A DNA stretch of 64,000 bases from Thermanaerosceptrum fracticalcis. GTDB taxonomy: Bacteria; Bacillota; Peptococcia; DRI-13. The stretch lies in the NCBI RefSeq assembly GCF_000746025.2, contig NZ_CP045798.1, positions 3,269,501 through 3,333,500 of the forward strand, given 5' to 3'. The translations under genes and the position numbers were made by a program. Below are positions 1-64,000 of this stretch, piece after piece. How positions within the stretch are numbered: position 1 is the first letter of the stretch; each line of letters begins with the position of its first letter. Under the pieces are notes generated by a model. That model did no database searches, was not told the DNA's origin, and saw only the letters and a program-made list of their open reading frames with translations.

Positions 1-1
1 G

Positions 2-64
2 ACAACAGTGAAAACCATTGAAACGAAGTCTACCAGCGCTGCTGAAGATGATGGTTTGGAATAA
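2..64 (+). CDS. C-terminal tail of an unidentified protein (partial)
   Basis: Only one forward frame is open from the window edge to a TAA at 62-64; it encodes about 20 residues that are acidic near the end. The stop lies 40 bases before the next gene, which has its own ribosome-binding site, so this looks like the end of the preceding gene in the same transcription unit. Too short to assign a family. It could also be chance open sequence. Confidence 0.3.
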   Translation, partial: TTVKTIETKSTSAAEDDGLE

Positions 65-104
65 GTAGAAAAGTTTTGGATGGCAAGAAAGAAGGGGTGT
101 TTAT

Positions 105-599
105 TTGAAGCAAGTGAATTCTTTAATAAGATGCATACTGGATTTTTATAATCTCCAAAGAATGGAAAATCCAGTAGTTCTTGAACGTATGAAAGAGGGC
201 AATAGCGAGGAATGGGTAATGGACAGGTTGGAGCGGGCCATCTTTAATGATTGTGATAAAGAGGCTAAAGCTACTCATTCACGTTATGCCATATGGGGAG
301 AAGATATCCGCAGTTTAACCTTGAAGGCAAGGAATGAGATGATACAAGGAAACTGTGAGCGTGCGGGGAAATTACTTAATATTGTGATCAACAGTATGGG
401 TGCATTTATAGACGCACAAGTCATGCTCAGCAATAAGCCGGAAAATATAAGTTTTATAGAACCTGCTGAAATATTGGAATCTTATATAGAAGCATTGAAA
501 TCAAATAATTTTAAAGAAAGTGCCGAAATAGACAGTGTGGTTAAAAGGATGGAAGAGCTGATTAAAGATAAACCATTATTTTATGGGATTGAGGATTAA
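105..599 (+). CDS. Hypothetical protein, 164 aa, upstream of the type III-like R-M genes
   Basis: I do not recognise this family. The protein is 164 residues, mostly predicted helical and acidic, with no signal peptide, membrane segment or metal motif. The start is TTG at 105, chosen because a GAAGGGGTG Shine-Dalgarno-like stretch at 91-99 sits just before it. It lies 46 bases before the small HTH gene, on the same strand, and is probably co-transcribed with the restriction-modification genes. An accessory role in that system is possible but only suggested by position. Confidence 0.7.
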   Translation: MKQVNSLIRCILDFYNLQRMENPVVLERMKEGNSEEWVMDRLERAIFNDCDKEAKATHSRYAIWGEDIRSLTLKARNEMIQGNCERAGKLLNIVINSMGAFIDAQVMLSNKPENISFIEPAEILESYIEALKSNNFKESAEIDSVVKRMEELIKDKPLFYGIED

Positions 600-645
600 G
601 AAATTGCTGGAGCCTAGAAAACTACATTTCGATGAGGGATGAGAA

Positions 646-870
646 ATGGAATATATTACTGCGAAAGAAGCTGCTGAAAAATGGGGCATATCCCAACGGC
701 GGGTGCAGGTTCTGTGTGAACAGGGCAGAGTTGATGGAGCCAAGCGCCTTGGCTGGGTATGGGCAATTCCTAAAGATGCCCCAAAACCAGCAGATGCAAG
801 GTTTAAAAGAGAAGAAACCAGGACTAATGAAAAGAAGATAGATGCTAGGACAGGAGGGGTTAGGCAATGA
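646..870 (+). CDS. Small helix-turn-helix DNA-binding protein (copy 1)
   Basis: A 74-residue protein whose N-terminal half is an excisionase/MerR-like winged HTH: ITAKEAAEKWGISQRRVQVL forms the helix-turn-helix and RLGWVWAIPK the wing. It probably binds DNA as a small regulator. The stop overlaps the start of the methyltransferase gene by 4 bases (ATGA), so translation is coupled. A second gene encoding 45 of the first 52 residues identically lies at 16234-16404, directly before Gabija. The C-terminal tail after residue 52 is not shared and looks disordered and basic. Autoregulation of the operon is an inference. Confidence 0.8.
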   Translation: MEYITAKEAAEKWGISQRRVQVLCEQGRVDGAKRLGWVWAIPKDAPKPADARFKREETRTNEKKIDARTGGVRQ

Positions 871-3800
871 GCGAAAAACTGCAACGCTTTACCAAACTTT
901 TAAGGGACATGTTTGAGTTGGAGAAATCAGATCTTGACTTTGGCATATACCGCATCATGAATATCCGAAAAAATGAGATCAATAACTTCATTGAAAATAC
1001 TCTTGCCAGTGAAGTTAATTCCATACTATCGAAATATGCTACCGACAACAGCCAGGTAAGAAAGCGTATTGAAGAAATTGAGAAGCAGTGTGAAAGCGTA
1101 GGGGTTAAGGTAGAGGACAGCAAGCTAAGGGAAGAATATGCCGAATATAAGGCGTTGCTTGCCTCCGGTACAGGAGTTGCCGAGCTGGAAAGTGATGTTT
1201 ATTCAGCTTTATATAACTTTTTCAGCCGTTACTATGATGAGGGAGATTTCATCAGCAAACGCCGCTACAAAGAAGGTGTTTATGCTATTCCCTATGAGGG
1301 GGAAGAAGTCAAACTTTACTGGGCCAACCATGACCAATACTATATCAAAACCAGTGAAAACTTCAGGGATTATTCCTTTAAGGTGGATGTACATGGAGAA
1401 AAGTATACGATTCATTTTAAGCTGGTTGACGCCAATACCGAGCAAAATAACAACAAAGAAAGTGATGACAAAAAGCGCGAATTTATTCTGCTGGATGAAA
1501 ACTTCCTGGAAGCGGAGGGTAATGAGCTTACAATAAAATTTGAATATCGTGTTCCTGCAAGTGAGCAGGATAGCGTAAACAAGCTGAAAGATAATTCTAA
1601 ATTAAATAAATCCGCCGTTGATAAAATTAAAGGCGCCGTTTCAGAAAATGCCGACTTAAAGCGCTTTGTCTGGGCCATAAACATGCCTGCTCCAACAGAT
1701 AAAAATAAGACCCGCACAATTCTGGAAAAGCACCTGGAAACCTATGTTGCCAAGAACACCTTCGATTATTTTATTCACAAAGATTTGCGCGGTTTCTTGA
1801 ACAGGGAACTGGATTTTTACATAAAAGCCGAGATAATGCACCTGGACGACCTGGACACCGACAATGAAGTGAAAGTAAATGCCTACCTGGCCAAGGTGAA
1901 GGCCATTAAAAAGGTAGGCCGCACCATTATTGACTTTTTGGCGCAAATAGAGGACTTTCAGAAAAAGCTGTGGCTCAAGAAAAAGTTTGTGGTTGAAACA
2001 AACTGGTGTATCACCCTTGATAAGATTGATGAGAGCTTCTATCCCGAAATAGCTGCAAATGATGCTCAACGGCAGGAATGGGTGGAACTGTATGCCATCG
2101 ATGAGATTGCCGGGGACTTGATGACAGAGGCTTATTCCAATCCGCTGACCGTAGATTTTTTAAAACAGAATAAAAACCTTGTGCTGGATACAAAGCATTT
2201 TACAACAGAATTCAAGGAGAGGCTGGTTGCGAGCATTGACAATTTAGATGAGGAGACAAACGGCCTCTTAATTCACAGTGAAAATTTTCAGGCATTGAAT
2301 TTGCTGAAGGAGAAGTATAGAGAAAAGATAAAGTGTATTTATATTGACCCACCGTATAATTCACCTTCTAGTGAGATTGTATATAAAAACAATTTTAAGC
2401 ATTCATCATGGTTATCTTTAATGGAAAACAGGTTAAATATAAGTCGAAAATTATCTTCCGGCGACGGTTCTATTATTGTAGCTATTGATAAATATGAGCA
2501 TAATGGATTATTTGCATTATTAAAACAGCTTTATCCCAATTATGATATTGTATCTGTATCAGTTGAGCATAACAAAAAAGGGACACAAGGTGATCATTTC
2601 TCATTTTCAAATGAATATGCAATATTTGTAATGCCTGAGACCCTAAAAGAATTAAACAGGGTTGAAATCCCTGAAAATGAGTGGGAATATTCGAATTTAA
2701 GAAACTGGGGCGGTGAATCATTAAGAGAAGATGCTGCTAATTGTTTTTACCCTATTTATGTAAAAGATAATCAAATCATTGGATTTGGCAATGTTTGCGA
2801 AGACGATTTTCATCCCACATCTTCAAATGTTTTGCGTGATGATGGAATAATTGAAATTTATCCTATTGATGATGAGGGGATAGAAAGAAAATGGCGATAT
2901 GCTAGACAAACAGTAGAACAGATTAAAAAATATTTAAAAGTTGATACGTCAAGAAAGGGGAATTTGCAGATTAAATTTGCAAAAGCAACTGAACAATTCA
3001 AGACTATGTGGTATTCGCCGCTCTATAATGCTGGAGATTATGGTACAAAAGTACTTAGTTCCTTAGGCTTGGGTAATAAGTTATTTGATTACCCAAAATC
3101 AATATTTACTGTACGAGACTGTATATATGCTGTTTCTAACTCAAACGATACTATTCTCGATTACTTCGCCGGCTCCGGCACAACAGGTCATGCTGTGATA
3201 GACCTCAACCGCGAAGACGGAGGCAACCGTAAATATATCCTTGTGGAAATGGGCAATTATTTCAACACAGTTACCAAGCCGAGGATTAAAAAGGTTGTCT
3301 ACGCTAAAGATTGGAAGGACGGCAAGCCACAAAACAGAAATACCGGTGTTTCACAGATTTTTAAATACATTCGTCTGGAAAGCTATGAGGATACATTGAA
3401 TAATATCGAGCTTAGCCGCACGCCTGAGCAGGAAAAGCAGCTGAGGATGGATGCAAAATTCTTTAACGAGTACCTTGTATCCTATATGCTGGACATTGAA
3501 AGCAGGGGCAGCCTCTTAAGCCTTGACCGCTTTAAGGAGCCTTTTGCCTATAAAATGAAAATTGCTGAAAATAATGAGACAAAAGAAACAACCATTGACC
3601 TGGTGGAAACCTTTAATTACCTCCTTGGCCTTACTGTTACGAGACAAAAAGCTGCTGCCCGCTTTAATGCCGTCCCTGATCCTAAGGGTGAATATGAAAA
3701 TGCAGTAATGCTCACAGAAGACAAGGAAGGGAAATATACCTTTAAAACAGTGGAAGGCATTATGCCTAATGGGGATAAAGCTCTTGTTATCTGGCGCAGC

Positions 3801-4001
3801 CTTACCGATGATCTGGCAGCTGACAACGCAGCTTTAGACAGCTACTTCATTAAATATTGCGCTGGAGCTAAAGGTAAGGACTTTGATGTTATCTATGTCA
3901 ATGGAGACAACAATTTAGAAAACCTCCGCAAGGACAACCAGCAGTGGAAGGTTCATTTAATCGAGCTTGAATTTAAGAAGAGAATGTTCGAGGAGGTGTG
4001 A
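867..4001 (+). CDS. mod: Site-specific adenine DNA methyltransferase, type III Mod-like subunit
   Basis: This 1044-residue protein should methylate adenine N6 in a specific sequence using S-adenosylmethionine and should give target specificity to the Mod-Res complex. Motif IV reads YIDPPYNSP near residue 493, and motif I, DYFAGSGTTGHAV, follows near residue 768. That DPPY-then-FxGxG order is typical of beta-class (Mod-like) enzymes. The region between them would hold the target recognition domain. The protein is longer than classical Mod subunits (about 650 residues), with an extra N-terminal helical region of about 450 residues. The gene overlaps the upstream HTH gene and the downstream res gene, so the three are one operon. 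No simple repeats for phase variation are visible. Confidence 0.93.
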   Translation: MSEKLQRFTKLLRDMFELEKSDLDFGIYRIMNIRKNEINNFIENTLASEVNSILSKYATDNSQVRKRIEEIEKQCESVGVKVEDSKLREEYAEYKALLASGTGVAELESDVYSALYNFFSRYYDEGDFISKRRYKEGVYAIPYEGEEVKLYWANHDQYYIKTSENFRDYSFKVDVHGEKYTIHFKLVDANTEQNNNKESDDKKREFILLDENFLEAEGNELTIKFEYRVPASEQDSVNKLKDNSKLNKSAVDKIKGAVSENADLKRFVWAINMPAPTDKNKTRTILEKHLETYVAKNTFDYFIHKDLRGFLNRELDFYIKAEIMHLDDLDTDNEVKVNAYLAKVKAIKKVGRTIIDFLAQIEDFQKKLWLKKKFVVETNWCITLDKIDESFYPEIAANDAQRQEWVELYAIDEIAGDLMTEAYSNPLTVDFLKQNKNLVLDTKHFTTEFKERLVASIDNLDEETNGLLIHSENFQALNLLKEKYREKIKCIYIDPPYNSPSSEIVYKNNFKHSSWLSLMENRLNISRKLSSGDGSIIVAIDKYEHNGLFALLKQLYPNYDIVSVSVEHNKKGTQGDHFSFSNEYAIFVMPETLKELNRVEIPENEWEYSNLRNWGGESLREDAANCFYPIYVKDNQIIGFGNVCEDDFHPTSSNVLRDDGIIEIYPIDDEGIERKWRYARQTVEQIKKYLKVDTSRKGNLQIKFAKATEQFKTMWYSPLYNAGDYGTKVLSSLGLGNKLFDYPKSIFTVRDCIYAVSNSNDTILDYFAGSGTTGHAVIDLNREDGGNRKYILVEMGNYFNTVTKPRIKKVVYAKDWKDGKPQNRNTGVSQIFKYIRLESYEDTLNNIELSRTPEQEKQLRMDAKFFNEYLVSYMLDIESRGSLLSLDRFKEPFAYKMKIAENNETKETTIDLVETFNYLLGLTVTRQKAAARFNAVPDPKGEYENAVMLTEDKEGKYTFKTVEGIMPNGDKALVIWRSLTDDLAADNAALDSYFIKYCAGAKGKDFDVIYVNGDNNLENLRKDNQQWKVHLIELEFKKRMFEEV

Positions 4002-4003
4002 TG

Positions 4004-7000
4004 ATGGGGGCAAAGAAGACCAAGAAAGCAAATAAAGCCATCAATCTCAATGATTGCCTGGTGCTCAATAAGTACTTCCTTTCCCTCTTTGGCAAAAGAG
4101 ATTTCAGGGAACTGGCGGAAGACATGAGGTCTGCTGATCTGGAAGGGTATAATGAAGAGAACACCTCCTATTTCCATGAATTTATAGTACGCAAGTATGT
4201 TAAGCTGGGCTTTTTAAATAAGGACAAGCTGAAGGAATATGATGAAAACATCTTCCGTTATGTCCAGCATATCGGAGAGGGTCGTGGCGGGCTTACCCTA
4301 AAATATTTCCAGTATCTTGCTCTCCTTTTTACCGAGATGTATCTTGACAGGTACTTCCTGGACAGGGAGAACTTTGTTGCTGACTTAAATAATTTCCTGC
4401 ATGAATTCAATACTAAAAGCGATGGAGAAACAATTTCAGATTATACATCGGACAGCTTGAACAAGCTGGCCTTTATGTGCGCTACAGGTAGCGGCAAGAC
4501 GTTAATTATGCATGTTAATATCCTGCAATTCCAACATTACTTTAAGAGGGCGCAGGAATATAACAAAAGCTTGGCGCTAAATAAAATCATTCTTCTTACG
4601 CCCAATGAAGGTTTATCGCACCAGCACATTGAGGAAATGAAGCTTTCCGGCATCCGCTGCCGCCTCTTTGAAAAGGATACCCTGCAGGAAAAAGATGAAG
4701 TGCTGGTTATCGACATTAACAAGCTGGAAGAGCAGGGGAAGGTGAAGACAGTTTCTGTGGACAGTTTCGAGCAGAACAACCTTGTCCTGGTTGATGAAGG
4801 GCACAAAGGACTCTCCGGAAATGTGTGGTACGATTTTCGCAGCCGGTTGTCGGAGAACGGGTTTTCCTTTGAGTATTCAGCGACTTTTAAGCAGGCTATC
4901 AAGGAGGAAAAAACAAAGTCAGAGGCTGAGGCTCTTGCTCATCAGTACGGCAAGGCCATTATATTTGACTATTCCTATAAGTACTTCTATAACGACGGCT
5001 ATGGCAAAGAATACCGTATTTACAACCTGAAAGAGAGTCTTTCCAGAGAACAGCAGGAGATGTATTTAACGGGTTGTTTACTCAGTTTTTATCAGCAAAT
5101 GAAAATTTATCAGAGTGATAGAGGGGCTTTTGTCCCCTTCAATATTGAAAAGCCGCTCTTGGTATTTGTGGGTAACAGCGTCAATAAAACCGTCAGCAAG
5201 GACGAATTAACCGACGTGCAGGAAGTCCTGGCCTTTATTAACGGCTTTACAGCGAATAAAGAAAAGACCGTAAGCCGGATCAAAATGCTGCTGGATGACA
5301 ATACCGGACTCCTTGATGAAAGAGGACAGGAGCTGTTTTATGGCGATTTTTCCTATCTGCAAAATCTGTTTAAGCGAGATGCTGACTCTGTTTATGACGA
5401 TGTGTTAAAAATCGTTTTTGAGACAACTTCCCCAGGCAGGTTACACTTGGTAAATCTAAAGCAGTTGGGTGGAGAAATCGGTTTACGGATTGGCAGCGAC
5501 AATGAGTTTTTCGGGGTCATCAACGTTGGTGCTGGCGGCGACAGCGAGCTGATTAAGAATATTGAAAAAGGAAAGACCGGGATTGTTACCGATGAAAACC
5601 AGTTTGAGAATGAGTCTCTGTTTAAAAAAATAAATGATAAAAATTCCAGGATTAATATACTTATAGGCTCTAAAAAGTTTACAGAAGGGTGGAACAGCTG
5701 GCGGGTTTCCACCATGGGGCTGATTAACTTTGCTAAAGGCGAAGGGTCTCAGGCCATTCAGCTTTTTGGCAGGGGGGTAAGGCTTAAAGGTTACGGAAAC
5801 TGTCTCAAGCGCAGTTCCAAACTGGACTACCATGTTGAAGTGCCAAGGTATATTAACAAAATAGAAACCTTAACTATATTTGGCGTAAAAGCCGATTATA
5901 TGGCACAATTCAAAGAATATCTTGAAAAGGAAGATATGGATCTGAATGACTCCATCAGAGAGTTCAGGCTCCCTGTAGTAAGCCGTTTTCATGATGTGAA
6001 GGATAAACTGAAGGTGATTAAGGTCAAGGACGGTATCAATTTCAAAAAACAATCGAAACGGCTGATCCTTACCACACCTTCGGACGGGTTTATGGACAAC
6101 CTGGTCAAAAATAAAATCAAGATTGATTATAATGCTACCGTCCAAAGCCTTACCTCTACCAGGAGTGAAGATGTAAAATATCAAAAGGACGAGGCTGTAT
6201 TGGAGCCACATCATATCGCATTTTTAGATGTGGATAAGCTTTATGCCGAACTGCTGCAATACAAAAACCAAAAGGCTTATTACAATATCAGTATCGAAAA
6301 GTCATTATTGCCGGAAATACTCAAACAAAAAGGCTGGTACACTTTGTTTGTTCCCAAAGCACTGATGGAAACCGACAGTTTTGATAAAATTGGAAGAATC
6401 AATGATATATGTGTGATGCTTCTGAAAAACTATCTGGACAGATTTTTTAAATATCATAAGGCAGAGTGGGAAGCGCCACACCTGGTTTACGGAGACTTAA
6501 AATCCAGTGATAAGAATTTTATCGACGAGTATAATATTACTCTTTTTAACAAAGAGAAATTTGACGAATTTGCGGAGCTGATAGAGGGAATAAAGGATGC
6601 TTTGGAAAAAAACAGGCGTTTGGGCAAGTACGAGGATAAGCATTTGAATTTCCGCTATTTTGATTTTTACAACCACATTTACACTCCTCTTATCTCTATA
6701 GATAAAGGAATCCGTATTGAGGTTTCGCCTGTAAGCTTAAACAGCGATGAAAAGCTGTTTATTGACAGACTTAAGAAATATTGTGATGAAAATCCATCTG
6801 CTTTTATAGAAAAGAGGCTGTACCTGCTCCGCAACAAGAGTAAGGTTGGTATTGGCTTTTTTGAAGCAGGCAATTTTTATCCGGACTTTATTATGTGGAT
6901 TGCCGAAGATGACAAGCAGTATATTACCTTTATTGACCCAAAAGGCATTATGATGCTGGAAAAGAATATTAATAATCCTAAAATCCAATTTTATAAAACC

Positions 7001-7207
7001 ATCAAGGAAAAGGAAGCCCAGTTGCAGCCATCCTGTACAGAAAAACAGATAATTTTGAATTCCTTCATCATTTCCGGCACACCGGCTGCAGATGCCAGCG
7101 CTCATTTTGGAGTTAGGAGACCTGAGTTTGAAAGCAGAAATGTGCTTTTTCTGGAGGATGATGATTGTATAGAGAAGATGATGAGCAAGATATGTCTGGA
7201 ATGCTAA
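4004..7207 (+). CDS. res: Type III restriction enzyme Res subunit, DEAD/DEAH helicase-nuclease
   Basis: A protein of about 1067 residues: the ATP-dependent translocase and nuclease partner of Mod. Walker A is CATGSGKTLIMH near residue 160, the DEAD-like box is LVDEGHKG near 262, and the arginine-finger motif VI is LFGRGVRLKG near 585. Near the C-terminus, YPDFIMWIAE followed by FIDPKG fits the PD-(D/E)xK endonuclease core. GTG 3998 and ATG 4001 are also in frame, but AGGAGGTG at 3991-3998 is best spaced for ATG 4004. The gene follows mod with essentially no gap. Together they should form a complete restriction-modification system. Confidence 0.92.
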   Translation: MGAKKTKKANKAINLNDCLVLNKYFLSLFGKRDFRELAEDMRSADLEGYNEENTSYFHEFIVRKYVKLGFLNKDKLKEYDENIFRYVQHIGEGRGGLTLKYFQYLALLFTEMYLDRYFLDRENFVADLNNFLHEFNTKSDGETISDYTSDSLNKLAFMCATGSGKTLIMHVNILQFQHYFKRAQEYNKSLALNKIILLTPNEGLSHQHIEEMKLSGIRCRLFEKDTLQEKDEVLVIDINKLEEQGKVKTVSVDSFEQNNLVLVDEGHKGLSGNVWYDFRSRLSENGFSFEYSATFKQAIKEEKTKSEAEALAHQYGKAIIFDYSYKYFYNDGYGKEYRIYNLKESLSREQQEMYLTGCLLSFYQQMKIYQSDRGAFVPFNIEKPLLVFVGNSVNKTVSKDELTDVQEVLAFINGFTANKEKTVSRIKMLLDDNTGLLDERGQELFYGDFSYLQNLFKRDADSVYDDVLKIVFETTSPGRLHLVNLKQLGGEIGLRIGSDNEFFGVINVGAGGDSELIKNIEKGKTGIVTDENQFENESLFKKINDKNSRINILIGSKKFTEGWNSWRVSTMGLINFAKGEGSQAIQLFGRGVRLKGYGNCLKRSSKLDYHVEVPRYINKIETLTIFGVKADYMAQFKEYLEKEDMDLNDSIREFRLPVVSRFHDVKDKLKVIKVKDGINFKKQSKRLILTTPSDGFMDNLVKNKIKIDYNATVQSLTSTRSEDVKYQKDEAVLEPHHIAFLDVDKLYAELLQYKNQKAYYNISIEKSLLPEILKQKGWYTLFVPKALMETDSFDKIGRINDICVMLLKNYLDRFFKYHKAEWEAPHLVYGDLKSSDKNFIDEYNITLFNKEKFDEFAELIEGIKDALEKNRRLGKYEDKHLNFRYFDFYNHIYTPLISIDKGIRIEVSPVSLNSDEKLFIDRLKKYCDENPSAFIEKRLYLLRNKSKVGIGFFEAGNFYPDFIMWIAEDDKQYITFIDPKGIMMLEKNINNPKIQFYKTIKEKEAQLQPSCTEKQIILNSFIISGTPAADASAHFGVRRPEFESRNVLFLEDDDCIEKMMSKICLEC

Positions 7208-7229
7208 GAACCGGCGAGCATGGAGAGGC

Positions 7230-7877
7230 ATGGGGCTAAATGAGCTAAACGAGGTTTGTAATGTGGAGCGTGATGAGTTTATCGTAGCAAAGAGGTGCGG
7301 AAAAGTGGCTGTTAATTATAAAAAGTGCCCTAAATGCGGGTCTAAGAATTCGGTTAAAATTGTATATGGCATGCCAAGTTTTAAGCTTTTCCAGGAAGCC
7401 GAAGCCGGAAAGGTAAAATTGGGTGGTTGTTGCATTATAGAGGGCAGTCCTGAATACCACTGCAAGGATTGTAACAATGAGTGGAACCGGGAGCAGGTGC
7501 TTGACATCGCATACGGTCAGATCAAAGGGCTTAAAGCATCAGTGGGTGGTTACTTCGGTGGTTATTATCGTGTAACTATTGATTTGACAAATCTTAAAAC
7601 TACATGGCTGTTCAACGAGGGCGGTTCTGAAGAAGCCAGTACAAGATCCATTCGAACAAAAACAGCAGAAGAATTCATTAAGTGTTTAAAAGAGATTAAC
7701 CTGCTGAATTGGAAAGGTAAGTACATAGAACCCGGAGTCTGTGACGGGACCCAATGGAGCATTGAAATAATTACTGACGAGAGAACCGTCAGAAAATATG
7801 GTAGCAATAAGTTTCCGGAAGAATGGAAACAGTTTTGCAAAATTATTAAAAAAATAACCGGAAAAGAATTCAGGTGA
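7230..7877 (+). CDS. Zinc-ribbon protein of unknown function
   Basis: A 215-residue protein with an N-terminal zinc ribbon: CPKCGSKN near residue 34 and CKDCNNEW near 78 provide two CxxC pairs. The rest looks like an alpha/beta domain with no motif I recognise. It starts at ATG 7230, 22 bases after res, and overlaps the frame of the next gene at its stop. The two Cys pairs suggest nucleic-acid or protein binding. A role with the R-M system or with the pRiA4b ORF-3-like neighbour is inferred only from position. Confidence 0.75.
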   Translation: MGLNELNEVCNVERDEFIVAKRCGKVAVNYKKCPKCGSKNSVKIVYGMPSFKLFQEAEAGKVKLGGCCIIEGSPEYHCKDCNNEWNREQVLDIAYGQIKGLKASVGGYFGGYYRVTIDLTNLKTTWLFNEGGSEEASTRSIRTKTAEEFIKCLKEINLLNWKGKYIEPGVCDGTQWSIEIITDERTVRKYGSNKFPEEWKQFCKIIKKITGKEFR

Positions 7878-7882
7878 AGCTT

Positions 7883-8527
7883 ATGAAAGCCTATCAAATA
7901 AAAATCGAATTGATTAATTCCGAACCGCTAATATGGAGAAGGGTAGTTATCCCGGCGGATGTTACCTTCAGACGCCTGCATGACACAATACAATTTTCAA
8001 TGGGTTGGCGGGATTATCATCTTTATGAATTTGAGTTCCCGCAGGAGAAACTCAGAATTACAAATGACGAAGAATCCTATGAGGAATTCAAATTTTATTC
8101 TTCTAAGTACAAAAGCAAAAAGCCAACAAAAAAGGAAGACTCTCATGGCATTATAGTCGGGATAATTGAAACAAACGTTAGACAGCCTCAAACGATCAAA
8201 ATTGACAAGTATCTGGAAAAGTATAAGACCTTTGAGTACATTTACGACTTTGGCGACTACTGGAGACATAAAATTGAACTGGAAAAAACCATAGAAGATT
8301 ATGAGTTTGGTTACCCTACAATACTTGCGGGCGAGGGCGCTTGTCCGCCGGAAGATGTAGGTGGCCTTGGCGGTTATAAAGAATTCCTTGAAGCATGGAA
8401 TGACCCTAAGCACCCGGAACATGAATCAATGAGGCAATGGGGAGAAAGCCAGCATTACAGGGAATTTGACATTGACTTTAGGAGTGATTTGCTCAAGACA
8501 TGCTTGAAAATCAAAAAAGTAAAATAA
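7883..8527 (+). CDS. pRiA4b ORF-3-like family protein
   Basis: A protein of about 214 residues matching the pRiA4b ORF-3-like family, sometimes labelled IS1096 passenger (TnpR-like). Diagnostic stretches are the N-terminal EPLIWRRVVIPAD with TFRRLHDTIQFSMGW, and the central YDFGDYWRHKIELE. The biochemical function is not established for the family. I prefer ATG 7883 over the GTG at 7874, because AGGTG at 7872-7876 then acts as ribosome-binding site and the family N-terminus begins at once. It follows the zinc-ribbon gene with a few bases' spacing and is probably the last gene of the operon, since a strong hairpin follows at 8651-8687. Confidence 0.85.
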   Translation: MKAYQIKIELINSEPLIWRRVVIPADVTFRRLHDTIQFSMGWRDYHLYEFEFPQEKLRITNDEESYEEFKFYSSKYKSKKPTKKEDSHGIIVGIIETNVRQPQTIKIDKYLEKYKTFEYIYDFGDYWRHKIELEKTIEDYEFGYPTILAGEGACPPEDVGGLGGYKEFLEAWNDPKHPEHESMRQWGESQHYREFDIDFRSDLLKTCLKIKKVK

Positions 8528-8645
8528 TTGGGGATGCTATAAGATCATTCAGGAAGTAATAAATAAAGGATTAGCAATGAAATGATTTTTTACTGTGCTT
8601 AAAATTTAGAAATAAGGAATTTAAACTGAAATATTAAAAACAAGC

Positions 8646-8696
8646 AAAAACACCCCGCACATCTTAAAATATATGATGTTCGGGGTGCTACTTTTT
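8646..8696. terminator. Bidirectional terminator hairpin (repeat copy 1)
   Basis: CACCCCG plus ACATC at 8651-8663 pairs with GATGT plus CGGGGTG at 8675-8687 around an 11-base loop. A-rich sequence precedes it and T-rich sequence follows, so it can terminate both the rightward gene ending at 8527 and the leftward gene ending at 8688. An almost identical hairpin lies at 55555-55593 after Thoeris. Confidence 0.8.
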
Positions 8697-9197
8697 CAGG
8701 AAATCTCCTGTCGCATTTAATGGAGCTTCAAGTCTGTAGCCCCTGTTTTTCAATATCTGAAATTTGAAATCCATTAATTCCGGTGGTACATAAAGTTCCC
8801 TTGCGGCTCTGAAAAAATTCATTTCCGCGTCATTTATTAGTTTTATAACCTCATCATCAGACAAGAGGATTTCAGCAGCGAAAACATTTGCTTCCCTTTC
8901 AGGCTTTGAAGACATATCATAGCTGATAAGCTCCTGGGCCTGGGGGTTCATTATAGCCAAGTGCCTGTGGAAGCGGTCATGGCCGATTTCGTGAGCACAT
9001 ACTAATCGTCTGGCAGGACTGTCCAATTCATTGTTAATGCAGATATATCGGCTCCGCCTTGTGTATATGTAAATCCCTTTAAGCTTGCCGAGCGGTCTGT
9101 AGAGAACATTAATATTAAGACAATCGGCAATCTCAAAGGGGTTTCGGGTTTTATGCTTTTGGATCAACCTCTCGGCTTCTCTCAAAATAAATTCCAT
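8688..9197 (-). CDS. ImmA/IrrE-family metallo-endopeptidase (copy 1)
   Basis: A 169-residue zinc peptidase of the ImmA/IrrE family. The zinc site is CAHEIGHDRFHRH near residue 68, with a downstream REANVFAAEILLSDDE segment supplying the third ligand region. Known relatives cleave the XRE-type repressor encoded beside them and so induce mobile-element genes. Here the partner is the XRE gene immediately upstream on the same strand. The start is ATG 9197, placed after a GGGGTG ribosome-binding site, with GTG 9206 as alternative. A near-identical copy lies at 58810-59352, where an insertion has replaced the stop codon. Confidence 0.92.
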   Translation of the reverse strand: MEFILREAERLIQKHKTRNPFEIADCLNINVLYRPLGKLKGIYIYTRRSRYICINNELDSPARRLVCAHEIGHDRFHRHLAIMNPQAQELISYDMSSKPEREANVFAAEILLSDDEVIKLINDAEMNFFRAARELYVPPELMDFKFQILKNRGYRLEAPLNATGDFLKK

Positions 9198-9217
9198 ACT
9201 TTTCACCCCGCAGCTAA

Positions 9218-9664
9218 TCAGGTTAGTGTATTTTTGCTGCCTTTATTTTTACGGACACCATATTTTTTGGCTTTTTTCTTTGAGTCGAAGTATATTTCGG
9301 TTAATACCTCAAAAAGCGCATCTTTATCTTCTTCTGATAATTCTCCGCCGGCAAATAAACATTTTGTAGTTTCAATGAATTTTTTTGCTTCGCTTTTTCC
9401 CCTCAACTTATCTTCTGCTTTAGCTTCCTCAAGAAATATTTCTTCCTTGGTCATTGCAATGCTTTCGCTGTCGTCTGTGAGAAAATCTGAAGATACGTTA
9501 AAGAAACCGGCGATTTTATCAATTAGCTCTGCTTCCCTTGGAAAACGCTGTCCGTTTTCATAATAAACCAATGCCCGTCTTGTAATTCCAAGCTGCTCTG
9601 CAAAATCCTTCTGGGAAATGCCTGCCCTTTTACGTAATAATCTAATTTTTTCGCCAAACTGCAT
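9218..9664 (-). CDS. XRE-family transcriptional repressor (copy 1)
   Basis: A 148-residue regulator with an N-terminal Cro/CI-type helix-turn-helix (GEKIRLLRKRAGISQKDFAE, then LGITRRALVYYENGQRFP), followed by a charged helical C-terminal half. I use ATG 9664 because GGAGGTG lies 9 bases before it; an upstream in-frame start at 9706 has no such site. It is read divergently from the gene at 9813, with two matched inverted repeats in between that are good operator candidates. Paired with the peptidase downstream, it forms a derepression switch like that of ICEBs1 ImmR/ImmA. Confidence 0.92.
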   Translation of the reverse strand: MQFGEKIRLLRKRAGISQKDFAEQLGITRRALVYYENGQRFPREAELIDKIAGFFNVSSDFLTDDSESIAMTKEEIFLEEAKAEDKLRGKSEAKKFIETTKCLFAGGELSEEDKDALFEVLTEIYFDSKKKAKKYGVRKNKGSKNTLT

Positions 9665-9698
9665 TTGATAAAACACCTCCGGTAATATTTTGGCTATA

Positions 9699-9728
9699 TT
9701 GTTCACTAATTATTCATGGAGAGAACAA
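9699..9728. promoter_or_regulatory. Putative XRE operator 1
   Basis: TTGTTCAC at 9699-9706 and GAGAACAA at 9721-9728 form an inverted repeat (7 of 8 complementary) with arm starts 22 bases apart. A second repeat with exactly the same spacing follows at 9746. This one lies between the XRE start codon and the divergent promoter. Confidence 0.6.
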
Positions 9729-9733
9729 ATTTA

Positions 9734-9763
9734 TTGACAAAAATATTGTTCACATATTATAAT
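9734..9763 (+). promoter_or_regulatory. Sigma-A-type promoter for the rightward gene at 9813
   Basis: TTGACA at 9734-9739 and TATAAT at 9758-9763, separated by 18 bases, are consensus boxes. The promoter lies between and overlaps two inverted repeats. Repression by the divergent XRE protein is a natural inference. Confidence 0.8.
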
Positions 9764-9775
9764 ACAAGAGAACGA
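9746..9775. promoter_or_regulatory. Putative XRE operator 2
   Basis: TTGTTCAC at 9746-9753 and GAGAACGA at 9768-9775 repeat the architecture of operator 1, with arm starts again 22 bases apart. The −10 box lies between the arms, so a bound repressor would block RNA polymerase. Confidence 0.65.
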
Positions 9776-9812
9776 AAAATATGTCAATAATTTTAAAAAG
9801 AGGTGAAAACAG

Positions 9813-10331
9813 ATGAGTTCTGAAAAAATGGCGTTAGCTGTGTTGAAACGAGGATTAGCTTCCATGCACATTGATGAAGAGCGGGTATATCATAAAACAA
9901 AATTGTTGCTGAAAATATACCGGGATGTAGTTTGGTGTATTGAAGACAGGGTATGCGAGATTGAAGCAGAGTATTATGCCATGGGAGGCAATCGTCTGGC
10001 TGAAGCCTTGGATTACCTGGATGATTATGATCCCAATATCAATAAGAAAGACCTTGAAGAAAAGCTGTGCTCATTATTGAAAAGCAAGTGGCTTATTGAA
10101 ATTGTGGACAAGGCATTGTTAAAAATAAAGAATTATCCTGATTATGGGGATTTGTATTTCAATATCCTTTACAAGCAGTACATTGTAAAATACAGGTATT
10201 CGGAAAAGGAAATTATCGAATCTCTCAATTGTGAGAGGACAACCTTTTATAAAAGAAAAAAAGAAGCTATAAATTTAATGGGCCTTGCCATATGGGGATA
10301 TGTGATACCTGCTCTAAGGGATATATGGTAA
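9813..10331 (+). CDS. ArpU/RinA-like phage or ICE transcription regulator
   Basis: A 172-residue protein, mostly helical. The C-terminus has a sigma-region-4-like helix-turn-helix, with RYSEKEIIESLNCERTTFYK followed by KKEAINLMG, resembling phage ArpU/RinA late-gene activators. The N-terminal 120 residues are not recognisable. An AGAGGTG ribosome-binding site precedes ATG 9813, and a consensus promoter with two operator-like repeats lies upstream. It is therefore probably the main target of the XRE/ImmA switch and may activate the recombinase module downstream. The family assignment rests on the C-terminal motif only. Confidence 0.65.
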   Translation: MSSEKMALAVLKRGLASMHIDEERVYHKTKLLLKIYRDVVWCIEDRVCEIEAEYYAMGGNRLAEALDYLDDYDPNINKKDLEEKLCSLLKSKWLIEIVDKALLKIKNYPDYGDLYFNILYKQYIVKYRYSEKEIIESLNCERTTFYKRKKEAINLMGLAIWGYVIPALRDIW

Positions 10332-10446
10332 ACGGAATGTGAACTAAATACGAATTGATAAAGGACAAAATACCTACATAACAAGTACTGAATACGAACT
10401 GCCAGGGTGTTACGATAATTATGATGGGTAGCTGCATACTTTAAAG

Positions 10447-10500
10447 CCCTCGATTTCAGGCTTATATAGCCATGAATCGAGGGTTTTTTTATGCCTCGAA
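10447..10500 (+). terminator. Rho-independent terminator
   Basis: CCCTCGATT at 10447-10455 pairs perfectly with AATCGAGGG at 10485-10493, followed by seven T. It should end the transcript from 9813. Confidence 0.85.
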
Positions 10501-10522
10501 ACTCATCCCCAAATTGCACATA

Positions 10523-10573
10523 GGCAGCAAAAAAAGGGTCGCACGAAAAATCGTGCGGCCCTTTTTTGCTGCC
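10523..10573. terminator. Long palindromic hairpin, bidirectional terminator
   Basis: A 51-base near-perfect palindrome: GGCAGC and an A-run, then GGGTCGCACGA at 10536-10545, a short loop, TCGTGCGGCCC at 10551-10561, a T-run and GCTGCC. The A-tract and T-tract pair as well, so it works equally on both strands. It stands alone between two regulator genes. Confidence 0.75.
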
Positions 10574-10630
10574 GGAAAGGGGACATCCGTGAAGCGTTTG
10601 TTTTGGTACTACATCCGGTATCCTTGATTT

Positions 10631-10671
10631 CCTCTGTTTTGCTAAGACCCGCAAACAAAGCAAAACGGAGG
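10631..10671 (+). promoter_or_regulatory. Hairpin covering the ribosome-binding site of the sigma-like gene
   Basis: CCTCTGTTTTGCT at 10631-10643 can pair with AGCAAAACGGAGG at 10659-10671 (12 of 13 Watson-Crick, the other a mismatch or wobble) around a 15-base loop. The 3' arm contains the GGAGG Shine-Dalgarno of the gene starting at 10681, so the folded mRNA would hide it. Confidence 0.6.
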
Positions 10672-10680
10672 GAAGGAAAG

Positions 10681-11085
10681 ATGAAAGAATACAAAATTAG
10701 AGTGAAAAATGAAATTGTTACTGTAAGCAAGGAAATATATACTGCTTATTACAAGATGAGAAGACGTGAAAGGTACATGGAGGAAATCAGCATAAAGAAC
10801 AATCTTTCTTATGACCAGCTAGTCGAACTGGACTATCCTATCGAGCAGAAAATGTGTGATCCCCAACTTCTTGTTGAAGACGTTATTATTGAAAAAATCA
10901 TGCTTGAGAAATTAATGCTGGCGCTTGAAGAATTGACAGAGTATGAGCGGTTAATAATTAATGAACTGTTCTTTAATGGCAAAAGCGAAAGAGAGCTTGC
11001 AGATTCTATGAAGCTGCCAAGAACAACTTTGCAGTCTCGCAAAAACAGCATTATCAGCAAACTTAAAAAAATTATTGAAAAATAA
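10681..11085 (+). CDS. Sigma-70 region 4-like regulator
   Basis: A 134-residue protein with a clear sigma region 4 at the C-terminus: LTEYERLIINELFFNGKSER, then ELADSMKLPRTTLQSRKNSI. It lacks region 2, so it is not a complete sigma factor. Such short proteins are common upstream of recombinase genes in Firmicutes mobile elements. GGAGG at 10667-10671 is 9 bases before ATG 10681 and lies inside a hairpin. A terminator follows at 11101. It probably regulates element genes; its target promoters are not visible. Confidence 0.8.
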   Translation: MKEYKIRVKNEIVTVSKEIYTAYYKMRRRERYMEEISIKNNLSYDQLVELDYPIEQKMCDPQLLVEDVIIEKIMLEKLMLALEELTEYERLIINELFFNGKSERELADSMKLPRTTLQSRKNSIISKLKKIIEK

Positions 11086-11100
11086 AAATTTTTTTCGTCC

Positions 11101-11144
11101 ACCCCTTCATTTTTTCGGCTTAAAAAGTGAAGGGGTATTTTTTT
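11101..11144 (+). terminator. Rho-independent terminator
   Basis: ACCCCTTCA at 11101-11109 pairs with TGAAGGGGT at 11128-11136, extended by T/A pairing, and is followed by a T-run. It ends the sigma-like gene. Confidence 0.85.
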
Positions 11145-11653
11145 ATCCCTTATTGCTCTTTGAAAAATTGCCGGCAAAGGCTCGCTTGCGAGTCTTATAA
11201 CCGGCCCCATATCCAACAGCTCAAATACGTTAGCTGTTCAGCTGCTGAAACGGAAAGCGACATTGGTAAACACGCCAAGACAGCCTGCGGACATTTTTGC
11301 CCGTCAAAACGATGGCATCAAAGGCTATGAGCGATAAATGTTTGACCATAAAACAATCTGTGGTGGATTGTTTCGCCAGGACCTGAACAGCCTACAATGA
11401 TACTCCTGCATAGTCGAGGTTGAGTCCCAGAGTGCAGCCCGGAGGTTCTCGGGGAGGTGGAATTCCTGTGATATCTGCTGACCACAGATAGTTTGAGCTG
11501 TTGCCCCGGTGCTTGGGAAGCAGCGGCAAATAGAGCACAGGATGAAGATTGATAACAAGCTTAACCGCTTTGATATCAGAAACTATGCAGCGGAACTCAA
11601 ATCCGCTGCATCCTTGTGGTATTAAAGCAAAATGTAAAGGGGGATAAAAGACC
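11145..11653. other. About 500 bases with no supportable gene
   Basis: Short frames occur on both strands, the longest an 87-codon leftward one, but none has a convincing ribosome-binding site or a recognisable family. The stretch may be decayed element sequence or leader sequence of the recombinase operon. Confidence 0.5.
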
Positions 11654-11815
11654 ATGTCACAGACTCAAATAACTAATGAAATCAAGTACAAAATAGCGCT
11701 TTCGCTGCTGAACAGCCTGCTTGAAAAAGGGCTTATTACTCTTTCTGAATTGAAAGAAATTGACAGATTAAATCGGAATTCATTCACTCCAACTCTGGCG
11801 GAGGTATATGTGTAA
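11654..11815 (+). CDS. Small SHOCT-like protein of the recombinase module
   Basis: A 53-residue protein. The segment KYKIALSLLNSLLEKGLIT followed by LSELKEIDRLN resembles a SHOCT motif (a short helix pair with the pattern LLEKGLITxxEL). Proteins of this size and pattern are often encoded directly before serine recombinases in Clostridia, which fits the gene at 11899. The start ATG 11654 follows GGGGG and A-rich sequence. The function is unknown; an accessory role in recombination or oligomerisation is inferred from context. Confidence 0.65.
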   Translation: MSQTQITNEIKYKIALSLLNSLLEKGLITLSELKEIDRLNRNSFTPTLAEVYV

Positions 11816-11898
11816 AAACACTTGATATGGCTGGATTTGTGTGGTACTGTGTGTTGCTGATAAAGCATCATGTACTGAAAAGTGAAAGGAGGAAGCGT

Positions 11899-13494
11899 AT
11901 GGCAAAGGTAAGAGTCATCAAGCCCATCCATCGTATGGAAGCAGAAGCTCCGAAACTGCGGGTGTGTGCCTACTGCCGGGTCAGCTCAGACCATACAGGG
12001 CAGCTGCAATCCTTTTCAGCACAGGTGGAGTACTACACCCGGCTGATAGAAAACAACGATGCTTGGACTTTTGCCGGAATTTATGCGGACGAAGGCATCA
12101 GTGGCACCGCCAAGGACAAGCGGGATGAGTTTCTAAGGCTCATTGCCGACTGCGAGGCCAAAAAGGTGGACATGGTCATCACCAAGTCTATATCCAGGTT
12201 TGCAAGAAACACCGCCGACTGCATTGAGACGGTGAGAAAGCTGAAAACGCTGGGGATTGCCGTTTTTTTCGAGAAAGAAAACATCAACACCCTGTCCGCT
12301 GAAAGCGAGCTTCTGATGACGGTTTTAAGCTCCATTGCCCAGGAGGAATCCATTTCCACATCCAAAAACAGCCGGTGGGCGATACAAAAAAGGTTTATGA
12401 AAGGCGAATGGAAGCCGTCCTACCTTCCCTACGGTTATATGAAGGGTAAGGACGGAGGAATCGTCATCAATGAAGAAGAAGCCGCTATTGTCCGAAGGAT
12501 TTATACCGATTACTTGAACGGGAAAGGAACATATATCATCGCAAAGGAGCTTACGGAAGAAGGAATCCCAACAAGAAAAGGGGCGGAAGCCTGGGGAGAA
12601 AATGTGGTGAAGGAAATCCTGACCAATGAAAAATATTACGGCGACATGCTCCTTCAGAAAACCTTTACTACCGACACATTGCCTTTTAAACGAAAGCGGA
12701 ACCGGGGACAAAAACAGAGTTATTATATCGCCAATGACCATGAACCCATTATTGCTATAGAGCAGGCTGAACGGGTCAGGGAGATCATGGAACAGCGAAA
12801 AATTGAAAAAGCCATGGTGGATACCGACACGCGAAAATATAACCAGCGTTATCCCTTCAGCAGCAAAATCCAATGCGGTGAATGCGGAAGCACTTTCAAA
12901 AGGCAAATCATATTCAAGGGCAAACCTTATGAAACAGTGCAGTGGTGCTGCACCAAGCATATCATGAATCGGGCGGAATGCAGCATGACAGCTGTCAAGG
13001 ACAATCACATCAAAGCTGCATTCATCAATCTATATAATAAGCTGAAAAGCAATCATGACAAAATATTAACCCCCCTGGCCGAGGATTTGAAAAAGCTTCA
13101 CTGCGGCAGGGAACATGAATCCCAGGTTAAAGAAATCAACAAAAGAATAACGGAACTTACGGAACAGAGTCATGTACTGAGTAGACTGAGGTCGAAAGGA
13201 TATCTTGACTCTGTTCTTTTTATAGAGCAAAGCAATCTGATTACCAAGCAGCTCCATGAAGCCAAAAAGCAGCGAAGCAAGCTGTTCGAATACAACGCAT
13301 TTAATGACGAGGCCGCCAGGACGGAGGAACTAATCGCTTTTCTTAAAAAGCAGGATGACCTGATGGAGAGCTTTGATGAAAACATTTTTTCTCTGATGGT
13401 AGAAAAGATCATCGTAAGATCCAAACTTGAAATCGCCTTCCGCCTGATCAACGGACTGGAGCTTCCGGAAATCATCGGAGAGGAAGTGGTCTGA
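11899..13494 (+). CDS. Large serine recombinase 1
   Basis: A 531-residue site-specific recombinase. The resolvase-type catalytic domain begins with CAYCRVSSD (nucleophilic serine within), followed by GIYADEGISGT and ITKSISRFARNT. The recombinase DNA-binding domain (YGYMKGKDGG, then LTNEKYYGD) comes next, then a zinc ribbon (CGECGSTFKR, with distal cysteines), then a coiled-coil tail. ATG 11899 follows GGAGG by 6 bases; the upstream in-frame start at 11827 lacks a site. It is the first of three tandem recombinase genes and would excise and integrate the element by strand exchange through a 5'-phosphoserine link. Confidence 0.93.
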   Translation: MAKVRVIKPIHRMEAEAPKLRVCAYCRVSSDHTGQLQSFSAQVEYYTRLIENNDAWTFAGIYADEGISGTAKDKRDEFLRLIADCEAKKVDMVITKSISRFARNTADCIETVRKLKTLGIAVFFEKENINTLSAESELLMTVLSSIAQEESISTSKNSRWAIQKRFMKGEWKPSYLPYGYMKGKDGGIVINEEEAAIVRRIYTDYLNGKGTYIIAKELTEEGIPTRKGAEAWGENVVKEILTNEKYYGDMLLQKTFTTDTLPFKRKRNRGQKQSYYIANDHEPIIAIEQAERVREIMEQRKIEKAMVDTDTRKYNQRYPFSSKIQCGECGSTFKRQIIFKGKPYETVQWCCTKHIMNRAECSMTAVKDNHIKAAFINLYNKLKSNHDKILTPLAEDLKKLHCGREHESQVKEINKRITELTEQSHVLSRLRSKGYLDSVLFIEQSNLITKQLHEAKKQRSKLFEYNAFNDEAARTEELIAFLKKQDDLMESFDENIFSLMVEKIIVRSKLEIAFRLINGLELPEIIGEEVV

Positions 13495-14475
13495 ATGGCA
13501 CAAAGACATATGCCCTTCGGCTATAAAATCATAGACGGAGCTGTAGCCATCGAACCGGAAAAAGCAGACCTGATTAGGAAAATGTTCAATGATTTTATAT
13601 CGGGAATATCTTTAAACCAGATGGCAAAGGCCCTGACGGAAATGAAGGTTCCCAATGCCAACGGAAAGCGCTCCTGGAATCACGGTTCCATCGGAAAAAT
13701 TTTGAGCAACTGCAAATATATAGGAAGTGACTTCTATCCTGCCATTATCCCGGAGGAAGTGTTCAATACTGCAAATAAGATCAGGGAAGAAAAGAACGCC
13801 CGGCTTGGCAGAAATGTCAATTACTTTGCCAACGGTGTGGCCAGCACTTATCCCTTCAGCGGCAGGTTGATATGCGGGGAATGCGGAAGTGTTTTCAAAA
13901 GGTACACCGAACATCATGACAGGAACAAGAAATGCAACTGGAAATGCAAACGGTATATCGTTGACAACAGGGTGTGCTGCAAAAGCGGCGTGGTTGATGA
14001 CAAGCAGCTTGAAGCTGCCTTTATGCAGATTATCAACCGGGTAATGGAGAGCCCTGAAATGATAGAAAAGCGTCCGGCAGTTAATGCTGTTGCTGAGAGT
14101 GTTGAATTAAAAAAGATAAAATTGCAAATATCCAACGGATTCGGTCAAAGCGGCTTGGAACCGTCGGAAATGGCACAGCTGCTATTTAGAAGAGCTGCAG
14201 AACAATATCGAATCTCCCAGGTGGATGACTTTGAATACAAAACCAGGAAATTGAAAACGGCGCTTGAGAGCGTTAAGCCTGTTAAAGCATTTGATGAGGC
14301 TTTATTCAAAGCAACCATCAAAAGCATTACGGTGGAAATCACCGGGCAGCTCCGGTTTGAACTGATCAACGGAGTGGTGCTGAGCACTTCATATACACTA
14401 CGGGGAAAAGGAGGAAAAGCCCATGGCGATGGGACAAAGAACAGTATCGGTAATCCCAGCAAATCCGATTTATGA
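13495..14475 (+). CDS. Serine recombinase-like protein lacking the catalytic domain
   Basis: A 326-residue protein that begins directly in the recombinase DNA-binding domain (MPFGYKIIDGAVAIEPEKA, then LSNCKYIGSDF). It continues into a zinc ribbon (CGECGSVFKR) and a short C-terminal region. The N-terminal catalytic domain with the active serine is absent, and no decayed catalytic sequence lies before it, because the start codon directly follows the stop of recombinase 1. This looks like the normal middle member of a recombinase triplet rather than a fresh truncation. It may bind att DNA or modulate direction together with its neighbours. Confidence 0.88.
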   Translation: MAQRHMPFGYKIIDGAVAIEPEKADLIRKMFNDFISGISLNQMAKALTEMKVPNANGKRSWNHGSIGKILSNCKYIGSDFYPAIIPEEVFNTANKIREEKNARLGRNVNYFANGVASTYPFSGRLICGECGSVFKRYTEHHDRNKKCNWKCKRYIVDNRVCCKSGVVDDKQLEAAFMQIINRVMESPEMIEKRPAVNAVAESVELKKIKLQISNGFGQSGLEPSEMAQLLFRRAAEQYRISQVDDFEYKTRKLKTALESVKPVKAFDEALFKATIKSITVEITGQLRFELINGVVLSTSYTLRGKGGKAHGDGTKNSIGNPSKSDL

Positions 14476-16057
14476 TTTCAAGGAAAAAGCAAAGATAAAA
14501 AAGCTGAGAGTGGCTGCCTACTGCCGGGTCAGCACGGAGCTGGAGGAACAGCAGTCCAGCTACCAAGCGCAGGTGGATTATTACACGATGGAAATTATGA
14601 AAAACCCAGGCTGGAAGTTTGCAGGCATCTATGCCGATGAGGGCATATCCGGCACCAGCACAAAAAACAGGACAGGTTTCAATAAACTGATTGAAGACTG
14701 CATGGCAGGCAAGATCGACCTAGTGCTGACAAAATCCATCAGCCGTTTTGCAAGGAATACCCTTGACTGTATTCAATACATACGGAAACTGAAAGAAAAA
14801 AACATCGGTGTGTTCTTTGAGAAAGAAAACGTCAACACCTTGGACAGCACCGGAGAATTTCTCATCACCATCCTAGGAAGCCTGGCCCAGGAAGAAAGCC
14901 GCTCCTTAAGCACCAACACAAGGTGGGGTGTGGTCCGCCGGTTTGAGAAAGGACAGGTTATGGTCAATCACAACAAGTTTTTGGGATATACGAAAAATGA
15001 GGCCGGTGAATTGGTGATAGTGCCGGAGGAAGCAGAAATAGTAAGGCTGATTTTCAGGCTGTATTTAGAGGGACTAAGCATCACCCAAATCAAAAAGTAC
15101 CTGGAGGAAAACGGCATTAAAACCGTTACCGGAAAAAACCAATGGTCTACAACTACCATTAACAACATGCTCTCCAATGAGAAGTATATGGGAGATGCCT
15201 TGTTGCAAAAAAGCTACACCGTAGACTATCTCACAAAGAAAAGAGTTAAAAACAATGGAATTGTTCCGCAGTATTATGTGGAGGACAGCCATCAGCCTAT
15301 CATTTCCAAAGACTTGTTTCACCGGATACAAGAAGAAAAAGCACGCCGGGCTAACATTAAAAAGAGTGCTGAAAAAAGAACCAAAACCGACAGCGGGAAA
15401 TACAGCTCAATATATGCACTCACCGAATTATTGATATGTGGGGAGTGCGGCAAGCCTTACAGGCGGGTATCCTGGACAGCATACAGCGAGAAAAGAATTG
15501 TCTGGCGGTGCTTAAATAGACTGGAGTACGGGAAAAAACACTGTCAAAAGTCTCCGACCATTGATGAAGAAGTTTTACATAGAGCCATTATGGATGCATT
15601 TAACTCGCTTATACAGGATAAGAGAGATTTTATGGACACGCTCCAGTCCAACATTCAGATGGTGATGAGCAACCGGACTAAACGGATGGACATAGCAAGA
15701 ATAGAGGAACGGATTACGGAATTAAAAAAAGAGATGATAAGCTTCGTAGAGGAAAATGCAAGATGTGGAGCAGATAATACGGACTTTGACGAGCACTATG
15801 CCAAAATCTCCTCCGAATTGAAAGAACTCCAGAAGAAGAAAACGCAATATACCGAACAGGAAGCCAGGCAAGACGGCTTCCAGAGAAGAATCGAGGATAT
15901 GAAGAAGTTTCTGAGCAGTGCAGACTGCAACTTATCAGAATTTGATAACCAGCTTGTCAGGCAGCTTATACAAAGCATCAAGGTCGTGTCAAAGGATAAG
16001 ATTCTCATAAAATTCAAGTCGGGTTTGGAGATGGAGCAGACGCTGAGTGAAAAATAA
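14423..16057 (+). CDS. Large serine recombinase 2
   Basis: A 544-residue recombinase with the full set of domains: catalytic AAYCRVSTE, GIYADEGISGTST and LTKSISRFARNT, then the DNA-binding domain (LSNEKYMGDALLQ), the zinc ribbon (CGECGKPYRR) and a coiled coil near residues 420-490. It overlaps the end of the middle gene by 53 bases; AGGAGG at 14409-14414 lies 8 bases before ATG 14423. A terminator follows at 16073. Together with recombinase 1 it probably forms the integration-excision machinery of the element. Confidence 0.93.
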   Translation: MAMGQRTVSVIPANPIYDFKEKAKIKKLRVAAYCRVSTELEEQQSSYQAQVDYYTMEIMKNPGWKFAGIYADEGISGTSTKNRTGFNKLIEDCMAGKIDLVLTKSISRFARNTLDCIQYIRKLKEKNIGVFFEKENVNTLDSTGEFLITILGSLAQEESRSLSTNTRWGVVRRFEKGQVMVNHNKFLGYTKNEAGELVIVPEEAEIVRLIFRLYLEGLSITQIKKYLEENGIKTVTGKNQWSTTTINNMLSNEKYMGDALLQKSYTVDYLTKKRVKNNGIVPQYYVEDSHQPIISKDLFHRIQEEKARRANIKKSAEKRTKTDSGKYSSIYALTELLICGECGKPYRRVSWTAYSEKRIVWRCLNRLEYGKKHCQKSPTIDEEVLHRAIMDAFNSLIQDKRDFMDTLQSNIQMVMSNRTKRMDIARIEERITELKKEMISFVEENARCGADNTDFDEHYAKISSELKELQKKKTQYTEQEARQDGFQRRIEDMKKFLSSADCNLSEFDNQLVRQLIQSIKVVSKDKILIKFKSGLEMEQTLSEK

Positions 16058-16072
16058 CATTACCGGGAAAAG

Positions 16073-16114
16073 ACAACCGCCAAACTGTGAAAAGCAGAAT
16101 GGCGGCTGTTTTTA
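16073..16114 (+). terminator. Rho-independent terminator after the recombinases
   Basis: ACAACCGCCA at 16073-16082 pairs with TGGCGGCTGT at 16100-16109 (9 of 10) and is followed by T-rich sequence. Confidence 0.75.
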
Positions 16115-16170
16115 TTCATGTATATTACTTGCTCGATTAGTTCCTTCATAGAAATAATTCACAGAATTCA

Positions 16171-16199
16171 TTGTTTTCATTCGTTTCTTCGTATATAAT
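16171..16199 (+). promoter_or_regulatory. Putative promoter of the HTH-Gabija operon
   Basis: TTGTTT at 16171-16176 and TATAAT at 16194-16199 are 17 bases apart, shortly before the small HTH gene. The −10 box is consensus; the −35 box matches at 4 of 6 positions. Confidence 0.55.
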
Positions 16200-16233
16200 A
16201 TTATTTGGAAAATATTTCTGCGAGGTATAAGGA

Positions 16234-16404
16234 ATGGACTATATTACGGCAAAAGAAGCAGCAGAAAAATGGGGAATATCCCAGCGCAGGGTTCAGCTCC
16301 TATGTGAGCAAGGACGAGTGGCGGGGGCGGTTCGGTTAGGCTGGGCATGGGCAATTCCAAAAGAGGCGGACAAGCCTGCAGATGCTCGTACAAGGAGGAA
16401 ATAA
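16234..16404 (+). CDS. Small helix-turn-helix DNA-binding protein (copy 2), heading Gabija
   Basis: A 56-residue excisionase/MerR-like winged HTH, with ITAKEAAEKWGISQRRVQLL as HTH and RLGWAWAIPK as wing. In the first 52 residues it matches the protein at 646-870 at 45 positions. The stop TAA is followed without a gap by the ATG of gajA, and AGGAGG within its last codons serves gajA, so the two are translationally coupled. Many synonymous differences from copy 1 show that this is an old paralogue and not a recent duplication. It probably regulates the operon. Confidence 0.85.
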   Translation: MDYITAKEAAEKWGISQRRVQLLCEQGRVAGAVRLGWAWAIPKEADKPADARTRRK

Positions 16405-18432
16405 ATGTATATCAGTAAAGTTGCGATTAGAAATTTTAGAGTATTTGACGATATTGGAATTGTTGCCACTTTCAAAAAGGGTGTTAATGCTATTATTGGA
16501 GAAAACAATAGCGGAAAAACAGCCCTGATTGATGCTATTAGAATCGCTTTCTCCAGTGTCCCTTATAAAAAAGACATTTACTTTAATAAATCAGATTTCC
16601 ATATTAATACTAAGGGAGAAGTTGCGAAGACTGCACAAATAGATGTATATTTTGATGAAGTGTCAGAAGATCTTTTTGAAATATGGGACCCGGAAAATCC
16701 AACCAAGGGTGAGTTTCATGTTCGGTATTATACTGTGCCCGGAAAAAATGGTTTAGAGAAGATTCGCTATACGGCTTGGGGTGGGCCTGTTGAAGGTAAC
16801 ACATTATCAGTAGAAACTTTTGATGCCCTTGAAGTGGTATTTTTAGGGGCCTTAAGGGATGCTGAAAGTGAATTGAAGCCTTCACGTTCTAGCAAACTTG
16901 CGAACTTACTTGGGACAGTGGCAGATAGTGATATTGCACGACAAGAGCTTATCGATATACTTATCAAAGCAAATGCAGAATTACTAAAAAAGACAGCTAT
17001 AACAAAAACACGAGAAATTATTAATACTAACCTTGCAATGATTGAACAAGAAGTTATGCAGCAAAGAATCGATATAGGTTTAATTGAACCAAGGTTTGAA
17101 TCTATTGCATCATCTTTAAGAACATGGCTAAAACCCCGCTGGTTTTTTATTGATAAGGACAATGATATATACACAAATATAATTGAGATATGCTCTAAAG
17201 AAGGGAATCAGAAATTAATTGAACAATGTGTGGAAGGAGTTTACCTTGATATTCAGGGTTTTTTGAGGCTAGATGAGCCTATTGAAACAAAAACTAAAGA
17301 AGCACTTACCAATTTAGCATCTCACTCATTGGAATTATATCAAAACGGACTTGGGTATAACAACATTTTGTTTATGTCGGCGGTCTTAGGGGATATGGGA
17401 TATTCAAAAGGCAATATAGTCTATAATCTTCTTATAGTAGAAGAACCAGAAGCCCATCTTCATCCTCAGTTACAAGAGTTAGTACATAGCTTTTTCGAAA
17501 ATAAGCAGCAACCTTCGCCCAGCATACAAGTTTTTTACACATCACATTCGCCGACTCTTGTTTCACGTATTGGAATAGATAAAATCAATTTACTTTTTGA
17601 AAAAGACCATAGGATACAATGCACTCCATTAGCTGAAGCTAATTTAAAGGGCAACGAAAAGGAGTATCTTGAACGTTACCTTGATGTAACTAAATCACAA
17701 ATGTTTTTTGCAAAAGGTATTATATTCGTTGAAGGAATTTGTGAAGCCTTACTATTACCGGAGATGGCGAAACTCTTATCACGACCATTAGATAAATATG
17801 CTGTCGAGGTAGTAAATGTTGACGGCGTTTCTTTTAAACCATTTGCACATCTATTCACTAAGTCGGATTCCTCAGTTTGTGCGTTCGCGAAAACGGCACT
17901 GATAACTGATGACGATAGATGCACTGATAAAGAGGATAAAGATACTTATATATCTAAGGATTACGACTATGATACGGACAAGCTGGACGAGGTAATTAAA
18001 AAACTTTCTATAGGAAAACCATCATCAAGGTGCACAGAAATATGTTCTGTATGTGAAGCTACTCATATACAGCCATTTACCGCTAAAAAGACTTTAGAGT
18101 ACGAACTGGCACTATCACCTAATAATGTGCCGTTTATTCTTAACGCTATAATTGAAGCATACCCACAGGTAGGACCAAAACTATCAGAAAGAGTTGCATC
18201 CTTAAATACCGATGAAGAAAGGGCTGCATGCATATGGCTCTTTATTCAAACCAGAAATAAAAGCAAAGGTAGTTTTGCTCAAGCATTGTCAAAATTTATA
18301 AGAGACCAGGTTGAAAAACTAGCAGAAAACATAGAAGTAGAAAAGAAATTTTGTGTTCCATTGTACATTAAAAAGGCTATCTATGCTGTTACTGAAGAGG
18401 AGGACTCCGTTGATGAAGAAATTGACACCTGA
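16405..18432 (+). CDS. gajA: Gabija GajA: OLD-family ATPase-TOPRIM nuclease
   Basis: A 675-residue protein with an ABC-type ATPase and a TOPRIM nuclease domain. Walker A is IIGENNSGKTALIDAI near residue 31, and Walker B is LLIVEEPEAHLHPQ near 341. The TOPRIM core is IIFVEGICEALLLPEM near 437, with a second acidic patch ALITDDDR near 497. Family members form a DNA nicking complex with GajB that is controlled by nucleotide levels. It is somewhat longer than the founding GajA (about 580 residues), with a cysteine-containing insert (CTEICSVCE) near residue 538. It overlaps gajB by 20 bases, which supports a Gabija pair. Confidence 0.87.
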   Translation: MYISKVAIRNFRVFDDIGIVATFKKGVNAIIGENNSGKTALIDAIRIAFSSVPYKKDIYFNKSDFHINTKGEVAKTAQIDVYFDEVSEDLFEIWDPENPTKGEFHVRYYTVPGKNGLEKIRYTAWGGPVEGNTLSVETFDALEVVFLGALRDAESELKPSRSSKLANLLGTVADSDIARQELIDILIKANAELLKKTAITKTREIINTNLAMIEQEVMQQRIDIGLIEPRFESIASSLRTWLKPRWFFIDKDNDIYTNIIEICSKEGNQKLIEQCVEGVYLDIQGFLRLDEPIETKTKEALTNLASHSLELYQNGLGYNNILFMSAVLGDMGYSKGNIVYNLLIVEEPEAHLHPQLQELVHSFFENKQQPSPSIQVFYTSHSPTLVSRIGIDKINLLFEKDHRIQCTPLAEANLKGNEKEYLERYLDVTKSQMFFAKGIIFVEGICEALLLPEMAKLLSRPLDKYAVEVVNVDGVSFKPFAHLFTKSDSSVCAFAKTALITDDDRCTDKEDKDTYISKDYDYDTDKLDEVIKKLSIGKPSSRCTEICSVCEATHIQPFTAKKTLEYELALSPNNVPFILNAIIEAYPQVGPKLSERVASLNTDEERAACIWLFIQTRNKSKGSFAQALSKFIRDQVEKLAENIEVEKKFCVPLYIKKAIYAVTEEEDSVDEEIDT

Positions 18433-20170
18433 GCAAGAAGCCTTTTTAGAAGCAGAGGGTAAAATTGTTCTTTGTGCGTGCCCCGGAAGTGGCAAAACAT
18501 TTATCGTTGCAAGGAAATTGCTAAAATACGTTGAGAATTGGGAGTATGCACATAGAGGTGTAGCTGTACTGTCGTTTACTAATGTTGCAAGTCAAGAAAT
18601 AGATAAACAAACTAAAGAACTGATGCCAGAGGGGTATCGTATAGAATACCCTCATTTTATTGGAACAATAGATAGCTTTATTGACAGTTTTATTCTATTA
18701 AGGTTTGGGTATCTGATGCAAGAAGGAAGTAGGAAAAGACCAGTAATATTACATGAAAACTATGGTGAGATAAGGTTTTATACCAAAAATAAGGAATGCC
18801 ATGCTCGAGGTTGTATATCCAATCCTTTTGAATTTCATTGGTCTTCAGATGGGAAGTTGTTGAGAAATGGTAAAAAAGTCGATTGCTCCATTACGACCAA
18901 AAAACCATGTGTTGCGTTTAAACAGGCAATGATAAAAAAAGGCTTTGTTACACAGAATGAAGCAACTGCGTTATCATATAGACTTCTTAAAAAATATCCT
19001 CAAATTGTAGATGCTATTGTACGGCGCTTCCCTATTGTAATGATTGATGAAGCACAAGATACATCAAAGGAACAAATGGAAATTATTGATTTGTTAACTG
19101 ATGCAGGCGTAAAAACTATTATTCTCGTTGGAGACCCAGACCAATCAATATATGAATGGCGTAATGCTACTCCGGAATTTTTTATTGCCAAAGTGAAGGA
19201 TGACAACTGGAAAACAATGTGGCTGACTTCCAATTTTAGGAGCTCCCAGTTAATATGTAATGCAACACAAGTGTTTTCACACTCATTGGCTTCAAGGCAA
19301 CCAAGTAAGGCTGAGGGAGAGTTTGCTCTGTATCAACAGAAACCGATTTTATTGAATTATAGCAATCAAACTGATAAGAGTGACATTATTAATAAATTTA
19401 AGGAACTCTGCCAAGAAAACGGAATTGAATGGACTCCAAGCAAAGTAGCAGTTTTGACTAGAGGTAAAATCCATAAAGGTATTGATATCGATGGGCTTTG
19501 GAAGAGCCCAGAGGTCGAATCCTTGGCTAAAGCATCTTACGAATGGTATAAGGGTTCACGCCGTAAAGCATTTAGTCTTTGTGAAAAAGTGCTGTACAGC
19601 CTTACAATTGGTGACATAGGCGATATAAAACATGAGATTAGACAAGTTATCGAAAACATTATGCCTTACGAAAATTGGAGAAAACATGTAGTAAAACTAC
19701 TTGTTTCACTCCCTGATCCAAACATCAAATTGTCAGACTGGGTTAAAAGTATGTTATCAACAATTACTAATATAATTCAGTCTGCGGAAGATATTTATCT
19801 GATACCAGCTATATCATTGCAAGATAAAATAAAAATTAAGTTACGGGATACTAAAAACCCAGGTTTTCAGTCAATACCATTACGTAATTATATTGAAAAA
19901 AGGGACGAAAATGATATTACCTTATCTTCTGTACATGGAGTAAAGGGAGAAACCTATGATGCAATTATGTTAATTATTGAAGGGATAAAAGGCAATACGT
20001 TAACGCCTACTATGATAGATACAGCTCCTTTAGATAGTGAGTTAATTCGTATAGCATATGTAGCTATGACAAGACCACGAAAGCTTCTTGTCGTAGCACT
20101 TCCGGTAATGAAAAATAAGAAGTCGTTTAAAAGGTTACCACTAGATAAATGGATATATACGCAAATTTAG
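18413..20170 (+). CDS. gajB: Gabija GajB: UvrD/Rep-type helicase
   Basis: A 585-residue superfamily 1 helicase. Walker A is CACPGSGKTFIVARKLL near residue 20, and the DExx box is MIDEAQDTSKEQ near 208. Motif III is VGDPDQSIYEWRNA near 238, motif V is SSVHGVKGETYD near 503, and motif VI is AYVAMTRPRKLL near 547. In Gabija this protein senses DNA ends or ssDNA and licenses GajA. ATG 18413 follows AGGAGG by 9 bases, within the end of gajA. Stand-alone UvrD-like repair is an alternative, but the overlap with an OLD nuclease makes Gabija much more likely. Confidence 0.88.
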   Translation: MKKLTPEQEAFLEAEGKIVLCACPGSGKTFIVARKLLKYVENWEYAHRGVAVLSFTNVASQEIDKQTKELMPEGYRIEYPHFIGTIDSFIDSFILLRFGYLMQEGSRKRPVILHENYGEIRFYTKNKECHARGCISNPFEFHWSSDGKLLRNGKKVDCSITTKKPCVAFKQAMIKKGFVTQNEATALSYRLLKKYPQIVDAIVRRFPIVMIDEAQDTSKEQMEIIDLLTDAGVKTIILVGDPDQSIYEWRNATPEFFIAKVKDDNWKTMWLTSNFRSSQLICNATQVFSHSLASRQPSKAEGEFALYQQKPILLNYSNQTDKSDIINKFKELCQENGIEWTPSKVAVLTRGKIHKGIDIDGLWKSPEVESLAKASYEWYKGSRRKAFSLCEKVLYSLTIGDIGDIKHEIRQVIENIMPYENWRKHVVKLLVSLPDPNIKLSDWVKSMLSTITNIIQSAEDIYLIPAISLQDKIKIKLRDTKNPGFQSIPLRNYIEKRDENDITLSSVHGVKGETYDAIMLIIEGIKGNTLTPTMIDTAPLDSELIRIAYVAMTRPRKLLVVALPVMKNKKSFKRLPLDKWIYTQI

Positions 20171-20203
20171 TAAAGAGTTTTAAATTATTGCGGGGGGATA
20201 GAA

Positions 20204-22174
20204 ATGAATTTATGGCCAGATCATGAAACAAATATCGACCTTCTTGGCTTTTCCTACATTGCTGATGCTGTTGCAAATCTGGCTTCCGCAGATCATTTGC
20301 TTCCAGCTACCATTGGCGTTTTTGGTGACTGGGGTAGTGGCAAGTCAAGCCTGATTTCAATGGTTCGGCAAAAGCTTGAAAAAAACGAAAGAACATTAGT
20401 GCTAGATTTTAATGGCTGGCTCTTTGAGGGATATGATGACGCAAAGTCCGCGCTTATGGGTACAATTATCGATGAGATTTTAAGTCATCAAACACCAAGT
20501 AAAAAGGTAAAAACTCTTGCGGTGAATTTGTTGCGCCGGGTAAATTGGTTCCGGGTGGCAGGTACGGTGATGCGCCACAGTGTTAAATATGGGACAGCAT
20601 TGCTTACCGGAGGTCCAGCAGGTGTGGGGCTGATTGCAGGCCTTGATGCCAAACAGGCTCTGGAAAAGGCCTCAGAGAAAATTAGTGATGTAAAAGAGGA
20701 AGAGTTAAACAAGCTGTTTGAGAGCGAGACGGCACACAATTTAAGGCGGGGCATACGTGAATTCCGGAAGGATTTTGAGTCCTTACTCAGTGAGAGTAAC
20801 ATAGAAAAACTAGTAGTTATCATTGATGATCTTGATAGGTGCCTGCCTGACACAATTATAGAAACTCTTGAAGCCATTAAGCTTTTTCTCTTTGTACCCC
20901 GGACAGCCTTTATAATCGGAGCGGATGAGAGGCTGGTAGAATACGCTGTAAAACAGCGTTTTCCGGAGTTTCAGGGCAACAAATCAGAGGTAGGCAAGGA
21001 CTACCTGGAAAAGCTAATTCAATATCCGGTAAGGGTACCCCCTCTTGGCAGAGCAGAAATGGAAACCTATATCTCACTACTTTTTACCGAAGCCTCTGGT
21101 TTAGACAGTGACTTAATAACGAAAACACGCACCAAAGCTTTAGAGTGTATAGGCACGGACCTTGAACTAAGCTTTGGCATTGAGGAAGCCCAGGGAGTGA
21201 TTGGGGAACTATCTAAAGAATTACAGGAGAGCCTGGCCATCTCTGCTCGAATTGCGCCGCTTTTAGCGAGGGGACTCAATGGGAATCCACGTCAGTGCAA
21301 GCGATTCCTAAACACATTTGTTCTCCGTTTAGAAATGGCTAGACTGCGTGGAATTACCCTTGAGCAGCGCGTCCTGGTAAAACTGATGTTGCTTGAGCGA
21401 TTCAGGCCGGAATCTTTTAAACAACTTGCCCGCTGGCAGGCTGCCCAGGGTGGGCGGCCACAACAACTAAAAAATGCTGAATTATTCTTAGAAGCAGAAA
21501 AAGAATATTGCCAACCTTCAGTCGAAGCAAGAGATGAGGCAAGAGATAAACATGGTGTGAGCGAAACTGAAAAGGGAGCTACAGGAAAAGAACCAGAAAA
21601 ATCACCTCAACAATTGGATACGGATATGCAAGCCTGGCTTTCCGATCCTGTATTAAAAGAATGGATCGAATTTGAGCCCAGGCTTCGAGATACAGATCTC
21701 CGCCCCTATTTCTTTTTCTCACGGGACCTGTTAGGTGCGATCTCTGGTTCAGCCCAGAGAATGAGCAGGCAGGCGCAAGAAATATTAGCCAAAATTCTCA
21801 ATGAAAGTGAAGCTGTCAGAAGGACTGCGCTTAAAAACGCAGCACAACTGAGTGAAATGGATGCTGCATCGGTTCTTGAAGGAATCAGTTCCCGTGTTCG
21901 GCAAGAAGAAGATTATGGAGCGGATGCTTCTGCATTTCAACGTCTCTTTGACTGGGGAGAGGCTCGTCCTGAACTTCTTGGGCAGATAGTTACTATATTA
22001 AATGGACTGCCTGAAGAAAGCCTTCCGATGTTTACGCCCATAAAACTTGTTAATATATGTAATGAAACGCCAACTGCACCTGCGGCATGGCAATTAATCA
22101 CTCGTTGGGCTGATAGTAGTGCAAATACCAAGCTAAAAAAGGCAGCAGTTAGCGCTTTAAAAAAGAAGGAATAA
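20204..22174 (+). CDS. qatA: QatA: KAP-family P-loop ATPase
   Basis: A 656-residue KAP NTPase, the ATPase of the QatABCD anti-phage system. Walker A is FGDWGSGKSSLISMV near residue 38 and Walker B is VVIIDDLDRCLPDT near 204. Helical segments between residues 100 and 150 fit the KAP insertion. The C-terminal third is helical and acidic. GGGGGG before ATG 20204 is the ribosome-binding site. Gene order and overlaps with the next three genes reproduce the qat operon exactly. Confidence 0.92.
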   Translation: MNLWPDHETNIDLLGFSYIADAVANLASADHLLPATIGVFGDWGSGKSSLISMVRQKLEKNERTLVLDFNGWLFEGYDDAKSALMGTIIDEILSHQTPSKKVKTLAVNLLRRVNWFRVAGTVMRHSVKYGTALLTGGPAGVGLIAGLDAKQALEKASEKISDVKEEELNKLFESETAHNLRRGIREFRKDFESLLSESNIEKLVVIIDDLDRCLPDTIIETLEAIKLFLFVPRTAFIIGADERLVEYAVKQRFPEFQGNKSEVGKDYLEKLIQYPVRVPPLGRAEMETYISLLFTEASGLDSDLITKTRTKALECIGTDLELSFGIEEAQGVIGELSKELQESLAISARIAPLLARGLNGNPRQCKRFLNTFVLRLEMARLRGITLEQRVLVKLMLLERFRPESFKQLARWQAAQGGRPQQLKNAELFLEAEKEYCQPSVEARDEARDKHGVSETEKGATGKEPEKSPQQLDTDMQAWLSDPVLKEWIEFEPRLRDTDLRPYFFFSRDLLGAISGSAQRMSRQAQEILAKILNESEAVRRTALKNAAQLSEMDAASVLEGISSRVRQEEDYGADASAFQRLFDWGEARPELLGQIVTILNGLPEESLPMFTPIKLVNICNETPTAPAAWQLITRWADSSANTKLKKAAVSALKKKE

Positions 22175-22186
22175 GGAGATGTTGTA

Positions 22187-23029
22187 ATGGGTACCTCAAC
22201 TTCAAACCCTGGTCCGTTTGATAGACAACCCCTTTTGCCGTCCTGGGCACTTCCACCAGATACAGGCAACGATGCGGAGTCGAATGATGGCGAAAATGAA
22301 TCCCCTGATAATGGGGATCAACAAGATAATTCACCCCTCCCAACACCACCGGTGACATGGCAGATGGCCAAGGCTTCCATGTCCCGGTTTGCTAGTACTG
22401 GTGAAAGGAATTCTTTATCCAGGGCGGGCAGAGATTATGTCGGGGCCAAAGGTGGTAGGAGGGCGGCAGCTCAAGCGGCCAGCACAGGTAAATCGGTGGC
22501 CCTAAAAGTGGGTGGATTTCTTTCCACGGTGGCAAGTGCCGGGATAAGGACAGCACTTGATGAGATTGGCCTAGGCCATATGGTAGGAAGAAGTGCACCG
22601 GAAGTATTGGCTGCCCTTATAGATGTACTTGCTCCCGCTGGTGCCACACTCCAGGAAGCGGCTGCCAGGAAAGCTGCTGATGACGTCTTGGAGAAACTAT
22701 ACGAAGACTATATTGCAAAAACAGGAGATGTAACAGCCCTGGAAAGTCTTGATAAAGATGGTATTACCAATGCCATTGAGGCAAGTATTGCTGGCTACAT
22801 ATATAACCTCTGGCTTGATGAACTAGGCTTAAGCATAGAAACAAAGGCAATTTCACCATTACAAGCAGTAGGTTTAGAACGTGATGTCAGGGTATATGTC
22901 AGGGAACGTGTAAGGCTTGAACTCGGAGAACAAGACCCGGTGTCGATTGACTGGAATGGTCCTGCTGGGCGTAATATCATTGATACAGTTTTTCAGGAGG
23001 CGTATGGCTTTTTGGAGGTGGAACAATGA
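22187..23029 (+). CDS. qatB: QatB: accessory protein of the Qat system
   Basis: A 280-residue protein without catalytic motifs. The first ~65 residues are rich in Pro, Asp, Asn and Gly and look disordered. A Gly/Ala-rich stretch (SLSRAGRDYVGAKGG) follows, then a helical C-terminal half. QatB is defined in known systems by its position between the KAP ATPase and the QueC-like enzyme; its role is not established. It starts 12 bases after qatA and overlaps qatC by 4 bases. The assignment rests on size, shape and operon context. Confidence 0.85.
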   Translation: MGTSTSNPGPFDRQPLLPSWALPPDTGNDAESNDGENESPDNGDQQDNSPLPTPPVTWQMAKASMSRFASTGERNSLSRAGRDYVGAKGGRRAAAQAASTGKSVALKVGGFLSTVASAGIRTALDEIGLGHMVGRSAPEVLAALIDVLAPAGATLQEAAARKAADDVLEKLYEDYIAKTGDVTALESLDKDGITNAIEASIAGYIYNLWLDELGLSIETKAISPLQAVGLERDVRVYVRERVRLELGEQDPVSIDWNGPAGRNIIDTVFQEAYGFLEVEQ

Positions 23030-24354
23030 GTTGGGATGTAGTTGTCAGAATTGGGAATAGTGATATTTTTGCTCCTATAAGCCAAGGTGGGCCAGTATTA
23101 GGCGTCTCCTTTGACAGGCCGGAAGATCCGTTTTTGGCTCGGGAAAGTGTTCTTAATAAAATCGCAGATGTTCTTGGTTCTGTCCCAGGAAATACTGCTT
23201 GCGATCTTTTGCGTGCTGCAATTGCTGTCTATTCTGCTGATCTATTAATCTCCCGCAGATATGCATCAGATGGGTGGACAAGGGATATTAATATCTATCT
23301 CCCTGTCACTTCGTTAGCAATTTGGCAGCAGGCAGGGCCGTTACTTACCGAATTATTGACCTTTCTTAGTGGGGACCGCTGGCAATTTTACTTCCGGGAG
23401 TTTTCAGCAGAACGGGAAGGTTATAAAAAATTGCCTGAAAATCTGCCTGAGGCAGTATCTTTATTTTCCGGGGGTCTCGACTCCCTTATTGGTGCTATTG
23501 ACCTGCTATCGGAAGGTAAAAAGGTAGCACTTGTGTCACACCATGGAGGGGGCAGCACGCCCAAATTCCAGAATGACCTATTTAAGTGTTTAAAAGACGA
23601 ATATGGTGAACAGGTAGTGCCACTCCAGTTCTATGTTCTTCCTCCGCAAGTTCCCAGAATAGATTCGGACCCAGACAACGAAGATACTACACGCACGAGA
23701 TCTTTTCTGTTTTTTGTACTGGGTATTGCAGTGGCTGATACTCTGGGTACGGGTATTCCCCTATATGTGGCTGAAAACGGGCTTATCTCACTCAATGTCC
23801 CACTGACACCAGCCCGGCTTGGCAGTTGTAGCACCCGTACAACCCATCCATACTACATTGCTTTGTTTAGGGAATTATTGCAGGCCCTAAATTTAGCTCA
23901 TCCTCTGAATCTCGATTACCGGTTTAAGACAAAAGGTGAGATGCTTAGGGAAAGTAAGAATCAGGATTTGTTAAGAAGAACCCTTCCTCTCAGCATGTCC
24001 TGCGCCCACCCGGATAATCGTCGCCTTGAGAACTTACCGCCTGGTGGTCACTGCGGGTATTGCTTCCCCTGCATCATCCGCCAGGCAGCAGTCTTTGAAA
24101 GTGGCATGCCGGATGCAGCCTATGACCATGACATTTTTCACCTGCCGCCACTCTCAAGATCAGATAAAGGGAAAGACCTACGGGCAATGGAAATTGCTCT
24201 GGAAAGATTTAGTCAACGGGGAGAGGAGAAGGCTGTTTTTGACGTACTCAGTTCCGGACCTATCTCTCCTGATGAATTATCCCAGTACATCGGGGTATAT
24301 TGTCGTGGGATGAAAGAAATAGCAAAATTTTTGAGGAGTAATAAAGATGAATAG
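23026..24354 (+). CDS. qatC: QatC: QueC-like ATP-dependent enzyme
   Basis: A 442-residue protein with a PP-loop ATP pyrophosphatase domain like that of QueC, which makes 7-cyano-7-deazaguanine. The PP-loop is LFSGGLDSLIGAI near residue 145. A zinc-binding cluster CGYCFPC near residue 342 matches the Cys arrangement of QueC. About 140 N-terminal residues are extra. In Qat the substrate is not queuosine precursor for tRNA but is thought to be part of the defence chemistry; that is family knowledge, not visible here. It overlaps both neighbours by a few bases. Confidence 0.92.
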   Translation: MSWDVVVRIGNSDIFAPISQGGPVLGVSFDRPEDPFLARESVLNKIADVLGSVPGNTACDLLRAAIAVYSADLLISRRYASDGWTRDINIYLPVTSLAIWQQAGPLLTELLTFLSGDRWQFYFREFSAEREGYKKLPENLPEAVSLFSGGLDSLIGAIDLLSEGKKVALVSHHGGGSTPKFQNDLFKCLKDEYGEQVVPLQFYVLPPQVPRIDSDPDNEDTTRTRSFLFFVLGIAVADTLGTGIPLYVAENGLISLNVPLTPARLGSCSTRTTHPYYIALFRELLQALNLAHPLNLDYRFKTKGEMLRESKNQDLLRRTLPLSMSCAHPDNRRLENLPPGGHCGYCFPCIIRQAAVFESGMPDAAYDHDIFHLPPLSRSDKGKDLRAMEIALERFSQRGEEKAVFDVLSSGPISPDELSQYIGVYCRGMKEIAKFLRSNKDE

Positions 24355-25096
24355 CCTGAATACGGGTCGGCTAGTAGACTGTCATTTTCATTTGGACCTG
24401 TTTGAAAATCCAGTTAGGATCGCAACTGAAATTGAGGCCTCAGGGGTTGAGGTAATAGCTGTTACGAATACGCCCTCTGTTTTTAAAGCCACTCAGAACC
24501 TTGTGAGTTGCTATAAATATATTCACGCTTCTCTGGGTTTACATCCCCAACTTGTGGGAACGCGGAGCCAGGAACTTGTACTCATGGAGAATCTAATGAA
24601 GGAAACCCGTTTTATTGGGGAAGTAGGCCTGGATTACACTACCGGAAACGAACAGGAAATTAAGCTCCAGCGAAAGGTCTTCGAAGAGATTTTAAAGCAA
24701 TGTGCAGCAGAAGGAGATAAAATTCTCACGGTTCATTCACGCCGGGCAGCCAGTGATGTTATTGCCATGATTGGGCCTGATTATCCGGGACGAGTTATTC
24801 TTCACTGGTTTAGCGGAACAATAAAAGACCTAAAAAAAGCAATGGAGTATGGTATGTACATATCAGTCAATATTTCCATGGTAAGATCGGCCAAAGGTCA
24901 AAGCCTAATAAAGCATATGGACCCTAATCTGGTACTCACTGAGACTGACGGTCCTTTTGTTTGTGTCGGAAAAGTACCAGCCGTTCCTGCTGAGGTCATT
25001 AATGTGATTTATTTTCTCGCTAATGCTTGGAAATGCGATTTGGAGGAAGCAAAGGCTCGTGTCTATGCAAACTATTTCAGAGCTGTTAATTTTTAA
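24347..25096 (+). CDS. qatD: QatD: TatD-family metal-dependent hydrolase
   Basis: A 249-residue TatD-type hydrolase or DNase. Metal-binding motifs are DCHFHLD near residue 10, GEVGLDYT near 92, HSRRAASD near 127, HWFSGT near 154 and ETDGPF near 201, all in TatD order. It overlaps qatC by 8 bases and is the last gene of the operon. In Qat it completes the four-gene set needed for phage defence. Housekeeping TatD is the alternative, but the location makes that unlikely. Confidence 0.9.
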   Translation: MNSLNTGRLVDCHFHLDLFENPVRIATEIEASGVEVIAVTNTPSVFKATQNLVSCYKYIHASLGLHPQLVGTRSQELVLMENLMKETRFIGEVGLDYTTGNEQEIKLQRKVFEEILKQCAAEGDKILTVHSRRAASDVIAMIGPDYPGRVILHWFSGTIKDLKKAMEYGMYISVNISMVRSAKGQSLIKHMDPNLVLTETDGPFVCVGKVPAVPAEVINVIYFLANAWKCDLEEAKARVYANYFRAVNF

Positions 25097-25260
25097 TATA
25101 GCATCCTGTAAACTCTTTAAAAAAATATATAAATTTTATGTTTGGAATTTTTGATGACATCTATTTGTTGTAAAGCATAACCGAAGACATCAAATATACC
25201 AAATAATTAATGAGATTAAAGAGCTATGCATAGACGGATATTCGGTCAATGCTTTTTAGT
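25097..25260. other. Non-coding spacer after qatD
   Basis: AT-rich sequence without a gene or a clear terminator. It leads into the inverted-repeat element at 25261. Confidence 0.5.
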
Positions 25261-25408
25261 TTTATCTGTTTCACACGCTCAAGGCATGTGGAGACGGTTG
25301 TAAGGCTTGAGAGGGTAAAAGGCTGATAGATGGAGGGTTTGGGGCACTTTGAGAATTTGCTGATTTAAGGTAACCCTTGAGTGTATAAAAAAGATAATTA
25401 ATAAGAAT
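25261..25408. repeat. Inverted-repeat structured element, copy A
   Basis: A ~148-base element that aligns without any gap to 27951-28098 (about 116 of 150 positions identical). Its ends form an imperfect terminal inverted repeat of 23 bases (19 matching), with core CTCAAGG at 25278-25284 and CCTTGAG at 25375-25381. An internal TTGAG near 25308 competes for the same CTCAA, and AGGGTT near 25334 can pair with AACCCT near 25372. Where the copies differ in the outer stem, an A-T pair here is a G-C pair in copy B. It is either a structured RNA or a small non-autonomous mobile element. It belongs to no family I recognise. Confidence 0.75.
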
Positions 25409-25548
25409 CAAAATTGATTAGAATAACATTTCCTTGAATAATTTTGGACAAGCAAATAGAATGGTAGTAACTATATTTTAACAAATTATGGGTATTATGA
25501 ATTGAGCGGATTGGTTCAAGAAAAATGGGTATTGGGAAGTAAGGAAAG

Positions 25549-26183
25549 ATGGAATATAATGAGCTTTTTGAAAAATATCGGAAGCTGCTGGAGGAAAATC
25601 AAAGATTAAAAAATGAAAATGAGGACTATAGGAAACGGCTTGGATTGCCATTGACATCACCGTATATAAAAAATGATGTTCAAGCCTCAATAGAGGTAAA
25701 TAACAGTTTTGAGAGATATCTGTGCAGAAAAAAATATTCCATTTGCAGTTGAACGTTCTCGTTCAGGGAATGGAGCGCATGTATGGTTCTTTTTTGATGA
25801 CAAGGTAAGTGCTGTATCAGCTAGAAAATTTGGTACAGCACTTCTTATGCATGCAATGGCCAAAAGACATGAAATTAAATTTACTTCATACGACCGCTTG
25901 TTTCCAAAAAAACCAGGATACACTTCCTAAAGGCGGTCTTGGGAATCTTATCGCATTACCTTTACAATTAAATGCACGAAGAAACAAAAACAGTGTTTTT
26001 ATAGATGCCATTTCAAACTTTATTATTAAGCCCATTGAAATCATTGAGGCTGAGGAGGAAGCGCAAGTATCTGCAGAGGTTATCAACGACCGGGGTGAAA
26101 GCTTCAGGAGGACTTTTCTGACTACTGAATTCGGCAACCTGCAGAAGTTCAAAAATGTTTTGAACCAGAACACCCCGTCATAA
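25549..26183 (+). pseudogene. Decayed TOTE-type primase-helicase gene
   Basis: Three overlapping frames (25549-25752, 25709-25930, 25809-26183) together resemble the N-terminal part of TOTE conflict-system proteins, which fuse an archaeo-eukaryotic primase to a helicase. The first frame has the N-terminal coiled coil (NELFEKYRKLLEENQRL). The second has GNGAHVWFFFDDKVSAVSAR and HEIKFTSYDRLFP. The third has DTLPKGGLGNLIALPLQ. At least two frameshifts and an internal deletion are present, and the helicase and nuclease parts are missing. It is a dead remnant of another conflict or defence gene. Confidence 0.75.
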
Positions 26184-26253
26184 TCTTAGCAAGATAGATA
26201 ATTGATTTTATGACAGAAGCTGCATATACTATAAGTAGAAGGAGGCGAAGATA

Positions 26254-26592
26254 ATGCTAAACTTTGATTTGGTAGGTAAAAAGTTTAAAGTTTTAAGAGA
26301 ACAATGCGGATTTACGCAAGGGCAGCTTGCTGAGTATTTAAATGTAGACCAGAGTTATATTTCCAAATGTGAAAAAAACGAGCGTCAATTCAGCGTAGAT
26401 ATTCTCGAGAAGGCAGCCAATCTTTTTGGTTGCTCCCTTGAATACTTTACAAATGACGAAACAGAATATTCTCCTGCAGCTATCGCTCTCCGGGCAAAAG
26501 CGGTTACCGCTGAGGACCTGGAGACAATAGCAACAATGAATAAAATTGCTTTAAATCTGCGTTATATGGAAGGGTTGTTGAAAGGAGAATAA
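26254..26592 (+). CDS. XRE-family antitoxin/regulator
   Basis: A 112-residue protein with an N-terminal Cro/CI HTH (KFKVLREQCGFTQGQLAEYL, then DQSYISKCEKNERQ). It begins at ATG 26254 after AAGGAGG. It heads a three-gene operon with an ImmA/IrrE-type protein and a PIN-domain protein, with only 2 bases between it and the next gene. In such sets the XRE protein represses the operon and contributes to neutralisation of the toxin. Confidence 0.88.
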   Translation: MLNFDLVGKKFKVLREQCGFTQGQLAEYLNVDQSYISKCEKNERQFSVDILEKAANLFGCSLEYFTNDETEYSPAAIALRAKAVTAEDLETIATMNKIALNLRYMEGLLKGE

Positions 26593-26594
26593 AT

Positions 26595-27353
26595 GTGAAG
26601 GAAAAAATACAAATAAATTCAGATGCCATCAGTCTACGCAAGTATTTTGGCGAAGACAGTTATTCTCCCGTTGATATTTTTTCCATGCTGAGTACCGGCG
26701 AAGATTTTACCGTCGTATTTTATCCGATGAGTGAGCGGATAAGCGGATTATGCATTAGAGACAAAAATAACAAGTTGATAGGAATCAATTCGACATTAAC
26801 TTACGGCCGCCAGCGATTTACGGCGGCCCATGAGTTATGTCATTTGTTTTATCACGAGAGTTTTACGAGCATAGTATGTGCAAAAGATATTGACAAAAAC
26901 AAAGATCCCCTGGAAAAGGAAGCAGATATGTTCGCGTCTTATTTTTTGGCTCCATATGAAGCATTAAATGACTTTATAAGGACTAAATTAAAAAAACAAA
27001 ACAAGAATTTAGATGTTAGTGACATTGTAAAAATAGAACAGTACTTTGGTTTAAGCAGGCAAGCCACCCTTTGGAGGTTGATTAACGATGGCTATCTGTC
27101 TTCTGATGAAGCCGAACCAATGAAAAGAGGAATAATTTTATCTGCCCAAAGGCTTGGTTTTGATGCCAAGTTATATTTACCTACACCCGAGGATAAACAA
27201 TATTCAACTTTTGGCAAGTATATTAAAATGGCAGAAGAATTAAAAGACAAAAACCTTATTTCGAAAGGAAAGTATGAGGAATTATTATTAGATGCTTTTA
27301 GGGGTGATATCGTTTATGGCTTAAACACAGAAGGAGAAGAACGGTATGATTAA
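26595..27353 (+). CDS. ImmA/IrrE-family metallopeptidase of a toxin-antitoxin set
   Basis: A 252-residue protein with the zinc site FTAAHELCHLFYHES near residue 75 and the third-ligand region LEKEADMFASYFLAP near 101. It starts with GTG 26595 (AAGGAG 7 bases upstream; the overlapping ATG is followed at once by a stop). The C-terminal 100 residues are helical. It overlaps the PIN gene by 8 bases. Together with the XRE protein it likely forms the antitoxin module or a regulated-cleavage switch for the PIN toxin. Confidence 0.88.
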   Translation: MKEKIQINSDAISLRKYFGEDSYSPVDIFSMLSTGEDFTVVFYPMSERISGLCIRDKNNKLIGINSTLTYGRQRFTAAHELCHLFYHESFTSIVCAKDIDKNKDPLEKEADMFASYFLAPYEALNDFIRTKLKKQNKNLDVSDIVKIEQYFGLSRQATLWRLINDGYLSSDEAEPMKRGIILSAQRLGFDAKLYLPTPEDKQYSTFGKYIKMAEELKDKNLISKGKYEELLLDAFRGDIVYGLNTEGEERYD

Positions 27354-27876
27354 AGAATTATTTTTTGATACCGATTGCATATCTTCTTTTCTGTGGGTAA
27401 AGCAAGAAAACCTTTTATTGCAGTTGTATCCAGGCAGGATTATTTTACCTTATGAAGTATTTATTGAATTATCAAACCCGAGCATACCTCATATCAAAAG
27501 AAAAATTTCTGCTCTTTGTTCAAATGGTGATGTTTCAACAATGAAAATAATGATGGGAACGGAAGAATACAGGCTATTTTATGAAATAGCAATTTCTCCT
27601 CCAAAGGGCGAAGTAGTTATAGGTAAAGGTGAAGCTGCAGCTCTGGCGCTGGCGAAAGTACATAACGGCATTGTTGCCAGTAATAATATGAAGGACATCA
27701 AAAGATACATAGAGAAATTGAAATTAAATCATATTACAACCGGCGATATTTTAGTAGAAGCCATGAACAAAGGGTTGATAGATGAAAATATAGGTAACCA
27801 AATATGGGCTAATATGCTTTCAAAACAAAGGTTATTGCCGGCAGCAACTTTTTCTGATTATCTTAAATTTTGTTAA
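27346..27876 (+). CDS. PIN-domain-like toxin
   Basis: A 176-residue protein with PIN-like acidic residues: FFDTDCISSF at the N-terminus, a central GEVVIGKGEAAALALA segment, and ASNNMKDIKRYIEKL where most PIN proteins have TDDxxAR. It is probably an endoribonuclease that cuts RNA when freed from its partners. The replacement of the usual third acidic position (T/N-D-D) by NNMKD makes activity uncertain. It is the last gene of the XRE-ImmA/IrrE-PIN operon. Confidence 0.78.
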   Translation: MIKELFFDTDCISSFLWVKQENLLLQLYPGRIILPYEVFIELSNPSIPHIKRKISALCSNGDVSTMKIMMGTEEYRLFYEIAISPPKGEVVIGKGEAAALALAKVHNGIVASNNMKDIKRYIEKLKLNHITTGDILVEAMNKGLIDENIGNQIWANMLSKQRLLPAATFSDYLKFC

Positions 27877-27950
27877 TGATGGTTTAGTAAACAGTTTTGG
27901 GGTAGAAAATAGGGTATAACGCCCTTAGCGTACATTATTTTGTAACTTAA

Positions 27951-28098
27951 TTTATCTCTTTCATGCGCTCAAGGCGTACCGAAAGTGTTGCGAGGGTTGA
28001 GCGAGTTAAAGGCTGATAGATAGAGGGTTACAGGCCATTTGCAAAGTTGCAGGTTTTGGGTAACCCTTGAGTGCATAAAAAAGATATTTGATAAGAAC
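27951..28098. repeat. Inverted-repeat structured element, copy B
   Basis: Gap-free match to copy A at 25261. The terminal stem is better here: ATGCGCTCAA at 27963-27972 against TTGAGTGCAT at 28068-28077. CGCTCAA can pair instead with an internal TTGAGCG near 27998, and GGGTTAC near 28025 with GTAACCC near 28060. Copy B sits between the toxin-antitoxin operon and Wadjet, as copy A sits after Qat. Confidence 0.75.
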
Positions 28099-28208
28099 TA
28101 ACCGTTAGTCTTCGAAAGGAATGGCGGGTTTTTTATAACTGCCTATTTATGGAATAATTACATTTTTATGTAGTACAGACTAATGATTCGTCTTTATTTT
28201 TACATTTG

Positions 28209-28217
28209 TGTTATAAT
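28209..28217 (+). promoter_or_regulatory. Extended −10 promoter element for Wadjet
   Basis: TGTTATAAT is a consensus extended −10 box (TGnTATAAT), 48 bases before the jetD start. No good −35 box is visible, which is common for extended −10 promoters. Confidence 0.55.
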
Positions 28218-28264
28218 TATACCGAAAAAAGTCAGATGGCAGAAAGAGTTATGGGGTTAAGTTA

Positions 28265-29437
28265 ATGAAATATAACAAAACAAATAATGATGAACTCTAT
28301 ATAAGACTTAAAAACGAAATTAACAGCATTCAGAGCAGATATATTCTTTTAGAAAGATTATTTTCCACCGCTGAAGGCATCAATTATGATATGCCAGTTT
28401 TTCTCCAAAGCCCGGAAGGACGGGCTGCTTTTAACAATGCAGTCATGAAGCTTGTCTCGGAGCAGTTCATATCACCTGTAGGTAATCCCAATACTGCTCA
28501 AGGGTTACATCTAAAATACAGAATAAATAGAAGTCTAGAAAAGAAAGATAAGGATTTAGTAGCGCAAATTATTAGAAGTATAGCGCCTCCTGCAACGCTG
28601 GATTACTATATTAAAAATCCACAGGATTTTTTGAATGATAGGGTTATCATTGAGATTATTTGTCTTTTCCTTAAACAGAAGAATAAAGACCTAATCACGG
28701 TGAATGAAAGGGCCTATCAGCTTTTCGACGATGAAAAGTTTTTTAAGGGAGAAGGCAAGAACAGAAGCTATGGCGAAACTGTGCTTAAAAGGCTGGGGCT
28801 CAGTTATGCAAGTATAGGGTGTCAAGAGACGGTTGAACCGTTTTTTAGCTTTCAGAACAAGGATTTTTATTCCCTGGCTGCAAGAAATATTTATATCATT
28901 GAAAACAAGGATACCTTCTGGTCTTTTAAACGGAATATCATGGACTCATCCTCGAAAATTAAAGCAGACATGCTTGTTTACGGTGAAGGAAAGAAAATTG
29001 TCAGCAGTTTCCAGTTTATTGAGGAATACGAAGTGGATGCGCAACAAGATCATTTCTTCTACTTCGGTGACCTGGATCCCGAGGGAATTAACATTTACTG
29101 CCAACTTTTGGACGAATATCCACAATACAAAATCTATCCCTTTGCTGAAGGATATAAGGCTGTTTTGGAGATTGGCATGCTAAGAGAGCCTGTAAAAACT
29201 CCGAAAGAGCAGAGGGTCAGGAAAGAAAATATTGAAAAGTTTATCCAGGCCTTGGAAGAATCCCCGGAATTAAAGAAACTTGAGTCAAGCGTGTCATCCG
29301 GGGTCTTCGATCTATCTTGGATCGTAATGCTGAAAAAACATCTCGAAGGAGGCTTCTATATCCCTCAGGAAGCGCTTTCAGCTACCAAAATGAAAGAAAG
29401 GTTTGGAACGAACAGAAATGATGGATCCCAGACGTAA
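28265..29437 (+). CDS. jetD: Wadjet JetD: TOPRIM-containing nuclease subunit
   Basis: A 390-residue protein matching JetD (DUF3322 N-terminal, DUF2220 C-terminal). The TOPRIM-like core includes IIENKDTFWSF near residue 214 and YFGDLDPEGINIY near 268, with catalytic acidic residues. JetD docks on the SMC-like JetABC complex and cuts plasmid DNA once loop extrusion stalls on a small circle. Here it is the first gene of the operon, and its end overlaps the beginning of jetA. The start is ATG 28265 after a weak GGGGTTAAG site. Confidence 0.93.
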   Translation: MKYNKTNNDELYIRLKNEINSIQSRYILLERLFSTAEGINYDMPVFLQSPEGRAAFNNAVMKLVSEQFISPVGNPNTAQGLHLKYRINRSLEKKDKDLVAQIIRSIAPPATLDYYIKNPQDFLNDRVIIEIICLFLKQKNKDLITVNERAYQLFDDEKFFKGEGKNRSYGETVLKRLGLSYASIGCQETVEPFFSFQNKDFYSLAARNIYIIENKDTFWSFKRNIMDSSSKIKADMLVYGEGKKIVSSFQFIEEYEVDAQQDHFFYFGDLDPEGINIYCQLLDEYPQYKIYPFAEGYKAVLEIGMLREPVKTPKEQRVRKENIEKFIQALEESPELKKLESSVSSGVFDLSWIVMLKKHLEGGFYIPQEALSATKMKERFGTNRNDGSQT

Positions 29438-31067
29438 TATTCTTGTACATGATGAAGACGACATCCTGGCCCGTGAAATCATCCGGGAAAACATCGGGGG
29501 AAAAGACCCGGAGCTTTCCCTTGTTGACGATTTTCTGGAAGAGCTGGAATTGAGGCTGGAACAAGTCAAAGTGTATTATCCCATCATGGAACTTTTGAGG
29601 AAACGGAAGACGGAAGAGGAATTCTCCGGGCTAGTTCCTGAACTGTGCTTTTTAACCCTTTCCTATTTGATATATGAAGGGAAGCTTAAACATAAAGGAA
29701 TTACCTTTCAGGATTTGCAGGCTTTTCTGGCCAAAGCTTTGCAACAAATCATGACCAGGAACCTGGAGTCGGAGAAGACAAGGAAACTGACGGTGGAAAT
29801 CCTGGATGGGTTGCAAAACGGGGGCCGGAATTTCATTTTAAATACCTATAGCTTCAAAAGCGGAAACTTCAGGGAAAAGTATGTCAAATTCTTGGAAATT
29901 AAGCAGTCCGAGGAGGGCGTGCTCCAATACTATATCACGGAACAGGGTGTTGACTTTTATCTTAAGACCAAGGAGTTCCCCGAGGAAACCCAAATTACCA
30001 TCAACCTGCTTCTCTTTCAAAAACAGATGGAAAAAGGCGCCTTCGGCTTCGCCTATGAAACGGTGAGAAGGCTGAACATGGAGGTTCAGAAAAAGAAAGA
30101 CCGGAAATACTCTCTGCTCGAAGCTCTGATTTATGGCCGCTTGGATTTGGGAGAAGCTTACAACAGCTATCATCATAGTATCGTGATGCAGTTTCAAGAA
30201 GAAGCCGAGTTGTTTACTACGGCGGTGAAAAACGTCAGCAGTGCCTATAGCGAGTATGTGGAGAGAATCAATAACGGTGAAGCCACGGACAAAGAAATCC
30301 GGACTTTTACCTTAATAAAAATAATCGAGAAAGAAATCAGCAGGGCCCAGACCCTGCATACTCAACTCTTGAAGGAAGCCGTGGGTTTTACCAAGGAGTA
30401 CGACCAGGCCTTGGCGGTCAGAAGAAAAGCCATATTTACCGAAAGGTTCAACTTTCAGGGTGAACTGGAAAAGCTGATGAACCAAAATGAGAAACCGGAA
30501 GCCCTGAAGTTCTTGTTTGAGCCTTTGCTGAATCCTTATGTCCGAAAAAGTTTTAACCCCTTGAGGGTCCTTGAGCCTCAGCGGGTGACAAAGAGTCGGC
30601 AGGAGGACGAAGAAAGCCCGGAAAGCGATCTTCAGGCCGGGAGGGAGACAATCGATCATCTCACCGGCAGACGGGTCAGAAAGAACTTTCTGTTCTATGC
30701 GACCAGACTCTTGAAGGCGCTGGATACGTCCAAACGACAGATCGGTCTGCAAGATTTCTGTAAGAGTCTGATCGACAGGTATTCGGAAGACATCGTCTAT
30801 AACGGGGATTTCTTAAGCTTCCTCCTGGAAATGAACCGGGACAAGAGCATAGGGGAACACTCCAGAATCATCCGCTTTGGTGACGGGAAGATCCAATTGG
30901 ATGAAGAACTGAAAACCATGGAAGAGGTTTTTATCCAAGCAGCGCTTGCTGCCCATATGGAAGGGAAAATCAACCAGGTCACGGTGCAAAGCTTTCCCGA
31001 AGAGGAAGTCGAACTTTTGCCGGGATTGAAAATAACCAATATGCTGTTTAGAGGAGAACGAAACTGA
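29418..31067 (+). CDS. jetA: Wadjet JetA: kleisin-like subunit
   Basis: A protein of about 549 residues, the kleisin/MukF-like component that bridges the SMC heads. It is largely helical with charged coiled segments (residues 230-330) and a winged-helix-like C-terminal region. I chose ATG 29418; an upstream TTG at 29403 is possible, and neither has a strong ribosome-binding site, which fits translational coupling with jetD. The stop overlaps the ATG of jetB (ATGA). Assignment is by length, order and the flanking jetB and jetC. Confidence 0.9.
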   Translation: MMDPRRNILVHDEDDILAREIIRENIGGKDPELSLVDDFLEELELRLEQVKVYYPIMELLRKRKTEEEFSGLVPELCFLTLSYLIYEGKLKHKGITFQDLQAFLAKALQQIMTRNLESEKTRKLTVEILDGLQNGGRNFILNTYSFKSGNFREKYVKFLEIKQSEEGVLQYYITEQGVDFYLKTKEFPEETQITINLLLFQKQMEKGAFGFAYETVRRLNMEVQKKKDRKYSLLEALIYGRLDLGEAYNSYHHSIVMQFQEEAELFTTAVKNVSSAYSEYVERINNGEATDKEIRTFTLIKIIEKEISRAQTLHTQLLKEAVGFTKEYDQALAVRRKAIFTERFNFQGELEKLMNQNEKPEALKFLFEPLLNPYVRKSFNPLRVLEPQRVTKSRQEDEESPESDLQAGRETIDHLTGRRVRKNFLFYATRLLKALDTSKRQIGLQDFCKSLIDRYSEDIVYNGDFLSFLLEMNRDKSIGEHSRIIRFGDGKIQLDEELKTMEEVFIQAALAAHMEGKINQVTVQSFPEEEVELLPGLKITNMLFRGERN

Positions 31068-31789
31068 TGATGCCAGGAACACTAGAAGTGTTGGATGAAG
31101 CGCTGGAAATATTAAAAGCCCTTTTGCAGGGTGAAGAAGTAAGCAAAAACAAGAATGCGCTTTTATATGAAAAATACCGTTATCGTACCGATGTGGAGGA
31201 AATGCTTTATCATCTTGCCGGCAAACTGGAACTCAGGGTTTATTCGGGAAATGGGAGGTTGTTTATCTGTCCGGAGGCCGGCAGCCGGCTTTTCGGTTGG
31301 ACAAACGAAGAACTGCGGGACAAGATCAGTTATATCTCCACGAACAGCGAATTATTTACCGGATATTTCATCATCATGACGCTGGTTACCCTGTTTTACC
31401 GGGAAGCTTATCCGGATACGCCGGTAGCCTACATCAAACTGAACGACTTGGTGGAAAGCGTTTCTAAGCGTTTGGAACCCCTTTTAAAATTGGAGGATTT
31501 GGAAGCGGTCAGCCAGGAAAACCAGTTTGACTTTACGGAAATCTGCCGGATCTGGCAAAGACTGCCCGATGCCAGGGAAGGGGTTTCCGGAGGCAAGAAC
31601 GACAAGGTTGCTTTCGTGGAAAACATCTGCAAATTCTTAAACAGCGAAAAACTGATTGTGTTGGATATGAACCAGAGAATCATTTATCCGACGGAACGGT
31701 TTAAGACGATTATCTGGAACTATTATGAGGACAGGGACAACAGGAAAGACCTGCTGACCTTTGTCCAAAGCTTGGAGGTCAATGGCTGA
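31067..31789 (+). CDS. jetB: Wadjet JetB: KITE/MukE-like subunit
   Basis: A 240-residue protein of the DUF4194 type, the MukE-like winged-helix partner of JetA. Two tandem winged-helix units are suggested by YRTDVEEMLYHLAGKLELRV near residue 37 and by the C-terminal VAFVENICKFLNSEKLIVLD segment. It overlaps jetA and jetC by one base each in ATGA-type junctions, so all subunits are made together. Confidence 0.92.
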   Translation: MMPGTLEVLDEALEILKALLQGEEVSKNKNALLYEKYRYRTDVEEMLYHLAGKLELRVYSGNGRLFICPEAGSRLFGWTNEELRDKISYISTNSELFTGYFIIMTLVTLFYREAYPDTPVAYIKLNDLVESVSKRLEPLLKLEDLEAVSQENQFDFTEICRIWQRLPDAREGVSGGKNDKVAFVENICKFLNSEKLIVLDMNQRIIYPTERFKTIIWNYYEDRDNRKDLLTFVQSLEVNG

Positions 31790-34700
31790 TGCCCCATATC
31801 AAAAGTATAAGGCTTGTCAATGTCCACTTTAATAACGCCACCCAGTTCTATGATGATTTCAGCATGGAGCTGGGAGGAAGGAATACAACCTATGACCTGG
31901 AAAACGGAGGCGGCAAATCCCTTTTGTTGCTGATGGTCCTGCAGACGGTCTTGCCCAAATCCTATCTCAGAAGGGAAAAACCCCTAAGCCTGTTGTTCCA
32001 GGGCGGGAAGGACAGGACCTCCCATGTGGCTGTGGAATGGATTCTGGAAGAGGGAAGCGGTTACAAATATTTGCTGACCGGTTTTTCGGCCAGGAAAAGA
32101 AGGGGCACTGCTGAACCGGCAGGAACAAATGGTTCCGAAGAAGAGGAAAACCTTCAGGCAGTGGATATTGAGCACCTGAATTGGTGTGTATTTTATAACG
32201 ACAATCGGATCACAGGGATCAAGTCCGTACCTTTGTTTGCGGAAGAGGCCGGGAAAAAAAGTTATGCCGGATTTGAAGATATCCGGAAGTATATCCAGCT
32301 AATAAGGCAAAAAGGTTTACCAGCGGAAGTTTTTGATAAAATTGACAAATACCAAAGCTATATTTCTGTACATCACCTCCTCTCTGCCGAATGGAATATC
32401 ATCAAAGGAATCAACAGCGGTGAAAATAATATCGAGTCTTATTTCAGACAGAATGCCACCTCCAGGAAACTGATCGAAAACCAGTTTGTGAAAATTGTGG
32501 AGGACGTCGAGGCTTTAAACAAGGGCGAGAAAAATAACGATGACAGCTTTCTGCTGGCAGATACCTTGATTGAGATCAGAAACAGGCTGAATGAATACCT
32601 GCGGCTTAAAGGTCACATGACCGAATTTGAGAAGATTAAGGAATACTATGAGGAATTCGGCAAGAGAAATGAGGAGTTCCTGAAGGCCTACCAGGAGTAC
32701 GAAGCGTGTAAAATGCTGGCCGCCGCTATCCACAAACTGATTAAAAACAAACTGAAAACCCTGGAAGAGAAAAAGACAGAAACCAAAGCTAAATTAGACT
32801 ACAATACGGACGGCAGCATCGAGGGGCAACAGTTGAAAAGACTCCTGGAGGCCGGTTTGGTGAACCATGAGAAAGAAAGGCTGTTTGCTGTTTTGCAGCA
32901 CTTGGAGGCGGAAAGAGACCAATTGGCTGCAAGACAAAGTGAACTGGAAAAGCGGCTCAACCGCCTTCTGACACTGGAGGGTTATGGAGAATACCGGAAA
33001 GTAAAGGCCAAAGTGAGAGAGATCCGCCAACGTCTCCAAACCTTGGAAACGGATGAAGACAGTTTGAAGGCTGATTACAGGAAAGCGGGAGGTAAGCTTC
33101 GATTCCTGACGGACAAGCTCTTTCAGGAGCTTGAAGGAGAGCAAAAGAAAGCTAAAACGACCAAGGATGAACTTGAAAAGGAAAACGACAAAGCCCAGCA
33201 GGAACGGATAGAAAACGAGAAAATAGCCTCCGAACTGGGAGTAAAGATTAAGGATCTTATTCAGCAAGAGACCCATTTACAGGATAAGCTGAAAGGGCTG
33301 AACGATTTCTTCCTTAAACACGGAGAAATGGACGCCGTCCTTGCGCCCGAGCAGTTTTTGAGTCGCCTGGAAGAGGAACGAAGCCGGTATCTGTCGGAAC
33401 ATGATTCGATTATCGAAAGAATAAAATCCATAGATTACGAGTTGCAGAATCTGGGTCTTGCAGTTGTAAAAACAGAGGGCGAAATTAATAGTAAGCAGGA
33501 AACCAAAAAAACGCTGGAAAGCTGGCTGGAAGACTGTCAACTTGAACTTTCAGGACTGGAAAAAAAGGCTGCCGGCTTTGGCAAAAGCACGGTTGAGGAG
33601 TATAAGGAAGGATTGCAGCTGCTGATTCACAAGGAAAGCCTGAGCAAGCTGGAGAAGGAGATCGAAGCCGGAAGAATGCGGCAAAAGAAGCAGCTTTCCG
33701 AGGACAGGGGTTACTATGTGCCCAATGAGGAAATCCTCTCTCTGGCCGGTCAATTGAGTTCCAAATGCGAATTTGTTCAAACGGGAATAGATTGGATTGC
33801 CCAAGCCGAACCTGAAGAGAAGGAAAATATTCTGCGCCAGATGCCCTATCTGCCTTTTTCAGTTATTATCGATAGGGGATCCTTTGACAAGCTCAAAAAC
33901 GGCAGACTGAAACCGGATTTTTCCTCGGACTATCCTGTTCCGGTGGTTAATCTGGAGACCGTACGCTTGATGAATGACAGCAACAGGGAAGACATCTATT
34001 ATTTTTGCGGCTTTACAGGTTTGTTATTGGACAGCGGTCGGTATAATCAGTATATCCAAAGTATGGAAGCGGCGCTTAAAAAGCTGGATAAGGAAATCAT
34101 TACAACGGACACAAGGATCAATGAATTGAACCGAGATCTGTCCGGGGTTGATGTTTTTTACGGCAAATACCCGCAGGCTGAGATTGAAAACAAGAAGAAA
34201 ATGGTTAAAACCATTAAAGATGATATTACAATCTTTCAAGAACGCCTGCACGAGTTGAATGAAAAGAAAAACAACTTCCTCAAGGAAAGAAAAGTGTTAA
34301 ACGGAAGACTGGAGGAACTTGCCAAACTGACGGCGGAATGCCAGGAAAAAATAGAAAAACTTGTAGACAGCAGGGAAACGGGAAATAACCTGGCAGGGAT
34401 CAGAGTACAGTTGGGCCTAAAACAAAAAGAGCTTGAAGCTGTTCAGGAGAAAATCGCTAAGATCAAAGCCGATATCGCCAACTTAAAACAGCAGTATGAT
34501 TCGGTAGTCGAGCGGCTGGACGGGTTACGGCTTGAAGTTCATGATGTAAAGAAAGATAAGGAGCAATTATTCAGTTTTACAGAAGTAGAAAATACCTTAG
34601 CCATTACTCAAGTGCGCGCCGAATATAAGGCCTTGCAGGAAGCAATGAGCGGGCGGAATGCCGAGGAAAGCGAACTGAGAAGCAATCTGGAAGACAATGA

Positions 34701-36177
34701 AACCAGGCTTGATGCGCTTAAGGACAGAATTCTGAGGGATTACGGAGAGGACCTGGAAGAGGTTGAAAAAGGTGAAGAAAAGGGCCTTCAGATCATTATT
34801 CCTACCCAAAGTATGATCAAAGAGGTCAAACAGAATAAAGATGCAAACAGTAAAAAATTAAAAGCTGCCAATGAAAGGGTTACAGAGATTAGTCTGGCTA
34901 TCCAAAAAACGGAAGGGAAGCTGGAAGAAATCCTAAAAGATTCCGGAGAAGATTTGGAGGCGGATTTACCCCGTTATGACAGTGAAAGCCGCTATCAGCA
35001 GGAGATTGAACAGGCCGAACAGCTGATCAAAAGCTATGCGGAAGAAATTAATAGAGCCAATGAGGAACTGGAAAGAATCAAAGAAGAATATAGCAGGCTC
35101 AATAATCAGAAAGAGGACTATGAGGCCTTCCTGGAAAGGGAAGAAGTGACCGATGACGGCACAGTAGCGCCTGAGACGAAAGAATACAGGCAGTTTGAAA
35201 AAGAATACCGCCGTTTGCAGGATATCATCCGGCTGCAGAGTGAGAAATGGGATGACAGGATGAAAACCATCCAGGCAGAGAATGTTCAGTTTGTCATACG
35301 CGAGCCTCTCGAAGAACTGGGCAAAATCAGCAAGCCGGTCAGCACTGCCCAATGCTTGGCCAGAAAAGAGAATTTCATCGAATACATTGCCAATATTGAA
35401 GAACAAATGCAGAAAATCATCCGTGATATTCGGCAATTGGAAAGCTACCAGGAAGATTTTACCCGCCGGTGTATCCAGAGAGCCGAACTGGTTCTGGGGC
35501 ATTTGAGAAAGCTGGAATCTCTTTCCCGGATCGAAGTTTACGGCAGGCGGACCAACATGATTGAACTTAAGCTCCAGGAATTTGAGGAAAAAGACAAGCA
35601 ACTGCGGATGAAGGCGCATATAGACGGGATTGTCAGGGAGATCGGGGAGGAAGGTGATGTCGACCGCAAGCGCGTTGCAGCCAAGCTTTCCACAAAGGAG
35701 CTTCTAGCCCAGATTGTGAACATGGATAAGGCTGCCGTTAGATTATATAAAATTGAAAGTATCCCGGAAAACTCCAGGTTCTACCGCTGGGAAAACGCTA
35801 TCGGTTCTGAGGGACAAAACAATTCTCTCTACTTTATTTTTGCCGCCTGTCTGATTTCATTTATTAGAATGCTTTCTATCACCAATACCTCGGTAAGAAC
35901 AAAGAAGGTCATTATTGCAGATAATCCTTTTGGAGCAACTTCTGCTGTTTATTTATGGGATCCTATGTTCAAAATTATGAAACAGAATGATATTCAATTG
36001 ATTGCTCCTGGCCATAGAATACCGAGGGAAATTACATCAAGGTTCGGAGTTAGCTATCTCTTAAACCAGGATATTCTTCAGGACGGTCGGATGAGAGTGG
36101 TTATCAAAGATGTGCGGGTTGAAGAGGATGAGGAAGTTCTAAGGTATATTGATTCAGAACAACTATCCTTGTTCTGA
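31789..36177 (+). CDS. jetC: Wadjet JetC: SMC/MukB-like motor
   Basis: A 1462-residue SMC-like ATPase. Walker A is LENGGGKSLLLLM near residue 38, and the ABC-type signature region is SEGQNNSLYF near 1341. Walker B is VIIADNPFGATS near 1371. The region between, about residues 270-1230, is almost wholly heptad-rich coiled coil, interrupted near 640-730 by a globular hinge-like part. It should extrude DNA loops and present small plasmids to JetD. GGAGGT lies 9 bases before ATG 31789. Confidence 0.95.
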   Translation: MPHIKSIRLVNVHFNNATQFYDDFSMELGGRNTTYDLENGGGKSLLLLMVLQTVLPKSYLRREKPLSLLFQGGKDRTSHVAVEWILEEGSGYKYLLTGFSARKRRGTAEPAGTNGSEEEENLQAVDIEHLNWCVFYNDNRITGIKSVPLFAEEAGKKSYAGFEDIRKYIQLIRQKGLPAEVFDKIDKYQSYISVHHLLSAEWNIIKGINSGENNIESYFRQNATSRKLIENQFVKIVEDVEALNKGEKNNDDSFLLADTLIEIRNRLNEYLRLKGHMTEFEKIKEYYEEFGKRNEEFLKAYQEYEACKMLAAAIHKLIKNKLKTLEEKKTETKAKLDYNTDGSIEGQQLKRLLEAGLVNHEKERLFAVLQHLEAERDQLAARQSELEKRLNRLLTLEGYGEYRKVKAKVREIRQRLQTLETDEDSLKADYRKAGGKLRFLTDKLFQELEGEQKKAKTTKDELEKENDKAQQERIENEKIASELGVKIKDLIQQETHLQDKLKGLNDFFLKHGEMDAVLAPEQFLSRLEEERSRYLSEHDSIIERIKSIDYELQNLGLAVVKTEGEINSKQETKKTLESWLEDCQLELSGLEKKAAGFGKSTVEEYKEGLQLLIHKESLSKLEKEIEAGRMRQKKQLSEDRGYYVPNEEILSLAGQLSSKCEFVQTGIDWIAQAEPEEKENILRQMPYLPFSVIIDRGSFDKLKNGRLKPDFSSDYPVPVVNLETVRLMNDSNREDIYYFCGFTGLLLDSGRYNQYIQSMEAALKKLDKEIITTDTRINELNRDLSGVDVFYGKYPQAEIENKKKMVKTIKDDITIFQERLHELNEKKNNFLKERKVLNGRLEELAKLTAECQEKIEKLVDSRETGNNLAGIRVQLGLKQKELEAVQEKIAKIKADIANLKQQYDSVVERLDGLRLEVHDVKKDKEQLFSFTEVENTLAITQVRAEYKALQEAMSGRNAEESELRSNLEDNETRLDALKDRILRDYGEDLEEVEKGEEKGLQIIIPTQSMIKEVKQNKDANSKKLKAANERVTEISLAIQKTEGKLEEILKDSGEDLEADLPRYDSESRYQQEIEQAEQLIKSYAEEINRANEELERIKEEYSRLNNQKEDYEAFLEREEVTDDGTVAPETKEYRQFEKEYRRLQDIIRLQSEKWDDRMKTIQAENVQFVIREPLEELGKISKPVSTAQCLARKENFIEYIANIEEQMQKIIRDIRQLESYQEDFTRRCIQRAELVLGHLRKLESLSRIEVYGRRTNMIELKLQEFEEKDKQLRMKAHIDGIVREIGEEGDVDRKRVAAKLSTKELLAQIVNMDKAAVRLYKIESIPENSRFYRWENAIGSEGQNNSLYFIFAACLISFIRMLSITNTSVRTKKVIIADNPFGATSAVYLWDPMFKIMKQNDIQLIAPGHRIPREITSRFGVSYLLNQDILQDGRMRVVIKDVRVEEDEEVLRYIDSEQLSLF

Positions 36178-36209
36178 GATTAGATCTCACTAGCGTCGAC
36201 CCATTCAAA

Positions 36210-36246
36210 TTGATAGATTAGCACAATTATGATATTATTATGCTAA
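36210..36246 (+). promoter_or_regulatory. Promoter with overlapping operator for the RelE-type toxin-antitoxin pair
   Basis: TTGATA at 36210-36215 and TATTAT at 36233-36238 are 17 bases apart. TTAGCA at 36218-36223 and TGCTAA at 36241-36246 form a perfect 6-base inverted repeat around the −10 box, a fitting autoregulatory site for the Phd/YefM antitoxin. Confidence 0.6.
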
Positions 36247-36269
36247 GATGATAATAAGAGGTGAATTTT

Positions 36270-36557
36270 ATGCCACATATTAGACCGATTTCGGATTTGC
36301 GTAATAACTTTTCAGAAATTTCGAAGATTGTGCATGAAACGTCAGAACCAGTTTTCTTGACCAAAAATGGTTATGGCGATATGGTTGTTATGAGCATCGA
36401 AGCCTATGAACGCAAGCTGTTTGAAAGTGAAATTTACTTTAAATTGAAAGAGGCAGAACTAGAAGCTAAATCTACGGATAAGCGCTTTACCCATGAAGAA
36501 GTGTTTTCGGATTTAAGATTAAGGCTTGTAGATAAGGCAGATGGGGATAATGCATAA
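36270..36557 (+). CDS. Phd/YefM-family antitoxin
   Basis: A 95-residue antitoxin. The N-terminal DNA-binding fold is typical (RPISDLRNNFSEISKIVHET, then PVFLTKNGYGDMVVMS), and the C-terminal helix would wrap the toxin. I start at ATG 36270, because the GTG at 36261 lies inside the AGAGGTG ribosome-binding site. It overlaps the toxin gene. It probably binds the inverted repeat at 36218-36246. Confidence 0.92.
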   Translation: MPHIRPISDLRNNFSEISKIVHETSEPVFLTKNGYGDMVVMSIEAYERKLFESEIYFKLKEAELEAKSTDKRFTHEEVFSDLRLRLVDKADGDNA

Positions 36558-36855
36558 ATTGAGATACCTGCCTTTGGCACAAAAGGACTTAAGAGATATT
36601 ACAAGTTATATCGCTGACACCCTTAAAGCGCCAAAGGCTGCAATGGATCTGGTGGATGCACTTGACCATTCCATATCCCGTCTTGCACAGTTCCCTTATT
36701 CCTACAGAGTTTATCAGCCAATAGAACCACTTGAAGCTGAATATAGGATATTGCCTGTAAAGAACTACTTGGTATTTTACGTAGCGAGTGAGCATGATGT
36801 GGAAATACACAGAATAATTTATGCAAAGATGGATATTACCAAGATTATCCGATAG
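36541..36855 (+). CDS. RelE/ParE-family toxin
   Basis: A 104-residue toxin of the RelE/ParE superfamily (LPLAQKDLRDITSYIADTL, then YRILPVKNYLVFYVA and HRIIYAKMD). The two ATGs at 36541 and 36550 are both plausible and overlap the antitoxin gene by 17 or 8 bases. RelE-type members cut mRNA on the ribosome and ParE-type members poison gyrase; the sequence does not settle which, although the YefM-like partner favours mRNA cleavage. Confidence 0.9.
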   Translation: MGIMHKLRYLPLAQKDLRDITSYIADTLKAPKAAMDLVDALDHSISRLAQFPYSYRVYQPIEPLEAEYRILPVKNYLVFYVASEHDVEIHRIIYAKMDITKIIR

Positions 36856-36890
36856 AAGAAGTGACTCGGAAACTTGACCATCGAATTTAA

Positions 36891-36930
36891 TTTTATCTTC
36901 TTCATGCGCTCAAGGCACGTTGAGTGCATA
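36891..36930. repeat. Inverted-repeat element, copy C (interior deleted)
   Basis: Both terminal arms of the A/B element are present with only a few bases between: ATGCGCTCAA at 36904-36913 and TTGAGTGCAT at 36920-36929, after the same TTTATCT leader. The interior of roughly 95 bases is missing. It follows the RelE pair. Confidence 0.65.
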
Positions 36931-37361
36931 GTTCTGATAAAACGTGCCGAAACCCGCATGACGTAAGGATTTCAGAGATTTTGAAGAGCGGGTTTTGAAA
37001 GGAAAAAATGATGATAAAACGCTGATAAAAACTAGTTATGTCGTCCAATATTTAGAATATAATATTTTTCAGAAGTAAGCATTGAGGGAATGGAGAGGCA
37101 GGTAAAGTTGAATATAAAGGCCAAAATACATGCGGATATTTACGGTGAGACAGGGAGATAGGATAACCGATGTGATGGAGGAGATTATGAACGTATTCGG
37201 CTTTTAATCAGCCAAAGTGTAAGCGGGAAGATAGCTTTTCAAGGATTCGAAGGATTGGAAAAACGCGTCGACGAAAAATATCAAGAAAAAGAAAGAATCT
37301 CGTTGAAAAAAATAGTATAATATTACCATAAGACTGAAATACGGTCATAACCACAACACGG
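36931..37361. other. Intergenic stretch with remnants, before the riboswitch
   Basis: An 8-base perfect stem (AAACCCGC at 36950-36957 with GCGGGTTT at 36988-36995) follows copy C. The remainder holds short interrupted frames that I cannot assign. TATAAT at 37316-37321 may be the −10 box of the riboswitch transcript; no good −35 box is visible. Confidence 0.45.
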
Positions 37362-37475
37362 TGTACATAAATAAATATATCAAAGGCAAACCTGTCGAAA
37401 GCCAGGGGCGCAAAGCCAAGGGCCTAAGGAGTAGAATAATAGCCTCTATGCGATTAATGCACAGGGGCTTTTTGT
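37362..37475 (+). ncRNA. Class I cyclic di-GMP riboswitch (GEMM-I) with terminator
   Basis: Conserved GEMM-I elements appear in order: GGCAAACC at 37385-37392, a GAAA tetraloop at 37397-37400, GCGCAAAGCC at 37408-37417, and the tetraloop receptor half CCTAAG at 37423-37428. A hairpin follows: AGCCTCT at 37441-37447 with AGGGGCT at 37463-37469, then a T-run. The 5' arm of that terminator lies in the 3' part of the aptamer, so ligand binding should compete with termination, making this probably an ON switch. The exact 5' boundary is approximate. Confidence 0.85.
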
Positions 37476-37499
37476 GTATCCAGATGTGACTGGCGGCGG

Positions 37500-37781
37500 A
37501 TGTGGCGGGACATAGAAGTGGGGGAGATAACAAATGAGAGCAGGATCATTATTGTTGATATCGGACAAAAAAAGATAGGCTTTCTGGTGGATGAGGTATC
37601 ACAGGTAGCATCTATTTCCGAAAGAGATATAGAAGCTCCCCCGGAGATTGCTGCAGGCTGTGACCGCAAATTTATTATTGCCGGTATCGGAAAAGCGGAT
37701 AAAGGCATGGTAATACTTTTGGCACCATATGCTGTGCTTTCAGAGGACGAAAAAGATAAGCTGAAAGAAATGAGTGCGTAA
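37500..37781 (+). pseudogene. CheW-domain fragment, N-terminus missing
   Basis: The 93 codons correspond to the C-terminal part of a CheW-like adaptor: RIIIVDIGQKKIGFLVDEVS near the start, then a short C-terminal helix. The N-terminal half of the CheW beta-barrel, including the usual G-x-x-x-P-V-IDL strand, is absent, and only the riboswitch lies upstream. No ribosome-binding site precedes ATG 37500. It probably results from a deletion that fused the riboswitch to the gene tail. It may be untranslated. Confidence 0.7.
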
Positions 37782-37828
37782 AATCATTAGCTTTAAAGAG
37801 AATATTTAACTGCAGGGAGGAAAGTGAA

Positions 37829-39565
37829 ATGAAAAGCGAAAATCATAGTAAAGGCGAAAAGAACAGTAATATCCTGAAAAACGTCAAAATTACTACTTTG
37901 ATTTTTGTTTTGATGATTTTTACTGTTTTTGCTGTCGGAGGAATTTCTTTTACTGCCCTGAATAACATGAAAGTATTAAGCAGCGATATGAACAGCCTGT
38001 ATAAGGATAGAATGCTTGTATCCCTTGACCTGAAACGATTAGAAACAGAGTTCTATATCAGGCGGCTTAATATGACGCAAATGCTTTATGCCGGACAGTA
38101 CAATGAAGAAGCTGCCCGGGCAGTGGCAGACAAACAGGAAAGTTTGAATAAAAAAATAGAAGAATATAAGGGTTTTGCTTTAAATGAGGACGAGCGAAGG
38201 CTGCTGCAAAATATAGAAAGCGGCTATAAATCCTATATAAAAGATGCAGGACAGCTGTTAGAAGCCTTAAAAACCGGCAATGCCGTATCAGAGGCCCAAA
38301 TCAATCAATTGGGCGCATATGCGGCTGACATCCAGAAAAACATTGATGAATTGGTGGCCTTGAATGCCGAAACAGCTAAAGGAGTAGTTAATAAGGCAAA
38401 CAGCGGTTACGAAAGTGCTAAGAAAACCTTTATCTGGTTATTTGTGGTCCTTACAGCAGTATTTATTGTTTACGGACTCATCCTCTCCAGGCTCATCAGA
38501 GGTTCCATGGCGCAGATCAATGATGTCCTTGCCAAATTGGCGGAATATGATTTTACTGTGATACTGGAAGAAGGCGGCAAGAGCGAATTTGCCCGGATGA
38601 ACAGCTCCTTAGCTATAGTTGTTGATAATCTGAAAAGAGCCTTAAAGGAAGTAAGGGAAAATTCCGAGAATGTCACCGGGCATTCCCAAAGCTTGGCGGC
38701 TGTTTCTGAAGAGATGACCTCTGCCACCCAGGAACTGGCTACTACCATGCAGCAGGTAGCCCAGGGGGCAACTTCTCAGGCCCAGGACCTTCAAGAGATT
38801 GTTGCTTCCTTGTCGGAGTTGACGCAGAATATCGAAAATGTCTACAAAGAACTGCAAAAGGTGAAGGATGAGACGGATACCACAGCCGAAAGGGCAAACA
38901 AAGGCAAGGGGGAAATGGACAAGCTCATCAAATCCATCAATGAAATCAAAAACTCCTTCGAGGTGGTTGTAAGCAAGGTGACAAACCTGACGGGCTCCGT
39001 CAAGCAAATCAGCGGGATAACGGAGATCATTACCGGAATAGCCGACCAGACGAACCTTCTCGCCCTGAACGCAGCCATTGAAGCGGCCAGAGCGGGTGAA
39101 CACGGCAGAGGCTTTGCTGTGGTTGCGGATGAAGTGAGAAAGCTGGCGGAAGAATCGCGAAAATCAGCCAGCGAAATTACCAACTTGGTGGCATCCATCA
39201 ATAAAGATACCGATGAGGTCATCAAAACCTCGGAAGATGTGGAGGGCTTCATCAAAAGCCAGGCCCAGTCCGTGGGGCAGACGGTGCAATCCTTTGGCGA
39301 CATCACCCTTTCCGTTGAAAATATTGCCCCGCTCATGAAGAAAACCTACAGCGCCATGGATGAAATCGTCAAATCCAAGGATCAGGTTATGACCAGGGTG
39401 GAACAGGTCAGTGCCGTCACGGAAGAAAATTCTGCAGCCACAGAAGAAGTTGCGGCTTCTTCCGAGGAGTTGTCAGCTTCTTCACAGGAAGTGGCTTCTA
39501 CAGCTCAAAACCTGGCTTCCATTGCTGAAGGCTTAATGAATACTGTAAACAGGTTCAAGGTGTGA
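37829..39565 (+). CDS. Methyl-accepting chemotaxis protein
   Basis: A 578-residue transmembrane chemoreceptor. Transmembrane segments lie at about residues 21-43 and 197-218; between them is a helical extracytoplasmic sensor of the four-helix-bundle type. A HAMP domain follows, then a long coiled coil with the conserved signalling tip ([20 protein letters not shown] near residue 407). GGGAGG precedes ATG 37829. It lies downstream of the c-di-GMP riboswitch and the cheW fragment, so its expression may depend on c-di-GMP. The ligand cannot be told. Confidence 0.95.
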
Positions 39566-39570
39566 TGTCA

Positions 39571-39599
39571 AAGCAGCAGAACTTTCGGTTCTGCTGCTT
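39571..39599. terminator. Perfect 12-bp hairpin after the chemoreceptor gene
   Basis: AAGCAGCAGAAC at 39571-39582 pairs perfectly with GTTCTGCTGCTT at 39588-39599 around a 5-base loop. There is no T-run after it, so it may act as an mRNA-stabilising or weak termination hairpin. Confidence 0.6.
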
Positions 39600-39635
39600 A
39601 AAAGTCCCAAAAATTTGCAAAAGGTAGGGAGATAA

Positions 39636-41156
39636 GTGCAAAGCAAAGACGATAAGATTACGGATATAACTGCATATGAGATAATAGAATATTTTTCTCT
39701 GCCTTTTTATGTTATAGAAGGGGAAAGGATTATCCTTTGCAATCAGAAAGCCTTAAAAGTCTTCGGCTATGAGAAAAAAGAGGAACTGCTGGGCTTGACG
39801 CCATACTCTTTGTCGCCCGCAAATCAGCCTGATGGGTCAAGCTCGGTCGTCAAAGGCAGGGAAATGATCAATAAGGCAAAAGAATCGGGTTACTACAGTT
39901 TTCGTTGGGTGCATCAGAGGAAGGGCGGAAGAAAATTTTTGGCAGAAGTAGAATTGTTTGCATAAAAAGGCTTAATCTTTGCCACTGTAAAGGATATAGA
40001 ACACGTAGAAAAGCTTAAAAACAAGACGGCAAAAATATTTGAAGAGATGAAAAATCTTGCCATTAGGGATTATTTAACAGGCTTATACAATAAGAAATAT
40101 TTTGTGGAGCAACTGGACAGGCTTATCCAAGCTTCATACAGGATAAAAAGCAGGTTTGCCCAGCTTTTTATAGACTTTGACAATTTTAAAGAAATAAATG
40201 ATACATTGGGTCATCTGACAGGTGACAGAGTTATCGAAGAGGCTGCGAGACGGCTAAAAGAAGCAGTCCCTGAAAACTGTTTGCTTGCCTGGTACGGTGG
40301 TGACGAATTTGCCATAATCGTTTCTTCTACTTGCTCAAAAGATGAACTGTACACCATGACGCAGCGATTACTACAGAGCTTAAAGACTGCTTGTGTCATC
40401 GATAATAAAGAGGAATTAAGCCTTTATTTGCAGCCTATTGTTAATATTATTATTGAAAACAGGCTGTCAACTGCAGAAGCGCTTGTAAGATGGGAAAATG
40501 AAGTTTTTGGTCTTGTACCGCCGGATAAGTTTATTCCCTTAGCAGAAGAAACGGGCTTGATCCACGAGATCGGTACATACGTTCTGAAAGAGGTGTGCCG
40601 TTTTATTCAAGGTTTCCGAAAAAAAGAATTAAATCCCATTCCCATTGCCATTAATATTTCGTTAAAACAGCTGGAAAACAGAAACTTTGCCCGAGAGGTT
40701 GAAAATATTATTGCTTCTTACGGCATAGAAGGTAAAAACTTAGAATTTGAAATTACTGAGAGCGTTTCGACGGGCAATATGGAGGTAATCGCTGAAAACC
40801 TGCGAAAAATAAAAGGACTGGGGATAAAAATAGCCATGGACGATTTCGGTACGGGTTATTCCTCCTTGGCTATGCTTTTAAACCTGGAGGTAGATAAAAT
40901 AAAAATCGATAAAATCTTTATAAACAATATAGAGAAAAGCAGGGATGAGAAAATAATCAGAACAGTAATATCAATGGCTAGAGAATTAGGTTTAACCGTT
41001 ATTGTAGAAGGGGTTGAGACAGAGGAACAGGTAAACTTCCTAAAGAATATAAATTGTGAATACGGCCAGGGATACTTTTGGGCAAAGCCTATACCCATTG
41101 CTGATTTTGAGAAATATGTGCAAAAAAGTATATTTTGCGATAGGGTCGAGGAATAA
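39636..41156 (+). pseudogene. PAS-GGDEF-EAL c-di-GMP protein, interrupted by an in-frame stop and internally deleted
   Basis: One frame runs from GTG 39636 to 41156, broken only by TAA at 39963-39965. The PAS domain (FYVIEGERIILCNQKALKVF) is before the stop. After it come a linker, a GGDEF domain with intact YGGDEF (40293-40310), and an EAL domain. EAL keeps its key parts: AEALVRW, EITES, DDFGTGYSSL and VEGVETEEQ. The GGDEF C-terminal part and EAL N-terminus are missing: only about 58 residues separate the GGDEF and EAL motifs. A product from ATG 40047 could still be a phosphodiesterase. Full-length function is lost unless the stop is read through. Confidence 0.82.
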
Positions 41157-41195
41157 GTAATATGTATTGAGTTGTCTGCTTTGGAGGTGTTATTG

Positions 41196-42850
41196 TTGGG
41201 AGACGCAGCAGTAAAAAGAATTCTGATTGTCGACGACAACAAATTTGATGCCGCAGTAACTTCCGATATACTGAAAAAACACGGTTATGACACAAAGATT
41301 GTCCGAAGCGGCGAAGAAGCCCTGGAAAAAATGAATAGTTACCAAGAACTGTATTATGACCTTATCCTGATGGACATAGAGTTGGGAAAAGGAATGGATG
41401 GGATGGAAGCGGCGGCTGAAATCCAGCAGTGCTGCGGCATTCCTGTAGTTTTTCTTTTCGCTCATACTGAGGGGAATTTATTGAAAAAATCCGTTCTGTT
41501 GCAAAATATGGTTTTGTGGCGAAAAACGCCAGTGAACATATTCTAATAACTGTAGTCGATATGGCACTGAAACTTCATGAAGAAAGCATAAGTACCGGTC
41601 TGTACCGGCAGATTGTGCAATATTCCATGAATGAAATTTATATTTTCAATCCTGAAACTTTAGAGTTTATGATGGTAAACCGCGGTGCCAGGGAAAACCT
41701 TGGATACACCATGGCAGAGCTTGCAAACATGACACTCCTAGATATAATCCCGGGAACAGAAATACCAAATTCCAGGAGGGCCATCGAACCCCTGCTAAAA
41801 GGAGAAAAAGAGAGGTTTTTCTACAATACAATACACTGCCGCAAGGATGGTTCATTTTATCCGGTCGAAGTAAACCTGCAGCTTTATTCGTACAGGGGAA
41901 AAAAAGTCTGTATGGCTCTTGTTGCTGATTTGACAGAGCGGAGGAAACTAGAAGAAGACTTGCGGGAAAGAGAAGCTCTTTTGAGTGCGGTTACCCAATC
42001 AGCAGGAGAAGCCATCATTATGTTAAATGAAAAAGGAATGGTAGCATTTTGGAACCCGGCAGCGGAAAAGCTTTTCGGTTATTTGCAGGAAGAAATTCTG
42101 GGAAAAGACTTGCATAGGCTGGTGTTGTTGGATGAACAAAGCTATAGAGCTTATAAAAATAGTTTTATTCATTTCCAATCAACCGGGGAAGGCAATAATA
42201 TTGGAAAGATTGTAGAACTTAAAGCAAAAAATAAGGCAGGGGAAATCCTGGACGTGGAACTTACCCTTACAGCCGTAAAACGAAAAGAAGGTTTGTATAC
42301 GATTGGAGTTGTGCGCGATATAGGTAAACGAAAAAAGGTAGAGGAACAGGTATATCTGTTGACAATAACTGACCCTCTGACGAAAATCTATAACCGACGC
42401 TATTTTACGCATAAACTGGAAGAAGAAATAGAGCGCTCCAAACGGGCAGAAAGTAAGTTTTCCCTGATAATGCTGGACATAGACTGCTTTAAGAGCATCA
42501 ATGACCGTTTTGGCCACAACGCCGGTGATTTAGTTCTTAAAAGCATAGCAGAATTGATTAAGAACAGGATCCGCAAAATAGATACCCTGGCCCGCTGGGG
42601 CGGGGAGGAATTTGTCATACTACTGCCGGACACAACGGTAAATAATGCGGCTCGTTTAGCGGAAGAACTGCGGGAAAGTCTAAGCCAAATGGATATGCCG
42701 GGCGTAAGACGTGTAACAGCCAGCTTCGGAGTTGTCGGTTACTGTCCGGGGGACACGGTTGATATATTGGTGAATAAGGTAGACAACATGATGTATGAAG
42801 CAAAAGCTGCCGGCAGGAATTGTGTGCGATATACAGAAGAATGTGAATAG
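41196..42850 (+). pseudogene. Response regulator-PAS-PAS-GGDEF diguanylate cyclase with a frameshift
   Basis: The receiver domain (RILIVDDNKFDAAVT, phospho-acceptor in LILMDIEL) runs from TTG 41196, which has GGAGGTG 6 bases before it. Near 41484-41489 there is a run of six A, after which the natural continuation is in another frame (ORF from 41516). Two PAS domains follow (EIYIFNPETLEFMMVNRGA; EAIIMLNEKGMVAFWNPAA), then an active-type GGEEF domain (RWGGEEFVILLP). One extra base in the A-run would restore the whole protein. The second half could be made separately. It opposes the EAL protein upstream in c-di-GMP turnover. Confidence 0.85.
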
Positions 42851-42923
42851 GGAGGAAAATGATGAGCATAGGATAAATTGATAATGATTCTATAAAAATT
42901 TAATCAGATTACTTTACCGGTTT

Positions 42924-42964
42924 AGCGGTGGCATTTTAGGAAATAAGATGCTGCCGCTTTTTTT
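42924..42964 (+). terminator. Rho-independent terminator of the c-di-GMP cluster
   Basis: AGCGGTGGCAT at 42924-42934 pairs with ATGCTGCCGCT at 42948-42958 (9 of 11), followed by a run of seven T. Confidence 0.8.
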
Positions 42965-43011
42965 ATGCCCTTTTTTAGGGTGAAAAATCACAAACGATTG
43001 GAGGAAATCAA

Positions 43012-43539
43012 ATGTCAAACATCAAGCAAACCCTCAAGTTTTTCAGTTCCCTGTCGATTACAGCATACCCTTCTCATGAATACGGCGGATGCCGCGCGGG
43101 CGAACTGCCTGAAGAACTGTCTCCATCGGAGGCGGTGTATTACATGGATGAAATCCTTGCCGCTATCGAAAAAGAAAAGCTGCCCAGCGAAGGTGACCGT
43201 GGGCTGATGGTATATTACTACGAAGACCAGGCGCTGTCTGAAAAAATCTACAGCCTCCATCCGACAGTTGAAGAATGGAACGGCAAGTTATGGGGCGTCA
43301 TGGTCGTAGAGGTTTATGGTGAGCTGATCGAAGCGGAAACAGCCAAACTGCTTGATTTTGCCGTTGGTCAAATGTCTGACGGTTGGGGTGAGGGGTTCGA
43401 GCAGCGCCCCATCAAAACGAATGACGGTGAAATCTTCGTCAGTTTCTGGAACAGTGAGGACTTTTTTATCAAGCCGGAACAGGAGCTGAAGCAGGGAACT
43501 GAACAAAACTTTAATGAACAGACGATGGGAGGAATGTAG
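43012..43539 (+). CDS. Hypothetical acidic protein of a mobile-element type
   Basis: A 175-residue acidic protein (many Glu and Asp) of a kind I associate with cargo regions of Firmicutes conjugative elements, but I cannot name a domain. AGGCGATTGGAGG-like sequence before ATG 43012 gives a good ribosome-binding site. It ends one base before the YubB-like pseudogene, so the two belonged to one operon. Antirestriction or DNA-mimic function would fit the charge but is speculation. Confidence 0.7.
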   Translation: MSNIKQTLKFFSSLSITAYPSHEYGGCRAGELPEELSPSEAVYYMDEILAAIEKEKLPSEGDRGLMVYYYEDQALSEKIYSLHPTVEEWNGKLWGVMVVEVYGELIEAETAKLLDFAVGQMSDGWGEGFEQRPIKTNDGEIFVSFWNSEDFFIKPEQELKQGTEQNFNEQTMGGM

Positions 43540-43540
43540 T

Positions 43541-44255
43541 ATGCCAAATCATATTACAAACATACTCACCGCACATGGCGATGAAAAAAAAGTCAGAGCA
43601 ATGTTTGAAGTAATTAAAAATGATGAGATTGGAATCGGCAGCATTGACTTCAATAAAATTACACCGATGCCGGAACACATCTACAGGGGGGATCTTGGCA
43701 AGGAGGAAATTGAAAAGTACGGCGTTGAAAACTGCTGGTACGACTGGAGCATAAAAAATTGGGGAACGAAATGGAACAGCTATGGCTATGACGAACATAC
43801 TGCAGAGAATTTTGACGGCAGCACGGTAAAATTCTTAACCGCATGGAGCAGCGTTAGTAATCTAGTGAAAAGTTGTCATCTATGTTTCCCGACATCCGTT
43901 TCGAGTACAAATGGGTGGACGAGGACTTTGGCTATAACACCGGCAAGGCAGAGTTTAGAGGCGGCAAAACCCTGAGTTATTTTACACCAGAGGGCGGCTC
44001 TGCCGAGGCCCTTGAGCTGGCGGCAAGTATTCTTGATATAGACCTTGCCGAAGCAGGATATCTCTACAATGAAAGCACCGGTGAATCTTGGAACACCCTC
44101 ATATCATGGAACCAAATGAAAAACAGCTTGAAAAGACAGGGCTGCTCAACGAGTTCATTGCCTCCTATAATCTCTTGAAAATCTATGAAAGTGAGAAGAA
44201 GATTACGCTTAATTCATCAACCGTATCAGGAGATTGCAGGGCTATGTTTCTATAG
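43541..44255 (+). pseudogene. YubB/DUF1281-like gene with two frameshifts
   Basis: The N-terminal part (PNHITNILTAHGDEKKVRAM, then NCWYDWSIKNWGTKWNSYG) fits the YubB ferredoxin-like domain of plasmid and conjugative-element proteins. The frame is lost near 43860. The continuation appears from 43873 (MFPDIRFEYKWVDEDFGYNT) and again, in a third frame, from 44106 to 44255. GGGAGG precedes ATG 43541. The function was probably lost. With the gene before it, this marks a decayed mobile element between the c-di-GMP genes and the type I locus. Confidence 0.65.
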
Positions 44256-44306
44256 ATGAAGGGTGAAAGTACCAATAGCATCAACAGACTAAAAAATGTA
44301 AAAATA

Positions 44307-44334
44307 ATATTTTAGTATAGACATACTAAAATAT
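44307..44334. promoter_or_regulatory. Perfect 12-bp palindrome, operator of the type I R-M operon
   Basis: ATATTTTAGTAT at 44307-44318 and ATACTAAAATAT at 44323-44334 are exact reverse complements around AGAC. A −10-like TATGAT follows at 44336-44341. The site lies 60 bases before the first gene of the restriction locus and is well placed for a repressor that controls it. Confidence 0.65.
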
Positions 44335-44393
44335 TTATGATACACTACTATTAATGGAAATAATTACACATTTGGATAGAAAGGAGGAAAATC

Positions 44394-45977
44394 GTGAACC
44401 CATCAATAGATATTTTTATTAATTCGTTTGCCATGCGCGGTATTACCTCCCGAGAGCAATTATTAAACGAAATGTTACGCGTCAAACTTACAGCGCGAGC
44501 CGTGAAATCACGAAAAAAATCTCTACAGGATGGAGAGCAGCTTTTCGAATTGATGAAGCATTCTACAGAAAGTACAATCCTGGGATACTTTCCAGGCGAC
44601 AGGGATTTCTTTTCTTCTATTTATAAGGTTGCACAAGAAATTGATCTTATTGAGTATACACTTAAACTATACCAAAACGACCGTTTCGGACAAATATTCT
44701 CTCCGGCTTATTTGACGGAATATGTCTGTAGCCTGATAGATGATGCAAAAGCCCAGTCGATACTTATTGCCGAAGCAGAAAAAAGCCTGTCAGGTCTTAA
44801 AGGCTTGGTGGAGAAGCATCAGTCAAGCAATATAACCTTTACCACATCCAATGTACTTATGTTTATGCTGCTTAAGCTTGGATTTGAAGAATATGAGAAC
44901 GTCAGTATTCTTAATCAGTCGATATACCAGGAGCTTCTTATTGACGCACGTTTTGACTTTATCTATTCACTGCCTGATTTTGGCGGCAAGATTGAAGCTG
45001 TTAACCATAAATTTATGTCCTCAAGACCAGATGTTGTGGCAACGCAGAATTTACTTCGACACTTATCTGACAGAGGCACGCTGGTGACTGTGCTCCCTGC
45101 TAAGATTGCATTTGCAAGTGGTTCTGAAGCAAAGCTGCGTGAGCATATCATGACCCACTATCAATTGGAGGGTATTTACAGTCTTCCCGAAGGCACTTTC
45201 AAGCCGTATACTGCCATAAAAACCTATATGCTTAAAATAGGTGCTGTAAAAAAGGAAAATGTGAGCGTGGGATATTTAGGTTATGATAATGGTCTTTATG
45301 TCGATAAAGTGAAGGTAGTGTCCAACGAAGATTTTGCCGCTCATGAGGATTGGCGAATTGAACTTATACTCGCGGATGATGACGAGAATATCAGAAAGTA
45401 TAAGACATCAACTCTTGAAAGAGTTAAACTTCATGAAGTTGCAGAGGTTTTCAGGGGAAAATCAATCCTCAAAAAAGATGTTAAGCCTGGGAAAATCATG
45501 GTACTGAATATTTCAAACATTACTGATACCGGCATTGATTATTCCAATATGGACAGTATTGATGAAGAAGAACGAAAAATCAAAAGATATGAGCTGATAG
45601 ACGGAGATATAGTCTTATCCTGCAGGGGATCGGCAATTAAAACGGGTGTATACCGTAAACAAAAAAGTATCGTTATCGCCTCGGCCAATGTTATAGTTAT
45701 CAGACCCAATAATAGGGTCTTAAGCGATTACCTTAAGATATTCTTTGAGAGTCCTGTCGGAATAGCACTTATAAAAAGCTTCCAACGAGGAACGACCATT
45801 GTAAATATAAATCACACTGACATTATGGAAATGGAAATACCACTCTTAAGTATAGAAGAGCAGAAAGAGCTGGCAGCTCACTATGAAGCTGAAAGCACCC
45901 TGTATCGAGAAACTATCAGCAAGGCTGAGGAACGCTTTGCTGCTGAAAAAGAAAAAATCTATGAGAGATTGCTCTAA
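44394..45977 (+). CDS. Inactive methyltransferase-specificity (M-S) fusion protein of the type I R-M locus
   Basis: A 527-residue protein. Residues ~110-300 look like the C-terminal half of an HsdM/N6 methyltransferase (RFDFIYSLPDFGG, then GTLVTVLPAKIAFASGSEAK, then YQLEGIYSLPEGTF). The catalytic NPPF is replaced by SLPDF and no AdoMet-binding motif I is present. Residues ~335-527 form a single HsdS target recognition unit (KLHEVAEVFRGKSILKKDV, ending in SIEEQKELAAHYEAES). It starts with GTG 44394, after AAGGAGG. It precedes hsdM and may serve as an alternative specificity subunit or modulator. Catalysis is not expected. Confidence 0.8.
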   Translation: MNPSIDIFINSFAMRGITSREQLLNEMLRVKLTARAVKSRKKSLQDGEQLFELMKHSTESTILGYFPGDRDFFSSIYKVAQEIDLIEYTLKLYQNDRFGQIFSPAYLTEYVCSLIDDAKAQSILIAEAEKSLSGLKGLVEKHQSSNITFTTSNVLMFMLLKLGFEEYENVSILNQSIYQELLIDARFDFIYSLPDFGGKIEAVNHKFMSSRPDVVATQNLLRHLSDRGTLVTVLPAKIAFASGSEAKLREHIMTHYQLEGIYSLPEGTFKPYTAIKTYMLKIGAVKKENVSVGYLGYDNGLYVDKVKVVSNEDFAAHEDWRIELILADDDENIRKYKTSTLERVKLHEVAEVFRGKSILKKDVKPGKIMVLNISNITDTGIDYSNMDSIDEEERKIKRYELIDGDIVLSCRGSAIKTGVYRKQKSIVIASANVIVIRPNNRVLSDYLKIFFESPVGIALIKSFQRGTTIVNINHTDIMEMEIPLLSIEEQKELAAHYEAESTLYRETISKAEERFAAEKEKIYERLL

Positions 45978-45994
45978 GATGAGGAGGATAAAAA

Positions 45995-47497
45995 ATGGCA
46001 ACGGTAAATTTGGGGTTTGAAAATAATCTATGGGAAATGGCAGACAAGCTGCGCGGCAACATTGAGGCTTCGGAATACAAGCATGTAGTACTGGGACTTA
46101 TTTTCCTTAAATACATTTCCGATGCTTTTGAGGAGAGATATAACGAGCTGGTTGAAGAGGGCGAAGGATTTGAGGAAGACATAGATGCTTATACCGAAGA
46201 GAATGTTTTTTTCGTACCGAAGGAAGCCCGTTGGGAGTACATAAAATCCAATGCCAAGCAGCCTACTATCGGACAGATTATCGATGAAGCAATGATAGCT
46301 ATTGAGAAGGAAAACGCCTCCCTTAAAGGGGTGTTGCCTAAAAACTATGCACGCCCGGAAATAGATAAAACAAAACTTGGCGAGCTTATCGACCTGTTTT
46401 CCTTTAAGGTTGGTGATAAGGAGGCAAGAGCAAAAGATGTGCTCGGCAGGGTGTATGAATACTTCCTTGGGAAGTTCGGTTCGTCAGAAGGCGAATTTTA
46501 CACCCCGCCATCCATTGTAAAACTTCTTGTTGAAATGATTGAGCCATATAAAGGCAGGGTTTATGACCCGTGTTGCGGGTCCGGCGGCATGTTTGTGCAG
46601 AGCCAAAGATTCGTTGAAGAACACAGCGGCAGAAAGGACGACATCCATATCTTTGGACAGGAATACACTGCTACCACCTGGCGGCTTTGCAAAATGAACC
46701 TTGCTATCAGGGGTATTGACGGAAACCTTGGCGAGCGGGATGCGGATACCTTTTCCAATGATCTCCACAAGATGCTGAAGGCGGACTATATACTTGCCAA
46801 TCCACCCTTTAACATCAAGGACTGGGGAGCTAACAGGCTTGCCGATGATGTCCGCTGGAAGTATGGTATGCCCCCTGCGGGAAACGCCAACTATGCCTGG
46901 ATACAGCATATTATTTCCAAGCTCTCGCCAAACGGGGTAGCGGGCTTTGTCATGGCCAACGGCGCTATGTCTACCAATACAACCAGTGAAGCCGAGATAA
47001 GGAAGAATATAATCGAAGACAGACTTGTGGACTGCATCATCACCCTGCCGTCCAACCTTTTCTATAATGTAACCATTCCCGCCTGCCTGTGGTTCTTGAC
47101 AAAGAATAAGAAATCCGCAGGCCGGGACCGCAGCAATGAAATCCTCTTTATTGATGCCCGTAAGATGGGTACGATGGTTGACCGCAAGCACAGGGAACTT
47201 GACTATGAGACAGAGATAAAATATATCGCCGATACCTACCACAAATGGAAAAAGGGCGAAGGATACGAGGATATCAAAGGATTCTGCAAGTCTGCCACCT
47301 TGGATGAAGTGCGCTCCCATGAATATATCCTCACCCCCGGCAGGTATGTGGGCATTGAAGATAAGGTCGATGACGGGGAGCCTTTTGATGAAAAAATGAC
47401 AAGACTTACCGAGAAGCTTGCCGAGATGTTTGCAAAGCGCAGCCATTTGGAGGAGGAAATCCGTAAAAGACTGGGGGCGATCGGGTATGAGTTTTGA
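45995..47497 (+). CDS. hsdM: Type I restriction-modification methyltransferase HsdM
   Basis: A 500-residue adenine N6 methyltransferase. Residues 1-130 are the helical N-terminal domain. [15 protein letters not shown] is near residue 168, motif [13 protein letters not shown] near 190 and motif [13 protein letters not shown] near 266. It would work as M2S for host methylation and with HsdR for restriction. GAGGAG precedes ATG 45995. It overlaps rhuM by 11 bases. All catalytic motifs are intact, in contrast with the upstream fusion. Confidence 0.97.
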
Positions 47498-48515
47498 AAA
47501 TAATTCGGAAATATTAATTTACCAAACTGAAGATGGGAAAACCAAAATCGAGGTAAAAATGGAAAATGAGACAGTGTGGCTTTCCTTGAATCAGATGGCA
47601 GAGTTATTTCAACGTGATAAGTCTGTTATTTCACGCCATATCAAAAATGTATTTAGCGAAGGAGAACTTAAAGAAAAAGAAGTTGTTGCATATTTTGCAA
47701 CAACTGCAGCGGACGGAAAAACCTATAATGTAGAGTACTTTAACTTGGATGTCATAATTTCTGTCGGCTACCGGGTCAAATCCCACAGGGGCACCCAGTT
47801 CAGAATCTGGGCAACCCAAAGACTCAAGGAATACATAATCAAAGGCTTTACCATGAATGATGACCTGCTGAAAAAAGCAGGCGGCGGCAATTATTTTGAG
47901 GAATTATTGGAGCGCATACGGGATATCCGCTCAAGTGAAAAAGTCTTTTATCGCAAAATTTTAGACATTTATGCCACCAGTATTGACTATACACCGGACG
48001 CGGCCATTTCCCAGCAGTTTTTTCAAACGGTCCAGAACAAAATGCACTGGGCGGCCCATGGTCACACCGCGGCGGAAATAGTGTATCAGAGAGCCGACAG
48101 TACAAAACCTTTTATGGGCATGACCAACTTTACAGGTTCCAAGCCTACCAGGTCAGAATCCCAGATTGCCAAAAACTATCTTACAGAGGATGAACTGGCT
48201 GTACTAAACCGCATCGTCAATGCTTATATCGAATTTGCCGAGCTTCAGGCAATGCGCAGAAAACCAATGTACATGGCCGACTGGGTAAGTAAATTAGACG
48301 AGTTCCTTAAGATGAGCGACAGTGAGATTCTTACGCACGCAGGCAAAATCAGCCACCAACAGGCTGCTCAAAAGGCGATAGAAGAGTATGAAAAATATAG
48401 GGAACGAACCAAAAATGAACTTTCCGAGGTGGAAAAGCACTTTCTTAAGAGCATTGACAAGACTGGAAAAATGCTAAAAGGGAAAAAGGATAGCGCCGGA
48501 GGTGATGTGGTGTGA
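47487..48515 (+). CDS. rhuM: RhuM-family protein
   Basis: A 342-residue protein of the RhuM family, found in Salmonella pathogenicity island 3 and often between hsdM and hsdS. The N-terminal part ([20 protein letters not shown], then SRHIKNVF) is HTH-like. [20 protein letters not shown] is the family hallmark, and the C-terminal half resembles a Fic-like helical domain. The start ATG 47487 lies within hsdM, overlapping by 11 bases. Its role in the R-M locus is unknown. Confidence 0.93.
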
Positions 48516-49597
48516 GTGTTGGGGAGTGGAGAGAGGTGAAGCTTGGGGATGAGATCGAACTCCTATATGGTAAGGGTCTAGTAAAAACAAAAAGGAATAA
48601 TAATGGAAACGTTCCTGTGTATGGATCTAATGGGCTGATTGGATTTCACGATGAAGCACTAATAAATGGGCCTGGTGTAATTATTGGTCGAAAAGGAACT
48701 GTGGGGTCTGTTAATTATTCTTCAGTACCATTTTTCCCAATAGATACTACTTATTATTTAAATCCAAGGAATAATGATTTAAAGTTTATGTATTACTTTT
48801 TGCAAACATTAGGATTGTCTAACATGAATACGCATAGTGCTGTTCCAGGTTTAAACCGCGATAATGTTTATAATTTAATTATAAAAATACCTGAATTAAA
48901 TGAGCAAAAGGCAATCGCCGCTACACTGTCTGCCCTTGACGACATGATCGAGCTTAACAACCAAATCAACAAAACCCTTGAAGAAATCGCGCAGGCAATC
49001 TTCAAATCCTGGTTTGTGGATTTTGAGCCGTTTAAGGACGGGGAGTTTGAGGAAAGCGAACTGGGGCTGATACCGAAGGGGTGGAGAGTTGTTAAGAATA
49101 AAGAGGTATTTGAATTATCTTACGGAAAAGCTTTAAAAGCAGAAAACCGCCGATATGGTCATTATCCTGTAGTAGGTTCCAATGGTATTGTTGGATATCA
49201 CGATGAATATTTAGTTAAAGGACCCGGTATCGTTGTTGGTAGAAAAGGTAACCCAGGTACAGTGAATTATATTTTTGATAACTTTTATCCAATTGATACT
49301 ACTTTTTATATTGATACTAAAATTAGTAAAATCTTTCTTTACTTTGCTCTTAAAAATCAGAATTTGATTCAGCTTAGTGCAGATTCTGCAGTACCCGGCT
49401 TAAACAGAAATATTGCTTATATGAATTCTTTATTACTCCCAAGGGAAGATGTGTTAAATAAGTTTGACAATGTTATTCAACCTATCTTTGATTTAGTGCT
49501 TAATAATCAAAACGAGATTACACATTTGCAGAACATTCGCGACACCCTCCTCCCAAAATTGATGAGCGGAGAGATAAGAGTACCCATTGGCAATTGA
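48512..49597 (+). CDS. hsdS: Type I specificity subunit HsdS with two very similar target recognition domains
   Basis: A 361-residue HsdS. It has TRD1 (residues 1-135), a central conserved helix (AIAATLSALDDMIELNNQIN), TRD2 (195-330) and a distal conserved helix (LQNIRDTLLPKLMSGE). The two TRDs share GSNGxxGxHDExLxxGPGxx, then VGRKG or IGRKG, then NY, FPIDTT or YPIDTT, and SAVPGLNR. They probably bind the same half-site, giving a palindromic target. GTG 48512 overlaps rhuM by 4 bases, with GGAGGTG 7 bases upstream. Its final codons are formed by the AT-rich repeat at 49591, so the natural C-terminus may have been replaced. Confidence 0.95.
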   Translation: MSVGEWREVKLGDEIELLYGKGLVKTKRNNNGNVPVYGSNGLIGFHDEALINGPGVIIGRKGTVGSVNYSSVPFFPIDTTYYLNPRNNDLKFMYYFLQTLGLSNMNTHSAVPGLNRDNVYNLIIKIPELNEQKAIAATLSALDDMIELNNQINKTLEEIAQAIFKSWFVDFEPFKDGEFEESELGLIPKGWRVVKNKEVFELSYGKALKAENRRYGHYPVVGSNGIVGYHDEYLVKGPGIVVGRKGNPGTVNYIFDNFYPIDTTFYIDTKISKIFLYFALKNQNLIQLSADSAVPGLNRNIAYMNSLLLPREDVLNKFDNVIQPIFDLVLNNQNEITHLQNIRDTLLPKLMSGEIRVPIGN

Positions 49598-49717
49598 AAA
49601 TTGAGAATTGAAAATTGACAATTGAAGATTAAAAGAAAAAATCAAAATAACATTTAACAATTGAAAATTGAAAATCAAACAATTTTCCATTTTTCATTTT
49701 CAATTTTCAATTTAAGA
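49591..49717. repeat. AT-rich repeat flanking the four-helix-bundle gene, left copy
   Basis: It begins with AATTGAAAATTGAGAATT and ends with TTTTCAATTTTCAATTTAAG. Its two ends are also inverted repeats of each other. The same start and end motifs recur at 50084-50189, on the other side of the gene. The CAATTTTC/GAAAATTG unit is repeated several times. Confidence 0.7.
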
Positions 49718-49733
49718 AGGGGAATGGGGGATT

Positions 49734-50093
49734 ATGAAGAAAAATGCAATTGAGGAAAAGAGTTTTAGCTTTGCAGTTGAAATAGTTAATCTGTATAAGT
49801 TCATATATACAGATAAAAAGGAGTTTGTTTTAGCGAAGCAATTACTGAGGAGCGGTACGAGCATTGGTGCCAACGTACGAGAAGCTCTAAATGCTCAAAG
49901 TAAGAAAGATTTTTTGTCCAAAATGAATATTGCCTTAAAAGAAGCCAGTGAAACCAAGTATTGGCTTGAACTATTAGTTGCAACAGAGTATATTTCAGAA
50001 AACCAATTCCTATCAATTAGGAATGATTGTACGGAAATTGAAAAGATATTGACCCAAATAGTAAAAACAACAAAAAACAACCTTAAAAATTGA
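49734..50093 (+). CDS. Four-helix-bundle protein (S23/intervening-sequence type)
   Basis: A 119-residue protein of the four-helix bundle family related to 23S rRNA intervening-sequence proteins and diversity-generating Avd. Typical segments are SFAVEIVNLYKFI, LLRSGTSIGANVREA and the NIALKEASETKYWLELL helix. It is flanked by AT-rich repeats and splits hsdS from hsdR. Such genes are often inserted into R-M and other loci. The function is unknown; nucleic-acid binding is suggested by relatives. GGGG precedes ATG 49734. Confidence 0.9.
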   Translation: MKKNAIEEKSFSFAVEIVNLYKFIYTDKKEFVLAKQLLRSGTSIGANVREALNAQSKKDFLSKMNIALKEASETKYWLELLVATEYISENQFLSIRNDCTEIEKILTQIVKTTKNNLKN

Positions 50094-50189
50094 AAATTGA
50101 GAATTAACAATTGAAAATGAAAAGTTATGAAGAATAATTGACAACAACTAAGTAATTTTCCATTTTCAATTTTCCATTTTCAATTTAAG
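50084..50189. repeat. AT-rich repeat flanking the four-helix-bundle gene, right copy
   Basis: It repeats the beginning (AATTGAAAATTGAGAATT) and the end (TTTCCATTTTCAATTTAAG) of the repeat at 49591, with a different middle. The direct repeats bracket the 4HB gene exactly. Confidence 0.7.
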
Positions 50190-50203
50190 AGAGGAGGAGA
50201 AAC

Positions 50204-53200
50204 ATGCCAAACCATAATATATATGAAGATGAGTTGGAGCAGGCGGCCTTGGAATGGTTTGAAGAACTCAACTACGAAATTGCCTTTGCTCCTGATATTT
50301 CGCCCGGCGGGGATTATCCTGAACGTTCTGATTATTTCGATGTAATACTGGAGGAACGTCTGAAGGACGCCTTAAAGCGCATAAACCCGGATTTGCCCCA
50401 GGAAGCTCTTGAGGACGCCCTGCATCAAATCCTTGTGCCGCTCAATCCTGCACTAATAGACAACAATCATCTTTTTCAGAAGATGGTCACCGATGGGGTG
50501 AATGCTACCTTCAGGGCCAGTGACGGCAGAATAGTCAGCAAGCAGGTCAAGGTTTTTGACTTCGAGAAAGCAGAGAATAATGATTTTTTGGCTGTTAACC
50601 AATTTACTGTGATTGAGAACAGGATTGAAAAGCGTCCTGATGTGGTGGTATTTGTCAACGGCATTCCCCTTGTTGTCATCGAGCTTAAAAACCTGGCCAA
50701 CGAGGACGTAGAAATATCTGACGCCTTTAATCAGATCCAAAACTATATAAGCACTATCCCGTCTCTCTTTACCTATAATTCCTTTGTGGTTATATCTGAC
50801 GGGGTAAATGCACGGGCAGGCACAATAACTGCCGATGAAGACAGGTTCATGATGTGGCGTACTATTGACGGAGACGAGGTTGCACCTGCAGGCCGCCCAC
50901 AGCTTGAGGTCTTAATCAAAGGAATGTTTGAAAAGGAACGCCTGCTTGATCTTATTAAGAACTTTGTGTTGTTCCAGACTGATGGAAAAGATACTTACAA
51001 AATTCTGGCAGGTTACCATCAATATCATGCTGTCAATAAGGCGGTTGAAAGCACTATAAGAGCTGCAATCACTGAGGGGGATCGCAAAGCCGGCGTTGTT
51101 TGGCATACCCAGGGCAGCGGCAAAAGTCTTTCTATGGTTTTCTATGTGGGCAAGCTTGTTCTTGCGAAAGAACTTAATAACCCGACAATCGTAGTGATTA
51201 CCGACCGTAACGACCTTGACGACCAGCTCTTTTCCACATTTGCCAAATCAAAAGACTTATTGCGCCAGGAACCGGTGCAGGCCCAGGACAGAGCAGATCT
51301 TCGCAGACTCCTGGCGAGAGAATCGGGAGGCATAATATTCACGACCATACATAAATTTGCTCCTGAAGAAAAAGGGGACAGCGTACCTGTTCTTACAGAC
51401 CGGGAAAACGTAATTGTTATTGCTGATGAAGCCCATAGAAGCCAGTACGGATTCGGAGCGGAAATTGTCAAGGGTGATACTGAAGCCGAGGTCAAATACG
51501 GCTATGCCAAATATATGCGTGATGCCCTTCCTAAAGCATCCTATATCGGCTTTACCGGCACGCCGATATCCCTTGCGGACAAGGATACCAGGGCGGTATT
51601 TGGCGACTATATCGATATTTATGATATGACCAGGGCAGTAGAGGACGGAACGACAGTACGCATTTTCTACGAAAGCCGGATTGCGAAGCTGGAGCTGCCC
51701 GATGAACTAAAGCCCGTTATTGACAGCGAATACGAAGAAATCACTGAATACCAGGAGTATACCCAAAAAGAAAGGCTCAAGTCAAAATGGTCAAGGCTTG
51801 AAGCTATTGTTGGTGCCGAGCAGCGTGTTAAAGCTATTGCCAAAGACATTGTGGAGCATTTTGAAAAGCGTCTCGCAGCCCAGGAAACAGAAGTGGGCAA
51901 AGGTATGATTGTAACCATGTCCCGGCGGATTGCGGTTGACCTTTATAAAGCCATTGTAGAACTGCGCCCGGAATGGCACTCTGACGATGTGGAAAAAGGC
52001 GTTATTAAGGTGGTCATGACCGGAAGTTCTTCTGATCCTAAGGAATGGCAGCCTTTCATCGGCACAAAAGCTACCCGGGACAGAATCGCAAAGCGCATGA
52101 AGGATAACAAGGACGAGCTGAAGTTAGTCATTGTGCGTGACATGTGGCTGACCGGTTTTGATGTTCCGAGCATGCACACCATGTATATTGACAAACCCAT
52201 GCAGGGACATAACTTAATGCAGGCCATCGCCCGCGTCAACCGGGTATTTAAGGAAAAGCAGGGCGGCTTGATAGTAGATTATATCGGCATTGCAGAAAAT
52301 CTGAAAAATGCTCTTAATGATTATACCGAGAGCGACAGGGAGAAGACAGGTGTTGATACTGAACTGGCAGCAGCAGTACTTCTTGAGAAGTATGAATTGA
52401 TTAAGGAATTGCTTCATGGTCATGATTATCAGAAATTCTTTACCGGTTCTGCTTCCGACAGAATGGCCGCCATTGTTGAAACCATCGACTACATCATCGG
52501 GCTGCGCGAGGAAGGCAAAAACGAATATCTAAAGCTGGTCAGCGAACTTTCCAAGGCCTACTCGCTTTGTGCTACTACCGATATTGCTGAGAAATTAAAT
52601 CTTGAGGTAGGTTTCCATAAAGCAGTTAAATCCGGGATCATCAAGCTCATACCCGAAAATTCCAAAAAGAAAACTGCTGCGGAGATTGAAGCCCAGCTTA
52701 ACCAGCTTATATCCAAATCGATTGCCAGCAATGAGGTTATCGACGTTTTGGATGCCGTTGGGCTTAATAAGCCTAATATCGCCATACTGTCCGACGAGTT
52801 CCTGGAGGAAGTGCGCAACATGAAGCAGCGCAACCTTGCCGTCGAGCTTCTCAACAGATTGCTTAAGGGCAAGATAAAGGCATTTTCCAGGCGGAATCTT
52901 GTCCAGTCCAGGAAGTTCTCGGAGCTTTTGGAGAATGCTATCAGGAAGTACCAGAACCGCACCATTGAAACTACGCAGATTATTTTGGAACTTATACAGC
53001 TTGCCAAAGAAATCAATGAAGCTCATAAACGTGGAGAAAATACCGGTCTTACTGAAGATGAGCTGGCGTTTTACGATGCCCTTGCCGAAAATGAGTCTGC
53101 CAAAGAGGTAATGGGCGACGATATCCTCAAGCAGATAGCAAGGGATTTGACTGAGGCAATACGCAAAAATCTCAGCATTGACTGGTCTATTCGTGCCAGC

Positions 53201-53401
53201 GTCCAGGCAAAAATGAAGATGATTATAAAGAGACTGCTTAAGCACTATGGTTATCCGCCGGACAAAACACCTAAGGCTGTAGAAATAGTAATGGAGCAGG
53301 CCAAGCTCATGTGTCAAAACGAGAGTGCAGGGGTTAGGTATCAGTATCAGCTTGTTAAAGAAGAATTGCCAAAAGTAGCGGAAGAAAAGGGGAATTTCTG
53401 A
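50204..53401 (+). CDS. hsdR: Type I restriction endonuclease subunit HsdR
   Basis: A 1065-residue motor nuclease. The N-terminal PD-(D/E)xK domain has [20 protein letters not shown] near residue 143. Walker A is [13 protein letters not shown] near 301, the DEAD box is [12 protein letters not shown] near 405, and the motif VI region is [13 protein letters not shown] near 671. It translocates DNA and cuts at a distance when HsdS meets an unmodified site. GAGGAGG precedes ATG 50204. It is complete, so the R-M locus should work. Confidence 0.97.
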
Positions 53402-53485
53402 TTATGACGGGTATAAAATACGATATCTAAGGAGCCCGTGACGTTCTCTCCGAAGTATTAAAAGTATAGGAAGGGGTGAATAGAA

Positions 53486-54919
53486 TTGCAGAATCTGAAA
53501 GGTTTTATTGACGATTTTTCTAAGGCATTAAAGGAAAATAATGCAGCCATTTTTGCTGGGGCTGGGCTTTCCAGCGGAGCGGGATTTGTGAATTGGACAG
53601 AACTGCTTAGGAGCGTTGCTGAAGAGCTTCGTTTAAAAATAGAAAGAGAACAACATGACCTGGTATCTCTTGCTCAGTATTACTGTAATGAACATGGTGG
53701 AAGAGGTAAGCTTAATCAAATTATTACCGATGAATTTCAGCGGCGGGCATCCATTACTGAGAATCATAGGATTTTAGCCAGATTGCCTATTACGACATAT
53801 TGGACAACTAATTATGACACTTTAATTGAAACTGCGCTCAGGGAGAATGGTAAAAATCCTGATGTGAAAATTGACCCGGAAAATCTTGCACTAACATTAA
53901 GTGACAGAGATGCAGTTGTTTATAAAATGCATGGGGATGTAAGTCAAGTTCATAAGGCAGTAATAACACGGGATGATTATGAAAAGTATGAGCTGACGCA
54001 CTCGTTGTTTACTACTGCCTTGCAAGGTGACTTGGTATCAAAGACATTCTTGTTTATAGGTTTCAGTTTTAATGATCCAAACCTGAACTATATCCTTAGC
54101 CGTATAAGAATAAGGCTCGAAGGGAATCAACGTCCGCACTATTGTTTCCTGAGAAGAATTGTAGAATCAGAATGTAACAATAAAGAGGATTATGATTATG
54201 CAAGGATAAAACAGGAATTACAGATCAACGATTTAAAAAGGTTCTCAATTAATACAATTTTAGTAGATGAATACCAAGAAATAACCAGCATTTTAAGAAT
54301 GATTGAGGATTCCTTCAGAAAAAATAGCATCTTTATATCCGGAAGTGCTGAAGATTACGGCGCAATGTCTGAGGATACTGCAAAAGAACTCTTGCATGGC
54401 TTGAGTAATGAACTGGTGAAAAGAGATTACAGAGTAATTTCTGGATTTGGTCTAGGAGTAGGAAGCTATGTGATTAATGGTGCACTTGACTGTTTACAGT
54501 CAGAAAGGAAAAGCAGAATTGAAAACAACTTAGTTTTAAGACCATTTCCTCAAAAAGCAAGCGGCGGTAAGTCGCTGCCTGAACTGTGGGATTTTTATAG
54601 GAAGAATATGATTGCCGAAGCGGGCATAGCTATCTTTCTCTTTGGCAATAAAAGGGTGGACGGAAAAATTGTTAATGCTGAAGGGGTCAGAAATGAATTT
54701 GAAATAGCTTATTCAATGGGGGTCAATGTAATTCCAGTAGGTGTCACTGGTTTTCAAACAAGGATTTTATGGGAAGAAGTAATGAATGACTTTCCTAAGT
54801 ATTATCCTGAGGTACAGGTGTTTAAGCCATTGTTTGAAATCCTTGGCAGTACTTCAATACCGGATGAAATTATTAATACAATAATGAAAATAATTGATGA
54901 GATAAGGAGGAGAATCTAG
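53486..54919 (+). CDS. thsA: Thoeris ThsA: SIR2-SLOG NADase effector
   Basis: A 477-residue effector. The N-terminal SIR2-like NADase has FAGAGLSSGAGF near residue 23, YWTTNYDTL near 105 and YKMHGDV near 146 (catalytic Asn and His). The C-terminal SLOG (STALD) domain starts near IFISGSAEDYG, residue 282, and binds the cyclic ADP-ribose signal. Binding switches on NAD+ depletion and abortive infection. It starts with TTG 53486, after AAGGGGTG. The length equals that of the Bacillus cereus protein, and thsB follows without a gap. Confidence 0.95.
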   Translation: MQNLKGFIDDFSKALKENNAAIFAGAGLSSGAGFVNWTELLRSVAEELRLKIEREQHDLVSLAQYYCNEHGGRGKLNQIITDEFQRRASITENHRILARLPITTYWTTNYDTLIETALRENGKNPDVKIDPENLALTLSDRDAVVYKMHGDVSQVHKAVITRDDYEKYELTHSLFTTALQGDLVSKTFLFIGFSFNDPNLNYILSRIRIRLEGNQRPHYCFLRRIVESECNNKEDYDYARIKQELQINDLKRFSINTILVDEYQEITSILRMIEDSFRKNSIFISGSAEDYGAMSEDTAKELLHGLSNELVKRDYRVISGFGLGVGSYVINGALDCLQSERKSRIENNLVLRPFPQKASGGKSLPELWDFYRKNMIAEAGIAIFLFGNKRVDGKIVNAEGVRNEFEIAYSMGVNVIPVGVTGFQTRILWEEVMNDFPKYYPEVQVFKPLFEILGSTSIPDEIINTIMKIIDEIRRRI

Positions 54920-55489
54920 ATGGCAAAGCGGGTGTTTTTCAGCTTCCATTATCAAGATGTAATTGATTTCCGCGCAAATGTAGTTCGAAACCATAAAACT
55001 ACAAAACACGAAGGAGCAGGGTATTTTGACGCTTCCATATGGGAGGATGCGAAGAAAGAGAGTGATTTGGCATTAAAACGCTTAATAAATAGTGAACTAA
55101 AGAATACATCAGTTACAGCTGTCTTAATAGGTTCAGAAACATACTCAAGACGTTGGGTAAGATATGAAATTATGAAAAGTCTGGAAAAAGGGAATTTATT
55201 ACTTGGAATTCATATTAATTCTATTGCAGGTAAAGATAAAAAAACAAAAAAACTGGGGCCTAATCCATTCGATTATCTAGCAATTGAGTTTAGCAATGAT
55301 GGTCAAAAACTCAATTTGCTTGAATATAAAAATGGGAAATGGGTCAAATATAGTGACCTAGATGGATGGAGCATAAGTGGTATTAATCGGTCTGATTGGG
55401 GGAAAGCTTATAAATTATCAAAATATTTCAAGGTTTATGATTGGGTTGCAGATGATGGGTATAAGAATTTTGATAAATGGATTGAGTAA
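54920..55489 (+). CDS. thsB: Thoeris ThsB: TIR-like signal-producing sensor
   Basis: A 189-residue TIR-like protein of the MTH538/DUF1863 type. The N-terminal strand RVFFSFHYQDV, the SVTAVLIGSETYSRRWVRYE segment (its Glu being a good catalytic candidate) and the LLGIHI strand fit the fold. On phage infection ThsB converts NAD+ into a cyclic ADP-ribose isomer that activates ThsA. Its ATG follows the thsA stop directly. Only one thsB is present here; many loci have several. Confidence 0.95.
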   Translation: MAKRVFFSFHYQDVIDFRANVVRNHKTTKHEGAGYFDASIWEDAKKESDLALKRLINSELKNTSVTAVLIGSETYSRRWVRYEIMKSLEKGNLLLGIHINSIAGKDKKTKKLGPNPFDYLAIEFSNDGQKLNLLEYKNGKWVKYSDLDGWSISGINRSDWGKAYKLSKYFKVYDWVADDGYKNFDKWIE

Positions 55490-55550
55490 AAGCAGTTAAC
55501 TCAAATATCTTGTTATTTTTTAAAAGAAATTACAGCAGCCTAAACAAAGC

Positions 55551-55601
55551 AATAGCACCCCGCACATCTTAAAATATATGATGTTCGGGGTGCTATTTTT
55601 T
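55551..55601. terminator. Bidirectional terminator hairpin (repeat copy 2)
   Basis: GCACCCCG and ACATC at 55555-55568 pair with GATGT and CGGGGTGC at 55580-55593, followed by six T. It is nearly identical to the hairpin at 8651-8687. There it lies right beside the ImmA/IrrE gene; here an IS91-like element has been inserted in between. Confidence 0.8.
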
Positions 55602-55640
55602 CAACGTATAGGAAAGTATAAAAATTTTTGTGGTTCTCAG

Positions 55641-55664
55641 CCCTTGCTAAGCAAGGGTTTTTTT
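55641..55664 (+). terminator. Left subterminal hairpin of the IS91-like element
   Basis: CCCTTGC and GCAAGGG around TAA, then seven T. It resembles a terminator and would also protect the element from transcription from outside. Confidence 0.75.
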
Positions 55665-55711
55665 CATTTTTTAACGAAAGCAGGAAGTAGTCGTTAGAAA
55701 GGTGAGAACAT

Positions 55712-55771
55712 ATGGGCCAGGATAATATCTTAACAGGAGTTATGCAGTTGGTGGAAATAAATAGAAAATGA
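55712..55771 (+). pseudogene. Short 19-codon frame, probable severed start of the IS91-like transposase
   Basis: A strong GAAAGGTGAGAA ribosome-binding site precedes ATG 55712, but the frame stops after 19 codons, exactly where the IS4-like insertion begins. The transposase frame on the far side of the insertion (57360 onwards) lacks a start codon. The simplest reading is that this is its first exon-like piece, cut by the insertion. Direct joining leaves a small indel unexplained. Confidence 0.5.
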
Positions 55772-55776
55772 TAACT

Positions 55777-57357
55777 CCAAAAATATTTTTTTTAAAAAAA
55801 AGATCCTAATTTTCGACAAAAAAGGCTTGACTTTTTCGGAAAGCCCCCATAATCGCTTTGGATGGTATTTTCTACCATCACTCTAGCGATATGGGTGATG
55901 CTGATGAAGAAACTGTGTAAACCAACTTTCGAAAAAAAGGATCACGGTCAAGGTGCCGGAATCCCGGTACTCAAGACAATTTGGGATTTATTTGACCTGT
56001 CTCTGCTGTTTTCCCAGTCCGGAATACGCAAACACTCCGGAATTCCAGCGTGGCTCCTGGCTTTTGCCTACATCTGCGGCCTTGTTAATCATTCAAGTTC
56101 TGCAAATCAAAATGCTAAGTTTTCAACGGAAGCTCCATTTTTACAACAACTGCTTTCCGGGCAAATCATCTCTCAAAGTGCCTTCAGCCGGTTTCTCTCC
56201 AAGCCCTTTCAGTGGCTCCGGTTCTCTTTGGGCAGATTTGCCAGGTTACAAGAAAATACGGATAGCAGGCTGACCGACGGCGATATCATTGCCTTAGACG
56301 ATACCAAAATTGAGCATCCTCACGGTAAAAAAATCCCCTTTCTCTGTTGGCTCTTTGACAGTTCGGATAAGCGCCATGTATGGTGTATTAATCTTGTGTC
56401 GACCCTGGCTATCTTAAAGAATGGTCTTGAATATCCCATGTTATGGCGCTTTTGGGTTAAAACCGGTCAGGAGAATGAAAAACAAAGCAAGCTTGATCTT
56501 GCTAAACAGATGCTCGCAGAGGCTCGTCAGCTGAACAAGGCCAGACTATGGGTAGCCATGGATCGCTGGTTTTTGTGTAAAAAGTTCCTGAACTGGCTGA
56601 TGGGTCAAAATTTTGACTGGGTTACCAAAGCCAAACGTAACACAGCGCTATTCAGGAAAATCTACGACCCGGTACTAGGAAAGGAACGCTACATTAAACT
56701 TAATCCGAAGCAACTGCTGCGAGAAGTTTATTCCCAGCTTCGGGTCCTTGGCAAAGAATCGGTTCTCAGTATTCCGGACATTTACATCAAAATGCCCTAT
56801 GAGACCTTAACACGCAAGGGAAAACCCATTACTAGACAACGTTTTTTACCCATAGCTGCCATTGCAGCCACTTATGAGAAGCAGGCTGTCGAGGGCAGCA
56901 TAGTTCTTCCGGAGGAAGAATGCCCAGCAACCTTCAAGGATGCGTATCTCCTGATAAGCAATCGCGTAGATACGCCGGAAGAAGCTGCAACTGCCTATGT
57001 TAAACGATGGAGAATAGAAGTTTTTTACCGCACCGCTAAACAGAATCTTGGTTTAACATCTTGCTATGCTCAGTCTGAAACAGCTCATTTCGCACATGTG
57101 GAGCTCTTGTTTACAGCGAAGACCCTTCTTTGTTATGCCTCTTGGGAGTGCAATAAAGAAGGCGCCGAACAAGCCCCCTCCCTCTGCGAAGTGATAAGGT
57201 ACTTCTTCAACGCCGGTTGTCGGATCCGCTGTTGCGAGCAGTTGATCCAAGTCTATTTTGACACGGCAACCCAGCGTTTTTCAAGGCTTATTGATAAATT
57301 CTGGCCACATTCTTTGGAACTTAGGTTATGGGATTGGGAAAATTATCCTGAAACTGC
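55777..57357 (+). mobile_element. IS4-like insertion sequence
   Basis: ATAACT at 55771-55776 and at 57358-57363 could be the target duplication (perhaps part of a longer imperfect one, GAAAnTG-ATAACT). TAATTTTC occurs near the left end (about 55807) and, inverted, GAAAATTA near the right end (about 57340), as partial terminal inverted repeats. The exact ends are uncertain by about 20 bases. It carries one transposase gene. Confidence 0.6.
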
Positions 57358-57361
57358 ATAA
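55904..57361 (+). CDS. IS4-superfamily transposase
   Basis: A 485-residue DDE transposase. The first Asp is in ALDDTKIEHPHGKK, the second in VAMDRWFLCKKF, and the Glu in the signature RWRIEVFYRTAKQNLGL, which fits the Y-x2-R-x3-E type pattern of IS4 relatives. I use ATG 55904 (GGGTG before it); ATG 55862 is also in frame. It is complete and could be active. Confidence 0.85.
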   Translation: MKKLCKPTFEKKDHGQGAGIPVLKTIWDLFDLSLLFSQSGIRKHSGIPAWLLAFAYICGLVNHSSSANQNAKFSTEAPFLQQLLSGQIISQSAFSRFLSKPFQWLRFSLGRFARLQENTDSRLTDGDIIALDDTKIEHPHGKKIPFLCWLFDSSDKRHVWCINLVSTLAILKNGLEYPMLWRFWVKTGQENEKQSKLDLAKQMLAEARQLNKARLWVAMDRWFLCKKFLNWLMGQNFDWVTKAKRNTALFRKIYDPVLGKERYIKLNPKQLLREVYSQLRVLGKESVLSIPDIYIKMPYETLTRKGKPITRQRFLPIAAIAATYEKQAVEGSIVLPEEECPATFKDAYLLISNRVDTPEEAATAYVKRWRIEVFYRTAKQNLGLTSCYAQSETAHFAHVELLFTAKTLLCYASWECNKEGAEQAPSLCEVIRYFFNAGCRIRCCEQLIQVYFDTATQRFSRLIDKFWPHSLELRLWDWENYPETA

Positions 57362-58613
57362 CTACTGTATCTTAAGAGAGATATTTTTTGATGAGAACAA
57401 GCATTGGGAAAAGTTTGTTAATAAATACGAAGACAGAATACGTCCTGTTGTGATAAAGGAAATCAATAAATTTAATCGATGTGGACAAAAAGAAGCAGGA
57501 TTTACTCTGTTCGCATGTCCGGTATGTGGAGAAATGAAAATAGTTCCTCACACGTGTAAGGGACGTTTTTGTACATCGTGCGCAACCGGATACACCCAAG
57601 AATGGAGTCGAGAAACCAGTAAAAGAATGTATCCGGTTCCTCATCGCCACATCATGTTTACAGTGGACGAACGTTTGTGGGAAATATTTACCCGTCATAG
57701 AGAACTCTTGAAAGATCTAATGGACCTGGCAGTAAAAATACTATTAGAATGGCTGAAGAAAAGAGGAAAAGTCAAATCCGGCGCCATGGTAGGAATACAT
57801 ACCTTTGGAGCAAGAATGAACTTCAATCCCCATGTACATATCCTAGTAACTGAAGGTGGTTTTGACGGAGCGGGGAAATGGGTTGTTAAAGACTTTATCC
57901 CATATGTAATGCTGAGGAAAAGGTGGCAGGCGGCAGTAATGGAGATGTTGAAGAAAAAACTGCCGGAACAAGAAGTTAAACGATATAAGAAGTTGTTTCA
58001 AAAGATATGGGATGATAACCCTGAAGGATTTGTAATCTATGGTCCGCCCAATAAAAAAGGACAAGGGTCAGTAGAAGCCCAAGTAGGATATATAGGGCGG
58101 TACATGAGAAGACCTGCCATGGCGTTAAGCAGAATTGTAGACTATGACGGGGAAAATGTAACCTTTAAATACTTTGATAAAACAGAGCAAAAAGAAAAAC
58201 AAGAAACCATCACCGTAGAAGAATTCATATCACGGATAATAAGGCATATACCGGATGAGCAATTTAAAACAATCCGGTATTATGGAATTTACTCCAGAAG
58301 GAGTAAAAGATTGGCTGACAAATTAATGGAAGCATACCTGGGAAGGCAGAAAAGAAGGAAAAACGGCCAAAGAGGAAAGCAACGGATAGGCTGGAGAAAT
58401 AAAATAGAAGAATTCACAGGAAAAGACCCGTTAGAATGTATGAGATGTAAAGAGATAATGGAATACAAGGGGAAAGTGTGTCTAAAATCAGGGATATTGA
58501 AAGTTGTTGATGCCGTAGATGACTTTGCTAAAAAAAGACTAAAGGAGTTGGCAGGAATAGATGAGCCCAGTAAGCAGAAAAAGAAAGAAACACGCAAAGA
58601 AAAAGCCGCCTAA
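57360..58613 (+). pseudogene. IS91-family Y2 transposase, 5'-truncated
   Basis: About 417 codons in frame with no start near the beginning. The N-terminal zinc finger (CPVCGEMKIVPHTCKGRFC) is present, followed by the HUH motif in FNPHVHILVTEGG and the tyrosine pair in VGYIGRYMRRPAMALSRI (YxxxY). It nicks single-stranded DNA and moves by rolling circle. The IS4-like insertion cut off the first residues. A start at an internal ATG would remove part of the zinc finger. Confidence 0.82.
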
Positions 58614-58815
58614 AGTAGGCGGCAAGGCAACCATCAAATTTGTTTGTTTGCAGTGTAACATAGAAGAAGACATTCCGAAGGAAGTGGTGGATTACTGCGA
58701 TATGATGGATGACGGAGATATTTCAGTTCCACCAAGGTTTAGTTGTGAGGTTTGTGGCGGTGAGATGCGCCCAAAAGAATACTTAGGTGTGCATGGTATT
58801 AAATATGAGTTATAG
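58561..58815 (+). CDS. Small zinc-ribbon protein carried by the IS91-like element
   Basis: An 84-residue protein. The basic N-terminus (SRKRKKHAKKKPPK) is followed by a zinc ribbon (CLQCN near residue 31 and CEVCGG near 63). It overlaps the end of the transposase gene by 53 bases, in another frame, and lies wholly within the element. It looks like an accessory protein of this IS group; its role is not known. Confidence 0.7.
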   Translation: MSPVSRKRKKHAKKKPPKVGGKATIKFVCLQCNIEEDIPKEVVDYCDMMDDGDISVPPRFSCEVCGGEMRPKEYLGVHGIKYEL

Positions 58816-59352
58816 GAACCAAAGAGCGCGCGACCTTGGTCGCGCTTTTTTTAGGAAATCTCCTGTCGCATTTAATGGAGCTTCAAGCCTGTAGCCTCTA
58901 TTTTTCAATATCTGAAATTTAAAATCCATTAATTCCGGTGGTACATAAAGTTCCCTTGCGGCTCTGAAAAAATTCATTTCCGCGTCATTTATCAGTTTAA
59001 TAACCTCATTATCAGGCAAGAGGACTTCAGCGGCGAAAATGTTTGCTTCCCTTTCCGGTTTTGATGACATATCATAGCTGATAAGCTCCTGGGCCTGGGG
59101 ATTCATTTTGGCCAAATGCCTGTGGAAGCGGTCATGGCCAATTTCGTGAGCGCATACCAATCGTCTGGCAGGACTGTCCAAATCATTGTTAATGCAGATA
59201 TATCGGCTCCGCCTTGTGTATATGTAAATCCCTTTAAGCTTGCCGAGCGGCCTGTAGAGAACATTAATATTAAGACAATCGGCAATCTCAAAGGGGTTCC
59301 TGGTTTTATGCTTTTGAATCAACCTCTCGGCTTCTCGTAAAATAAATTCCAT
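58810..59352 (-). CDS. ImmA/IrrE-family metallo-endopeptidase (copy 2), extended by an insertion
   Basis: A 180-residue near-copy of the protein at 8688-9197, with the same CAHEIGHDRFHRH zinc site. The last natural residues are ...GDFLKK. In copy 1 a stop follows; here the IS91-like element took its place and 12 foreign residues (ARPRSRALWFL with one more) are added. The start is ATG 59352 after GGGGTG. The catalytic part is intact, but its XRE partner is truncated, so the switch has lost its repressor. Confidence 0.88.
   Translation of the reverse strand: MEFILREAERLIQKHKTRNPFEIADCLNINVLYRPLGKLKGIYIYTRRSRYICINNDLDSPARRLVCAHEIGHDRFHRHLAKMNPQAQELISYDMSSKPEREANIFAAEVLLPDNEVIKLINDAEMNFFRAARELYVPPELMDFKFQILKNRGYRLEAPLNATGDFLKKARPRSRALWFL
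58828..58852. terminator. Right terminal hairpin of the IS91-like element
   Basis: GCGCGACC at 58828-58835 and GGTCGCGC at 58838-58845 pair perfectly around TT, with a T-run after. It forms the right end of the element and abuts the ImmA/IrrE gene. Confidence 0.8.
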
Positions 59353-59368
59353 ACTTTTCACCCCACAG

Positions 59369-59724
59369 CTAATCAGTTGGTGGATTCTTGTTGCCTTTAC
59401 TTTTACGGACACCATACTTTTTGGCTTTTTTCTTTGAGTCAAAGTATATTTCGGTTAATACCTCAAAAAGCGCATCTTTATCTTCATCTGATAATTCTCC
59501 GCCGGCAAATAAACATTTTGTAGTTTCAATGAATTTTTTTGCTTCGCTTTTTCCTCTCAACTTATCTTCTGCTTTTGCTTCCTCTAGAAATATTTCTTCC
59601 TTAGTCATTGCAATGCTTTCGCTATCGTCTGTCAGGAAATCTGAAGATACGTTAAAGAAACCGGCGATTTTATCAATTAGTCCTGCCTCCCGTGGAAAGC
59701 GCTCACCGTTTTCATAGTATACCA
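59369..59724 (-). pseudogene. XRE-family regulator (copy 2), N-terminus lost
   Basis: It corresponds to residues ~33-148 of the regulator at 9218-9664 (VYYENGERFPREAGLID onwards). The match ends at 59724, where IS66 tnpB sequence begins, so the first half of the helix-turn-helix and the promoter are gone. It cannot bind DNA in the normal way. Confidence 0.85.
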
Positions 59725-59802
59725 TAGCGTCAATGGACTTGCGTAAATCGGTAGCGCGCCGCAGGCGAGATAAACCCGATCAATACTTGTTTCGTTCAGC
59801 AT
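59722..59802 (-). pseudogene. IS66 TnpB fragment
   Basis: It begins with ATG 59802 (LNETSIDRVYLACGA), has a small insertion, and continues ATDLRKSIDAM, the N-terminus of IS66 Orf2. It ends at the junction with the XRE fragment. The start overlaps the end of tnpA, as in intact IS66. Confidence 0.75.
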
Positions 59803-60118
59803 AATGGCACCAACGTACGGACGATTTCTGTAAGCAGCGCCGGATCAAAGCCGGGTTTTACTTCGATGCTGGCTACACCCACTTTAACCACCAGGGCATT
59901 ATTCTGATCCATGGCTTCTCCCTCGCTGACTTCTACCGGTAGCCACTGGGTTGGCTTGATGGAAGGAGCATCTTTTTGGGTCTTATACCTCGGAGCCAAT
60001 ACCATAATTGCTGGGGTTTCACATTATGGGCTGCACACCACTCTTTAACGCTCTGGCCGCTGGCTCGATATTCGGCGATCCGAGTCTCCCATTCTTTTTG
60101 ACGTTCGGCTTTTGTCAT
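59796..60118 (-). pseudogene. IS66 TnpA with a frameshift
   Basis: The N-terminal frame from ATG 60118 (MTKAERQKEWETRIAEYRAS, then GQSVKEWCAAHNVKPQQLWY) is typical of IS66 TnpA. Near 59940-60000 the frame changes, and the C-terminal part (SIEVKPGFDPALLTEIVRTL) continues to 59796. It is not functional. Confidence 0.8.
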
Positions 60119-60421
60119 AAAAACCTCCATCTCGCGCCGCCGGTGCGGGCGACACAAATAGTAATGAAAACAGGTGCACACCCACCCTGATTACAGTACA
60201 ATCTGTCTGAGGAGAAGGCACACTACAAAGCACGGTGAGGCGAGTTGCAGACTGCCTCTTGGCTTAAATCAGTATAAAAACCAGTGTAAGGATCGCCTTA
60301 CAAGCACAAATAAGTGGTGCCATGAGGCCGCACGCTAATCATTGTTTTAACTCAGCGTTAAATGTGCGGCGATCCAGTCACTGTCTTCTCCCTCACAATT
60401 TCATTGCAAGGAGGGAGAATT
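60119..60421. other. Non-coding sequence between the IS66 and IS110 remnants
   Basis: This 300-base stretch should hold one IS66 end and the left non-coding end of the IS110-type element, where members of that family encode their bridge RNA. I cannot define the boundary or fold it reliably. Confidence 0.4.
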
Positions 60422-60787
60422 CTGAGAATCGTTTATCCCATCTGTTGTGGCGTCGATGTACACAAGACATTTCTCGTCGCTACGCTCATCACAACGCAGG
60501 GTATCGTTCCGAGTTACAAAAAAAAGCGTTTTTCTACCTTTAACAAATCCATTCTGGCGTTTAAGCAGTGGCTGATTGACAACAACTGCTTTGACGTTTG
60601 CATGGAGAGCACCGGGAAGTATTATGTTCCCATATACAATTTGCTGGAGGACAGCATCCGGGTTACCGTCGCCAACCCCAAGTGGGTTGCTGCTGTTAAG
60701 GGCAACAAGGATGATGTCAAGGATTCCAAGTGGATCGGCGATCTTTTTCGCCTCGGTCTGGTTCCCGGTAGCTATTTAGCCCCCTAG
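60422..60787 (+). pseudogene. IS110-family transposase fragment
   Basis: The N-terminal RuvC-like DEDD domain is present: RIVYPICCGVDVHKTFL (first Asp), CMESTGKYYVPIYNLL (Glu) and NKDDVKDSKWIGDLFRLG (two Asp). The usual ATG is replaced by CTG at 60422, after AAGGAGGG. The gene stops at 60776, where the IS3 end begins; the C-terminal Tnp20 domain with the catalytic Ser is missing. Dead. Confidence 0.82.
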
Positions 60788-60841
60788 AACTTTTGGAGAA
60801 AATGCACTTATATGTTAGTATTTAAGTAGGGGGTAATAAGA

Positions 60842-61152
60842 GTGACAAAAAATCAGTACAGTCATGAATTTAAAAAGCAAATTCTAAAAGAATGTCAGGA
60901 GACAGGCAATGTAGCCTTAGTGGCCCGAAGGCATGAGATAGCAACAACTACTATCCATACCTGGCTGAAAAACAACGACAAAGAGGTTCGGTAAAACCTC
61001 TGCCCAAAGCAAAAGAAGAACGGTACAAAGCCATGGAAAAACAGCTTAAAGAAGTAAGTACAGAAAATGATAGATTAAAACGTCTTCTTGCCGAGAAAGA
61101 ATTACAATCGGCAATTCTAAAGGATTTGATGGATTGTAAAAACCCTCGGTAA
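60842..61152 (+). pseudogene. IS3-family OrfA with a frameshift
   Basis: From GTG 60842: NQYSHEFKKQILKECQETGN, then a helix-turn-helix (ARRHEIATTTIHTWLK). The frame hits TAA at 60992, while the continuation (KAKEERYKAMEKQLKEVSTE, leucine-zipper-like) is in the −1 frame to 61152. The short A-run before that stop is where orfA and orfB would normally be joined by −1 frameshifting. Confidence 0.75.
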
Positions 61153-61154
61153 CC

Positions 61155-61580
61155 GGCAGAGTTGCCATTGCTAAGAGGTGGATTGAAAAGGGATACAACA
61201 CAACTACTGTTCTCAACTCTGTCGGTCTAGCTGCATCCACCTATTACTACAACATCACAAAAGAAAGCAGAGAGGAACAAGCATTAACAAAAAAGCAGAC
61301 GGGACGTAAAATACCAGGCTATTCACTGAACAAAAAGGGAGAAAAGATACCGGATGAACTTATCAAAGAATACCTTTGTGAGCTTATAACCGGCGATGGT
61401 TTTCCCTATGGATACAAAAAGCTTGGCATTTGTTTGAAAGAAGATTATAAGTTGATAATCAACCATAAGAAAGTTTACCGGCTTTGCAAAGAACTTGATA
61501 TTTTACGTCCTCAACGAAAAATATATCCCAAGCGTCCTAAGAAGCTTGCTAAGCGAGAAAAAATAACAGGTCCTAAATAG
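61155..61580 (+). pseudogene. IS3-family OrfB, N-terminal part
   Basis: The HTH_21-type region is present (VAIAKRWIEKGYNTTTVLNS, then DGFPYGYKKLGICL and KVYRLCKELDILRPQRK). It stops at TAG 61578-61580, which is formed by the IS end that now follows. The catalytic domain is missing on this strand. Confidence 0.78.
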
Positions 61581-61822
61581 CTCCCTAAAATTGGAGAATA
61601 TCTACTTGATTCTTTCTCACTAACAGTAAGGCTATAATCTTCTACCAAATGGTAAATAATGCCATACAATAGTTTTAAAACGGCTGCCTATCCAACCTCA
61701 CCCAATTTTAGCCGCCTTCCTTATGTTGTCAAGGGCAAGGGCTAAAGCCTGCTTCGCACCCTTGACACCAATTGCGGAAGCCTGCTTTTTCGTTGCTAAG
61801 GTTGGCTAGGAGGATAACAGTA
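61581..61822. other. Right end of the IS3-family element, non-coding
   Basis: About 240 bases from the terminal repeat to the end of the leftward orfB part. A hairpin (GTCAAGGG near 61728 with ACCCTTGAC near 61763) is the only structure I see. Confidence 0.45.
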
Positions 61823-62345
61823 TTAGGCGATAAGAGGTTGTACTGACCCTGTGAATTGCCCTTTTGTAAAGGCCTTGTAAAACTCATTAGGAGCCATATA
61901 CTTTATACCGCTATGTCTACGCCTATTGTTGTAGTAATCAATATATTCACTAATAGTCCGATATACTTCCATAAAGCTGTCAAATTCATGGCGACTGTAG
62001 CATTCATCCTCTAGGATAGAGTGGAATGACTCTATATAGGCATTCATATTAGGTGTTTTGACAGGAATTCTTTCATGATCGATATTCCATTTATCGCAAG
62101 TTTCCTTAAACAGTTTAGCAATGAATTGGGGCCCATTGTCCGTTCTTATCACCGGCATTTTCACACCGGGAGTTAAGTTACGTTTTTTAAGGGCATTTAT
62201 AAGTACCCTGCAGGCATCCTTTGCTGTGGCGCTTAATCCTACATGGTAACCTACTATTGATCTATCAAATACATCTATGGCTGAAAGTTGGAAGAAAAAT
62301 TGACCGGTCCCGGCAATATAGCCATATTTTATATCCATTTGCCAG
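61823..62345 (-). pseudogene. IS3-family OrfB, C-terminal catalytic part, inverted
   Basis: The rve integrase core is intact: MDIKYGYIAGTGQFFFQLSA (first Asp), IRTDNGPQF (second Asp) and ESFHSILEDE (Glu), then the usual C-terminus NNRRRHSGIKYMAPNEF. It lacks its N-terminal half, which lies on the plus strand at 61155-61580. Confidence 0.8.
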
Positions 62346-62355
62346 AGCTAAATAG

Positions 62356-64000
62356 ACGGCTCTCAGACATTTGCTCGTAGCCAGTCACTGTATCGGGCAG
62401 TCGTTGCGAGGTACTAATCATGATTGGTATGAAGAAGCGCGGCAGAGTATCAACATACTTGTCCAGGCTGAACAAGGAGAAGGCGAAAGAATTTTCGAGT
62501 CGATTGAGCTAATTAGAGAAGTACTGCAGTTGTCTATCGGCCTTCTTACTGAGCAGGTACAGAAGTACTTTCCAGAGCGTCTGAGTGAATGGGTCATGGG
62601 CTTGGATTCCCTTCGTGACTCTATACTATGGAACACACATTTCGGAATAGGGGAATCCCGTCAAGATTATGATTTTGAGCTTCGGCTATGGGAAACCCTT
62701 GCAAGGATTCCGCAGGTGGGCTCCAAGCTTGCCCCAATATTAAAACGGTGTGCTGAAACCTATGAGAAATCGACATTGCTTAAAGGAGGCTCCCGTTCGG
62801 ATCATTTTATTTGGCTTTCAGCTATTATGGCTAAATGCGGTATGCGTGATGATGCTGATAAGTGGCTCCGCTATGGCATACGGTCATCGCACATATACGG
62901 GTACCACAAGGATATCAATCTTTTATACCTTGTCGATGTCCTCAATCTCGTCAATCAGCGCCAGCCTGAACTGGCACTTGAACGGTGTGCTCGCGTGCTG
63001 TCAATGGTTGACTGGATGCCGCATCTTACGGATGGCAGGGAGACCAAGTGGTTTCCCCAGAAAGCTTTCGCAGCAGTTTTAAAAGTCAATCGGCAGGCCG
63101 CGTTTGATTTGCTAACTCATTTCTCCCGGTCTATAGCAAGATGGAAGATGCAGGATTGCCTTGAGGAATACATTCTTAGTATGGAAGAGGGCGACCCTGA
63201 GTACCTCTGGTGTCTTACGGAGCTCTTTGCCAATCACTTTAGCGAAGATGGTAGGCATTGTAATCAAATTATGGAAACCAGGCAGCACATCGTCGATTTG
63301 GTGCACGAATCCTGTTCAGTAGAAATCTACAATGAATTCGAAAACCGCTTCCGACGCTTCATACTAACGGAGATCACACCTAGGCACTGGCCCGAAGACC
63401 TGAAGAAAGAGCTCGGCATCCCTGGTAGCACTAATGTTAAGAATGACAATGCTGACTCATGGGCTAAGCCGCCATCAGAGTTCAAACTGGATGGTGAAAG
63501 CATAACCATTGAAGGCATAGCTGAGAAATGCCGGGTATCATTTACTGAGTTTCTGAAGACGCTTGACAAGCTGAAGAACCAGAATGAGCATTTTTACGAA
63601 CGAGATCTAGTAAATACCTCCTTAAGACATCATATAATGACCGCTAAGTCATTAGACGACCTTATCCCGATTAAGGAATATGCTGAGTCTGAAGGTCGTT
63701 GGCAGGATGCAGGTGTTATTGAACAATTGGCTGAACGTTTTGTGGAATTCGGAGATCATGCTAACGCCATATCGTGCTTTGGAATGGCTTATGCTTGCTA
63801 TGGAAGCTGGTCCCGTTGGCGAGATAACAGAAAATATCTGGCGGCAATAGCGGCAAGGGATAGACAAACTGCGAAGAAGTTTGTCCTAAAGGAATGCTAT
63901 GAATCAACATGCGGTTCCGGTGGTGGCTATGATACACCGCCTATTGCGGCTTCTGGACTGGATGTGCTGGATGAACCTCAAATGCTTGAGGATGTATTCA
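62356..64000 (+). CDS. Large protein of unknown family, cut at both ends
   Basis: An open frame of at least 548 codons runs from just after the TAG at 62353-62355 to the window end without a stop. The product is helical, with many Trp, Leu and Arg and repeated helix pairs that suggest an alpha-helical repeat domain (for example WLSAIMAKCGMRDDADKWLR near residue 150, and FGDHANAISCFGMAYACYG near 465). I recognise no catalytic motif. No start codon with a ribosome-binding site lies near the left end, so the IS3 element probably cut off the N-terminus. It may be the rest of a large defence ATPase or effector; that is only a guess from location. Confidence 0.7.

Follow-up and report, generated by a model that had tools for sequence, protein, structure and literature searches.

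A probable c-di-GMP-I riboswitch relic in the leader of a decaying chemotaxis and c-di-GMP operon

The leader at 37375-37474, in front of a cheW fragment and a chemoreceptor gene in the window (the whole stretch of 64,000 nucleotides from Thermanaerosceptrum fracticalcis that was analysed), is very likely what remains of a riboswitch in an operon of chemotaxis and c-di-GMP genes that is decaying, with a ligand-blind terminator remaining ahead of the genes (Table 1). With regard to the ancestor and the order of events, we infer that a c-di-GMP-I switch originally preceded cheW and a chemoreceptor gene, and that the 3' end of its aptamer was also able to act as antiterminator against the 5' arm of the terminator. 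A deletion would then have taken the 3' half of the aptamer, leaving the leader a net 18 nt shorter than that of the related locus L122. C92, the antiterminator strand and the 3' strand of P3 would have gone with it, and the terminator, which now follows half an aptamer immediately, would form regardless of c-di-GMP. A second deletion would have cost cheW its N-terminal half, and two downstream genes are broken by an in-frame stop, the loss of a stretch and a shift of frame.

Table 1. Features of the leader and the downstream genes (positions in the window)
Feature	Position	Strand	Basis or remark
c-di-GMP-I aptamer, 5' half	37375..37429	+	Rfam match; score against relatives and shuffles
15 nt between CCTAA and CCTCTATG; 33 nt in L122, including the aptamer 3' half	37428..37442	+	comparison with L122
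Intrinsic terminator	37441..37473	+	stem 37441-37447/37463-37469 and 37449-37451/37459-37461, then U-tract
cheW C-terminal fragment, 93 aa, N-terminal half missing	37500..37781	+	Pfam CheW
Chemoreceptor (4HB_MCP_1, HAMP, MCPsignal), 578 aa, full length	37829..39565	+	domain matches; GGAGG before ATG
PAS-GGDEF-EAL gene, broken	39636..41156	+	in-frame TAA at 39963-39965; GGDEF region short of about 70 residues
Response regulator-PAS-PAS-GGDEF gene	41172..42850	+	frame change inside the receiver domain; two overlapping frames

The c-di-GMP-I ancestry of the leader is supported by a match to Rfam family RF01051 at 37375-37461 of the forward strand (38.0 bits, E 0.00073), which passes the curated cut-off of 35 bits, but ranks last by score among the 45 such matches that 25 genomes of the order contain. 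Across 16 additional genomes, a single match out of 32 was weaker (33 bits, under the cut-off), and three other aptamers of the same genome score 74-84 bits. The 5' half scores 39 against its relatives, and the maximum of 500 shuffles was 16. Its P2 stem forms five of six pairs (with a mismatch at 37395/37402) and carries a GAAA loop at 37397-37400, and the half also contains the CAAAGC junction, followed by the 5' strand of P3. The G at 37386 and an A within this junction are taken here to correspond to G20 and A47 of the Vc2 structure, which together with C92 are the ligand-contacting bases (Vc2 numbers). The initial annotation had described a c-di-GMP riboswitch with a well conserved aptamer, which is true of the family and of an excellent 5' half, but not of the 3' half, which does not rise above shuffled sequence. 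Elsewhere in the same genome, two c-di-GMP-I aptamers are arranged in tandem (L006 3884-3971 and 4120-4204, at C1:3426883 and C1:3427118), the second of which scores best as the variant family c-di-GMP-I-GGC.

Comparison with complete aptamers demonstrates, at the level of sequence, that the 3' half is missing from the window. The stretch 37429-37500 scored 8 against the 3' halves of the relatives, a value reached by 211 of 500 shuffles; 33 positive controls scored 9-17 with a median of 15, one of them (score 9) failing to exceed the 95% level of the shuffles, 9.5. Three models resulted in three different registers, which end at 37461 (Rfam RF01051), 37451 (RF03167) and 37453 (our own covariance model, built from 33 aptamers with that of the window excluded, which gave the window 42.4 bits). 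The alternative registers obtained with RF03167 and with our own model were rejected, each being different and badly paired. Of ten pairs in the base of P3, five can form in the Rfam register and six in that of our own model, and P3 is not closed at its base. In contrast, at least eight of ten pairs were found in all 33 aptamers of set A2 and at least seven of ten in all 33 other rows of set A3; together, these sets comprise 61 distinct aptamers (A3 contains two duplicate rows and shares three with A2), all with at least seven pairs, out of 76 other RF01051 matches in the order and the 16 further genomes. The position of C92 is occupied by A or U in the window, failing in both registers counted, and by C in 61/61 of the other aptamers, so that of the ligand-contacting trio the presumed equivalents of G20 and A47 are kept and C92 is lost. 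The score above the cut-off and the formation of three of the four apical P3 pairs in the Rfam register speak against a relic. It should be noted that the low score alone is no proof of a lost 3' half, because the weak aptamer L052 (contained in set A1, excluded from A2 and afterwards scored with our own model) shares the low score of the window (42.1 and 42.3 bits) and yet retains GCC and seven of ten P3 pairs. Thus, a riboswitch match above a database cut-off can be a relic, with half of the aptamer gone and the terminator intact, and it would probably be a mistake to list the match in the window as a gene under c-di-GMP control. A literature search, largely outside subscription journals, brought up no publication about a c-di-GMP-I switch with one half deleted.

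The terminator is a G+C-rich hairpin (-13.6 kcal/mol) followed by UUUUU, although it was not listed by a fixed terminator scan that allowed no internal mismatch and loops of 3-8. It was compared with the sequence that follows each of the 61 aptamers (at most 120 bases), and the best match was L122 in genome G051, where an aptamer of 47.5 bits lies upstream of a chemoreceptor gene (score 21; 28 of 35 bases identical, ungapped). The second locus, L119, which is the same place as L033, scored 18, equal to the best of 300 shuffles over all platforms, none of which reached 21. With up to one mismatch allowed, the terminator core CTCTATGCGAYTARTGCA was found in two of 398 genomes, once in each and adjoining an RF01051 match both times, namely in the window and at L122; the exactness of both fits is by design, because the pattern was written from these two sequences, so that its rarity elsewhere is the result, and the reversed pattern, used as a control, also matched two genomes. 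The comparison shows the two terminators to be homologous. Unlike the window, L122 has kept the 3' half of the aptamer including GUUGCAUA, with TTCTATGGCAGCCGGTTGCATACAA between P3 and the terminator, and no cheW lies between its switch and the chemoreceptor gene. Since L122 retains the 3' half ahead of a homologous terminator, the best reading of CCTCTATGC in the window is that it forms the arm of the terminator and that the aptamer strand once ahead of it has been lost, and the comparison with G051 suggests the form of the expression platform before the loss. P2 of L122 is itself weak, with three of six pairs. Behind its complete switch, L122 contains at 1738-1800 what looks by eye like a second copy of a 3' half with a degraded terminator; Rfam reports only the first aptamer in this stretch.

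These results bear on the proposal of the initial annotation that the leader is a working ON switch, in which ligand-bound P3 would hold the 5' arm of the terminator and transcription would reach cheW and the chemoreceptor gene. Such a switch would agree with a match above the cut-off, with a conserved 5' half carrying the presumed equivalents of G20 and A47, and with a register that overlaps the terminator stem at 37443-37449; indeed, the Rfam register does read 37441-37449 both as the 3' part of the aptamer and as the 5' arm of the terminator, as had been claimed, but by homology these bases belong with the terminator of L122. The deduction of ON logic from this overlap was dropped once G051 turned out to carry the terminator core after an aptamer 3' half. 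Bc1, described as a c-di-GMP-I switch that frequently precedes chemoreceptor genes, turns reporters on in Bacillus subtilis, and counterparts of G20, A47 and C92 of Vc2 are predicted in it (PMC11218506). The window resembles such chemoreceptor-associated c-di-GMP-I (GEMM-I) switches, of which Bc1 of the Bacillus cereus group is an example, in the aptamer 5' half with the GAAA loop, the terminator and the downstream chemoreceptor gene, but differs from them in the absence of a 3' half, of C92 and of an antiterminator strand. An ON switch has become very unlikely, and the claim that c-di-GMP turns the genes on is unsupported because the aptamer half that was meant to hold the terminator arm is missing; the failure of P3 and C92 and the in silico folding of the leader (terminator P 0.96-1.0, antiterminator 0.0, no competitor) also stand against it.

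The folding of two of three related loci points in the opposite direction. In the ligand-free fold of L122 the aptamer end GUUGCAUA pairs with UAUGCGAC of the terminator, with P 0.83-0.89 for the antiterminator and 0.03-0.10 for the terminator, and in L070 the antiterminator reaches 0.39-0.79 versus about 0.2 for the terminator. In L033 complementary letters are present (duplex -7.6 kcal/mol), but the terminator wins the equilibrium fold (0.86-1.0 versus 0.0). Plain folding, which omits the ligand, tertiary contacts and kinetics, thus suggests OFF logic for two of the three related chemoreceptor switches (L122 and L070), and the ancestral switch was probably OFF in the presence of the ligand. 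Because the terminator also wins in L033, a plain fold alone is no proof of constant termination. In the window, the sole stretch within two substitutions of GUUGCAUA between 37375 and 37500 is GUAGAAUA. Ligand binding would have been lost together with the 3' half, and the relic probably terminates transcription with or without c-di-GMP. The AGGGGC at 37404-37409 in P2 repeats the 3' arm of the terminator and could form a duplex with its 5' arm (-11.8 kcal/mol), but in the ensemble the two pair with P 0.0; that the half aptamer has turned into another kind of switch, in which this motif competes for the 5' arm and binding to, or delayed folding of, the 5' half alone controls termination, is extremely unlikely. 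In switches of the order at L038, L040, L042 and L055, the terminators contain, as seen by eye, GGCAAC-like stretches with complementarity to GGGTTGCC, the end of the aptamer, suggesting the same kind of antiterminator pairing at these loci.

The truncation of cheW is evident from domain comparison: the reading frame covers only positions 64-137 of the 138 positions of the CheW domain (PF01584), and the N-terminal half is absent, as had been noted in the initial annotation. An alignment of 85 residues with the intact cheW of L094, beginning at residue 65 of the latter, gives 45% identity. Four of the five CheW matches in the genome are near whole (profile positions 1 to 132-136) and none of the five is a lone N-terminal half, so that a deletion is favoured over a rearrangement. 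The deletion of the N-terminal half had also been held to have placed the switch in front of the fragment. The deletion itself is supported, but placement by deletion is not needed, because genome G061 (L094/L101) contains in one row a complete aptamer (78.3 bits) with a terminator, followed by an intact cheW of 158 aa and then a chemoreceptor gene, and thus the gene order of the window requires no special event. The chemoreceptor of G061, in contrast to the gene order, is a different one (26% identity over 210 residues). Among the cheW relatives in other genomes, an aptamer lies within the flanks at one of 14 loci (L094); in G062 an aptamer is found about 2 kb upstream of cheW, with a chemoreceptor gene in between.

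Downstream of the chemoreceptor gene, which is the only gene of the cluster that looks whole, reading frames with GGDEF/EAL and GGDEF domains follow, confirming that the next genes belong to c-di-GMP enzyme families. The sequence shows both of their frames to be broken. With the 554-aa protein of L066 as tblastn query, the pieces of the PAS-GGDEF-EAL gene stop at residue 242 and restart at residue 313, so that residues 243-312 are absent. In the response regulator gene the frame change lies within 41460-41546, near short single-base runs; its GGDEF domain is whole. This one domain speaks for the feedback loop that had been considered, but an incomplete aptamer and the disruption of two downstream genes make the case for such a loop weak. 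An error of assembly or sequencing might also have removed the aptamer half and broken the neighbouring frames, and some of the single-base frame changes could indeed be sequencing errors, given the single-base runs; the genome consists of one contig. Such errors would account less readily for missing stretches than for single-base changes, and losses from the aptamer, from cheW and of 70 residues would be untypical of read errors, which makes an error extremely unlikely as the general explanation.

Another possibility, which would be doubtful but must be taken seriously, is that the relic acts as a constant attenuator or as the end of an upstream transcript, or has no role at all, and that the chemoreceptor gene is transcribed from its own promoter inside the cheW fragment. 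The full-length frame of the chemoreceptor gene and the GGAGG in front of its ATG are consistent with continued expression of this kind; on the other hand, a crude fixed scan of 37000-37900 detected no sigma-70-like promoter, and two neighbouring genes are damaged. This possibility is compatible with the interpretation of the leader as a riboswitch relic and differs from it only in what is still used.

The chemoreceptor was not found in any of the 24 other genomes of the order (E up to 1e-80), ten others among 398 genomes of the phylum have a match (E up to 1e-90), and a search for copies on plasmids (E up to 1e-60) yielded none. An RF01051 match is present at two of the 16 loci of the phylum matches (L026 and L033), within flanks of 1.5 kb or less. 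The relative in G049 is 81% identical and lies at a contig end, and the stretch around that of Cohnella laeviribosi (57%) contains neither an RF01051 nor a cheW match. In G259 (L066) a 588-aa chemoreceptor with 60% identity is followed, in the same order as in the window, by a PAS-GGDEF-EAL gene; unlike in the window, both genes are whole, and the stretch has no RF01051 or cheW match.

Other features were noted on the forward strand of the window. Immediately upstream of the relic, an antitoxin (Phd/YefM) and toxin (ParE) pair is located at 36261-36855, preceded at 29403-36177 by three genes matching the PADLOC models JetA3, JetB3 and JetC3 of the Wadjet defence system. Type I restriction-modification genes (a methyltransferase and two with specificity matches; a PDC-S05 match lies in between) are found at 44394-49597, and a pemK RNA match of 57.3 bits (Rfam) is located at 11394-11471.
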